Below are positions 1 through 38,045 of a DNA stretch of 38,045 nucleotides, piece after piece; positions within the stretch are counted from its first letter, which is position 1; the number at the start of each line of letters is the position of its first letter. The DNA is from a virus. The DNA lies in IMG/VR virus record IMGVR_UViG_3300030117_002737, positions 1 to 38,045 of that record; one strand, 5' to 3'. Below the pieces are notes generated by a model that did not search any database, had not been told where the DNA came from, and saw nothing but the letters and a program-made list of their open reading frames with translations. Made by a program: the position numbers and the translations under genes.

Positions 1-74
1 TTGTTGCGATGCAATGATCGCATTGACAACGTTGTAGATTCCTTTGAGGTGAGGTTCGTCTGTCTCAAATGGTT
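1..74. repeat. Terminal overlap, left copy
   Basis: These bases recur at 37972-38045 with one difference (C at 64, T at 38035). The repeat lies inside a small minus-strand gene that is open across the join, and the mismatch is a synonymous GAG/GAA change in its codon 9. The simplest reading is a circular or circularly permuted molecule whose assembly overlaps itself. A true short direct terminal repeat is less likely but not excluded. Confidence 0.93.
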
Positions 75-90
75 TTATTTCATCTACCAT
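1..90 (-). CDS. Small acidic protein, 5' part of a gene split by the contig join
   Basis: Starts at ATG 90 and runs off the window at base 1; the remainder is at 37909-38045. Joined across the 74-base overlap it encodes 50 residues, beginning MVDEIKPFETDEPHLKG and ending in a run of four Asp then Gln-Thr. It is acidic, without membrane segments or recognised domain. The leader AAAGAAAGGAATGTT stands upstream, a variant of the purine-rich ribosome-binding site used throughout this gene block. The 3' end overlaps the start of the zinc-finger protein gene at 37925, so it couples the small-gene array to the recombination module. Function unknown. Confidence 0.7.
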   Translation of the reverse strand, partial: MVDEIKPFETDEPHLKGIYNVVNAIIASQQ

Positions 91-221
91 ATAACATTCC
101 TTTCTTTGTGTTTTTTATTTTGTGGCATTTGACTTGGCATACTTGTTTCAGTCTGCATTTAACTACCTCTTATCCCACGATCAACTTGGGCGAACTTATC
201 GCACAGTGGGTAGTACCACAT
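84..221 (-). other. Two possible micro-ORFs (20 and 24 codons) in a gap between small genes
   Basis: The stretch 91-262 has no ordinary gene. Two tiny minus-strand frames are visible: 221-159 (20 residues, starting MWYYPLCDKF, AGGAAAG upstream) and 158-84 (24 residues, starting MQTETSMPSQ, with GAGG six to seven bases upstream). The second starts directly after the first one's stop and covers the ribosome-binding site of the next gene. Spacing and Shine-Dalgarno sequences suit translation, but at this length neither can be separated from chance. Confidence 0.25.
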
Positions 222-262
222 CGTGCCAGCTTTCCTGTCAGGCTTTATACTGCTCAGTCGTG

Positions 263-445
263 TCACGATTCTAAATCTTCCAATGGGTTAGCGTCTATTG
301 CTTCCGCTAAACCTTCTCTGTGTTGTAACAAATAACCTTGTTCATCTATGTGCTGAATTAAACTACTGATCTCGTTGCCGAGTTGTTTATCATTGATAGA
401 ATCGCCGGTCATTATTATTTCTAGTACATTAACCTTCTTACTCAT
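263..445 (-). CDS. Small hypothetical protein (60 aa)
   Basis: Soluble, mildly acidic protein, beginning MSKKVNVLEIIMTG. Two adjacent ATGs are possible (448 and 445). GGAGG lies 3 bases before the first and 6 before the second, so the second is preferred. It overlaps the end of the 53-residue gene upstream by 8 bases, implying translational coupling. No recognisable domain; a predicted helix spans most of residues 15-50. Member of the leftward early block. Confidence 0.6.
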   Translation of the reverse strand: MSKKVNVLEIIMTGDSINDKQLGNEISSLIQHIDEQGYLLQHREGLAEAIDANPLEDLES

Positions 446-599
446 CATCTTCCTCCGGTTCTGTGAAGAACACTACATAGCTTTCTCTAATGTGGTCACG
501 GCTTTCCAACTCTTCCTTATCCACATTGTAAATCCAGCCCCAGTCTGTATGACCGTAAGTACATAGTGAATACTGATCTATTGCTTCTGTTACATCCAT
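438..599 (-). CDS. Small acidic hypothetical protein (53 aa)
   Basis: Begins MDVTEAIDQYSLCTYG and ends in a strongly acidic tail (EPEEDDE). It contains an aromatic-rich centre, WGWIYNV, and no cysteine pairs. Just upstream (627-601) a nine-codon frame starting MADEIKVFG resembles the first codons of the 50-residue gene at position 90 (MVDEIKPFE). This suggests a duplicated gene start that was later truncated. AAAGG upstream is the probable ribosome-binding site. Function unknown. Confidence 0.5.
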   Translation of the reverse strand: MDVTEAIDQYSLCTYGHTDWGWIYNVDKEELESRDHIRESYVVFFTEPEEDDE

Positions 600-629
600 T
601 AGCCGAACACCTTTATTTCATCTGCCATG

Positions 630-767
630 TTAGAGTTTTTCCGTTTCTATATCAACCAAGTCACCTAGCTCTACGGCTACGTTCTTTGCTGTTTCTTCAT
701 CGGGTGCGTCTACGGTAGTAATAACCGCACCGTGTTCGTATATGTGCATCACGTTGTATGCTGGCAT
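630..767 (-). CDS. Small hypothetical protein (45 aa)
   Basis: Begins MPAYNVMHIYEHGAVITTV, then a DAPDEETAKNVA segment. The pattern of a beta strand followed by D-x-D/E-E-x-A resembles small phage proteins that form a strand-helix unit. The 62-residue protein at 2528-2716 has a similar ADDETEAIELA segment. GGAAGGATTAGA precedes the ATG, and the start lies inside the 3' end of the preceding gene (19-base overlap). Function unknown. Confidence 0.55.
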   Translation of the reverse strand: MPAYNVMHIYEHGAVITTVDAPDEETAKNVAVELGDLVDIETEKL

Positions 768-892
768 TCTAATCCTTCCTTATAGTAAAGCTCTTCCTCA
801 CGTTGAGCGTGAAGAGCATCTGTTTCTCTTTGCAAAGCCTCATCAAAGGCTTCTTCTTGTTCGGGTGTAAACCCTAACAGTTTTATTTTCAT
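749..892 (-). CDS. Small charged helical protein (47 aa)
   Basis: Begins MKIKLLGFTPEQEEAFDEAL and is rich in Glu, Gln and Arg through residue 35, consistent with one long amphipathic helix. The start is fixed by the block's consensus leader AAAGAAAGGAAAGAT directly before ATG. No family recognised. Confidence 0.65.
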   Translation of the reverse strand: MKIKLLGFTPEQEEAFDEALQRETDALHAQREEELYYKEGLECQHTT

Positions 893-905
893 ATCTTTCC
901 TTTCT

Positions 906-1100
906 TTATTTGTGACCAGTTAGTGCACGACCCATTAAGAGTTGGTACACACGCTCAATTTGAGTAGTGTCCTGATCTTGTTCGTGTGCTTGCTCTGCAA
1001 ACATGCGTATTGCAGTACCAAGCGCACCGTATTCGTCTTCGGTGAGCTTTGCTTTTACAAGCACTTTTATTTTTTGTGGTTTGTATTTTTGTGTTGCCAC
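906..1100 (-). CDS. Small basic hypothetical protein (64 aa), GTG start
   Basis: Begins with GTG, read as Met, giving MATQKYKPQKIKVLVKAKL. The consensus leader AAAGAAAGGAAAGATT precedes the GTG, which supports this non-ATG start. A lysine-rich N-terminus is followed by a helical region (TEDEYGALGTAIRMFAEQAHEQ). It is the first gene after a strong sigma70-like promoter at 1128-1155 and so heads its own sub-operon. A nucleic-acid-binding or regulatory role is possible from charge alone, but unsupported by motif. Confidence 0.65.
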   Translation of the reverse strand: MATQKYKPQKIKVLVKAKLTEDEYGALGTAIRMFAEQAHEQDQDTTQIERVYQLLMGRALTGHK

Positions 1101-1127
1101 AATCTTTCCTTTCTTTTGTTATATTAA

Positions 1128-1155
1128 ATAGTACACGACCTGTAACAAATGTCAA
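1128..1155 (-). promoter_or_regulatory. Sigma70-like leftward promoter
   Basis: On the minus strand a perfect -35 box TTGACA (1155-1150) is followed after 16 bases by TACTAT (1133-1128), then an AT-rich stretch and the ribosome-binding leader of the gene starting at 1100. It is the best promoter match in the early block. It would boost the distal genes, which lie about 6 kb from the divergent control region, and the recombination module beyond the join. Confidence 0.75.
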
Positions 1156-1161
1156 ATCATG

Positions 1162-1329
1162 TTACACATCGTTTGACCAGTTCGCTCCATTACAGAACGG
1201 ACAGGTCGGATATCTGTCAGAGATTGCATCACCAATAAAAGCTCTGCAATCAAGACACTTCACGAAGAACTTGCTTAAGCCTTTAGACTTACGCTTCTTC
1301 GTTTTCTCTTGCGAGAAATCAAAGTCCAT
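1162..1329 (-). CDS. Small zinc-ribbon protein (55 aa)
   Basis: Residues 9-21 are very basic (KTKKRKSKGLSK). Then come C25-x2-C28 and C43-x2-C46, the spacing of a small zinc ribbon. GAAAGGAAGGAAT precedes the ATG. Such phage proteins typically bind nucleic acid or act as adaptors; the target cannot be told. It lies directly upstream of the 1128-1155 promoter and just downstream of the WhiB gene. One of several CxxC proteins in the block. Confidence 0.65.
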   Translation of the reverse strand: MDFDFSQEKTKKRKSKGLSKFFVKCLDCRAFIGDAISDRYPTCPFCNGANWSNDV

Positions 1330-1381
1330 ATTCCTTCCTTTCTTTGTTACCTTCTTGGTGTATAACCTTTATGACAGGGTA

Positions 1382-1630
1382 TCACACGCTGTCAAATCGG
1401 GACTTCATCATCCTCCACCTGTAACGCTCAGATGCAGTCATTCCATGTCTGAAACCCCAGAGTTGGAAAGGGTCTGGCTCATCGTCAGCAGACGTAGCAA
1501 TACACTGTTCAATAACAGGGCATCCATCACAAACAGACCGGCACTTACGATGCTGGTCCGAATAGAATATCGTAGTCATGCCACGACAGCCAGCTCTCTC
1601 TCTCCAGTCATCCATTCTTTTACTATACAC
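1382..1630 (-). CDS. whiB: WhiB-family transcription factor
   Basis: The 82-residue frame carries the WhiB signature: W9-x5-C15-R-G near the N-terminus, then C34-x2-C37-P-V-x3-C43. This is the C-x2-C-x5-C arrangement that holds the [4Fe-4S] cluster in WhiB proteins. The turn motif that normally reads G-V-W-G-G is LWGFRHG here, followed by the usual T-x2-E-R and a basic C-terminus. The family is restricted to Actinobacteria and actinophages and acts on the principal sigma factor region 4. It is the strongest host marker in the window. GTG at 1630 is preferred because a G-rich Shine-Dalgarno lies about nine bases before it; ATG 1615 is the alternative. The ribosome-binding site is inside a hairpin. 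Confidence 0.85.
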   Translation of the reverse strand: MYSKRMDDWRERAGCRGMTTIFYSDQHRKCRSVCDGCPVIEQCIATSADDEPDPFQLWGFRHGMTASERYRWRMMKSRFDSV

Positions 1631-1642
1631 TAAAGAACCCCC

Positions 1643-1679
1643 TGCGCAGGAAAAGAAGGAAGGAAACCCACGCAGGAGG
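1643..1679 (-). promoter_or_regulatory. Hairpin covering the whiB ribosome-binding site
   Basis: On the minus strand CCTCCTGCG pairs with CGCAGGGGG (one G-T pair) around a pyrimidine-rich loop. The 3' arm holds the G-run that would serve as Shine-Dalgarno for the GTG at 1630. No U-tract follows, so it is more likely a translational control element or a processing site than a terminator. Arm edges are accurate to a few bases. Confidence 0.5.
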
Positions 1680-1689
1680 TCTAATGATT

Positions 1690-2115
1690 CTAGTTGTAAA
1701 CTAGCTCACCAAACAACCCGTACTGAACAATAATGTCAGCCCACTCTGCGTCTTGTACATTCCTTACTGCTTCGTAGTTATTCGCTCGGTCAGCCTTATA
1801 CAATGCAAACCCTATTCGGTCTACATCCGATTGTAAAAACGGGTCAGAATAAGATTCTGGTTGGCTTGTTTTGAAGTGGTGAATCAGTCTATGGATTCCT
1901 GCCTCTATGGTCTGTTGATTCAACGTGTATATAGAAAAGCTGTTGTTCCCATCTTCATCATCAACTGTTAGTACAGCACTCCAACCGTGAAAGTCTACGT
2001 GCGGAGAGTCTTTGTGATAGTAATTACTTACGTCTGCCCAATAGTTGATACCGCCTTCGCAAGCAGTAACGAATACATCATGGGTAAACTCTTCGTATTC
2101 TTTTAGTTCTAACAT
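1690..2115 (-). CDS. Hypothetical protein (141 aa)
   Basis: The start is chosen at ATG 2115 because the consensus leader AAAGAAAGGAAAGAT sits directly before it; an open frame reaches further upstream but lacks such a site. The protein begins MLELKEYEEFTHDVF and is acidic and aromatic-rich, with alternating polar/hydrophobic segments suggesting an alpha/beta fold. No cysteine pairs, membrane segments or known motif. Last gene before whiB. Confidence 0.7.
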   Translation of the reverse strand: MLELKEYEEFTHDVFVTACEGGINYWADVSNYYHKDSPHVDFHGWSAVLTVDDEDGNNSFSIYTLNQQTIEAGIHRLIHHFKTSQPESYSDPFLQSDVDRIGFALYKADRANNYEAVRNVQDAEWADIIVQYGLFGELVYN

Positions 2116-2140
2116 ATCTTTCCTTTCTTTATTTATTATT

Positions 2141-2401
2141 TTAATACGATGATAACCGCTGGTTTGGGTCATCTTTGTAGGACTGAATAACAAGAGTGTC
2201 ATCGTCTACAATCGTAGTGCGCACCTTAAGGTTACGTTTGTTGCCTGCTTGAGAGGCTCCAGTACGCATGACTTTAGCTGAGCATTGGAAGTCATCGGGT
2301 CTTTTAAGTTCCCAGATGCGACCATCTAGCCACAAGTTCCAATTATATTTTCTCTTACGACCTACGTTTGAGAAAACAAATTTGTCTAATGTGTTTGCCA
2401 T
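2141..2401 (-). CDS. Small basic hypothetical protein (86 aa)
   Basis: Begins MANTLDKFVFSNVGRKRKYNWNLWLDG. The residue pattern (GRKRKYNWNLWLDGRIWEL, then SAKVMRT, KRNLKVRTTIVDDDTLVIQSY) resembles the compact beta-rich proteins common in actinophage early regions. The function of those is not established. AAAGGAAAGATAAATT precedes the ATG. A stable 11-bp hairpin lies upstream. Confidence 0.65.
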   Translation of the reverse strand: MANTLDKFVFSNVGRKRKYNWNLWLDGRIWELKRPDDFQCSAKVMRTGASQAGNKRNLKVRTTIVDDDTLVIQSYKDDPNQRLSSY

Positions 2402-2441
2402 AATTTATCTTTCCTTTCTGAAACATGTTGAGTGTTTCCCA

Positions 2442-2478
2442 CTGTCCACCACCTAAGGGAGGTAAGTGTGGTGAACAG
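2442..2478 (-). other. Intergenic 11-bp stem-loop
   Basis: CTGTTCACCAC pairs with GTGGTGGACAG on the minus strand (one G-T pair) around a 15-base loop, in the 125-base gap between the genes at 2528-2716 and 2141-2401. No U-tract follows in either direction. It is unrelated in sequence to the repeated tetraloop hairpins of the same operon; a role in mRNA processing or stability is inferred. Confidence 0.55.
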
Positions 2479-2527
2479 GGAGCTACACTCTTCAGCTCTG
2501 GGAGATTCCCTGAATCGTCAGAGGTTG

Positions 2528-2716
2528 CTAGTCCCACGGGGCGTAAACAGTAGACCAGTAATCAGTTTGAATATGATGTGCCGTTGAATGTGCTTCGGCA
2601 ACGTCTACAAACCCACCAGCAAGTTCAATAGCTTCGGTTTCGTCATCGGCTTGAACCTCTACTTCTACTTTAGATTCAAACGTGACAACGAAAGCAATCG
2701 TGTATGATTCTTTCAT
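2528..2716 (-). CDS. Small acidic protein (62 aa)
   Basis: Begins MKESYTIAFVVTFESKVEVEVQADDETEAIELA. Two beta strands followed by a D-x-E-x-A-x-E-x-A helix resemble the small strand-helix proteins seen in many phage early regions. The C-terminus is histidine- and tryptophan-containing (HSTAHHIQTDYWSTVYAPWD). The leader AAAGAAAGGAAAGATAT fixes the start. Compare the 45-residue protein at 630-767. Function unknown. Confidence 0.65.
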   Translation of the reverse strand: MKESYTIAFVVTFESKVEVEVQADDETEAIELAGGFVDVAEAHSTAHHIQTDYWSTVYAPWD

Positions 2717-2737
2717 ATATCTTTCCTTTCTTTTTAT

Positions 2738-2893
2738 TTATAATTTGTCACCACATCCGTTACCACGAACACTACCGCATCCGACAACGAAACCGTCAGT
2801 GACACCATCTAATGAATCAACCGGAAGATCACAGAAATCACAATAAATGTATTCGCCATCTTCATTAGGTTGAACATTGTACGGGTTAAGCAT
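2738..2893 (-). CDS. Small cysteine-rich zinc-ribbon-like protein (51 aa)
   Basis: The start at 2893 is set by AAAGAAAGGAAAGATT immediately upstream. Begins MLNPYNVQPNEDGEYIYCDFC. C18-x2-C21 is followed by two Cys-Gly pairs near residues 39 and 47 (GCGS, GCGDKL), a plausible four-cysteine metal site. Acidic overall. A tetraloop hairpin copy separates it from the gene upstream. No specific role can be assigned. Confidence 0.65.
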   Translation of the reverse strand: MLNPYNVQPNEDGEYIYCDFCDLPVDSLDGVTDGFVVGCGSVRGNGCGDKL

Positions 2894-2931
2894 AATCTTT
2901 CCTTTCTTTTTGATACCTAATTGATACCCTA

Positions 2932-2953
2932 GAGCACACCTCACGATGCGCTC
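2932..2953 (-). repeat. Intergenic tetraloop hairpin, copy A
   Basis: Stem GAGCGCATC / GGTGTGCTC (nine pairs including G-T) closes a GTGA loop, a GNRA tetraloop, when read in the direction of transcription. It differs from the other copies at paired positions without breaking the stem. Lies between the genes starting at 3500 and 2893. Confidence 0.7.
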
Positions 2954-2960
2954 CGAGTTA

Positions 2961-3500
2961 TTAACTAGCTAACTCTGCTCTTTTCTTTTCCATCAAAGCA
3001 TTAAACTCACGCTTATTATACGAGGTTGCATTAGTTGATAGACCAATACGGCGCTCCAAATCTTCACGGGTAACTTCCCGTTGAATTTGGTCCTCAAACT
3101 TGAGTTCATCCTCATTGAATTGCAAGTCATGGAACATAACATATCCGCCATACCCAGAATCTTTAAACATTTCAATTCTGCGCATCCATTCGTTAATGTT
3201 GCTCTCTTTAATAACGTTAAGCCCGACTGTCATCGTCATCCATACAATACTTTGAGTGACGTTGTGCGCTATCCACGTATTAATACGGGACAGGTACAGC
3301 CCTAACTCTTGCTCGTTGTCTTTGTCTGGAAGTGGACCCCATTGTGCATCACCTAGTGATGACAGTTGGACCTCTTCAATAACAAAGCCAGACGAATCTT
3401 TGACTTTGAATACCGGATATTCTGTGTTGCCTTTGTAAGCTGTTGCACAGGATATTTCCGAGTAGTCAGAGACATTTTCTACTGACCAATTAAATGGCAT
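2961..3500 (-). CDS. Hypothetical protein (179 aa)
   Basis: One of the largest proteins of the early block. Begins MPFNWSVENVSDYSEISCATAYKG. The N-terminal 75 residues look beta-rich and acidic; residues 85-110 (NTWIAHNVTQSIVWMTMTVGLNVI) are hydrophobic but interrupted and not a convincing membrane helix. The C-terminal third is charged and helical (FEDQIQREVTREDLERRIG, then NALMEKKRAELAS). The leader AAAGAAAGGAAAGATT precedes the ATG. No family recognised. Confidence 0.7.
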   Translation of the reverse strand: MPFNWSVENVSDYSEISCATAYKGNTEYPVFKVKDSSGFVIEEVQLSSLGDAQWGPLPDKDNEQELGLYLSRINTWIAHNVTQSIVWMTMTVGLNVIKESNINEWMRRIEMFKDSGYGGYVMFHDLQFNEDELKFEDQIQREVTREDLERRIGLSTNATSYNKREFNALMEKKRAELAS

Positions 3501-3540
3501 AATCTTTCCTTTCTTTTAATGATGTTTACTTAACACCCTA

Positions 3541-3562
3541 GAACACATCCGAAGATGTGCTC
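3541..3562 (-). repeat. Intergenic tetraloop hairpin, copy B
   Basis: Stem GAGCACATC / GATGTGTTC with a C(UUCG)G loop on the transcribed strand, the most stable common RNA tetraloop; on the opposite strand the loop would be CGAA. Flanked by the conserved CTCG before and TAGGGTG after the stem that mark the family. Confidence 0.75.
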
Positions 3563-3574
3563 CGAGCTGATAAG

Positions 3575-3862
3575 CTAGTCCCATAACGTTGCTCCGCACG
3601 CTTCGCATTTGTAGTCATCCCAATCGTATGGGGGATGGTCACAGTCCGTAGCATCATAGCATATATATTTGTTGTTATCTTTAGGGTTAGGATGCAACCA
3701 TCCGTTTCCGTTATTGTTAGTCAAATACCTTTCAACAGTTTTTATACTATGATTTCTACAGACATCAATAGTTTGTGATCCCACATGTGCGACTTCTTCA
3801 TCACAAGTCCATAGGGAACCCATCGTCGTCGTGTACGTTTCTATTCGTCTACCTTTAGGCAT
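3575..3862 (-). CDS. Cysteine-rich hypothetical protein (95 aa)
   Basis: Begins MPKGRRIETYTTTMGSLW. Cysteines occur in the middle and at the end, including a C-terminal C-x2-C (KCEACGATLWD) with an ICYDATDCDH segment before it, suggesting metal binding. The N-terminus is basic and the rest acidic. The consensus leader precedes the ATG. Its C-terminal CEACG resembles the end of the 111-residue protein at 4940-5275 (LCDVCRIVL), so the two may be distant relatives. Confidence 0.65.
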   Translation of the reverse strand: MPKGRRIETYTTTMGSLWTCDEEVAHVGSQTIDVCRNHSIKTVERYLTNNNGNGWLHPNPKDNNKYICYDATDCDHPPYDWDDYKCEACGATLWD

Positions 3863-3895
3863 TATCTTTCCTTTCTTTTAATGACTGCGTTTTAT

Positions 3896-3967
3896 TTAAT
3901 AGGTGGCATCAACAGCTTCTATAAGAGAAATTTTCTCTACTGTAATCTTTGGCAGTCCCCACCCCAT
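3896..3967 (-). CDS. Possible 23-codon micro-ORF
   Basis: In the 132-base gap 3863-3995 a frame starting MGWGLPKITVEKISLIEAV is open for 23 codons, but no ribosome-binding site precedes its ATG. The gap also holds a GGCTAGC/GCTAGCC stem-loop (about 3972-3990) and a 15-base palindrome, AGAGAAA-T-TTTCTCT, near 3922. These could be an operator or terminator remnant. The ORF may be a relic. Confidence 0.2.
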   Translation of the reverse strand: MGWGLPKITVEKISLIEAVDATY

Positions 3968-3995
3968 AAGGCTAGCAATTAGCTAGCCCCATAGG

Positions 3996-4289
3996 TTAGT
4001 TACTTTCAAACACTTTATATACAAAACTATATCCCGAATGACCAAAAGCCATCTCAAACATCCATCGCTCTACTACAGCAGACAAACTATCATCTACCGT
4101 CATACAAGCAAAGTCGTCACCGTTTAGACTTTTCTGTACGTCTTGGATTTCTTCAAGCATATACTTTAATACGACACCATACGGGTAGTCCTTGTCATTG
4201 TCTTCGCGAATAATAATATCTATATTTGCAGTTGTACAATCATAGGTTTCGCATATCTTTTTAATTGAACTATTCCGGTTCACTTTCAT
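3996..4289 (-). CDS. Hypothetical protein (97 aa)
   Basis: Begins MKVNRNSSIKKICETYDC. A basic N-terminal 15 residues are followed by an acidic alpha/beta body (IREDNDKDYPYGVVLKYML, then DDSLSAVVERWMFEM). AAAGAAAGGAAAGAT directly precedes the ATG. This is the most promoter-proximal gene using the AAAGGAAAG form of the leader; all genes nearer the control region use AAGAAGGAAG. No domain recognised. Confidence 0.68.
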   Translation of the reverse strand: MKVNRNSSIKKICETYDCTTANIDIIIREDNDKDYPYGVVLKYMLEEIQDVQKSLNGDDFACMTVDDSLSAVVERWMFEMAFGHSGYSFVYKVFESN

Positions 4290-4330
4290 ATCTTTCCTTT
4301 CTTTTAATGATGCTTATGCTTAGCACCCTA

Positions 4331-4354
4331 GAACACACCCTTACAGATGTGCTC
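4331..4354 (-). repeat. Intergenic tetraloop hairpin, copy C
   Basis: Stem GAGCACATCT / GGGTGTGTTC with a GTAA (GNRA) loop on the transcribed strand. The hairpin proper is identical to copy D. Lies between the genes starting at 4554 and 4289. Confidence 0.72.
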
Positions 4355-4376
4355 AGAGCTGATAAGCTAGCTAAAC

Positions 4377-4412
4377 TATCGTAGTCTCTTCTGTTGCCAC
4401 GGCTCTACGATA
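4377..4412 (-). other. Intergenic 8-bp stem-loop
   Basis: TATCGTAG and CTACGATA pair perfectly around a 20-base loop in the gap after the 39-residue gene, immediately upstream of hairpin copy C. Two stable stem-loops therefore follow each other in a 145-base untranslated stretch, more than a simple spacer needs. No U-tract is present. Confidence 0.5.
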
Positions 4413-4434
4413 CTGCACAACCGCCGACTCTTAG

Positions 4435-4554
4435 TCAAACCTTCAATTGAAATGGTATCTCTTCTGCGTCTTCATTGTAAATAAGCAGATTATCAGGGTC
4501 ATCTGGAAAGAACACAGCTTTGAGTCTTTCTATTGCCCAATCAATTTCTTCCAT
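4435..4554 (-). CDS. Small acidic protein (39 aa)
   Basis: Begins MEEIDWAIERLKAVFFPDDP and ends EDAEEIPFQLKV. The leader AGAAAGAAGGAACAT precedes the ATG exactly as in neighbouring genes, which is the main support for so short a frame. It is bracketed by hairpin copies D (upstream) and C (downstream), the typical cassette of this region. No known family. Confidence 0.65.
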   Translation of the reverse strand: MEEIDWAIERLKAVFFPDDPDNLLIYNEDAEEIPFQLKV

Positions 4555-4587
4555 ATGTTCCTTCTTTCTGATGCGCTTAGCACCCTA

Positions 4588-4611
4588 GAACACACCCTTA
4601 CAGATGTGCTC
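4588..4611 (-). repeat. Intergenic tetraloop hairpin, copy D
   Basis: Same stem and GTAA loop as copy C, 257 bp away. The flanks are also conserved (CAGCTCGGAGC before, TAGGGTGCTAAG after). It stands between the stop of the gene at 4624-4866 and the leader of the 39-residue gene. Confidence 0.72.
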
Positions 4612-4623
4612 CGAGCTGATAAG

Positions 4624-4866
4624 CTATGCCGAGAAACTTATATCAAAGTCCCAGCTACCATCACTAATGACAGATTGAATCCGCTCTTCTATTTCGGTAT
4701 CAACCCAGCCTTCTTGAAGGCAATCTTTTAGAGCTTGCTTAACTGTCTCATCATCTAGCTCTTGCATATCTTCACCCTTGAAGAAGTCTAACTCTTCTGG
4801 GAGATTCGCTATTACTAGAGGAACTAGCAGTTTTGCTAACTCATTTAGTAGTGGTTGCATTTCCAT
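4624..4866 (-). CDS. Small acidic helical protein (80 aa)
   Basis: ATG 4866 is chosen because AGAAAGAAGGAAGAT directly precedes it; the open frame extends further but through the hairpin region. Begins MEMQPLLNELAKLLVPLVIANL, a hydrophobic amphipathic helix. An acidic segment follows (EELDFFKGEDMQELDDETVKQ, then EEIQS-type charged residues) with an aromatic end. Possibly peripheral at a membrane or a protein-binding helix bundle; no motif recognised. Confidence 0.66.
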   Translation of the reverse strand: MEMQPLLNELAKLLVPLVIANLPEELDFFKGEDMQELDDETVKQALKDCLQEGWVDTEIEERIQSVISDGSWDFDISFSA

Positions 4867-4903
4867 ATCTTCCTTCTTTCTGATGTCATTACTTAACACC
4901 CTA

Positions 4904-4927
4904 GAACACATGCTTGCACATGTGCTC
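4904..4927 (-). repeat. Intergenic tetraloop hairpin, copy E
   Basis: Stem GAGCACATG / CATGTGTTC extended by a T-G pair, closing a GCAA (GNRA) loop. The inner base pair differs from copies B-D on both arms, a compensatory change. Confidence 0.75.
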
Positions 4928-4939
4928 CGAGTTGGTAAG

Positions 4940-5275
4940 CTAGTAGTTCAAGACGATCCTACACACGTCGCACAGATACTCTCCGCTTGGTTCAGCGTCA
5001 CCAGTGTAGCTATCATACTTCCAATAGTATTCCGGTCTATCACAGGGTCCATCAATATGGCTACCTTTAGTGTTCTTGTATTGTTCGTGATGCTCAAAGT
5101 CTAACCGATCATACAAGTCAGGAAGCTTAATGCACTTGCTACATAAGTCCCAGTGCATGTTCCCAAATTCTTCACAAGGGTCTTCGCTGTCATTGAATGC
5201 GTCACACCAGTGATAATACCGATCACCTCTACGCCAACGGTCAAGGTCTACTTCTTTGTTATACCAATTAATCAT
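4940..5275 (-). CDS. Cysteine- and tryptophan-rich protein (111 aa)
   Basis: Begins MINWYNKEVDLDRWRRGDRYYHW. Cysteines cluster as WDLCSKC in the middle and LCDVC at the C-terminus, an arrangement that could hold one structural zinc. Several Asp/Glu and His residues lie between (EHHEQY). AAGAAGGAAGAC precedes the ATG. Soluble; no recognised enzyme motif. Compare the 95-residue protein at 3575-3862. Confidence 0.68.
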   Translation of the reverse strand: MINWYNKEVDLDRWRRGDRYYHWCDAFNDSEDPCEEFGNMHWDLCSKCIKLPDLYDRLDFEHHEQYKNTKGSHIDGPCDRPEYYWKYDSYTGDAEPSGEYLCDVCRIVLNY

Positions 5276-5303
5276 GTCTTCCTTCTTTCTTTTTTGTTTT
5301 TCT

Positions 5304-5585
5304 CTAATTGAGATCAGTTAATTTGTAAACACGTTCTTTTATTAATTGCTTACAAATCTTAGTGTCTACATATCGCCCATCTACATTACCTAAGAACATA
5401 TTGCGATACTTACTCGTAGTAGGTGAGTAATCCCAGTATTGCTTATCTAACCATACTTGCCCATCATTATCTACTAAGACAATGTTAGATTCGTATGAAC
5501 GGTACCATTTACCACGTTCAGTTGTTACTTCAAACTGATTAGGTACGTTCTTCCCGTTAGGGCTTTTCATGTTTTCTAATTCCAT
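5304..5585 (-). CDS. Hypothetical protein (93 aa)
   Basis: Begins MELENMKSPNGKNVPNQFEV; the leader GGAAGAT lies directly before the ATG. The centre is rich in Trp and Tyr (GKWYRSYESNIVLVDNDGQVWLDKQYWDY), suggesting a beta-sheet core with bound loops, and the C-terminus is basic (KICKQLIKERVYKLTDLN). The preceding gene follows without a tetraloop hairpin, one of few such gaps. Function unknown. Confidence 0.65.
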   Translation of the reverse strand: MELENMKSPNGKNVPNQFEVTTERGKWYRSYESNIVLVDNDGQVWLDKQYWDYSPTTSKYRNMFLGNVDGRYVDTKICKQLIKERVYKLTDLN

Positions 5586-5618
5586 ATCTTCCTTCTTTCT
5601 GATGCGCTTAGCATCCTA

Positions 5619-5642
5619 GAACACACACTGTCGCATGTGCTC
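5619..5642 (-). repeat. Intergenic tetraloop hairpin, copy F
   Basis: Stem GAGCACATGC / GTGTGTGTTC (three G-T pairs) with a GACA loop. It keeps the family's flanking TCTCG before and TAGGATG after. The loop departs from strict GNRA at its third base. Confidence 0.65.
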
Positions 5643-5649
5643 CGAGATA

Positions 5650-5841
5650 TCAAGCTAATGAATCTATAAATGCTTCCAGTTCATCATATCTGTCTTCAAC
5701 GTGTAATGCTCTTACATGTTGTGCAAATGATATGATTGTGTCTTTCCATCCGGCATCAACCCAGACAGACTCACTATTGGACTCCATAATTCCACGTGCT
5801 AAGAAGCACGCTATGTTTAGAGTATCTATTTGCATTTCCAT
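5650..5841 (-). CDS. Small protein (63 aa), paralogue of the 84-aa gene at 6190-6444
   Basis: Begins MEMQIDTLNIACFLARGIME. From residue 8 it aligns with the protein of 6190-6444: both share L-N-x2-C-F-L, a following Glu, V-x-A-x-W-x2-T, then S-F-x2-H-x-R-x-L. This is a clear tandem duplication with one gene in between. Acidic C-terminus. AGAAAGAAGGAAGAT precedes the ATG. Function unknown. Confidence 0.68.
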   Translation of the reverse strand: MEMQIDTLNIACFLARGIMESNSESVWVDAGWKDTIISFAQHVRALHVEDRYDELEAFIDSLA

Positions 5842-5863
5842 ATCTTCCTTCTTTCTGTTGTTG

Positions 5864-6118
5864 TTAAGCCTCTACGTCTATTTCAAAGTCTTCTTTGAAC
5901 TCATAGATAACTTTGTTGATTGCGTAAAGCTGTTCGTATATTTCACGCTTAGTTCCACGTTTAGAGATGTCACGGCTCCCGTTGTTCTTAACTAGTTGGT
6001 GAGTACCATCGGCAGAGTAAATATCAAAGCGCTCTGGAGCGTTGTTATCCCGAATACCGAAGTAGCCGTTTAACACCTCCACTTCACGTTCTAAATCTTG
6101 TGTAGTTATTCTTTCCAT
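5864..6118 (-). CDS. Hypothetical protein (84 aa), actinophage early type
   Basis: ATG 6118 is chosen on the AGAAAGAAGGAAGAT leader; an upstream extension would read through a hairpin. Begins MERITTQDLEREVEVLNGYFG. A second half with RGTKREIYEQLYAINKVIYEF resembles the widespread mycobacteriophage small proteins that end in a G-x-R-T-K-R-E-L-Y helix. That likeness is from memory and the family's function is unknown. Acidic C-terminus. Confidence 0.66.
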   Translation of the reverse strand: MERITTQDLEREVEVLNGYFGIRDNNAPERFDIYSADGTHQLVKNNGSRDISKRGTKREIYEQLYAINKVIYEFKEDFEIDVEA

Positions 6119-6133
6119 ATCTTCCTTCTTTCT

Positions 6134-6181
6134 GATAGTCTGATTAACTATCAAACAACACACTAATAAATTAATGTGCTG
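6134..6181 (-). repeat. Intergenic double hairpin, divergent copy H
   Basis: Two stem-loops in tandem: CAGCACATTA.. pairing with ..TAGTGTGTTG (6181-6156, about ten pairs, AT-rich tip), then GATAGT / ACTATC (6152-6134). The first keeps the GCACAT...GTGTGTT core of the repeated family but has lost its tetraloop. It is probably a diverged member. Confidence 0.5.
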
Positions 6182-6189
6182 TATGCAAG

Positions 6190-6444
6190 TCAAGCAGATA
6201 TGTCGCTATCAATCCAATATGTATCTAGATGAATCAATAGTTTCTTATAGTCGCTTAGTTCACCTTCAGGTGTGTCCTTGGCTATAGCTGATAGGTACCG
6301 GAAGTGCTCACCGAAACTCACAAGTGTTGCCCTCCATGATGCAACCGGCATGCCTTCAGGTCTTGCCTCAAGCAACCTGCTACCCAAGAAACAACCCGTG
6401 TTTAAAAAATTGGGTGTACAATCTATTTTAAAATCTTCTTCCAT
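6190..6444 (-). CDS. Small protein (84 aa), paralogue of the 63-aa gene at 5650-5841
   Basis: Begins MEEDFKIDCTPNFLNTGCFLG. The body repeats the L-N-x2-C-F-L ... W-x2-T-x2-S-F-x2-H-x-R-x-L pattern of its neighbour, but with an N-terminal extension and an insert before the C-terminal helix. AGAAAGAAGGAAAT precedes the ATG. Two diverged copies kept in one operon suggest a heteromeric pair or functional split; the activity is unknown. Confidence 0.68.
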   Translation of the reverse strand: MEEDFKIDCTPNFLNTGCFLGSRLLEARPEGMPVASWRATLVSFGEHFRYLSAIAKDTPEGELSDYKKLLIHLDTYWIDSDISA

Positions 6445-6481
6445 ATTTCCTTCTTTCTATATTGATGCAGTTAGCATCCTA

Positions 6482-6503
6482 GAACACATCTCCCGATGTG
6501 CTC
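6482..6503 (-). repeat. Intergenic tetraloop hairpin, copy G
   Basis: Stem GAGCACATC / GATGTGTTC with a GGGA (GNRA) loop on the transcribed strand. The same stem as copy B carries a UUCG loop there, so loop class changes while the stem is kept. Confidence 0.75.
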
Positions 6504-6518
6504 CGAGATAATAACCAT

Positions 6519-6722
6519 CTATCCTTGATATGGTCCTGCCCAATTTGGACCGTTCATATTCTTGAACTCGCCAGTACCTAACTGAGTTACACCGTTAAAG
6601 CGTTGGTCACGTTCCCACCGTAGCGCTTTATGCGCTTGACGATTACGGAGACGCTCTAACCGTAATTGATTTAATTCACGGTCACGTTTTGCCCTGCGCA
6701 ACTTGCGTTCGTACTCTTCCAT
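6519..6722 (-). CDS. Small Arg/Lys-rich protein (67 aa), first gene of the early block
   Basis: The N-terminal 40 residues are very basic and helical (MEEYERKLRRAKRDRELNQL, then RLERLRNRQAHKALRWERDQ), typical of a nucleic-acid- or ribosome-binding helix. The C-terminus is Gly/Asn-rich. AGAAAGAAGGCAAAA precedes the ATG. As the first gene after the leftward leader it would be made earliest. Target unknown. Confidence 0.66.
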   Translation of the reverse strand: MEEYERKLRRAKRDRELNQLRLERLRNRQAHKALRWERDQRFNGVTQLGTGEFKNMNGPNWAGPYQG

Positions 6723-6737
6723 TTTTGCCTTCTTTCT

Positions 6738-6756
6738 GCATCCCTTACGGGTGCTC
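6738..6756 (-). repeat. Tetraloop hairpin, copy I, at the start of the early block
   Basis: On the minus strand GAGCACCC-GTAA-GGG-A-TGC forms a short stem with a GTAA (GNRA) loop directly before the leader of the first early gene. It shares the GAGCAC start and loop of copies C and D but has a shorter stem. Confidence 0.55.
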
Positions 6757-7060
6757 GTCAGTTGGGTTAATTCCCAAGAGAAGGAAAGAAAGATTGCTGA
6801 TTTACCCTTAGCCCCGTACGGGGTCCATCGGTGGTATACCGCTAGGTGGCGGTCAAGCGATTATTGCCGGTCTTCTATCCGTCATCACGGTGGAGCCTGC
6901 CGTTAATCCGACCTTTTCATGAGCCAGAAACACTCGCATATTTTGAGGACTTTCAACCCTATTGAAGAACTCTTGTGTTGGTGATGTCTCACCTATCCTT
7001 CTTATTCCTGACCCCTTCCTAAGGGCTAGAGCTGAACCGGTTTCTGATCAACTTCAGTAA
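6757..7060 (-). ncRNA. Candidate structured leader RNA of the early block
   Basis: About 300 bases without a convincing gene. Read leftward they form a row of short, tight stem-loops: CCCTT/AAGGG, GGTGA-GACA-TCACC, TTCAA/TTGAA, CCGT-GATG-ACGG, ACCGC/GCGGT, the palindrome CCCCGTACGGGG, and TTGGG/CCCAA. Base composition is more GC-rich than the flanking genes. One minus-strand frame of about 63 codons crosses it, but it lacks a start with a ribosome-binding site until an internal ATG (28 codons left). It also uses AGG and AGA freely, unlike the neighbouring genes. An untranslated regulatory RNA fits best; the family is not recognised. Confidence 0.4.
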
Positions 7061-7067
7061 TAACAAC

Positions 7068-7096
7068 GATATAGGAACGGTAGAGAAATGAGACAT
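7068..7096 (-). promoter_or_regulatory. Candidate leftward early promoter
   Basis: TATATC (7073-7068, minus strand) is a moderate -10 box; the -35 position reads ATGTCT, a poor match. The start site would be near 7061. The nearest Crp-like dyad (7114-7129) is then centred about 60.5 bases upstream, close to the class I activation position. Weak -35 plus activator spacing make an activator-dependent promoter plausible. Confidence 0.4.
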
Positions 7097-7113
7097 TTTC
7101 AGACGATAAATAG

Positions 7114-7499
7114 TGTGTCATGTGTCACACCAAAAGAGTCGCTTTTCCTATCAGCAAAAACAGCAAACCACAACCAAAAGTGACGAACGTCACACCAAAA
7201 TAGGTGTGACATATGTCATCCCCCAGAATCGCCGAAACGCAACCCCGAAGGGGGGTAGGACCATTTTTCAATAAAAGCCCGTAGAACGCATCTACGGGCG
7301 TCTGGTGGAAATGTGACCAATGTCATAGACATCCGTCACACCACAACCCCACACGTGACCACCGTCACACGTGACCAACGTCACACCCAAACAGTCCAGC
7401 ACCAATGTGACCCACGTCACACGTGACCACCGTCACAGTGACAAACGTCACACCCCACCCCCTACCCTGTGACAAACGTCACATGTGACCACCGTCACA
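7114..7499. repeat. Array of Crp/GlxR-like 16-bp dyads
   Basis: At least eleven sites match TGTGA-N6-TCACA, seven to ten bases exact out of ten. They start at 7114, 7179, 7205, 7312, 7354, 7370, 7406, 7422, 7437, 7468 and 7484, with a half-site at 7325. Those at 7406, 7468 and 7484 are perfect. Several abut exactly (7354/7370, 7406/7422, 7468/7484). The consensus is that of the Crp/FNR superfamily, including actinobacterial GlxR. The array fills the space between the divergent promoters. Alternative: iterons for a phage initiator, though no initiator gene was recognised. Confidence 0.8.
7273..7299 (-). terminator. Intrinsic terminator for leftward transcription, inside the dyad array
   Basis: A perfect 8-bp stem GCCCGTAG / CTACGGGC with a 7-base loop is followed on the minus strand by TTTTATTG. 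In the plus direction no U-tract follows. No leftward gene lies upstream of it, so it would stop antisense transcripts or end a small RNA begun in 7300-7900. Confidence 0.6.
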
Positions 7500-7523
7500 C
7501 TATTTTAGCTCACCCCCCTATAC

Positions 7524-7560
7524 TGGTCATACTGACTGCTTATAATGGTCAAGGTGACCA
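7524..7560 (+). promoter_or_regulatory. Rightward late promoter with two operator dyads
   Basis: A perfect -10 box TATAAT (7541-7546) has almost no -35 match (CTATAC at 7518-7523). With a start near 7553, the perfect Crp-like dyad at 7484-7499 is centred at about -61.5, the classic class I position; the next is at -77.5. The -10 is flanked by a second dyad type, TGGTCA-N3-TGACTG (7524-7538) and TGGTCA-AGG-TGACCA (7546-7560), 22 bases centre to centre. These could hold a repressor dimer on each side. Transcription would give a 5' leader of about 400 bases before the late genes. Confidence 0.6.
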
Positions 7561-7603
7561 GATTGCCGAGCCTCCCCCCACAGCCCTGTTAGGTTAACGC
7601 TTT

Positions 7604-7690
7604 TCTGGTTATGTTGGTTCAGTTGTTTGTGTGTTTGGGTGTTTTGTTTGTTGGTGTTTGGTTGTTTTGTTTTGGGCGTGGTTTCCCTTG
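7604..7690. other. G/T-only stretch in the late leader
   Basis: Some 80 bases are almost free of C and A on the plus strand. The late mRNA leader here would be largely unstructured. Read leftward it is C/A-rich and G-poor, the composition bound by Rho, so leftward stray transcripts could be ended here. It could also be an easily melted element beside the dyad array. No ORF of note crosses it. Confidence 0.45.
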
Positions 7691-7748
7691 GGAACCTCCC
7701 AAGCATTGAGGTTGCTTTGACCTTGTAATCGCTTTGTCCTGTGCGTTA

Positions 7749-7792
7749 CGCCCCTGTGCGCTCATTTCCTCTTTGCGTTGTCACAGGGGGCG
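7749..7792 (+). other. Stable stem-loop in the late leader
   Basis: CGCCCCTGTG pairs with CACAGGGGGCG (one bulged G) around a roughly 23-base loop that itself contains a short CGC/GCG pairing. No U-tract follows. It may protect the late mRNA 5' region or mark a DNA site; the sequence alone does not decide. Confidence 0.45.
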
Positions 7793-7862
7793 GTTACCCT
7801 TCTGACGGGTGACTCACCGAGGGTTAGTCGGGCGCTGCTTACAGGCGTTGTTGTGGTTGGTC

Positions 7863-7920
7863 AAGGGTCCACAATCCCCTTTTTGTTTTTGGGTATGGGT
7901 TAGGATACCCTTTCCGGTAT
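7863..7920 (+). promoter_or_regulatory. Attenuator-like segment before the first late gene
   Basis: A weak stem AAGGG / CCCTT is followed by TTTTTGTTTTT (to 7890), a minimal intrinsic terminator. Directly after, GGGTAT (7891-7896) can pair with ATACCC (7905-7910), or ATACC (7905-7909) with GGTAT (7916-7920). The two are mutually exclusive. The arrangement could meter read-through into the late genes; no ligand or leader peptide is evident. Confidence 0.35.
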
Positions 7921-7950
7921 TTAGTTACAACATGGTGTTGGGAGTTTTTT

Positions 7951-8049
7951 GTGTTTTGTGAAGATTTTGATAAAATAGTTGATGATGTTGAGGATGAGGT
8001 GCTAGAGTGTGGCTTAGAAAATCCTGACATTTGTGAGAGTTGTCAGTAA
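7951..8049 (+). CDS. Micro-gene: acidic cysteine-containing peptide (32 aa)
   Basis: GTG start with GGGAG six bases upstream. Begins MFCEDFDKIVDDVEDEVLEC and ends CESCQ. Four cysteines (residues 3, 20, 28, 31), the last two as C-x2-C, within an extremely acidic peptide, could bind a metal. The 33-residue basic gene follows after ten bases. First open frame of the late transcript. No homologue recognised. Confidence 0.5.
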   Translation: MFCEDFDKIVDDVEDEVLECGLENPDICESCQ

Positions 8050-8059
8050 GGAGAGTATT

Positions 8060-8161
8060 ATGCCATACGGTAAGGGTACATACGGTAGTAAGGTTGGCAG
8101 ACCGTCTAAAAAGGCTAAGGCTGCTGGTCGTAAGAAGATGAAGAACAAAAGAAAAAAATAA
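8060..8161 (+). CDS. Micro-gene: basic GTYGSKVGRP protein (33 aa)
   Basis: Starts MPYGKGTYGSKVGRPSKK and ends in a run of Lys and Arg (15 of the last 20 residues are Lys, Arg or Ala). GGAGAG lies about five bases before ATG. Very short proteins beginning with a G-T-Y-G-x-K-x-G-R-P motif recur beside structural genes in many marine phages; this likeness is from memory. DNA binding, perhaps in packaging, is plausible from charge and from the terminase next door. Confidence 0.65.
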   Translation: MPYGKGTYGSKVGRPSKKAKAAGRKKMKNKRKK

Positions 8162-8185
8162 AAAAGGTAAAATGGCTAAGAGTAG

Positions 8186-10096
8186 ATGGGGTCTGGTAAA
8201 GCTACACCTGTAGAAAAGTGGGCTAAGTACTTGTTGCTGCGTCGCAGTATGAGTATTTATCAGGCTGCTAAAGAAGCTGGTGTTAATTATCATTCAGCTA
8301 GAGACAATGAGTCTGGGCGTGTGTCTACACGCAACTATGTTGTCGCTAAGGAGCAAACTGAACGTGTGGGTGTATCTACTATACCTACATATGAAGAGCT
8401 ACCTGAAGAAGTGCAAGAGTGTTGGGATAGCATTGAAAAATTTGCGTTGCGTTATTTTGGTATTGTTTTGCAGCCGTGGCAAATAGAAGCCACAGAAAAG
8501 ATATTTGAACTATTTGAAACACCATTAGAAGAATATTGTGTTATTAATGCACCACCTGGAAGTGGAAAATCTACATTTTTTGCTAAGGTTCTACCAGCAT
8601 GGGCAACGGTTCGTAACAGAGCTATTAGAGGGATGCTCGGTTCCTCCACGCAACGTCTCGCTGAATGGTATACACGGCGTTTGCGTGCGGAGTTTGAACG
8701 AGAGCATGTTGCTCGTGCTGAACTAAACGACATTAAACTAGGGTTAGCGGTTGACGCTGAACGCACATTGCAACAAGACTTTGGGCAGTTTAAACCTGAC
8801 GCTAAAGAAATTTGGCGTGCTGAAGCATTTACTGTAGTGCAACAAGGCGATGTGCCGTTATCGCAAAAAGAACCGTCGTGGTCTGCGTTTGGTATGGACT
8901 CTGGTTTTCTAGGTGGTCGTTTTGATCTTATTATTTGGGATGACGTTTGGGACCCAAGAAAAATGCGTAACTCTGAGTCTCGTTCTGATATGTACCGTTG
9001 GTGGGATGAAGTAGCTGAAACACGGTTAGAGCCTGCTGGGTTACTTATATTGCAAGGGCAACGTATGGCTCCTGACGACATTTACAGATATGCGTTAGAT
9101 AAGTTTGCTCCAATAGATGATGAAGACGATCTTGAAGAAGTTGATGAAAATAAAGTAGATACGGAAGGTGAACGTAAATACACGCATCTTAAATTTAAAG
9201 CGCATTACGATGACAGGTGCAACCATTTGCATAAACCTAGTGACGTTGCGTATCCTGAAGGTTGTTTGTTGTATCCTCGTAGGTTGCCGTGGCGACGCAT
9301 ACGACATATTAAAGCGCAAACACCTGACCGATACGAAATATTGTACCAACAAGAAGACACTGACCCTGCATCTGTGCTTGTAGACCCTTTATGGATTAGT
9401 GGCGGTGTTGGTGATAATGGTGTGCAGTACATTGGGTGTTGGGATGAAGACCGTGATTTATGGGAAGTGCCAAAGTATTTAGCTGGCGATGTTATGGTTG
9501 TAGCGTCTGCTGACCCGTCACCGTCTAATTTTTGGGCGTTGCAATGTTGGGCTTACTGTCCTGATAGTGAATACAGGTACTTATTAGAATCGTATCGTCG
9601 CAAAATGGATGCACCATCGTTCCTTGACTGGAACCATGACACGCAACGCTTCACTGGCATAGCTGAAGAGTGGTGGCAAATAAGTAACGATATTGGTCAC
9701 CCTATTACGCATTGGATAGTTGAAGCTAACGCTGCTCAAAAATTTATTTTGCAGTACGATCATTTCCGACGGTGGTCTGCGTTGCGTGGTGTAGAACTTA
9801 TTCCGCATTACACCCATTCTCGTAACAAAGGTGACCCTAAGTATGGTGTGCAAATGCTTGCACCGTTGTATCGCTTGGGTCGCATTAGGCTTGCTGGTAA
9901 GCAACGTACTAACGCTAGACCGCATTCTTTAAAATTAGTTAATGAGGTAACAAAATGGAACCCAGAAGGCACAGGTACTAGAACTGATGACTGTGTGATG
10001 GCACAATGGTTCGTAGAACATAATCTTGAAAAATTATACGTGCCACGTGCAGAGCCTCATAGGTTGTGGCGACCTTCGTGGGTAACAGAAAGTTAA
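8186..10096 (+). CDS. terL: Terminase large subunit
   Basis: The packaging motor: an ATPase joined to a headful-cutting nuclease. Walker A is at residues 123-130 (PPGSGKST) and Walker B at about 246-253 (FDLIIWDD). An RNase H-like nuclease follows with acidic residues in SADPS (about 444), an IVEAN segment and a final DDCVMAQW (about 600). Length 636 is a little above usual because of an N-terminal extension. This extension (SMSIYQAAKEAGVNYHSARD) looks like a helix-turn-helix and may replace part of a small subunit, none of which was recognised. A stop codon abuts the ATG, so the start is bounded. A 13-codon frame from ATG 8172 with a better ribosome-binding site overlaps it and may couple translation. 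Confidence 0.92.
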   Translation: MGSGKATPVEKWAKYLLLRRSMSIYQAAKEAGVNYHSARDNESGRVSTRNYVVAKEQTERVGVSTIPTYEELPEEVQECWDSIEKFALRYFGIVLQPWQIEATEKIFELFETPLEEYCVINAPPGSGKSTFFAKVLPAWATVRNRAIRGMLGSSTQRLAEWYTRRLRAEFEREHVARAELNDIKLGLAVDAERTLQQDFGQFKPDAKEIWRAEAFTVVQQGDVPLSQKEPSWSAFGMDSGFLGGRFDLIIWDDVWDPRKMRNSESRSDMYRWWDEVAETRLEPAGLLILQGQRMAPDDIYRYALDKFAPIDDEDDLEEVDENKVDTEGERKYTHLKFKAHYDDRCNHLHKPSDVAYPEGCLLYPRRLPWRRIRHIKAQTPDRYEILYQQEDTDPASVLVDPLWISGGVGDNGVQYIGCWDEDRDLWEVPKYLAGDVMVVASADPSPSNFWALQCWAYCPDSEYRYLLESYRRKMDAPSFLDWNHDTQRFTGIAEEWWQISNDIGHPITHWIVEANAAQKFILQYDHFRRWSALRGVELIPHYTHSRNKGDPKYGVQMLAPLYRLGRIRLAGKQRTNARPHSLKLVNEVTKWNPEGTGTRTDDCVMAQWFVEHNLEKLYVPRAEPHRLWRPSWVTES

Positions 10097-10100
10097 TACA

Positions 10101-11855
10101 TTGAAAACAGCAGAAGAAATTGTAGACCTGTACTACACCCGTTCATCTAATCATGCTGGTGTAAAAGAAAAAATGCGTTTAATACGTGACCATTACAATG
10201 GTGATGTTATTGTTCCGTTGCCTGAAATAGATTCTACTGAAGCTTCTTCTGTTGCTAATTTGTTAGCGCAAGGTTTAGATCAGACTGCTATGCGTATAGC
10301 GTCTGTTACTCCCGATATTATATGTCCGCCTGAAGATGAAACGTCTAAGCAAGCGCAAAAGTTTTCTGCGATTCGTCGTAAAGCATTGTTTGGTTGGTGG
10401 CAAAATTCTCGTATAGATATGCAGCTTGCTAAACGTGCAAGGCATTTAATTGGTTACAACAATACGATTGTGCAGGTTCGGTTTGATATGGAGAAGGGTT
10501 GCCCTACATGGCATGTGCGTGACCCGTTAACTGCGTATCCGTCTAATTTGCGTGGCTCTGATGGTATGAGTCCTTCAGATTGTGTGTTTGGGTATGAGCG
10601 TTCGTTTGGTTGGATACGTAGACATTATCCTGATGCTGCGTTGCGGTTTGCTGGCGTTGCTGACGCTCCGTATGATACGCATAAAGCTGTTGAGCTTATT
10701 GAGTATGTTGACCATGAAGAGTATGTGCTTGTAGCGTTGCGTAATCCTGCGCATACTATTGGCTCTGGTGACGCTGAACCTGTTATAGCTGAGTTAGAGC
10801 GTGTACAAAACCCTACAAATATTTGTCCTGTTGTTATGGCAGAACGTATTTCGTTAGATGAACCTAACGGTCAGTTTGACGGCATACTAGGAATGTATCA
10901 GCAACAAGCTAAGTTAATGGCGTTAGAAGTCATAGCTGTACAAAAAGGTATTTTTCCTGATACATGGTTAGTAGGTCGTGCTGGTGAACAACCTAGCATT
11001 ATTAATCCTGCAAATGGTTTAACTGGTGAAGTTGGTGTTATCCGTGGTGGTGATTTAAGAGACATGCAATTAAATGTAGGGTTTATGACTAATCCTGCTA
11101 TTGATCGTTTAGAAAGAGCGCAACGTTTAACTGCTGGTGTGCCTGCCGAGTTTGGTGGCGAGTCTACAAGTAATATTCGTACTGGTCGCCGTGGTGACGC
11201 TGTGTTATCTGCGGTTGTTGATTTTGCTGTGCAAGAGTCACAAAAAATATTAGCTCGTTCGTTAGAAGCTGAAAACAAAATAGCTATTGCTATGGCTAAA
11301 GAATACGCTGGCAACAAGTCTAAATCGTTTTATATTTCTATGGGTAAAGTTAAAGGTAAGGTAGATTATGTCCCAAACAAACACTTCACAACGGATGACA
11401 ACGTTGTATCTTATAGCCAAGCTGGGGCTGACATTAACAATCTTGTTATTGCTGGTGGTCAAAGGGTTCAAATGGGAACAATGTCTAAAGAGTCGTTTAT
11501 GAAAATAGACCCTCTTGTTGAGGATGTTGAAGCTGAACGTGATGCTGTTACTGCTGAAATGTTAGAGCAAAGTTTGTTGTCTGGTTTACAACAACAAGCA
11601 GCGTCAGGGGCTATACCTCCTAGTGACATTGCTCGTATTATTGATCTTGTTAAAACTAATAAAGAAGAACTTGCTGGCGCTGTTGAAAAAGTACAACGTG
11701 AAGCGCAAGAAAGGCAAGCTACTATGGTGTCGCCTACATCCCCTGAAGCACAAGCTGGAATAGCTCAACCTGATGCTGGAGCTGAGGGCATGGTTGCTCC
11801 TCCTCCAGCAGAGGGTGGTTCGGCTGGTTTGCGTGAACTTCTTGGAGCTATGTAA
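10101..11855 (+). CDS. Portal protein
   Basis: 584 residues, begins at TTG four bases after the terminase stop. Position after terL, length, an N-terminal helical segment (TAEEIVDLYYTRSSNHAGVK), a long mixed core and a Gln/Ala/Glu-rich helical C-terminus (from about residue 470) all fit a portal ring subunit. Segments such as AKRARHLIGYNNTIVQVRFD and DPLTAYPSN are typical of the portal wing and stem of this phage type. It forms the dodecameric vertex through which DNA is packaged. Gly/Pro-rich tail. Confidence 0.82.
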   Translation: MKTAEEIVDLYYTRSSNHAGVKEKMRLIRDHYNGDVIVPLPEIDSTEASSVANLLAQGLDQTAMRIASVTPDIICPPEDETSKQAQKFSAIRRKALFGWWQNSRIDMQLAKRARHLIGYNNTIVQVRFDMEKGCPTWHVRDPLTAYPSNLRGSDGMSPSDCVFGYERSFGWIRRHYPDAALRFAGVADAPYDTHKAVELIEYVDHEEYVLVALRNPAHTIGSGDAEPVIAELERVQNPTNICPVVMAERISLDEPNGQFDGILGMYQQQAKLMALEVIAVQKGIFPDTWLVGRAGEQPSIINPANGLTGEVGVIRGGDLRDMQLNVGFMTNPAIDRLERAQRLTAGVPAEFGGESTSNIRTGRRGDAVLSAVVDFAVQESQKILARSLEAENKIAIAMAKEYAGNKSKSFYISMGKVKGKVDYVPNKHFTTDDNVVSYSQAGADINNLVIAGGQRVQMGTMSKESFMKIDPLVEDVEAERDAVTAEMLEQSLLSGLQQQAASGAIPPSDIARIIDLVKTNKEELAGAVEKVQREAQERQATMVSPTSPEAQAGIAQPDAGAEGMVAPPPAEGGSAGLRELLGAM

Positions 11856-12232
11856 TGCCTAGGAAAAGAAAAAACGAACAGTCAAGTAAAGCTACTACTG
11901 GGCAACCTTATGGGCAGGCAGGTATGCAAAAAAAATCGCAAGATCAAATTGCGTTGCCTAAAATGGAAGATGTGCCTGCGTCTACGTTGCGTGCTGGGCA
12001 AATGAATTTTAAAGGTCCGAGTATGAAACCGCAAGAAGATATTATGACTCCTGCTGCTCCTATTCCGCAGAGTAATAAAATTAGTAAAGAGCGGTTGTTT
12101 CAGATACAGGCTGTGTTACCTGCGTTAGAAGAACGTGCTTCTAAAAGGGATGCTCCGTTTCAGTTACGGAAACTTGTTAGAGAAATGAATATTGTTGTTA
12201 GCAGGAATAAAGACAATCGGACAGATACATAA
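11855..12232 (+). CDS. Hypothetical protein (125 aa) between portal and giant virion protein
   Basis: Its ATG overlaps the portal stop by one base (TAATG) and its stop abuts the next ATG, so the three are translated as a unit. Basic, Gln/Lys/Pro-rich and probably disordered for 75 residues (MPRKRKNEQSSKATTG...). It then forms a helical, positively charged C-terminus (LFQIQAVLPALEERASKRD). Likely a minor head or accessory protein by context; no domain recognised. Confidence 0.7.
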   Translation: MPRKRKNEQSSKATTGQPYGQAGMQKKSQDQIALPKMEDVPASTLRAGQMNFKGPSMKPQEDIMTPAAPIPQSNKISKERLFQIQAVLPALEERASKRDAPFQLRKLVREMNIVVSRNKDNRTDT

Positions 12233-15200
12233 ATGGTAGATTGGAGAGATGCGCTTGACGCAGTTGCAGATGTTGGGCTAGATATAGTCAAAGCTCCATT
12301 TGATCTTACTGAAGTTGTTTTTCAACCTTGGATTGACATAGGCGTAGAAACTGGCAAAGAACTATATCAACATTCTTCTAGCCCTGAAGGTGCTTTAACT
12401 GGACCTGTTTTAGGGCATCGGTTTTTAAATTGGGGATACAATTTTGTTGAAGGCGCTGCTGGCACAGTAGCTTTAGGCGCTAAAGAAATTTTGTACGATG
12501 GTCTTATTTTAAGAAACATGGGCAAAAATGGTACGCCAATGTGGAGTACAACTTCTTTCGGCAGAGGCTTATTTGAATATATACAAGAAGACATATTAAA
12601 AGATTTTATAGGCATAAATTTTATTGACGACGAACAAACATCTGAATACACATTGTTTGGTCCTAAAGGTTTCGGTAGCGCAGTTATAGGTGCTGTGCCT
12701 GAAGAATTACGAATAGTTCTTAGAGACCCTATACAAAAAACTGGTGAAGCATGGGGAATGGTAATAAACCAAGTAGTAGATAATCCTTTGTCATTAGCTT
12801 TGACTTTAATGGCTAGAAGTGGCATTGGTATAAGCCCATTCCACCAAACTATTTTAATAGCGCAAGGCAAACTAAATCCGTTTAAATTATTTGATGTTGA
12901 TGAATGGAAACAAGCTATAGACATTGTGTACCGTGGCGATAGAAGTATGGGGCAATCGTTAGCTGTAAATATTGCTGGCATAGACCCATTTGATGAAGAC
13001 GCATACAACTCTATTGAAGCTGAATGGTGGTTTGACCTTATATCAGGTACTACTGATTTTGCTAAAGAAATATTTTTAGACCCTGTTGAACGAGGCATTT
13101 TAGGAACAACGAAAGTTGTTAGAGGCGCTACAACAGTAGCAAGAGTTAATGAAGTTGGCGATGTAGTTAATATTCATAGATTTGGTATTTCTGATAATGC
13201 TTTGCAAACAGCTACTCCTAGTAAAATATTGTTAGTTGGTCCTAACCAAGGAAGACTTGGAATATCTGTTTTACGAGAAGCTGATTTTTTTGTGCCTAAA
13301 AATTTAATAGACGAAACTACAGGTCTTATTAAACCAGAATACAAAGGTAGTGAAGTATTTGGAGATGAAGTACTTACGAAGGAAAGAAATTTAGGCATTA
13401 GAGATAGTGTTACTAAGTTACAAGCTCAAGGTTTTGTAGAAAGTAAATTCTTTAAAGATGCTTGGGACACAATGGTAGATTTAGTTCCTGATGATTTGTT
13501 TAGCAGAAAACGTAGAATTACTGGACAAGTAGATGAAGTTCTTGGTAATGATACAGCTTTAATAAATCAAAGAATAAACGCTTTGCGCCAAGCTATTGGA
13601 AGAAAAAATTTACAAACTATTCCTCCGTTAGTGTTGCGTAATATTGCTGAATCTCCTTCATTCGGTGCTGCTCAACTTGAGTTACGCAAATATTTAGGTG
13701 ATTTGTCTTACAAAGTAGATGTAGATGCGCACGCTAGAAAAGCTAGTGACCAAATTCAAGGACAAGATTTTAAACTTGGTTTTGAAAATATAGAAAATTT
13801 AGAAGCTAAAGTAGCTAAGCGAACTGAAACTGTTAAGAAACAACAGACTAGAGCTGATAAGTTAAGAGAGTTACTTGCTGAAAAAGTTGGTTCTAAATCT
13901 AAACTAGTTACGTTAAAAGCTCGTAGAGATGAATTGCTTAAAGAGTTTGAAGCTGTAGCTAAACAACCTTTTAGTGTTAACGTTGACGATAGATTAATTA
14001 GGGATGGTGTACAAGAAACTGCTGAACAGGCTGAAAAGCGAGTTCGTAGAAATGCTCGTCAACGTGTGCAGTATAGGTTAAAGCAGGTAGAAGCTGATAT
14101 TGAAAACATTGTTACGTCTTCTGAAGAAGAACTTATAGCGTTAAATCGTAAAATACAGAAAAACGAAAGTTATATTAGAACTAACACACGTAAAATAGAA
14201 GAAGAATATGAGCGTTTGTTTGGTGAAGGAGAGTCTTTTAGGGCTGTTAACTGGGCAGCAAATTATGATTTTGATAGTGTACTTAGAGCTTCTCAACAAA
14301 GAAAATATACACAAGATGGTGTTACTGGTGTTGTTAAAGAACTTGACCCTTTAGATGTTTTATCTCCTACAGATCAATTTGGTTTAAATATTTTAGTAGA
14401 TGGTCTTGCAGAAGATTTAATTAATAGTAGTACGCAACTTTCACGTGTTGGGACTGGAAGAATTAACCAGCCTTTAGAGTTTATTCATAGACAGAATTTG
14501 CAAAAGTTACGTAATAATAAATCTAGAGATGTTGCTGTTCAAAAAACAACTATTCCTAGCACGTTTGAACCTGCTGGGTTTAGACCTTTGCGGTTTATTA
14601 CACAACGTGTAGCTCAAGGTTTAATTCATTTTGATGATTTAGGTGGGCAATCGTTTACGCAATATGAGCGCATGTTAACAGATGCTGCTAATCAGAATTT
14701 TGTTGTTAAGGGGCAAACTAATAAAATTCTTACTGCTACTGAAGTAGATGAATTGCTTGGTCAATGGATTAGGTTGCAATCTAGCGGCGCTGATTTTGTG
14801 GTAATGCGCAATCTTTATCAAGATACTGTTAACAAATTAAGTAAACGTGCAGAAAAAATCTTTATAGAAGCTGATGTTAGAGTGTACGATTCTAATAATA
14901 CTCTTGTTAAAATTGAAGAAGGCACGTTAACTGATTGGTTAAATGAAGCGCAAGCAGGGTTTTTGAATAGAGTTAATTCTAAAACAGGTGTTGTGCAATC
15001 TTTAAGAAAGAAAAAAGCTAAGACTGTAACTGCTGATGAAGATTATTTAAGTACTACTGATAGGCGTTTGCGTGGTAAATTAACTGAGGCAGATTTACAA
15101 GCTATTTATGATGAGTTTGGCGAAGACGCTGTTTCTATTACTATGGTTAATGAAAACGGTGTTAATGTTCTTTATTACAATTTGAGTACTAGTCAGTTAG

Positions 15201-18200
15201 CTTCGTCTAGTGTTGTGCCTCGTTGGGATTTGCTAGGTACTGAATTTGCTAGAATAACTGGGCAAACTATTCGTGGTGCAAGAAAACCTGCTTATCAAGT
15301 TACTAGGAAAGTAGGTAGTTCGGTTTATGGCGGTATGCGTAATGTGTGGACTGCTGGTAAATTGTTAACTCCTCGTTGGACTGCACGTGTTTTGACTGAT
15401 GAAAAACTTCGTATGGCAGCTACGTTTGGGATGCTTAAATCTTTAGGAACGTTGCAAGCAGGTTTAACTAAATATAAACAACGTTTAGCTGCTAATGGTT
15501 TGAATTGGAGTGAAGCTGCTTTTGAGCAAGCTGTTCGTAATGAGTTTAAAGAAAGGTACGGTGACGAAGTTTTAATTGGAGATATATATATAGGTGCTGA
15601 AATTGATGATTATGCTGACATACAAAAAGTTGTTGGTTATGAAAAAGATGGTACGCCAATTATGCAAAACACAACTGGCACTAAAATATATCCAGAATTT
15701 GCACAAAATTTTGAACCTAAAATTAAAAATGCAGTAACAAGGGATTCGGCAGCTCCTACAGCTCAATTAATTGGTGGCGGTGGTGAAAAATTACTTGTAG
15801 ATGAAGCTCCTTTATGGATTTTGTTGCAAGAAGCGCAACGTTTAGGTAAAGGATTTGATGCTCCTAAAAAATTAGGATACCAATTTAGGACACATGCTCC
15901 TGCGGACCCTGATATTGATGCAGGCTATAGGTTTATGGCTCCAGATGAAGGAGCTTCGTTAAATGATTTAAGTAGAGTCTTTAATGATAATAATTTAAGA
16001 ATACAGGTAGCAGACCGTAAACAATTTCATAACGGCATGGATGAAGCTGAATTTATAGTAGATCGCTTTGGGGGTGCTACCTACCTTGACCCCACTCAAA
16101 TATACAGTAAATCACGGCGTGAGTTTTTAATTGAATTAACCGAAATGAATAGAATAGCTAATGAAGAAATGATTGACGTTATTAGGTTTGCTAAAGATAA
16201 TCCTGATGGTGTTATAACTGTATATCGTGCTGTACCAGCACGATTTAAAGATGAAGGAATTAATGAATTTGATTGGGTAACCCCATCTAAAGCGTATGGT
16301 GAACATTTTGCAAAATCTTTAACAAAACAAAAAAAAGAAAAGTATGTTGTGCTTGAAACACAAGTTAAAGTTAAAGAACTTGTTATTAACAGAAATAGAA
16401 ATTTAGGACCAAATAAAGGAGAAATATATGAATTTGGGTATGTTCCTGAAAAAGCTCCTCAGTTTGAAAACTTTATAGAAGCTGCTATTGAAAGAAACAT
16501 TGCAGATCAGAAAAAACTTTTACCTAAAAACAAGTATGGTTCTATTCAAGCTGCTTCTGTAATAGGTCGTTTGTTAGTTGGTAGCATGGTTAATCCTTTA
16601 GCTGGTTTGGCTTGGGCTGGTAAGCATTGGAAGTCTAGAACAAAAGCTGTTCAACAGTTAGCTGAGCGTAATGCTTCTCAGACTTTAGCTACAGCCTATG
16701 AAGATGCAGCTCAACAGTTAATTGACGATAACATAGATTTAATAAAAGAATATAAACAGAATCAAGTAGGCAATATTATGCCTTCAAAACTGCCAGATGG
16801 TTCTGTTAACCCTAAAGCGCAAGGTCGTATAGAAGCAATAACTTTGCAATCTGAAGAATACAGAGAACTTGCTAAATTAGTTAAAGGAAGAACGCAAAAA
16901 GTTAGAAATGCTTTTGATGAACTGGAAAACAGGTTTGGTTATGCGTTAGCTGATAAAGATAAGATTGTTAGTTTGTTTGATAAAGCTGCTGTTGAGTGGG
17001 ATGCTGCTGGTTACGGCAGGTTAGAAATAGGCAACAAAACATTTAATAATGCTTATGGTTCTGATATGCGTTGGCATAGAATGACTACAGAACAAATAAG
17101 TGCAAGGCGTTCAACTGATGGAGCTGTTAGAGGTTTTTTCCATGCTGAACGTAGGTTAATAGAAGAGCAAGCACCTCAACATTGGAATGTTTATGATTTA
17201 GCTAATGATTCTGCTAAAGGAGCTGATGCTTGGAATAACCATTACAAACAATTTAGCCCTACTGGACCTGTTAGCCAAGACATGTACACCATAATTTATG
17301 GAGATAGTGCTAACAAAATTGATGAACTTGCAGATGTAATTGACAAAAATCCTCGCATTAGAGAACGTTTAGGTATTGAAAAATATGAAGGTCTTGAAGG
17401 CGATAAACAAATTTTAAAACTTATAGCTCAAGATATTTTAGATGAAGTTGATGATTTGTTACCCGAAAAGTTTTTCCAAGCTGAAAGGCAAATTGCTAAA
17501 GCTGGAGGCAACGTTACGTGGGATGGAATTACACAAAAAATTCTAAATCAAGATTGGCAAGTAAAAAATGGTTTTGAAAAAACTGATAGTCTTGCAAATA
17601 TAATTAGGCAAATTAGAAGCAAAGGTTACGATAATTTTGGTAAAGGTACAGGTCCAGCGTGGATGGGTACTGATGCAAGTGCAATAAAAAAACTTGTTAC
17701 ATCAGCTATTGATAGAGGGTTTGAGAATTTAGGAACAATGGCTTCTGATACTATTTCTAGGCAACCATTTTTTGAAGAGTCATATACACGGGGTGTTATG
17801 GAGGCAGTACAACCATATCGTCAAGCTGATGGCACGTATGATTTAACGCCTAAAGATATACAGCGAATAGAGACAGAGGCACGTAGGCAGGCTATAGAAG
17901 ATACAAGAAGTGTGTTGTATGAGTTAGCTGAGCGCACACAATTTGCTGAAGCTGTTGGTTTTGGTATGCCTTTCTTTAATGCGTATCAAGAAATTATTGG
18001 GCGTTGGGCTAGTTTAGCTGTGCAAAATCCTCACATGGTTGGCAAAGGAGTATATTTTATTTCTAAAGATAACTATGAGTTGCCGTTAATAGGTTTGCAT
18101 CAAGAACAAAACGAGTATGGTACTGAAACGTTAGTATTTAGACCTGCTGATAGTCAGTTAGCTAAGTTTTTAACAAGTTCAAAGTTTAAAGCAGCAACTG

Positions 18201-19627
18201 GTATTGATGTTAGTATTTTGACAGATGCTGGTCCTGTAGGGGAGGCTTTAAAAGTTGGGATTACGTTAGATAGAGATGGTTTGTTTTCTATGATTTCGCA
18301 AACTACGCCTAGCTTTGGTCCGTTTATTACTTTACCTGTTCGTGAAGTAATAATGGGGACTGGTCCTTTAAGTTCTAAACCAGAGTTAGAAGAAATCTTT
18401 GGATGGATGTACCCGTTTGGGCATCCTGATGGAAACTTTGGAGAACGGTTTTTGCAAGAGCTTGCTCCTACGTGGGCTAAACATGCGTGGTATAGCACTG
18501 GTTTAGGGGCAGGGAATACGCAAAGTTGGGATAGAACTGTGTTAGAACAAGTAGCTATTTTAGATGCGCAAATGAGAGAGAACGGTATTACACCTAATTA
18601 TTCTGACCCGTCAGTTGTTCAAGATATTGTGCATGAAGCACAAACAAGAGCTAGAAACATTGGGATATTAAGAGTATTTGGTAGCACATTAGTTCCTGTA
18701 GCTGTTGATGATGCTTCACCATTTTCTGAAATGATAAAAGAATACAGAGAGTTACAAGACGTAGGTAGACGTTTAAATGACCCTAACTTTGCTGAACAAA
18801 TATTTTTGAAAATGTATGGTGAAGAGTTCTTTATGTTAACGGGTAGGTACACTAATAATAATTTAGGTGTTAATCAAACTGTTTCATCTTGGCAATTACG
18901 AGAAGAGTTTGGTGACTTTATTGAAAAGCATCCTGTTCTTGCTCCTGCGTTAACTAATTCTTTGAAAGGTTCTGCGTTTGACCAAGCAGAGTTTTCTCCA
19001 ATAGTTCGGCAAATGATGTTAAACAATGAAGACATTGAGTATAAAAGCCCTGAAGAATTTATTGAAGATACTGAAATTAGTCGGGCTTGGGCTGAGTGGA
19101 ATGCTTGGTTAGATACTCCTAATGAAGATTTAGCTGAAAATTCTGATGGTGAATTTCCTACTCCTAACGATGTTCGTTATGGGAGGTCTGGTGTTACACC
19201 GTATCTTAATGCTGAAGTTAATTCTGATTTAAAGTTTTTGTTTGATTTGAAAGAAGAAGAGTTAGGTTTGAAGTATCCGTTGTGGGCTGAATCTAAAGAA
19301 GAATATCAAACCCCTACGTTTATGCGTGACTTAATGAAAGGTTTAGAAGATTTATTAAATGAGCCGTCTTTTGGTAAGAAGTTTAATTGGTGGTCTGATT
19401 TGGTAGGAGAAGATGGTTATTTAATGGAACGTTACGCTATTCAAAGTGCGTTGCAAGCCCGTGTTATTGCAGGTGGTTCTGGTGATTTAACTGCTGAGTC
19501 TAATACTGATTTGCTTTTGCGTTGGGCTAAAGAGCAGGAAGAGTTTGCTACTAGACCAAGTTTTGCCCCGTTTTTTTCTAGGTATTTAGCTAACGACCTT
19601 GTTCAACAAGATAGTTGGATGGACTAA
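12233..19627 (+). CDS. Giant internal virion / ejection-type protein (2,464 aa)
   Basis: By far the largest gene, one fifth of the genome, starting immediately after the preceding stop. In a tape-measure-free phage this place and size fit a multidomain protein stored in the head and ejected with DNA. Seen in the sequence: an N-terminal part with hydrophobic segments (residues 1-260), and a long coiled coil at about 505-662. An ADP-ribosyltransferase-like segment lies at about 1290-1405: VITVYRAVP, then FDWVTPSKAYGEHF, then GEIYEFGYVPE. These correspond to the Arg, Ser/Thr and Glu strands of such folds. A hydrophobic stretch sits near 1430-1450 and mixed helical regions run to the end. Catalytic competence of the transferase-like segment is uncertain. 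Confidence 0.75.
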   Translation: MVDWRDALDAVADVGLDIVKAPFDLTEVVFQPWIDIGVETGKELYQHSSSPEGALTGPVLGHRFLNWGYNFVEGAAGTVALGAKEILYDGLILRNMGKNGTPMWSTTSFGRGLFEYIQEDILKDFIGINFIDDEQTSEYTLFGPKGFGSAVIGAVPEELRIVLRDPIQKTGEAWGMVINQVVDNPLSLALTLMARSGIGISPFHQTILIAQGKLNPFKLFDVDEWKQAIDIVYRGDRSMGQSLAVNIAGIDPFDEDAYNSIEAEWWFDLISGTTDFAKEIFLDPVERGILGTTKVVRGATTVARVNEVGDVVNIHRFGISDNALQTATPSKILLVGPNQGRLGISVLREADFFVPKNLIDETTGLIKPEYKGSEVFGDEVLTKERNLGIRDSVTKLQAQGFVESKFFKDAWDTMVDLVPDDLFSRKRRITGQVDEVLGNDTALINQRINALRQAIGRKNLQTIPPLVLRNIAESPSFGAAQLELRKYLGDLSYKVDVDAHARKASDQIQGQDFKLGFENIENLEAKVAKRTETVKKQQTRADKLRELLAEKVGSKSKLVTLKARRDELLKEFEAVAKQPFSVNVDDRLIRDGVQETAEQAEKRVRRNARQRVQYRLKQVEADIENIVTSSEEELIALNRKIQKNESYIRTNTRKIEEEYERLFGEGESFRAVNWAANYDFDSVLRASQQRKYTQDGVTGVVKELDPLDVLSPTDQFGLNILVDGLAEDLINSSTQLSRVGTGRINQPLEFIHRQNLQKLRNNKSRDVAVQKTTIPSTFEPAGFRPLRFITQRVAQGLIHFDDLGGQSFTQYERMLTDAANQNFVVKGQTNKILTATEVDELLGQWIRLQSSGADFVVMRNLYQDTVNKLSKRAEKIFIEADVRVYDSNNTLVKIEEGTLTDWLNEAQAGFLNRVNSKTGVVQSLRKKKAKTVTADEDYLSTTDRRLRGKLTEADLQAIYDEFGEDAVSITMVNENGVNVLYYNLSTSQLASSSVVPRWDLLGTEFARITGQTIRGARKPAYQVTRKVGSSVYGGMRNVWTAGKLLTPRWTARVLTDEKLRMAATFGMLKSLGTLQAGLTKYKQRLAANGLNWSEAAFEQAVRNEFKERYGDEVLIGDIYIGAEIDDYADIQKVVGYEKDGTPIMQNTTGTKIYPEFAQNFEPKIKNAVTRDSAAPTAQLIGGGGEKLLVDEAPLWILLQEAQRLGKGFDAPKKLGYQFRTHAPADPDIDAGYRFMAPDEGASLNDLSRVFNDNNLRIQVADRKQFHNGMDEAEFIVDRFGGATYLDPTQIYSKSRREFLIELTEMNRIANEEMIDVIRFAKDNPDGVITVYRAVPARFKDEGINEFDWVTPSKAYGEHFAKSLTKQKKEKYVVLETQVKVKELVINRNRNLGPNKGEIYEFGYVPEKAPQFENFIEAAIERNIADQKKLLPKNKYGSIQAASVIGRLLVGSMVNPLAGLAWAGKHWKSRTKAVQQLAERNASQTLATAYEDAAQQLIDDNIDLIKEYKQNQVGNIMPSKLPDGSVNPKAQGRIEAITLQSEEYRELAKLVKGRTQKVRNAFDELENRFGYALADKDKIVSLFDKAAVEWDAAGYGRLEIGNKTFNNAYGSDMRWHRMTTEQISARRSTDGAVRGFFHAERRLIEEQAPQHWNVYDLANDSAKGADAWNNHYKQFSPTGPVSQDMYTIIYGDSANKIDELADVIDKNPRIRERLGIEKYEGLEGDKQILKLIAQDILDEVDDLLPEKFFQAERQIAKAGGNVTWDGITQKILNQDWQVKNGFEKTDSLANIIRQIRSKGYDNFGKGTGPAWMGTDASAIKKLVTSAIDRGFENLGTMASDTISRQPFFEESYTRGVMEAVQPYRQADGTYDLTPKDIQRIETEARRQAIEDTRSVLYELAERTQFAEAVGFGMPFFNAYQEIIGRWASLAVQNPHMVGKGVYFISKDNYELPLIGLHQEQNEYGTETLVFRPADSQLAKFLTSSKFKAATGIDVSILTDAGPVGEALKVGITLDRDGLFSMISQTTPSFGPFITLPVREVIMGTGPLSSKPELEEIFGWMYPFGHPDGNFGERFLQELAPTWAKHAWYSTGLGAGNTQSWDRTVLEQVAILDAQMRENGITPNYSDPSVVQDIVHEAQTRARNIGILRVFGSTLVPVAVDDASPFSEMIKEYRELQDVGRRLNDPNFAEQIFLKMYGEEFFMLTGRYTNNNLGVNQTVSSWQLREEFGDFIEKHPVLAPALTNSLKGSAFDQAEFSPIVRQMMLNNEDIEYKSPEEFIEDTEISRAWAEWNAWLDTPNEDLAENSDGEFPTPNDVRYGRSGVTPYLNAEVNSDLKFLFDLKEEELGLKYPLWAESKEEYQTPTFMRDLMKGLEDLLNEPSFGKKFNWWSDLVGEDGYLMERYAIQSALQARVIAGGSGDLTAESNTDLLLRWAKEQEEFATRPSFAPFFSRYLANDLVQQDSWMD

Positions 19628-19636
19628 GGTGTAGTT

Positions 19637-20761
19637 ATGGATACTTTGTCAACTGAAGCTGAGAACAATTATATAAAACATGCGGTTAATTTTGATAACA
19701 AAACTGAAGAACAAGCTAAAGAAGATATTAAAGAGTTTAATAAGTTAAACGATTCGCAAGTTGAGTTACTTAACGGTCTTCTTATTAGCGGTCCTATGGG
19801 TGCAGATTTTAATACTTTAACTGCGGAAACTATAGCAACTCAACAAAGTGCGTGGGCTACATACAAGACACAAATAAATATTATTACAGGTTTTAAAGCT
19901 AGTAGCGATGATAATTTTGAGCAAGAATTTGCAGCAGAAGCAGTTATTGTTGATGAAAACCTTGCGTCTATAGAGGAGCTTTATAGAAACACTGGCAATC
20001 CTGTTGTTGGTTCGTTTGACCCTGAAGATTCTAGATTTGGAGAACTTGGTAACCGAGTTGTTACTGCACGTGGTCCAGCAGGTCAAAAATTTATTACTAA
20101 AGATGAAGAACAAATAGTTGCTGATGTAACGTTTATGATTCAGAACTTGCCTGAAGATGAGCAAAAATTGTTGGCTATGGAGTTAGCTGTTGCAGGATAT
20201 TACACACGTTACGGTGGGCATGACGCAGTATTTAATGATGATGATAGTTTAAACTTGAGAGCTTACGGTAAGGCTTTAGGTGAAGCGATAATAGATGCGC
20301 AACAGTTTCAACCTACTGGGGGCATACAAACTGGTGACGTAGGCGGAATGCAAATTAAAGTGCCTAGTCAAATAGGTTTGGGTATTAGCTACACGTACAA
20401 TATTTTGACTGGTCAATCTGGTTTGACTGGAGAAGAAATTGTGCAAAAGTTTGAAGAGTCTCAGGCAGAAGCAGCAATAGAAACAGTGCAACAGTTTGAC
20501 CCTGCAACTTTGATGAGAACTGTTAATGAAGTTAGTAAGAGTTTGCTTGGACAAAATGCTACAGAAACTCAAAAGAATAAGTTTGTTGAAGCTATGGTTG
20601 GTTTAGTTAAAACTAATGCTGTTAATAATATGGACCGACCTGACCCTGTTATACAGGCAGAGATGTTTTTAGATACTGCTGATGGTGCGCCTGAACAAAT
20701 GGATGCTGCTAGGAAAGGTCGTGCTGTTAATGCTTTACGAAGGGCGGTTTTAGGGAGATAA
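19637..20761 (+). CDS. Probable internal virion protein (374 aa)
   Basis: Begins MDTLSTEAENNYIKHAVNFD; AAGGTG precedes the ATG. Helical, acidic, Gln/Glu/Ala-rich and without cysteine or membrane segments. A Gly-rich centre (QPTGGIQTGDVGGMQIKVPS) separates two helical halves. Placed between the giant protein and the lysozyme-bearing protein, it resembles in position and composition the second ejection protein of short-tailed phages. No domain recognised. Confidence 0.65.
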   Translation: MDTLSTEAENNYIKHAVNFDNKTEEQAKEDIKEFNKLNDSQVELLNGLLISGPMGADFNTLTAETIATQQSAWATYKTQINIITGFKASSDDNFEQEFAAEAVIVDENLASIEELYRNTGNPVVGSFDPEDSRFGELGNRVVTARGPAGQKFITKDEEQIVADVTFMIQNLPEDEQKLLAMELAVAGYYTRYGGHDAVFNDDDSLNLRAYGKALGEAIIDAQQFQPTGGIQTGDVGGMQIKVPSQIGLGISYTYNILTGQSGLTGEEIVQKFEESQAEAAIETVQQFDPATLMRTVNEVSKSLLGQNATETQKNKFVEAMVGLVKTNAVNNMDRPDPVIQAEMFLDTADGAPEQMDAARKGRAVNALRRAVLGR

Positions 20762-20835
20762 TGGTAAACTTTTTGGATGATTTTAAATTGGTTAATAGTG
20801 ACTTTAATGGCAGGAGGCTACATGGCTATTCCTGA
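20761..20835 (+). CDS. Possible 24-codon coupling ORF
   Basis: ATG overlaps the preceding stop (TAATG) and GGGAG lies four bases upstream. It encodes MVNFLDDFKLVNSDFNGRR plus a short tail and ends just inside the next gene. Its main role may be to carry ribosomes to the AGGAGG of the lysozyme gene. Too short to assert as a protein. Confidence 0.3.
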   Translation: MVNFLDDFKLVNSDFNGRRLHGYS

Positions 20836-22816
20836 TATTAGATGGGATTTATTTTACGAAATGGCTGAAACTGACCCTGAGTTGCGTTCAGCTTTAGATA
20901 TTGTTTCTGCTCGTTTTCCTGAGCGCCCTGCACGTACTACGTTTGGGCAGGATGTTAATGGTGAACGTGCGTTAATTATGGCGCATGAAGGTGTCAGGTT
21001 AAATGCGTATAAGGATACTGGTGGCAAGTTAACAATAGGTTTTGGTAGCACTAGAGATGTTACTGAGGGTATGTCTATAAGCCAAGAGGAAGCTATTGCA
21101 AGGTTAGACGAAGACATTAAGGTCCATAAGGATATTTTGTTTGCTGAGTTAGCGTTGAATGAAGCTGTGATGTTTGCTGATTCAGAGTTTTCTGAAGTAG
21201 ATAATGATTGGGCGTATGCGTGGTCGCAGGATTCTATTGAGTATATGGGCGGTTCTGAAAAGCGTGTTGAGGTAGATCAACAAGGTAATACTAGGATATT
21301 TGGTTTTGATTCTAGGGAAGATTTGTTGTCTGCTGGTCAAGCACGTTATGAAGAGATGCCTACTAATGTTCAGGCTGCTGTGCTTTCTGTTACGTTTAAT
21401 TATGGGACTACTGGTCCAGAGACTATCCGTAAAGTTAATGAGGCTATAGATACTGAAAATTTTGCTGCGTTGGCAGAGCATTATGACACTGTGTTAGCTA
21501 ATGAAAGTGGCGGTGATTTGCGCAATAGACGGCGTGATGAAGCTAATCTTATTCGTACTGGTCAAAGTGTGCAGGTTAGGCAGAGTGCTGAAATGGAAGG
21601 TGGCACTTTAAATACTTACGGTGTTCCTGATGTTTTTGCTGGGCAGGACATGACAGGGTTTGCTATGGGTGGTTCTGGTATGAGCACTAGAAGCCCTAGT
21701 GGGTTTAATGTTGGTCAACGTATGATGCGTGCAAGTACTGAAACGGACCCTATATTTGGTTTTAATACTGCGCAAGCTGATACTTCAACCGTTGACCCTT
21801 TTGCGAAAGAAGAAAGCCGTAAGTTTTTGGAAGAGCAGTATGGTGCTTACGGATTTTTCTTGTATGAAACTGATAAAGATTTGCAAGTTGGTGTAGACCA
21901 ATTTGGCAACTTTGTTCCTTATAATGATTCGTCTGCTGTAGAAACAATAAACATTTTAGATGCTATAGAATCAGAAGATGTAATAACAACGCCTAGTTTA
22001 ACAGGTGAAACAGACGTTGGTTTAAATAGAATAAAAGAGTTGTTAGGTTTTACAAAGTGGGGAACAGAAAACAATAAGCATCAGAGACAATTTGATGTTG
22101 AGTTTGCTGACCTTAATGAAGTAGAACAACAAGAATATTTAAATTCTGAAATGGAAAATATTAAAAAAGTTTTGCAGTTTATGGGCTTAACTAGCATTGA
22201 CTCGTCAACAGGTGCGTTGGGTTACAATTTAAAACCAGAAGAAATTTTTAATTTAGCGTATGAAATTAAACGTTTAAATAAATCTTCGGATGATTACTTT
22301 ATTCAAAGCATGGTGTCTGCTCAGGTTGAACAAAAATCTGTTGTTAATGAGTACAACATGTATCAGTCGTTAATTAACCAAAATAAAGCTGCTGCTAGTA
22401 ACTACTATGTAGATGTTAAAGATGAGCAAGTACAAAAATTTACTGAAGAAATTTTTACTGGTAACCGTGGTGCTGGTGAGTGGGAGAATTATTTGCAGAA
22501 ACAGGCTTTTGCGAAGTATCCTCATTTGAAAGAAATTTTGTCTGAGTTAGGTATGACTCCGAAAGAGTATTTTGCTAGCACTGAGGCTTCTATTGAGCAG
22601 TTGCTTGGTAAGCAAATTAATTTAGGTGATGAGAAGTACAGTCCTATTTTGAATCATATTGATGAAAAGACTGGGCAGGTTCGTGCGTTGACTGGTTGGG
22701 AGGCTTCTGAGTATATACGTGGTACGGATGAGTATTTAACTAGTACTAGTGGTCAGAATAAGATTCTTCAGATGGTTGAGGGTATTGCTTCTGCGTTTGG
22801 AAAGGCAGCGTATTAA
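20822..22816 (+). CDS. Virion protein with N-terminal GH24 lysozyme domain (664 aa)
   Basis: The start is placed at ATG 20822 because AGGAGG lies five bases before it. Residues 50-250 carry a T4-lysozyme-type muramidase. E56, D65 and T71 show exactly the E-x8-D-x5-T spacing of that family (HEGVRLNAYKDTGGKLTIGFG). The later part has TNVQAAVLSVTFNYG and DLRNRRRDEANLI, typical of its C-terminal lobe. It would cut the glycan strands. The remaining 400 residues are helical, Gln/Glu-rich and unlike known endolysin anchors. Its place among structural genes, away from the holin, points to a wall-opening tool carried in the particle and used at entry. Confidence 0.85.
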   Translation: MAIPDIRWDLFYEMAETDPELRSALDIVSARFPERPARTTFGQDVNGERALIMAHEGVRLNAYKDTGGKLTIGFGSTRDVTEGMSISQEEAIARLDEDIKVHKDILFAELALNEAVMFADSEFSEVDNDWAYAWSQDSIEYMGGSEKRVEVDQQGNTRIFGFDSREDLLSAGQARYEEMPTNVQAAVLSVTFNYGTTGPETIRKVNEAIDTENFAALAEHYDTVLANESGGDLRNRRRDEANLIRTGQSVQVRQSAEMEGGTLNTYGVPDVFAGQDMTGFAMGGSGMSTRSPSGFNVGQRMMRASTETDPIFGFNTAQADTSTVDPFAKEESRKFLEEQYGAYGFFLYETDKDLQVGVDQFGNFVPYNDSSAVETINILDAIESEDVITTPSLTGETDVGLNRIKELLGFTKWGTENNKHQRQFDVEFADLNEVEQQEYLNSEMENIKKVLQFMGLTSIDSSTGALGYNLKPEEIFNLAYEIKRLNKSSDDYFIQSMVSAQVEQKSVVNEYNMYQSLINQNKAAASNYYVDVKDEQVQKFTEEIFTGNRGAGEWENYLQKQAFAKYPHLKEILSELGMTPKEYFASTEASIEQLLGKQINLGDEKYSPILNHIDEKTGQVRALTGWEASEYIRGTDEYLTSTSGQNKILQMVEGIASAFGKAAY

Positions 22817-22818
22817 TT

Positions 22819-23769
22819 ATGGACTTTGGCAATATAGATTTTGGCGGTGACACAAGTTGGGTAGATGATTTGATAGCTTCTAACCCTGATAATACAATTA
22901 CGCCTGCACCTGAGCAAACTACACCTGAAGAACCAGAACCTGCTGTCCCTGTAGAAGACACACAAGGATACGGTTTAATAAAAGATGCGTTAGAAAGATA
23001 CGGTTTAGAATCGTTATTGCCTGAAGTTTTAGAATACGTTAAAAAAGATTTTACTGTTGGTGAAATGATTGCACGTTTAAAAGGAACTCCTGAATTTGAA
23101 GACCGTTTTCCTGCGCTGGCAGAACGTAGAAAGAACGGGTTGAACGCTATATCTATAGATGAGTATTTAACTTTAGAAGACGGCTATAGGCAAACCATGA
23201 AAGCATACGGTATACCCGAAGAGTTCTATGACAAAAATGATTTAGCTGAATTTATAGCAAACGATGTGTCAGTTAATGAAGTTACTGAACGAGTTTCTAT
23301 GGCATCAGAAGCCGTAGCAGGCGTAGACCCTAACTTAAAAGGAGAATTAGCTCGTCTTTATGGAGTTGGTGGCGACACTGACGGAGACATAATAGCGTAT
23401 TTCTTAGACCCTGATAGAGCTGTTACTGCGTTTGAAGCTAGAACACAGTTGTCTGCTGCTACTATTTCGTCAGCGGCTGTGTCAGCTACAGGCGGTGGGT
23501 TAACATCTAATGTAGCTGAGCAGTTAGCAAATCAGAATGTTCAGAAGCGTGAAATAACAGAGCGGTTAACGTCACAAGCTGGTTTAACGCAAGCAACGTT
23601 AGGAACTCAAGGTGTTAGCACGTCTGAGTTGGCTGCTTCGTCGTTTGGTTTAGACCCTGATTCTGTTGCTGAGGTGCGTAGGTTGCGTCAAAGAAGGCAA
23701 AAAACTAACCAATCTGGTATGGGTGGCTTGGTCCAACAGCAAGGCGCTACTGGCTTAGGCGCTGTATAA
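22819..23769 (+). CDS. Probable structural protein (316 aa)
   Basis: Starts MDFGNIDFGGDTSWVDDLIA two bases after the lysozyme gene; no good ribosome-binding site is visible, suggesting coupling. A Pro/Glu linker (residues 30-50) is followed by helical repeats: EMIARLKGTPEFEDRFPALAE and DLAEFIANDVSVNEVTERV are two related helix pairs. The C-terminus is Gln/Arg-rich (VRRLRQRRQKTNQSGMGG). By position a minor head or third internal protein. Function not recognised. Confidence 0.65.
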   Translation: MDFGNIDFGGDTSWVDDLIASNPDNTITPAPEQTTPEEPEPAVPVEDTQGYGLIKDALERYGLESLLPEVLEYVKKDFTVGEMIARLKGTPEFEDRFPALAERRKNGLNAISIDEYLTLEDGYRQTMKAYGIPEEFYDKNDLAEFIANDVSVNEVTERVSMASEAVAGVDPNLKGELARLYGVGGDTDGDIIAYFLDPDRAVTAFEARTQLSAATISSAAVSATGGGLTSNVAEQLANQNVQKREITERLTSQAGLTQATLGTQGVSTSELAASSFGLDPDSVAEVRRLRQRRQKTNQSGMGGLVQQQGATGLGAV

Positions 23770-23781
23770 AAACGTAGGTTG

Positions 23782-23810
23782 TTTACAAAACCTTGCATTT
23801 TGCTTATATT
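23782..23810 (+). promoter_or_regulatory. Sigma70-like promoter for scaffold and capsid genes
   Basis: TTTACA (23782-23787), a 17-base spacer and TATATT (23805-23810) stand just after the stop of the preceding gene; start near 23817. It is the best plus-strand promoter seen and would give extra scaffold and capsid mRNA, which is needed in greater amounts than the upstream internal proteins. Confidence 0.72.
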
Positions 23811-23865
23811 TAGTTATGTGATCTGCCCCATTATGTGGGTGAGCCGTTCACAACAAATTAAACTC

Positions 23866-23890
23866 CGCTAACATTCCACCGTTGTTAGCG
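23866..23890 (+). promoter_or_regulatory. Stem-loop in the scaffold mRNA leader
   Basis: CGCTAACA and TGTTAGCG pair perfectly around a nine-base loop within the 97-base leader of the capsid transcript, ending 23 bases before the scaffold ATG. A smaller CCCA/TGGG hairpin precedes it (about 23827-23839). The pair may stabilise the capsid mRNA or tune scaffold translation. Confidence 0.55.
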
Positions 23891-23913
23891 TGTACGTAAA
23901 GGTGAGTGACATA

Positions 23914-24381
23914 ATGGAAACAGAGTCTACAGAAACGGAAGAAGTTTCTAGTACCGAATCCAAACCAAATTGGCGTAGAGAACTTGAGGCGAAAGCCAAG
24001 AGAGCTGATGAGCTTGAAGCGCAAGTTCAACAGATGCAACGCAAAGAAGTGTTCCGTGATGCTGGCTTAGACCCATCCAATAGGATGACTGAGTACTTCA
24101 TGAAAGGCTACGAAGGCGAGTTAACTGTTGAAGCGATACAAGCTGAGGCTAATAGCGCAGGGTTATCTAATGTGGTAGCTCAAGCTGATACGTCTTTGGT
24201 AGATCAACAGGCGCAGTTTGCAGCACAGGTAGAGGCGGAACGAAGAATCGCTGAAGCTGGTGATGATGCTGGTCCTGTCACTGACCCACAATTTGAGAGT
24301 TTAATTAAACAAACTAAAAACGAAGATGAACTGCGACAGTTGTGGGAATCTAATGGCGGTACTTTTAACGCAATGACGTAA
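23914..24381 (+). CDS. Scaffolding protein (155 aa)
   Basis: The ATG at 23914 is chosen on AAGGTGAG upstream, rather than an in-frame GTG at 23890 that lies in the leader stem. Acidic N-terminus (METESTETEEVSSTES), then a charged coiled helix (WRRELEAKAKRADELEAQVQ), and further helices to the end. Size, charge, lack of any fold signature and place directly before the major capsid gene are those of a procapsid scaffold, which directs shell assembly and is lost on maturation. Confidence 0.78.
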   Translation: METESTETEEVSSTESKPNWRRELEAKAKRADELEAQVQQMQRKEVFRDAGLDPSNRMTEYFMKGYEGELTVEAIQAEANSAGLSNVVAQADTSLVDQQAQFAAQVEAERRIAEAGDDAGPVTDPQFESLIKQTKNEDELRQLWESNGGTFNAMT

Positions 24382-24383
24382 GG

Positions 24384-24415
24384 TAGGCTCCAAAATTTAA
24401 TTGGAGAATAGCCTA
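24384..24415 (+). promoter_or_regulatory. Hairpin enclosing the capsid ribosome-binding site
   Basis: TAGG (24384-24387) pairs with CCTA (24412-24415), and CTCCAA (24388-24393) with TTGGAG (24401-24406), leaving a 7-base loop and a 5-base bulge. The GGAG in the 3' arm is the Shine-Dalgarno of the capsid ATG at 24416. The same GGTAGGCT ... TAGCCTA frame recurs in the terminator after the gene, so the two elements look duplicated. Confidence 0.6.
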
Positions 24416-25357
24416 ATGGCAATAACACAAATGAGTTCGCTGAACAGTGCTGGTAATGCAGCATTTGAACAGCTCGCTTACTTTGCGTTGCGATCACAAC
24501 CTCTCTTTGAGATGGTTGCGGATGTGAAAACCACAAACCAATCGCACGCTGGTGCAAGCGTTAAGTTCACAAAGTACAGCGATTTATCACAAGCTACTTC
24601 AGCAATTTCCGAAACTTCTGACATTTCCCCTGCAACATTGGGTGATGCACAGGTTACGGTAACTCTTGCTGAGTATGGTAATTCAGTACAAACCACCGCT
24701 AAAGCACGTGGAACCAGCTTCTTGAACATAGATGCTGATGCTGCGAACATTATCGGTTACAACATGGGTGACAGCCTTGATAAGATTGTTCACGACATTG
24801 TAACTGAAGGCAGCAACGTTCTATATGGTGGCGATGCTACAGCTACAGGAGAACTAGCAGCAGGTGACGTTATCACCGCTGATCTTGTCCGACAGTGTGT
24901 AGCTAATCTACGAGCTGCTTCTGCGCCTGCATTCAATGGCAACGTTTACGTTGGATTTATCCACCCTGACGTTTCCTACGATCTGCGTAAAGCTACAGCC
25001 GTAACTGACGTTATTCAACACCAAATCCGTCAAGACGCTGGCGCTGTCCGCACAGGTAGCATCGGTACATTCGGTGGAGTTGACTTCATTGAAACACCAA
25101 GAATTACGCTAACCGCTGACGCTGGTGCTTCCAATGTTGACGAATACAAAACTGTAATAGTTGGTAAACAAGCTCTAGCAAAAGCGCACAGTGCTGCTGC
25201 TGGTTTCGGTGCTGACCCAAGCATCGTATTCGGTCCTGTAACCGACAGCTTACGCCGATTCAACACAGTAGGTTGGTATCACCTTGTAGGATACGGAAGA
25301 TTCCGTGAGGAATGTATCCGAAGGATTGAAACATCATCCTCAATAGGAACTAACTAA
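24416..25357 (+). CDS. Major capsid protein (313 aa)
   Basis: The shell subunit. The start at ATG 24416 follows GGAG at nine bases; an upstream in-frame TTG lies within the hairpin arm. Length, Ala/Thr-rich composition, place after the scaffold and own promoter and terminator fit an HK97-fold capsid protein. Segments such as LRSQPLFEMVADVKTTNQSH, IGYNMGDSLDKIVHDIVTEG and YVGFIHPDVSYDLRK resemble the N4 gp56 type. It uses more C-ending codons than the genes around it (AAC, ATC, TTC), as expected of the most highly translated gene. Confidence 0.88.
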   Translation: MAITQMSSLNSAGNAAFEQLAYFALRSQPLFEMVADVKTTNQSHAGASVKFTKYSDLSQATSAISETSDISPATLGDAQVTVTLAEYGNSVQTTAKARGTSFLNIDADAANIIGYNMGDSLDKIVHDIVTEGSNVLYGGDATATGELAAGDVITADLVRQCVANLRAASAPAFNGNVYVGFIHPDVSYDLRKATAVTDVIQHQIRQDAGAVRTGSIGTFGGVDFIETPRITLTADAGASNVDEYKTVIVGKQALAKAHSAAAGFGADPSIVFGPVTDSLRRFNTVGWYHLVGYGRFREECIRRIETSSSIGTN

Positions 25358-25374
25358 TAGTACCTAACGATAGT

Positions 25375-25424
25375 AGGGTAGGCTGACTTTACTGGGAGGT
25401 TAGCCTACCCTCTATCTTTTTTTA
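25375..25424 (+). terminator. Intrinsic terminator after the capsid gene
   Basis: A perfect 10-bp stem AGGGTAGGCT / AGCCTACCCT with a 17-base loop, then CTATCTTTTTTTA. It separates the high-level scaffold-capsid message from the tail and lysis genes. No clear promoter was seen between it and the next gene, so read-through probably supplies the distal genes. Confidence 0.88.
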
Positions 25425-25449
25425 TTTGATTAGATTATTATTGGACATC

Positions 25450-25536
25450 ATGGAAGAAGAACAAGTACACGTAGTTATAGCACCTGAGACTATTAAGGCG
25501 AAGGTTGTGACAGACGAGGAGAACGCTGATGGCTAG
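25450..25536 (+). CDS. Small acidic protein (28 aa)
   Basis: Begins MEEEQVHVVIAPETIKAKVV and overlaps the next gene by eight bases (ATGGCTAG). The GAGGAG near its end is the ribosome-binding site of that gene, so translating it would favour the next start. TTGGA upstream is a modest ribosome-binding site. No family recognised. Confidence 0.45.
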   Translation: MEEEQVHVVIAPETIKAKVVTDEENADG

Positions 25537-25957
25537 CGGACTTTATGGAATAACGTTTCTTAACGCTTTGAAGAATACTTTGGCGTTGGATTTAGATAGT
25601 GACACAATTAAAATTATGTTGGTTACGTCATCGTATACCCCTGATTTTGGGGCGCATGACTTTAAAGCTGATGTATCTAATGAGGTTTCTGGGTCAGGGT
25701 ATACTTCTGGTGGTAACACGTTAAGTAGTTTGGCTTTGACGCAAACAGGTGGCACGATTAAGTTTGATGCTGCTGATACGTCGTGGTCGTCTGCGACTAT
25801 TACGAATGCTAGGGGTGCTGTGATTTATGATGATTCTTTGACTGATGACCCGTTGATTGCGTATATTGATTTTGGTTCTGATTTCTCGTCTAGTAATGGA
25901 ACGTTTACGATTACGTTTGCTGCTGGCGGTATATTTACTATTGATTTGACTCCGTAG
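25529..25957 (+). CDS. Capsid-associated structural protein (142 aa), decoration-like
   Basis: Begins MASGLYGITFLNALKNTLAL. A conserved layout is visible: LDSDTIKIMLVTSSYTPD, then SNEVSGSGYTSGG, then AVIYDDSLTDDPLIAYIDFG, then GTFTITFAAGGIFTI. It is a compact beta sandwich found very widely in aquatic tailed phages beside the capsid gene. The role in those phages is usually given only as structural; a head decoration or stalk function is inferred. GAGGAG precedes the ATG. Confidence 0.72.
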   Translation: MASGLYGITFLNALKNTLALDLDSDTIKIMLVTSSYTPDFGAHDFKADVSNEVSGSGYTSGGNTLSSLALTQTGGTIKFDAADTSWSSATITNARGAVIYDDSLTDDPLIAYIDFGSDFSSSNGTFTITFAAGGIFTIDLTP

Positions 25958-25965
25958 GAGGGTGA

Positions 25966-26589
25966 ATGGCTACTTCTAATTATCCGGCTAGTCTTGATAC
26001 GACGAGTGCGCTTCCTGCTAGTATTTCTGATACTGCTAATTTAAATTCTCCTAATCATGCTGAGATGCACGAAGTGTATAATGATGCGATTATTGAGATT
26101 GAGGAGAAGTTAGGCATTGGAGATACGACTCCTACTACTGGTGCCATTCTTATTGGTACTGGTACTGGGCAGTCTGCTTGGGATACAACACCTACGTTTA
26201 CTGGTTTAGTAACAGCTAATGGTGGTCTTACTGTCACTGGTGCTGTTACGTTAACGAGTGCTGTGTTGCAGGGTGAACTTCCTTTGGTTTTTGAAGGGTC
26301 TACTGATAATTCTTATGAGGCTACGTTTAAGATTGAAGACCCAGACGATAGGGACCCTGTATATAAGTTTCCTAATTTAACTACAGCAGAGAGTTCTTAT
26401 ACAGAAATGAATGTTGCTGGTCGTTACGCCGCTAAATGTGAGTATGCTGCAAACATTTTTACTCAAGGAGGGCAACCAAGTGACGACGTTAGTTCAAACG
26501 GTGACCTTTGGATAGACTCGGACAACAATCAAACATATTACAAAACAGGAACTGGAACTTGGACTTTAATTAAAGCAGCTTCAGTATAA
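25966..26589 (+). CDS. Tail fibre-like protein 1 (207 aa)
   Basis: The N-terminal 90 residues (MATSNYPASLDTTSALPASI through LIGTGTGQSAWDTTPTFTG) closely match those of the second fibre gene at 27667, marking a shared virion-attachment domain. The middle has short hydrophobic/Thr/Gly beta repeats. The C-terminus (GDLWIDSDNNQTYYKTGTGTW) is a small knob-like motif common at fibre ends. GGAGG precedes the ATG. Probably a trimeric receptor-binding or appendage protein. Confidence 0.75.
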   Translation: MATSNYPASLDTTSALPASISDTANLNSPNHAEMHEVYNDAIIEIEEKLGIGDTTPTTGAILIGTGTGQSAWDTTPTFTGLVTANGGLTVTGAVTLTSAVLQGELPLVFEGSTDNSYEATFKIEDPDDRDPVYKFPNLTTAESSYTEMNVAGRYAAKCEYAANIFTQGGQPSDDVSSNGDLWIDSDNNQTYYKTGTGTWTLIKAASV

Positions 26590-26714
26590 TGGAACTTTCC
26601 CCAGCAAAAGTTTTAGAAGAATTACGAAAACAATTTCCATTGCATTACACAATATGTTTACAAGCTGCTTATATCAAACATTTAGAGGAGCAAAATGATA
26701 CCGACGACAAGTAA
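26589..26714 (+). CDS. Small helical protein (41 aa) before the endolysin
   Basis: Begins MELSPAKVLEELRKQFPLHY. The ATG overlaps the fibre stop (TAATG), and the 3' end overlaps the endolysin start by 20 bases, with the endolysin's GAGGAG inside it. Composition suggests one amphipathic helix. Similar tiny genes sit beside holins or fibres in many phages without known function. Confidence 0.6.
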   Translation: MELSPAKVLEELRKQFPLHYTICLQAAYIKHLEEQNDTDDK

Positions 26715-27417
26715 ACACGTTAACATTGAACTACTACACCCAGAGTTCAAACGCAGATTAGAAGCGTTCTTTAGAGACAGCCGTATCCGTAACAAAGTCA
26801 AAGTTGTATCTGGTGTGCGTACCTATGCACAGCAAAAATATTTTTATGATGGATATAAAAGCGGTAAAGCAGGGTTTAACTTAGCTGCTAACCCTGATCG
26901 TAAAACATCTTCAGGGTTTCAAGGTTCTTATCACATGCAACAACCAGCGTTTGATAACTGGGGTTATGCTGTTGATTTTAGAATTACTGGTCGTGGTATT
27001 AGTACTTCTCAAGTGAACGCCATAGCTAAATCGTATGGCATGGTTGCCTATGTTAAAGGCGAGTGGTGGCATCATCAGCCTTGTAAGGTTGTTAATGGTA
27101 AAGTTAAATGGTTTGATGCGCCTGCTTTGAAAGGTACAAAAGCTACTAAAACAGTAAAGCAGGATGTTAAGGGTATTGCTGCTGCGTTTGCTGAGATAGA
27201 GGCTTTGGTTACTGCTCATCCTTTGAAGAAAGGTTCTAAGGGTGCTGCTGTCAAAGTAGTGCAACAGTTGTTAGCTGCTAAGGGATTGTATCGGTACAAA
27301 ATAGATTCTGATTATGGCAAACTCACTCGGAAGGCTGTTGTGGAGTTCCAGAAGCGTCGGCTATTATATGTTGACGGCATAGTTGGACCAAATACTTGGA
27401 AGGCTTTACTTAGATGA
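26695..27417 (+). CDS. Endolysin: M15 D,L-type peptidase with peptidoglycan-binding domain
   Basis: Residues 10-135 are a VanY/M15 zinc peptidase. H80, the G-Y-A-V-D94 element and H126/H127 in E-W-W-H-H supply the metal ligands and catalytic Glu (E123). H80 and G90 are about seven residues further apart than in the usual S-x-H-x2-G-x-A-x-D. After a Lys/Thr linker, residues 174-240 form a peptidoglycan_binding_1 helix bundle (LKKGSKGAAVKVVQQLLAAK ... DGIVGPNTWKALL). It would cleave stem peptides or cross-links to free progeny. GAGGAG lies four bases before the ATG. The holin overlaps its end by four bases. Confidence 0.87.
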   Translation: MIPTTSKHVNIELLHPEFKRRLEAFFRDSRIRNKVKVVSGVRTYAQQKYFYDGYKSGKAGFNLAANPDRKTSSGFQGSYHMQQPAFDNWGYAVDFRITGRGISTSQVNAIAKSYGMVAYVKGEWWHHQPCKVVNGKVKWFDAPALKGTKATKTVKQDVKGIAAAFAEIEALVTAHPLKKGSKGAAVKVVQQLLAAKGLYRYKIDSDYGKLTRKAVVEFQKRRLLYVDGIVGPNTWKALLR

Positions 27418-27659
27418 GAGAATATTTAGATTTACTTGAGCGATGTGCAGCAACGTTTGTGCAAGCAGCAGTAGCCACGATCAGTGGTAATAGCTTTCTT
27501 GACATGGGTGTAAGTAACTGGAAGTTGGTTGCAGCTTCTGGGTTTGCTGCTGTGCTATCGGTTCTTAAAGGTTGGGCTGCTACAAAGATTGGTGATAAAT
27601 CATTTTCTTTGGTTGGTAAGAATACCGCATCTGAGGAGTCCCTGTACGGCGACGAATAG
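27414..27659 (+). CDS. Holin, r1t-like (81 aa)
   Basis: Begins MREYLDLLERCAATFVQAAV, with two hydrophobic stretches: about residues 12-25 and 36-52 (KLVAASGFAAVLSVLKGW). An acidic C-terminus follows. The L-E-R-x2-A-T-F-x-Q-A-A pattern is that of r1t-type holins of Gram-positive and actinobacterial phages. It would form the membrane lesion that releases the endolysin. Start overlaps the endolysin stop (ATGA). Confidence 0.8.
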   Translation: MREYLDLLERCAATFVQAAVATISGNSFLDMGVSNWKLVAASGFAAVLSVLKGWAATKIGDKSFSLVGKNTASEESLYGDE

Positions 27660-27666
27660 GGGTTAA

Positions 27667-28410
27667 ATGGCTACAAATTTTCCTAGTAGTTTAGATACTT
27701 CTACTCAGCAACCTACTATTGCTGCGTCGGATGAGATGGATGATTCTGGTAAGGAGCATGATGTTGTTCATACGAATCATTCTGGTGCGATTATTGCGTT
27801 AGAAACTAAGGTTGGTACTGGTGATTCTAATGCTACGGCTAATGCTGTGCTTATGGGTACTGGTTCTGGTACGTCTGCTTGGGATACTACGCCTACGTTT
27901 ACTGGGGATGTTACTATTCCTGACGGTGATTTAATTCTTGGCTCTACCGCTGTTACAGCTACAGCAACTGAGATTAATACTGTTGCTGATGGTGCTTTAG
28001 ATTGGACCGCTTGGACTCCTAGTTGGACAAATTTAACAGTAGGTAGCGCCACAGTGCAGGCAAAATACGCACAAATTCATAAGATTGTTTTTTGGCAGTT
28101 AGAATTTACTGGCGCTAGTGACACAGTGTATTCCACTTCTGGACCGTATCAGTTTTCATTGCCTGTCAATTCAGTTAGTGATTTACAGTATCCGCCAATG
28201 GGTACAGGATGGTTACGACCAGATAAAAGCAGCACAATATTTTTCGCACAGGTAGTTGGAGTAAGTAGCACTAATGCAGGTATATACTGTCAAGCCGCCA
28301 ACGCAACTTTCTCTTACGTACACCTAACAAAAAACAATGCACCAGCTACATGGCTAACATCAGGCAATCTAGCAGATATGCAATTAAGCGGATGGTATAA
28401 AGTAGCATGA
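27667..28410 (+). CDS. Tail fibre-like protein 2 (247 aa)
   Basis: Shares its N-terminal domain with fibre 1: S-L-D-T, then the I-x-L-E-x-K-V-G-x-G-D and G-T-G-S-G-T-S-A-W-D-T-T-P-T-F-T-G elements. It has a different C-terminal half (from about residue 115, WTAWTPSWTNLTVG on), a beta-rich domain resembling phage receptor-binding tips. Codon choice shifts toward C/A endings in that half compared with the T-rich N-terminal half, which suggests a separately acquired tip. Followed by a tail chaperone overlapping by four bases. Confidence 0.77.
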   Translation: MATNFPSSLDTSTQQPTIAASDEMDDSGKEHDVVHTNHSGAIIALETKVGTGDSNATANAVLMGTGSGTSAWDTTPTFTGDVTIPDGDLILGSTAVTATATEINTVADGALDWTAWTPSWTNLTVGSATVQAKYAQIHKIVFWQLEFTGASDTVYSTSGPYQFSLPVNSVSDLQYPPMGTGWLRPDKSSTIFFAQVVGVSSTNAGIYCQAANATFSYVHLTKNNAPATWLTSGNLADMQLSGWYKVA

Positions 28411-28646
28411 ACGTAGCACTAGGCAATGGAAGAATAAACGAAGAAATAAACGACGCAACACGCATAAGCGACATGCGAGACGAGCGAAACAGTTTACTAG
28501 CACAATCAGATTGGACACAAATGACAGACAGTCCACTAAGCGACAGTAAAAAACAAGAATGGGCTACATACAGGCAACAACTACGAGACTTCCCAGCGAC
28601 ATGGACTCCTGCCGATACCGCTAACTTCCCAGATCAACCAAGTTAG
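28407..28646 (+). CDS. Tail fibre assembly chaperone-like protein (79 aa)
   Basis: Contains R-D-x-L-L-A-x-S-D-W-T-Q-M-x-D-S-P-L-S and W-A-T-Y-R-Q-x-L-R-D-F-P, the signature of the phage tail assembly chaperone family (Phage_tail_APC) that accompanies fibre genes. It probably helps the preceding fibre fold or trimerise. ATGA overlap with the fibre stop. Like the end of that fibre gene, it uses A- and C-ending codons (ACA, GAC), supporting joint acquisition. Confidence 0.75.
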   Translation: MNVALGNGRINEEINDATRISDMRDERNSLLAQSDWTQMTDSPLSDSKKQEWATYRQQLRDFPATWTPADTANFPDQPS

Positions 28647-28657
28647 GAAGGTCATGC

Positions 28658-29473
28658 GTGGCTGGCGTAGCATACCGTACCTCAACAGACTACAGAAACT
28701 CTGGGGCTTACCGAGAGTCAAGCGTTACCGTATCTCCTTCAACAATAGCTTGTACTGCGACTGTACCGGCTGTAACCGTGACAGCCTTTGCGAATGTTGT
28801 CACTGTGGTGATTGCAGGTACGACAACTGTACCTGCTACGACTGTAACAGGGACAGCTAGTGTAACTCCTAGCGTTATAGCTACTAGCGCTACTACGCCA
28901 TCAGCTACCATATCAGGCACAGCGAGCGTAGCTCCTAGTGTTATTGCTGGTGTTACTACAACTCCATCTGCGACTATATCTGGTACAGCGAGTGTAGCTC
29001 CTAGCGTTATTTCTACGGCTGCTACAACGCCCTCTGTGACCGTTACAGGTGACGCTGGTATAGCACCTTCAGTGATTGCTGGAACGTCTACAGTGCCGTC
29101 TGTGACTGTTAGCATGGACCAGAACATAACAGTTACTGTTATACAGGCATCTACGTCTATAGATCAACTGTTATTTCACCGTAAATACGTTCCTGTGTTT
29201 GAAAATACAGTACCTACGTTAGATGTGACACAGTTTCCTGTTAATAGTCCTGCTAGGAACTTGCGGAGATTCTATCCTCCGACGGCTAGAGGGGTTAATA
29301 TATTTATATTAAACGATGGGTCAGTGACGACCCGACAACCGGCAGATGTGAGTACAGTTTCTCGGACAATATATGGTGGGCATGAATCCCCTACTGATTT
29401 AACGCAAGATGAATTGGACTTGTTAGCAAATGCAGGATACGGAACAGAGGTAGTAGGCTATGCCACGGTATGA
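28658..29473 (+). CDS. Repeat-containing tail appendage protein (271 aa)
   Basis: GTG start with AGGAAGG six bases upstream. After a 25-residue head come six tandem 22-residue units (residues 26-157) rich in Thr, Val, Ala and Ser, of the type APSVIAGVTTTPSATISGTASV-like; each is two short beta strands. Then a unique C-terminal domain (residues 160-271; FHRKYVPVFENTVPTLDV ... GVNIFILNDGSVTT). The design suggests a fibrous shaft of adjustable length with a head or tail anchor. No family recognised. Confidence 0.65.
   Translation: MAGVAYRTSTDYRNSGAYRESSVTVSPSTIACTATVPAVTVTAFANVVTVVIAGTTTVPATTVTGTASVTPSVIATSATTPSATISGTASVAPSVIAGVTTTPSATISGTASVAPSVISTAATTPSVTVTGDAGIAPSVIAGTSTVPSVTVSMDQNITVTVIQASTSIDQLLFHRKYVPVFENTVPTLDVTQFPVNSPARNLRRFYPPTARGVNIFILNDGSVTTRQPADVSTVSRTIYGGHESPTDLTQDELDLLANAGYGTEVVGYATV
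28733..29128 (+). repeat. Six tandem 66-bp coding repeats
   Basis: Six units of 66 bp encode the 22-residue beta repeats. Units 3 and 4 are nearest in sequence and the first is most diverged. All keep the frame, so gain or loss of units would change shaft length without a frameshift. The repeat also creates long spurious frames on both strands. Confidence 0.8.
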
Positions 29474-29852
29474 CTATAAATGCAACAGATGTAACAACGT
29501 TGAAGAAATAATACATGGCTTTAATGATGAGCATTCGTTTCATTGCGTTGATTGTGGGCAGGCAATGATTAAACTTATTTCAGGTGTAAACATTGCGCCT
29601 TCTGCTATGCCTTCTCGTAACTCTGTGATTGATTTAGAAGCTACGAAGAAAGCTGATAAAGCTAAAGATGCTGACATGTCTGCGTATAAGCGGTTGCGTC
29701 AGAGTGGTTTGCAACCTAAGTCTATTAACGGGTCAGCACATTTGGAGAAACATGCTGAGACTAAGAGCGAAATTCAAGCAGGTCGTTTGTATTCTAGTGA
29801 TGCGAGTAGGAAAGAAAGCGAAAGACTTATGGATAGTATTGAGGCGTTATGA
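29460..29852 (+). CDS. FmdB-type zinc-ribbon protein (130 aa)
   Basis: Residues 1-45 read MPRYDYKCNRCNNVEEIIHG, then HCVDCG, the two C-x2-C knuckles of the FmdB/CxxC_CXXC_SSSS zinc ribbon. The remaining 85 residues are basic, helical and low in hydrophobics. In phages such proteins are common among tail and head-closure genes, but their role is unknown; DNA or protein binding is inferred. The start overlaps the repeat protein by 14 bases, its end overlaps the next gene by four. Confidence 0.72.
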   Translation: MPRYDYKCNRCNNVEEIIHGFNDEHSFHCVDCGQAMIKLISGVNIAPSAMPSRNSVIDLEATKKADKAKDADMSAYKRLRQSGLQPKSINGSAHLEKHAETKSEIQAGRLYSSDASRKESERLMDSIEAL

Positions 29853-30778
29853 CGGCACAAACGTGGATAGATGAAACAAAGAACCTGTTGCTAACTGACT
29901 ATGTTGAAGAGTGCGACACGTTAGGGACAGGGTTAAACACTACTGAAACGACTGTCAACTTTACGCATGACACGGCAGGTATAGTAGCCGGAACAATTAT
30001 TGAAATAGGCACTGAACTAATGTACGTGTTTAGTGTTAACGCTACAACAAACGATGCTACTGTTCGGCGTGGCTTCCGTGGCACAACTGCTGCTTCTCAT
30101 ACCGCAGGTGACTTGGTTACTGTTAACCCTAAGTTCCCTGCACAGCTTGTATTAAACGCTATTAACGATGAGTTAGCTGATTTGTCATCACCTCAGAATG
30201 GCTTGTATCAGATGAAAACAGTGTCGTTTACGTACAATGTGTCGCAAGATGGGTACAATTTGACGGATGTAACTGACGATATACTGTCTATTTATCAGGT
30301 AACTTACGCTGATTTAGGGTCTGAAGACGCTGAACCTGTGTTACCTACGTGGACTTTGCGTCGTGACAGGGACACTAGCACGTTTGCTTCAGGCTATGCG
30401 CTGGTGTTACATGATGACGCTACGTCTGGGCAAGCAGTCAGAGCGCAATACAAGACAGGATTTACTGCGTTAGCTGCTACGTCAACTGCGTTAAGCACTG
30501 TTGGTTTGCATTCACAAGCCTACGATTTGCCTCCGTTAGGAGCTGCTTTAAGGTTGATGTCTACACGACCTGTTCGGCGTGAGTTTATAGATGAGCAGGG
30601 GTCTAGTCGTAGGGCTGAGGAGGTTCCTTCTGGGGCTGTGTCTGCTTCTATGCGTGACCTTAGAGCGTTACGGGATACGAGAATAAGCGCTGAGGCTACA
30701 CGTTTGGATACGCAATACCCGATGTATTGGATGCGGTCAGGTGGTAAGACACAAAACTCTGTGTATAGAGGGGTGTAA
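29849..30778 (+). CDS. Head-tail connector or tail protein (309 aa)
   Basis: Begins MTAQTWIDETKNLLLTDYVE. Residues 20-95 form a beta-rich domain with GTIIEIGTELMYVFSV and RRGFRGTTAASHTAGD, a pattern typical of small phage connector and baseplate modules. The rest is mixed, ending in Arg-rich helices (SMRDLRALRDTRISAEATRL). By place between the zinc ribbon and the large tail protein it probably forms part of the short tail or head-closure complex. Confidence 0.65.
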   Translation: MTAQTWIDETKNLLLTDYVEECDTLGTGLNTTETTVNFTHDTAGIVAGTIIEIGTELMYVFSVNATTNDATVRRGFRGTTAASHTAGDLVTVNPKFPAQLVLNAINDELADLSSPQNGLYQMKTVSFTYNVSQDGYNLTDVTDDILSIYQVTYADLGSEDAEPVLPTWTLRRDRDTSTFASGYALVLHDDATSGQAVRAQYKTGFTALAATSTALSTVGLHSQAYDLPPLGAALRLMSTRPVRREFIDEQGSSRRAEEVPSGAVSASMRDLRALRDTRISAEATRLDTQYPMYWMRSGGKTQNSVYRGV

Positions 30779-32701
30779 ATGGTTCATAAAGCTGAACGTT
30801 TACCCGTTACGCTAACGATTAATGACACTGAGCATAAATATAGTGTTGATATTGAGCAGTATCGGCGTACTGCTGTGCCGTTGTTGCGTGAACAGCGTGA
30901 TACTTCTGATGAGGCAGGCGAGCAATCTATTAATAATCAGTTTTGGTTGAGGTCGCAAACAGATTGGAACTTGGGTTCTGGGCAACAGTTCTTTGATAAA
31001 CCTAAGTCTGATAGAAGTAGGTTTAGTTCATCTTCGGGTGTTGATGTGTGGACTGAGGGTCAGTTTTCTTTGTTGCCTTTGTCTGAAACTAAGAACAATG
31101 CGTTGTCTTTAACGAATGTTATTATGAAAGTGTTCCGTAAAGTAGATGGTGGCGCTGACCACATGTACGTTGCTTCGGGTAGTTCATTGTATTATGCAAC
31201 TAACTTTAGTGCTGCTGATGGCTCAGTCACATGGAATACGATGAGCGCTCCTGCTTCTGGTAGCGCTTCAACTATCACAGATATTACATCTGATGGGGCT
31301 AACGTGTATATAGCGTATGGAAGCGCACGTGTTCCTACGAAACAAACGTTAGGTGTGACTACAGCACCAGCTAATTTTGGGTCGTTGAACCCTGACTACT
31401 TGCGTGTTGTAGGCGGTAGATTGTTTGGGATAGATGGCAAAAACATTTATGAAGATGATGGAAGTGGGGCTAAGGTATCAAGCAGTTTAGATTCTACGTT
31501 ACTTGACGGAGAATGGGTTGCTGTATCTGCTGGACCAGCAGGGTTTTACGCTGCGAGTAACACAGCAGGGACAGGAGCTGTAAGTTTTATTGCTATTGGT
31601 GACGCTGATGGGTTGTTGCAGGAACCACAGCAGGTAGCTGAACTTCCTAGAGGCGAAGAGATTAACGAAATGATTTCTTACGGAGGGTTTGTAGCGCTTG
31701 CAACTACAAAAGGTTTGCGTTTAGGGGCTATAGATACGAACAGAGGGTCTATAACGTATGGTCCTGTCATAGAAGACGCTGGTGAGGTGCATTGTTTAAC
31801 CGCAGATCAAAGGTTTATATGGTTTGGTGGCAGTTTAGGTAAGTTGTATAGAGCTGATTTGTCACAGTTTACTGATACTCTTGTGCCAGCATGGGCTAGT
31901 GACATGTTGTCAGTTGGTGACGGCAATAGCTTAGGCAACGTTACGTATGTTGCTAGGTCAGGTGGCAAAACATTCTTTGTAGATGCAGGTAACGGAGTGC
32001 AGGGTGAGCAGTCGTTAGGGCATTTGGTAGCGTCAGGAACGTTAACGATTGGTGATATTAAATGGAATAGCCAGTTTAATAAAGTGTTGCAGACTCTTGA
32101 AATACGTTCAGCGCTTGATTCTGTGGTGTCTGCTGTGCGTACATGGGCTGATGCTAACGTGGCTTGGGGTGACCCTGACGAGTTTTGGGTGGGTCAAACA
32201 GCTACAGTAGGTGGTTCTGTAACCGCTACGGTAACGAACGATAACAATAATTCTATTACTACGGCTGCTTTAGCCAACAAAACAAAAGTAAACGTTGCGG
32301 CTAGTGACGGCACAGAGCTAGTTCCTAAGTTGTCTGAGTCGTTCAGGTTACAGTTTAATTTAACAAGAGATTCGGTAGCGACTGCTGGACCTGTCATAGA
32401 GTCATGGCGAGTAGAAGCATTCGCAGCTCCTACCAGAGTAGATGAAATAATTATACCTATAATGCTTAGAAGCAGGGTAGCTACGTCACGTGGCATGGGT
32501 TCAGCCGTAGCGTACAACACTAAAGATGAGTATGAAGCGTTGCGTTCAGCGATGGTTAACAAAGATATTGTTACCTATCAGGAAGGGTCACGGTCAGATA
32601 GCGTAGTCATTGACCAAGTTCAGATGTCTGCGGAGAAATTGTCTGATGATGGTAATTGGTGGGAGGGTACATGCACTCTCCGGCTACTTACAGTACCATA
32701 G
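30779..32701 (+). CDS. Large tail protein with beta-propeller-like core (640 aa)
   Basis: Starts one base after the previous stop. N-terminal signature: NQFWLRSQTDWNLGSGQQFF then GVDVWTEGQFSLLPL, seen in many actinophage tail proteins. Residues 110-400 contain repeated units (LYYATNFSAADGSVTWNTMS, GFVALATTKGLRLGAI, RFIWFGGSLGKLYRADL) like propeller blades. The C-terminal part resembles a receptor- or nozzle-associated beta domain. Probably a main component of the tail tip. Confidence 0.72.
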   Translation: MVHKAERLPVTLTINDTEHKYSVDIEQYRRTAVPLLREQRDTSDEAGEQSINNQFWLRSQTDWNLGSGQQFFDKPKSDRSRFSSSSGVDVWTEGQFSLLPLSETKNNALSLTNVIMKVFRKVDGGADHMYVASGSSLYYATNFSAADGSVTWNTMSAPASGSASTITDITSDGANVYIAYGSARVPTKQTLGVTTAPANFGSLNPDYLRVVGGRLFGIDGKNIYEDDGSGAKVSSSLDSTLLDGEWVAVSAGPAGFYAASNTAGTGAVSFIAIGDADGLLQEPQQVAELPRGEEINEMISYGGFVALATTKGLRLGAIDTNRGSITYGPVIEDAGEVHCLTADQRFIWFGGSLGKLYRADLSQFTDTLVPAWASDMLSVGDGNSLGNVTYVARSGGKTFFVDAGNGVQGEQSLGHLVASGTLTIGDIKWNSQFNKVLQTLEIRSALDSVVSAVRTWADANVAWGDPDEFWVGQTATVGGSVTATVTNDNNNSITTAALANKTKVNVAASDGTELVPKLSESFRLQFNLTRDSVATAGPVIESWRVEAFAAPTRVDEIIIPIMLRSRVATSRGMGSAVAYNTKDEYEALRSAMVNKDIVTYQEGSRSDSVVIDQVQMSAEKLSDDGNWWEGTCTLRLLTVP

Positions 32702-32704
32702 AGT

Positions 32705-33463
32705 ATGGCTAAAATTCTGTATTACGATATAGAAACAGCACCTAATTTAGCGTATGTGTGGGGTCAGTACCAGCAAGACGTAATTGAACATGAGCGTGAA
32801 TGGTACATGATGTGTGTGTCGTATCGTTGGGAGCATCAGAAACGCACGCATGTATGTTCGCTAGTTGATTTCCTTGAAGCCTATTTAGAAGACCCTGAAA
32901 ATGATTTTTATGTTGTTAAGAAACTTTGGGAGTTGTTTGATGAGGCTGACATTGTTATAGCGCATAACGGTGACAAGTTTGATATGCGTAAAGCTAACGC
33001 TAGGTTCGTGAAGCATGGGTTAGGTCCGCCTGCACCTGTCAAGTCTGTTGATACGTTGAAGGTGGCTCGCAGGTATTTCATGTTTAATTCAAATCGTTTG
33101 AATCATGTGGGACAGCACTTGGGGCTTGGCGAGAAGGTAGATACGGGTGGCTTTCAGACATGGGCTGGGTGTATGCGTGGCGATATGAAGGCTTGGAAGA
33201 CGATGATTAAGTACGCTCGGCAAGATGTGGACTTATTGCGTGATGTGTATTTGACGTTGCGACCTTGGATGACGAATCATCCTAACCTCAACATACATAC
33301 AAGGGAACATGCGTGCCCTACTTGCGGTTCATATAACTTGCAACGCAGAGGTTTTAGAACAACGCAAACAAGTACGTACCAGCGATGGCAATGCAATGAT
33401 TGTAAGTCGTATAGCAGAAGCAGGTTGGCTGAAAAAACAGAGAAACCCTCTATAGTTCCATAG
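32705..33463 (+). CDS. DEDDy 3'-5' exonuclease with C-terminal zinc ribbon (252 aa)
   Basis: A DnaQ-like nuclease: Exo I D8 and E10 (YYDIETAP), Exo II D93 (AHNGDKFD), Exo III Y170-x3-D174 (YARQD), all acidic ligands for two metal ions present. Residues 204-233 add C-P-T-C and C-N-D-C knuckles, a zinc ribbon with a basic surround that should bind DNA or RNA. No polymerase gene accompanies it, so proofreading would have to act on the host enzyme. End-processing, host DNA breakdown or RNA turnover are alternatives. It is odd to find it among tail genes. Confidence 0.85.
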   Translation: MAKILYYDIETAPNLAYVWGQYQQDVIEHEREWYMMCVSYRWEHQKRTHVCSLVDFLEAYLEDPENDFYVVKKLWELFDEADIVIAHNGDKFDMRKANARFVKHGLGPPAPVKSVDTLKVARRYFMFNSNRLNHVGQHLGLGEKVDTGGFQTWAGCMRGDMKAWKTMIKYARQDVDLLRDVYLTLRPWMTNHPNLNIHTREHACPTCGSYNLQRRGFRTTQTSTYQRWQCNDCKSYSRSRLAEKTEKPSIVP

Positions 33464-33485
33464 CGTTTAGTTGTACTGTGGGTTA

Positions 33486-35018
33486 ATGGCTCGCTTTTTC
33501 TTTGTCCTGTCACGCATATTGTTAGCTTCCATGTTTGTCATGGCAATAATCAGTCCCGTGTCAGCACAAGAGAGCGAGCCTGAGACAACGTGTGCAGATC
33601 AAGAAGAGGAGAACAATACTGCGTGTACTGTGCATGTGAATGATTATGATGCTCCGCCTGTGGTGTATATGACAGTCGCTGAAGATCAGACTGCTGTTGA
33701 AATCATTACCTATACGTCATTGACATGCGATAATCATGGCTTAGAAAGCATCTACGCTGACCCTTACCTCATATTATATGACAGTGATGGGACAATTATT
33801 GGGGAAGATGACGATTCAGCGAGCCACAATGACGGTTCTAACATGTGTTGGGACAGTTACTTGAACCTTACGTTAGATGCAGGGGACTATGAACTGTCAG
33901 CTACTGCATACGATGAAGAAACTATAGGAACGTATACGTTAGAGTTCTCTGGTGTGAGCTGGTCGTTGTCTAATGACCCTGAGCCTACGCCTGACCCTGA
34001 ACCTACGCCAGAACCAGAACCTACGCCCGAACCAACTCCTGAGCCTACGCCTGAACCTGTAGAGCCTACGCCTGAGCCAGACCCTGAACCGGAACCAACG
34101 CCTACGCCTGAAGAGGAAGTTGAACCTCCCGTAGATGAGCCTATTCAAAGTCCCACTCCTCTCCCAGAAGAACCAGAAGAAGAGCCAGAACCAGACCCAG
34201 TGTGGGAACCCCCCATAGAAGATACATTGCCAGACCCAGAGCCAGCTCCTCCATCACTAATTGTAGAAATCCCACCGCCACTAGTGACAATAGACATAGA
34301 GGAATTAGAAGAACTGCCATTAGAAGATGATAGCATGTGGAGCCTTGACGATGTAGAATGGGAAGAGTTTGAGTTTGATGAGTTACCAGAAATTGAAATA
34401 CTTGATGAGTTTATACCGGAAGAATTTGAGGAAGAAGAGGAAGAAGAAACAACTTTCTTTGATGATGGAGAACAAGAACAGTCAGATGAAGTACAATCAG
34501 ATGTGGAACTAGAGGAAGATTTTGTTCTTGAAGAATACGAAGACATTGAAGAGATAGACTTTGAGGAGTTAGACGCTGATGAGCTTGACGACGAAATTAT
34601 TGCTGAGATATTACAAGATGAAGAGGCTGTTGAGGTCTTTCTTGGAGAAGTCCTAGAGGACAACCCTGATTTCTTTGAGGAAGCTACCGAAGATCAAGTG
34701 TCTGTGATCTTTGAGTCAGCACCGGAGCTGTTTAATGAGGCTTCTGATGAGGTTAAGGATGAACTTGAGGCTGAGATTAATGTGTACGCTGGTGGCTTTG
34801 AGGATTATGTGCCAGAGGATTCAACAATATCTGTTGATGAAAGGCGAAGTATTATTGCGGTGACGACAGCGACTGCTACAATAGCTACAGTAGCGGTTAC
34901 TAGACCTACACCGCCACCGACACCAAGACCTACAACTCCAACCCCTCCAAGACCTAGCAGTCCATCGGCTGTTTCTCCCAGTGGTCCAACGATCAGGAGA
35001 AACAATGATAAAACGTAA
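33486..35018 (+). CDS. Secreted acidic PPC-domain protein (510 aa)
   Basis: ATG 33486 gives a textbook signal peptide (residues 1-27, ending ISPVSA before QE). Residues 50-150 look like a PPC (bacterial pre-peptidase C-terminal) beta-sandwich: [20 protein letters not shown], then [20 protein letters not shown]. Then a Pro-Glu-Thr repeat linker (165-248) and an extremely acidic region (249-440, up to six Glu in a row). A hydrophobic Ala/Thr/Val helix (about 454-471) and a Pro/Thr-rich basic tail follow. This is the architecture of actinobacterial cell-surface proteins and rare in phages. It is probably exported by the infected cell; superinfection exclusion, envelope disruption or attachment are possible roles. 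Confidence 0.75.
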
Positions 35019-35187
35019 ACTTAAACGGATAACACGGGAAGTATTTATTCTTAGTTTAACTGCTGGCTCTACGGGTATTGTGCTGATTACGTTGTCAGGG
35101 GAGACAAGAGAGTACGGTATATGGATTACGGTAGCTAGCTTTGTGTGTCACATGGTAGGTGTATGGATTGATTGGAAAGAAGATTGA
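35005..35187 (+). CDS. Small membrane protein (60 aa), two predicted helices
   Basis: Begins [20 protein letters not shown] with AGGAG six bases upstream, overlapping the secreted-protein gene by 14 bases. Two hydrophobic helices (about 14-32 and 40-54, [17 protein letters not shown]) are joined by a charged turn; the basic N-terminus should stay inside. It could be a second holin, antiholin or an exclusion factor, given its position after the surface protein. No family recognised. Confidence 0.68.
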
Positions 35188-35369
35188 CTCTTGAAGCACT
35201 GTTCTTAGTTATCCTTACAGCTTGCCTTTTGCCTTGGATGGCTTGGATTTCTACCGTGTTAATTAAAATTGAGATACGTTTAGCTAAAGGTGACGAGGCT
35301 TTAGAGACTGCTGAGGAGCGTTTATCTGACCATGAGCAACGCATCAGGGCGTTAGAGTCTGCCCGTTAG
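35184..35369 (+). CDS. Small membrane-anchored coiled-coil protein (61 aa)
   Basis: TTG at 35184 overlaps the preceding TGA and follows GGAAAG; an in-frame TTG at 35172 is the alternative. One N-terminal membrane helix ([20 protein letters not shown]) is followed by a charged heptad helix (KGDEALETAEERLSDHEQRI). The layout matches small phage membrane proteins that bridge membrane and wall or form complexes with holins. It ends 26 bases inside the convergent nuclease gene. Confidence 0.65.
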   Translation: MTLEALFLVILTACLLPWMAWISTVLIKIEIRLAKGDEALETAEERLSDHEQRIRALESAR

Positions 35370-35715
35370 CCTTGTCTAGTTGATGTCGCCAGATCATTAA
35401 TAGTTCAGATGCAAAGTCCGCATCCATAACTGCTACCTTGTCTACTTGCTTACCTACTGTGGACCTTCTGTCCCCGTGTATGGCGAAGATAACCCACTTG
35501 TTGTCGTCTGATACGTTACGTATGCGAGCTATCCACTTGAACAAAGACCATGCTTTACGGTACTTGACTTCCACTGTCACACCTGTGTCCCCCAACCAGA
35601 TATCATGCGATTCAGTGGAAGCCGAAGTACGCTTCACATCTTTATGCCCCCACTGTATCAAGAGATCACGGATGATGTTCTCTCCTACAGTGCCTTTCTG
35701 TCGTGCTTTACTCAC
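35344..35715 (-). CDS. PD-(D/E)XK nuclease, Holliday-junction-resolvase-like (123 aa)
   Basis: GTG start overlapping the preceding stop (GTGA). The N-terminal GTVGENIIRDLL with E12, then H37-D38 and E49-V-K51 form the catalytic E...D...E-x-K of the restriction-like fold. A conserved K-R-T (28-30) and W-S-L-F-K after the core resemble archaeal-type resolvases (Hjc). It would cut branched intermediates left by annealing or replication before packaging. Last gene of the leftward unit; its 3' end overlaps the rightward membrane gene. Confidence 0.75.
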   Translation of the reverse strand: MSKARQKGTVGENIIRDLLIQWGHKDVKRTSASTESHDIWLGDTGVTVEVKYRKAWSLFKWIARIRNVSDDNKWVIFAIHGDRRSTVGKQVDKVAVMDADFASELLMIWRHQLDKANGQTLTP

Positions 35716-35864
35716 TGTTTGACGTAAGGCACGTTGTCTATGTAGATGTTTATTATTCTACGTAGCATACCTGAACGTGACCTGCCTTCCTCAAGGGCTA
35801 GCAAATCTACTTGGTCAAGTAATTCTTTGGGCATTCGTAAGGCTACGAGTTGATCGTTACTCAT
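35712..35864 (-). CDS. Ribbon-helix-helix DNA-binding protein (50 aa)
   Basis: Begins MSNDQLVALRMPKELLDQVD and continues LLALEEGRSRSGMLRRIINI. The strand Q-L-V-A-L-R-M, then two helices joined by E-G-R-S-R-S, are a clear Arc/CopG/MetJ ribbon-helix-helix, which binds DNA as a dimer through the paired strands. Start and stop overlap the neighbouring genes by one and four bases. It is the only classical dimeric repressor fold recognised in the window. It is a candidate for the TGGTCA-N3-TGACCA operators at the late promoter, though that link is a guess. Confidence 0.78.
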   Translation of the reverse strand: MSNDQLVALRMPKELLDQVDLLALEEGRSRSGMLRRIINIYIDNVPYVKQ

Positions 35865-36295
35865 TAGAATGGCATCTCCTTAGCTTCTTTGCGTGCATCT
35901 CCCCAGTGTTCAGAGTCTGAGTCTACGATGGCTGTTCGCCCTGCCCAGTCGTCTTGCTTGGGTTTGATTACGTTGGCTACATCCCACACGTTACAGTTCC
36001 AAGAGGTTTTCATTTCGCCTTCCTTGTTTTTGTAACTGCTTTGTGAGAACTTGCCTCGTATCATTACACGTGAACCTTTGCTTGTTTGATCTGCAATGGT
36101 TTCTGCTAATGCTGTTGACCCGTCTCTACTGTCCTCCCATATCGTGAGGTTTACCCAGATGGTAGGGTCGTCTTTCTTTACTTGGTAGGCTAATGCGTTT
36201 TCGTATACGACTTTGCCTACTGAGTCTATTACTTTCATTTGCCATTCTCTTCCGAGATTGCCGTGAAGGTAGTGTGTATGTTCGTTGATACTCAT
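35864..36295 (-). CDS. ssb: Single-stranded DNA-binding protein, OB-fold (143 aa)
   Basis: The fold is suggested by W-V-N-L-T-I-W-E, then GSRVMIRGKFSQSSYKNKEG, the beta-barrel strands of SSB-type OB folds. The end AKEMPF recalls the acidic-hydrophobic tip of SSB proteins that recruits repair enzymes. It would coat single strands for the annealing protein encoded just upstream. GGAGAAGA precedes the ATG, which overlaps the annealing gene's stop (ATGA). Confidence 0.75.
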   Translation of the reverse strand: MSINEHTHYLHGNLGREWQMKVIDSVGKVVYENALAYQVKKDDPTIWVNLTIWEDSRDGSTALAETIADQTSKGSRVMIRGKFSQSSYKNKEGEMKTSWNCNVWDVANVIKPKQDDWAGRTAIVDSDSEHWGDARKEAKEMPF

Positions 36296-36696
36296 TCTTC
36301 TCCTTTACTGAGTTCTTTGTGTAGTCGGTAGCTTTCGTCACCTGTCCAGAGTGACAGCCCTAGCGAGCACCGCATGGCGATTCTTTTCAAGCCATCGCTG
36401 ACAGAATTTTTGGCGTTCTGACCTGAGTGCTTACTAGGTCTTTCCACCTCTCCTATCTCTTGGATAGTCGTAACCCTGCCGTCTATAGAGAAGGTGCATT
36501 CAAGGATGCAACCCTCAACTATACCTTCAGGGCTACGTATCAGCTCTACTATTCTCATGTCAAACGGTCCAAGATGAGCGAGCAGGAATTGTGTTATGTC
36601 TCCGTGACTAACGTACCTGTCTCCTCTTCCTGTTGGTTTAACTTTTACATACGCTTCTGGTATGGGTTTAGCTAACTTGGCTAGCTGGGATGTCAT
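36292..36696 (-). CDS. Single-strand annealing protein, Rad52/Erf-like (134 aa)
   Basis: Key region: VSHGDITQFLLAHLGPFDMR, then GCILECTFSIDGRVTTIQEI, then QNAKNSVSDGLKRIAMRCSL-G-L-S-L-W. The last element is the A-x2-D-x-x-K-R-A-A-x2-G-x-G-x-x-L type helix common to Rad52-related phage annealing proteins. It pairs complementary strands during recombination-driven replication or repair. Two adjacent ATGs (36699, 36696) are possible; GGAG spacing favours the second. Encoded between the Cas4-like nuclease and SSB, the usual partners. Confidence 0.7.
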   Translation of the reverse strand: MTSQLAKLAKPIPEAYVKVKPTGRGDRYVSHGDITQFLLAHLGPFDMRIVELIRSPEGIVEGCILECTFSIDGRVTTIQEIGEVERPSKHSGQNAKNSVSDGLKRIAMRCSLGLSLWTGDESYRLHKELSKGEE

Positions 36697-37552
36697 CATT
36701 ATCTCCTTTCAGTAATGATTCATGGTAACGAGCTGTCGTCAAGGTGACCTCTGTTGGTCCCACCATCTGACAAAGTTCGTTGTGTCTACAGTATCTACAT
36801 TGCCAGTGTCCGCCTTTGTGAGGCACACCATACGGGCTAGGTCTTTCAACTAACTGATCTACCCCGTTGTCGTCAAACAGTACGGCATCTGGGAGCATGT
36901 CGTTACTGAGGTCTTGTTGCACTGAGCGGAACAGTTCTAGTTCAGCGTCAGCTAATTGCATAGGTGACATTCCGTACTCGTAGATGACTTCATCTAATGG
37001 TATGACCCATTCAATGATGTCGCCTGCTTTTGTTTTGCTACGGAAGTCGTCGCCTTTAGCCATGTACACAAGGTACACAGCGTCTACTTGCTTACCTGTT
37101 TCTATCATGCCTTTGGCATACAGGCTGGCTTGTGACAGGTGCTCCCGTTTAGGCACACCTGATTCTCTAGCGAGTTTGAACCCGAATGGCGACATGGTTT
37201 TTATTTCTAACAACCTGTATTCGTCATTGACTTTTATTAATCCGTCACAGCTACCACTAAGGCTAACACCTGTGTAGGACAAGTCTATCGCTGTCTCATA
37301 CTCTCCTTCAAACTGATCTGCGCACGCTTCTTGGATTACGTTGTGCATGTGTGTGCCTAGCTCAAATGCGAGCAGGGTTGATGTGTCTATCTGATGACAC
37401 TCATGTGTCTGTAAGGCGTTAAATCCTCGCTGACGTAGACACGCACCGCTGTCACTCACACGGCTTTGCGTACCGCAAGCTGTCTCCTTGACGGAACGAT
37501 TGCCTTGTAAGAACTCTTCGTATGCTGTACTTATATCAGAAGTCTGTATCAT
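36668..37552 (-). CDS. Cas4/RecB-like PD-(D/E)XK exonuclease with Fe-S cysteines (294 aa)
   Basis: Core motif D103 (GSCDGLI), E116-I-K118 (LLEIKT) and Q141 (HLSQASLYA) are the RecB nuclease residues. One cysteine near the N-terminus (C38) and a C-terminal C252-x2-C255-x5-C261 match the four ligands of the [4Fe-4S] cluster in Cas4 and AdnAB-type nucleases. It probably resects DNA ends to load the annealing protein encoded next. No cas1 or CRISPR array is present, so a CRISPR role is unlikely. GGAGAAGATT precedes the ATG, which lies inside the upstream gene. Confidence 0.83.
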   Translation of the reverse strand: MIQTSDISTAYEEFLQGNRSVKETACGTQSRVSDSGACLRQRGFNALQTHECHQIDTSTLLAFELGTHMHNVIQEACADQFEGEYETAIDLSYTGVSLSGSCDGLIKVNDEYRLLEIKTMSPFGFKLARESGVPKREHLSQASLYAKGMIETGKQVDAVYLVYMAKGDDFRSKTKAGDIIEWVIPLDEVIYEYGMSPMQLADAELELFRSVQQDLSNDMLPDAVLFDDNGVDQLVERPSPYGVPHKGGHWQCRYCRHNELCQMVGPTEVTLTTARYHESLLKGDNDDIPASQVS

Positions 37553-37925
37553 AATCTTCTCCTAATCTGTAATACGCTACCTTTGCTCCACCGTTGGGGT
37601 TATCCATCTTGCGTTCAATAGGTACACCAAACTCTTCAGAGAGTTGGCGTACTCTACGTTGCCAGTCACCTTTACCCAGTGTCCTGCGCAAGTCCTCTCC
37701 ACAAACCCAAGAGCTTATGTCGGTACGGTGGCTTCTTCCATCGGCTATCTTCTTAACGTATAAGAGATAGTCGTAGGCTTCTTTGCATTTCTTTCCTGCG
37801 TCTTTGAGGGACTTGGCTGATTCGTGCTCAAGTCCCTCCCGATAACCTGCTCTGGCTCGTTCTGCCGTTAGTAACTGCCTGAACGGTCTTCGGCATGTCG
37901 GGCATGACTTAAGTTTGGTCATCAT
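37536..37925 (-). CDS. Zinc-finger / winged-helix-like protein (129 aa)
   Basis: Starts MMTKLKSCPTCRRPF, one C-x2-C knuckle with no obvious second pair except single C47 and C75. The middle is Lys/Glu helical. Residues 85-129 (RRTLGKGDWQRRVRQLSEEF, then KVAYYRLGED) look like a winged helix: recognition helix followed by a beta wing. A DNA-binding role at the head of the recombination module is likely. Two ATGs are adjacent (37925, 37922). Its start overlaps the 50-residue gene that spans the contig join. Confidence 0.62.
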   Translation of the reverse strand: MMTKLKSCPTCRRPFRQLLTAERARAGYREGLEHESAKSLKDAGKKCKEAYDYLLYVKKIADGRSHRTDISSWVCGEDLRRTLGKGDWQRRVRQLSEEFGVPIERKMDNPNGGAKVAYYRLGEDYDTDF

Positions 37926-38045
37926 CGTCTACCCTGACATTTGTCTCTGCCTCTATGAGTTCTACAAGTATTTGTTGCGATGCAATGATCGCATTGACAA
38001 CGTTGTAGATTCCTTTGAGGTGAGGTTCGTCTGTTTCAAATGGTT
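37909..38045 (-). CDS. Small acidic protein, 3' part of the gene split by the contig join
   Basis: Continuation of the frame whose start is at 90. From the overlap it reads on to I-L-V-E-L-I-E-A-E-T-N-V-R-V, four Asp and Q-T, then TAA at 37911-37909. The fragment within the overlap is the same coding sequence as bases 1-74 apart from one synonymous base. Its uninterrupted frame is direct evidence that the two window ends are adjacent in the real molecule. Confidence 0.7.
   Translation of the reverse strand, partial: PFETDEPHLKGIYNVVNAIIASQQILVELIEAETNVRVDDDDQT
37972..38045. repeat. Terminal overlap, right copy
   Basis: Matches bases 1-74 with one substitution (T at 38035 against C at 64). 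See the left copy. Removing one copy leaves a unit genome of 37,971 bp. Confidence 0.93.

Follow-up and report, generated by a model that had tools for sequence, protein, structure and literature searches.

The temperate phage GIL01 is controlled by LexA, a global repressor of its host that has a set of boxes in the phage promoter (PMC4551915). Relatives of the phage analysed in this study resemble GIL01 in carrying LexA-type boxes at an equivalent regulatory island; the phage itself differs in having Crp-type boxes and no integrase that could be found, and its family exchanges box types. In cyanophages, host PhoB sites (Pho boxes) occur in the phage genomes as single boxes at particular genes. 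At the present locus a phage promoter would likewise be tied to a host nutrient-state regulator, with a dense array instead of single boxes. Mycobacteriophage L5 carries stoperators, many asymmetric sites across the genome that are bound by the phage repressor. The present phage also has many sites in one actinophage genome, but these are symmetric and lie in one island, and no cognate repressor was found among the proteins scanned. Operators of the actinobacterial regulators Crp (S. coelicolor) and GlxR (C. glutamicum) have the half-site, the spacing and the inner G in common with the phage array; they occur as one or few per promoter, whereas the phage array tiles at least 11 sites, several at 15-16 bp, in one intergenic region. 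Control of phage promoters by host regulators is thus already known, with one or few sites each; the new element is the exchange of motifs at one locus.

The window, the whole stretch of DNA analysed, is a 38,045-base virus record. A close, circularly permuted relative (G002) runs over both of its ends, so the genome is nearly complete. Two of its genes are used below as reference points:
1382-1630, minus strand: WhiB-like regulator, an actinobacterial hallmark (PF02467, E 2.7e-8)
8186-10096, plus strand: terminase large subunit (PHROG 38, E 1e-43)

Other genes encode a capsid protein, endolysins, a single-strand binding protein, a Cas4-like exonuclease, a DnaQ-like exonuclease and an annealing protein. 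Among the window proteins scanned, no integrase, no lysogeny repressor and no known repressor or HTH family was found. Since the phage encodes WhiB, its host is an actinobacterium, and the nearest cultured relatives of its capsid and terminase include Streptomyces phages. A terminase search for the host found no close relative in GTDB contigs; across 395 Acidimicrobiia and 396 Actinomycetota genomes it found only relatives at 38-41%, in one genome each, and their short loci contained none of the arrays. One actinobacterial genome (G496:C2:93395-123661; L200, L201) has two distant terminase relatives 28 kb apart on a single contig, perhaps neighbouring prophages.

The earlier note had placed eleven or more Crp/GlxR-type dyads at 7114-7499, three of them perfect, and these coordinates proved exact: 11 matches to TGTGA-N6-TCACA were found at up to two mismatches, the perfect ones at 7406, 7468 and 7484. 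A sharper description of the motif is GTGAC-N4-GTCAC, with eight exact copies in the array and none elsewhere in the 38,045 bases; its reversed control pattern has no exact copy in the window. Counted by this motif, the array consists of 11 dyads (eight exact and three with one mismatch) and one weaker copy. The strict sites are confined to 7180-7498, so that a stoperator-like spread over the genome was not observed. The individual sites, all motif matches, are as follows:
7114-7129, no strand: dyad TGTGTCATGTGTCACA, one mismatch
7179-7194, no strand: dyad AGTGACGAACGTCACA
7205-7220, no strand: dyad TGTGACATATGTCATC, two mismatches
7312-7327, no strand: dyad TGTGACCAATGTCATA, one mismatch
7325-7340, no strand: weak copy ATAGACATCCGTCACA, three mismatches, one good half-site
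7354-7369, no strand: dyad CGTGACCACCGTCACA
7370-7385, no strand: dyad CGTGACCAACGTCACA
7406-7421, no strand: dyad TGTGACCCACGTCACA, perfect
7422-7437, no strand: dyad CGTGACCACCGTCACA, second occurrence
7437-7452, no strand: dyad AGTGACAAACGTCACA
7468-7483, no strand: dyad TGTGACAAACGTCACA, perfect
7484-7499, no strand: dyad TGTGACCACCGTCACA, perfect

The abutment at 16-bp intervals that had also been pointed out was confirmed start to start for three pairs (7354/7370, 7406/7422 and 7468/7484), and a step of 15 bp was found for one (7422/7437). The proposed comparison with shuffled sequence separated the array clearly from chance: with up to one mismatch, GTGAC-N4-GTCAC occurs 11 times in the island 7072-7627, against a mean of 0.07 and a maximum of two in shuffles, and even the best 5-bp dyad of any kind (spacers 0-8) reached a maximum of three in the shuffled island. 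Over the whole window the loose pattern TGTGA-N6-TCACA, at up to two mismatches, shows no enrichment (24 sites, with 22 expected); hence the signal is purely local. A and C predominate among the four central bases of the dyads, as they do in the top strand around the sites, and for this reason no direction was read from these bases. Neither phage isolates (INPHARED) nor plasmids gave a BLAST match to the array.

The array lies between divergent gene blocks, on the minus strand below 6722 and on the plus strand from 8186. The earlier note had spoken of divergent phage promoters; the divergence of the blocks stands, whereas the promoters found no support, a scan of 6700-8200 giving no more candidates than chance. 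The features of the island and its flanks are:
6447-7071, minus strand: flank 79-82% identical in the relatives L002 and L003, holding the first leftward gene (6519-6722)
7072-7627, no strand: hypervariable regulatory island, swapped as a block in the closest relatives (blastn)
7277-7299, minus strand: terminator-like hairpin inside the island, nine pairs then TTTTATTG (sequence match alone)
7541-7546, plus strand: TATAAT hexamer, weak, with no good -35 (from sequence; absent from the promoter-scan output)
7628-8112, plus strand: rightward leader preceding the terminase gene, conserved at 96-97% identity in L002 and L003

Given the leftward hairpin at 7277-7299, which falls in mid-array, leftward transcription would start within the island. 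A terminator-like hairpin was seen by eye in L002 and L003, seemingly at the equivalent place. If the TATAAT hexamer is used, the centre of the rightmost dyad falls near -61.5 relative to it; this class-I Crp position was considered and not relied on, the promoter being unproven. The 485-bp leader is recognisable in more distant relatives too and may represent a structured RNA or tiny genes; Rfam gave no match for it. Within 1700-6800, AGAAAGAAGGAA-like repeats, a strong ribosome-binding or spacer element, often stand ahead of genes on the minus strand.

Comparative analysis covered 79 related loci with terminases 46-97% identical to that of the window. The earlier note had proposed looking for the array in related phage contigs, and it was absent from those fetched: no exact GTGAC-N4-GTCAC was present in the stretches read of the 79 loci, some of whose contigs end too near the terminase gene to show the position. 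The GTGAC-N4-GTCAC array is therefore private to the window phage among the fetched relatives. L002 and L003 (95% terminase identity) align by blastn with the window up to 7071 and 7063 (82% and 79%) and again from 7628 (97%), with nothing alignable in between; in place of 7072-7627 their replacement segments carry CGAAC-N4-GTTCG dyads. Three or four such dyads, at steps of 15, 16, 32 or 33 bp, were found in L019, L020, L025 and L067, and a single LexA-type box is present at the island position of L018. In the upstream DNA of the relatives, CGAAC-N4-GTTCG ranks first of all 1024 half-sites at spacers of 0-10. The LexA motif of S. venezuelae is tCGAAC-N4-GNNCGa (PMC9380542), and this consensus, taken from Streptomyces, is matched in sequence in L002, L003, L019, L020, L025 and L067. 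L016 and L063 have no dyad array at the island position, from which it follows that a dyad array is not essential.

According to the earlier note, related phages conserving the array as a different motif that fails the Crp consensus would refute a Crp-family role. Such arrays do exist, as CGAAC-N4-GTTCG in L002, L003, L019 and L067, and yet their motif is itself the site of a host regulator, LexA. Because the replacement motif is a LexA site and both motifs abut in other actinophages, the host-regulator idea is redirected rather than killed.

Further repeats were seen in the relatives. A second CGAAC cluster lies some 3.2 kb further left in L019 and L067 (L019:5217-5295, L067:4974-5075); there the CGAAC dyads are followed by two GTTCC/GGAAC dyads, an arrangement conserved between both. 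In L019 this cluster stands before a WhiB/DnaA-like operon; a stand-alone protein of the DnaA C-terminal (DnaA-box-binding) domain (L019:4424-4840; PF08299, E 4.8e-14) adjoins the WhiB gene. Copies of TTAGG-N4-CCTAA occur in L004, L071 and L077; by eye these look DtxR-like, and Pho-like direct repeats were seen by eye in L003, L004 and L077, no claim being made for either. The island of L009 (8440-9340) has other N4 dyads, TGTTACAAACGTAACA and CCAACCAAACGGTTGG, the second copy with a variant centre. In L050 a different palindrome crowds the same part of the genome: CTCGAG occurs 81 times in 17.9 kb, 64 of them within the 4.5 kb that precede the terminase gene (1-4500), apparently in coding and non-coding DNA alike.

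Both motifs were also found in other actinophages. Two adjacent GTGAC-N4-GTCAC dyads occur in 19 IMG/VR contigs, against three for the reversed control; four of the 19 (L082, L084, L088 and L093) had the look of coding repeats and were excluded from the analysis of context. In 24 contigs, against two for the reversed control, a GTGAC dyad and a CGAAC dyad lie no more than 8 bp apart, and 13 of the 24 encode WhiB. Steps in these mixed arrays are mostly 14-19 bp, partly since the scan demanded closeness. Tandem CGAAC dyads form at least 120 stretches in IMG/VR, and WhiB was present in 21 of 31 sampled contigs of this kind, against one of five control contigs. The mixed arrays of L080, L324 and L330 are intergenic, with short genes or promoter-like sequence immediately downstream. 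L080 is unrelated, measures 50 kb and encodes WhiB and a transglycosylase-like domain (PF06737); each of its three mixed arrays precedes a short gene and adjoins DnaA boxes. In the promoter regions L080:12800-14823 and L330:1-1100, DnaA boxes, LexA-type and Crp-type dyads are packed together, and the packing is repeated upstream of successive short genes. The strongest argument for putative host-regulator sites is that the motifs of two known actinobacterial global regulators, with the correct spacing, stand side by side in actinophages.

The consensus of S. coelicolor Crp is GTG(N)6GNCAC and that of C. glutamicum GlxR is NGTG(N)8CACN (PMC10033298). The array motif fits both, and shares half-site, spacing and inner G with the former; with this match and the actinobacterial host, the resemblance to Crp/GlxR sites that had been noticed from the letters of the window is strengthened. 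The putative Crp assignment draws on literature motifs and not on host data. HTH_Crp_2 exceeded the cut-off in 58 of 80 Acidimicrobiia genomes. Acidimicrobiia contain 379 GTGAC-N4-GTCAC sites overall, against 138 for the reversed controls, and genomes of up to 1.1 Mb have almost none (three sites in 17 genomes). Site density was 1.66 per Mb in Acidimicrobiia with strong HTH_Crp_2 and 2.77 per Mb in those without. This is the opposite of what the Crp assignment predicts, but the comparison is confounded: genomes are incomplete, their composition differs and the HTH model is broad. When 20 chromosomal sites were inspected by eye, their placement relative to promoters was ambiguous in this GC-rich DNA. 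Footprints of Crp are such that dimers cannot fill all sites 15-16 bp apart simultaneously, and so the array would act through local occupancy, competition or titration.

The other phage proteins considered as readers of the array, and a further dyad, are:
906-1100, minus strand: orphan 64-aa protein, private to the window phage, the only candidate for a phage-encoded binder of the array
1141-1156, no strand: weak dyad TGTAACAAATGTCAAA, two mismatches, 41 bp upstream of the orphan gene
37536-37925, minus strand: winged-helix-like protein (by eye), 87-92% identical in relatives

A reader of the array should change when the array changes. WhiB is more than 90% identical in relatives with different arrays, and the putative recognition region of the winged-helix-like protein is essentially unchanged in them; both are for this reason disfavoured as readers. 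No relatives of the orphan were found; it has a basic N-terminal stretch, and its model, of low confidence, shows two helices; the models of two window-only proteins were both of low confidence.

Binding by a phage-encoded repressor or activator that is exchanged together with the array, with the orphan as binder and 1141-1156 as its autoregulatory site, is the main rival and appears unlikely on balance. Orphan and array are both found only in the window phage, a small dimer fits tiling at 15-16 bp better than Crp does, and a TTGACA-like element shortly before the orphan gene is overlapped by the two-mismatch dyad, though about 1.4 such dyads are expected by chance per genome. The correlation is weak, however, because the orphan is one of five small window genes absent from L002 and L003; moreover, the orphan has no Pfam, useful PDB or fold match, unrelated actinophages tile the same motif with no orphan gene in the loci read, and the motif is already that of a known host site. 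It is rather unlikely that the array serves mainly as a DNA sponge, titrating a host Crp-family regulator instead of controlling phage promoters. Near-perfect sites do outnumber the needs of a promoter, and perfect TGTGAC-N4-GTCACA occurs three times in the phage and once in total in eight actinobacterial chromosomes; but the single LexA-type box of L018 could control and hardly titrate, overlapping occupancy limits the protein held per array, and the mixed arrays of other phages stand at gene starts. A shade less probable still is another host regulator with a similar dyad. Many regulators of actinobacteria bind dyads, and the density of chromosomal sites does not track the content of Crp-type HTH; against this, the published motif of Crp is matched in half-site and spacing and also in the extra inner G. 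One such regulator, BldD, was considered, and its spacing counts against it: the arms of its site are five bases apart, compared with four in the array dyads.

That the dyads are replication-origin iterons for an initiator, an option of the earlier note, is disfavoured and must be considered very improbable. Cumulative GC skew does reach its minimum at the array, and the region is divergent and non-coding, but gene orientation flips at this minimum too and the sites are two-fold symmetric. Iterons should be conserved with their initiator, whereas in relatives of the same layout the repeats are of another type or, as in L016 and L063, missing, alongside a nearly unchanged winged-helix-like protein. 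The chance that the dyads are hairpins in RNA or single-stranded DNA, with 6-bp stems and 4-base loops, is negligible. Some copies score as terminator-like stems, but in the imperfect dyads 7114, 7205 and 7312 the symmetry is broken on one side and pairing is lost with nothing to compensate for it, a pattern that fits protein sites better than hairpins, and relatives replace the stretch entirely.

With slightly better than even confidence, we read the array as operators for a host Crp/GlxR-family regulator in a block-exchanged regulatory island, at which different lineages would install arrays for different host regulators. Lying between the gene blocks that run left and right, the island is exchanged as a block within the phage family, its contents being Crp-type here, LexA-type in most others with an array and, in some, possibly DtxR-like or other. 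In an infected cell only part of the array would be bound by the host regulator, neighbouring sites being 15-16 bp apart, and the occupied array would switch the two divergent units in response to host state (cAMP/Crp), from putative promoter positions and with a direction and sign of control that are likewise part of the prediction. As phage DNA multiplies, the same sites may pull the regulator off host promoters. A broader suggestion, which we hold tentatively and at less than even confidence, is that host-state sensing evolves by exchange of whole islands (Crp, LexA and possibly others), the phage's own regulators staying constant, and that the mixed Crp/LexA tilings of unrelated actinophages are integrating versions of this device.

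In one phage family and at one locus, different host-regulator motifs are swapped through a 0.5-kb block between conserved flanks. This would constitute a natural experiment on linking lytic programmes to carbon state or DNA damage in uncultured actinobacterial hosts and, if the reading is true, sequence would predict the host signal that each phage heeds.
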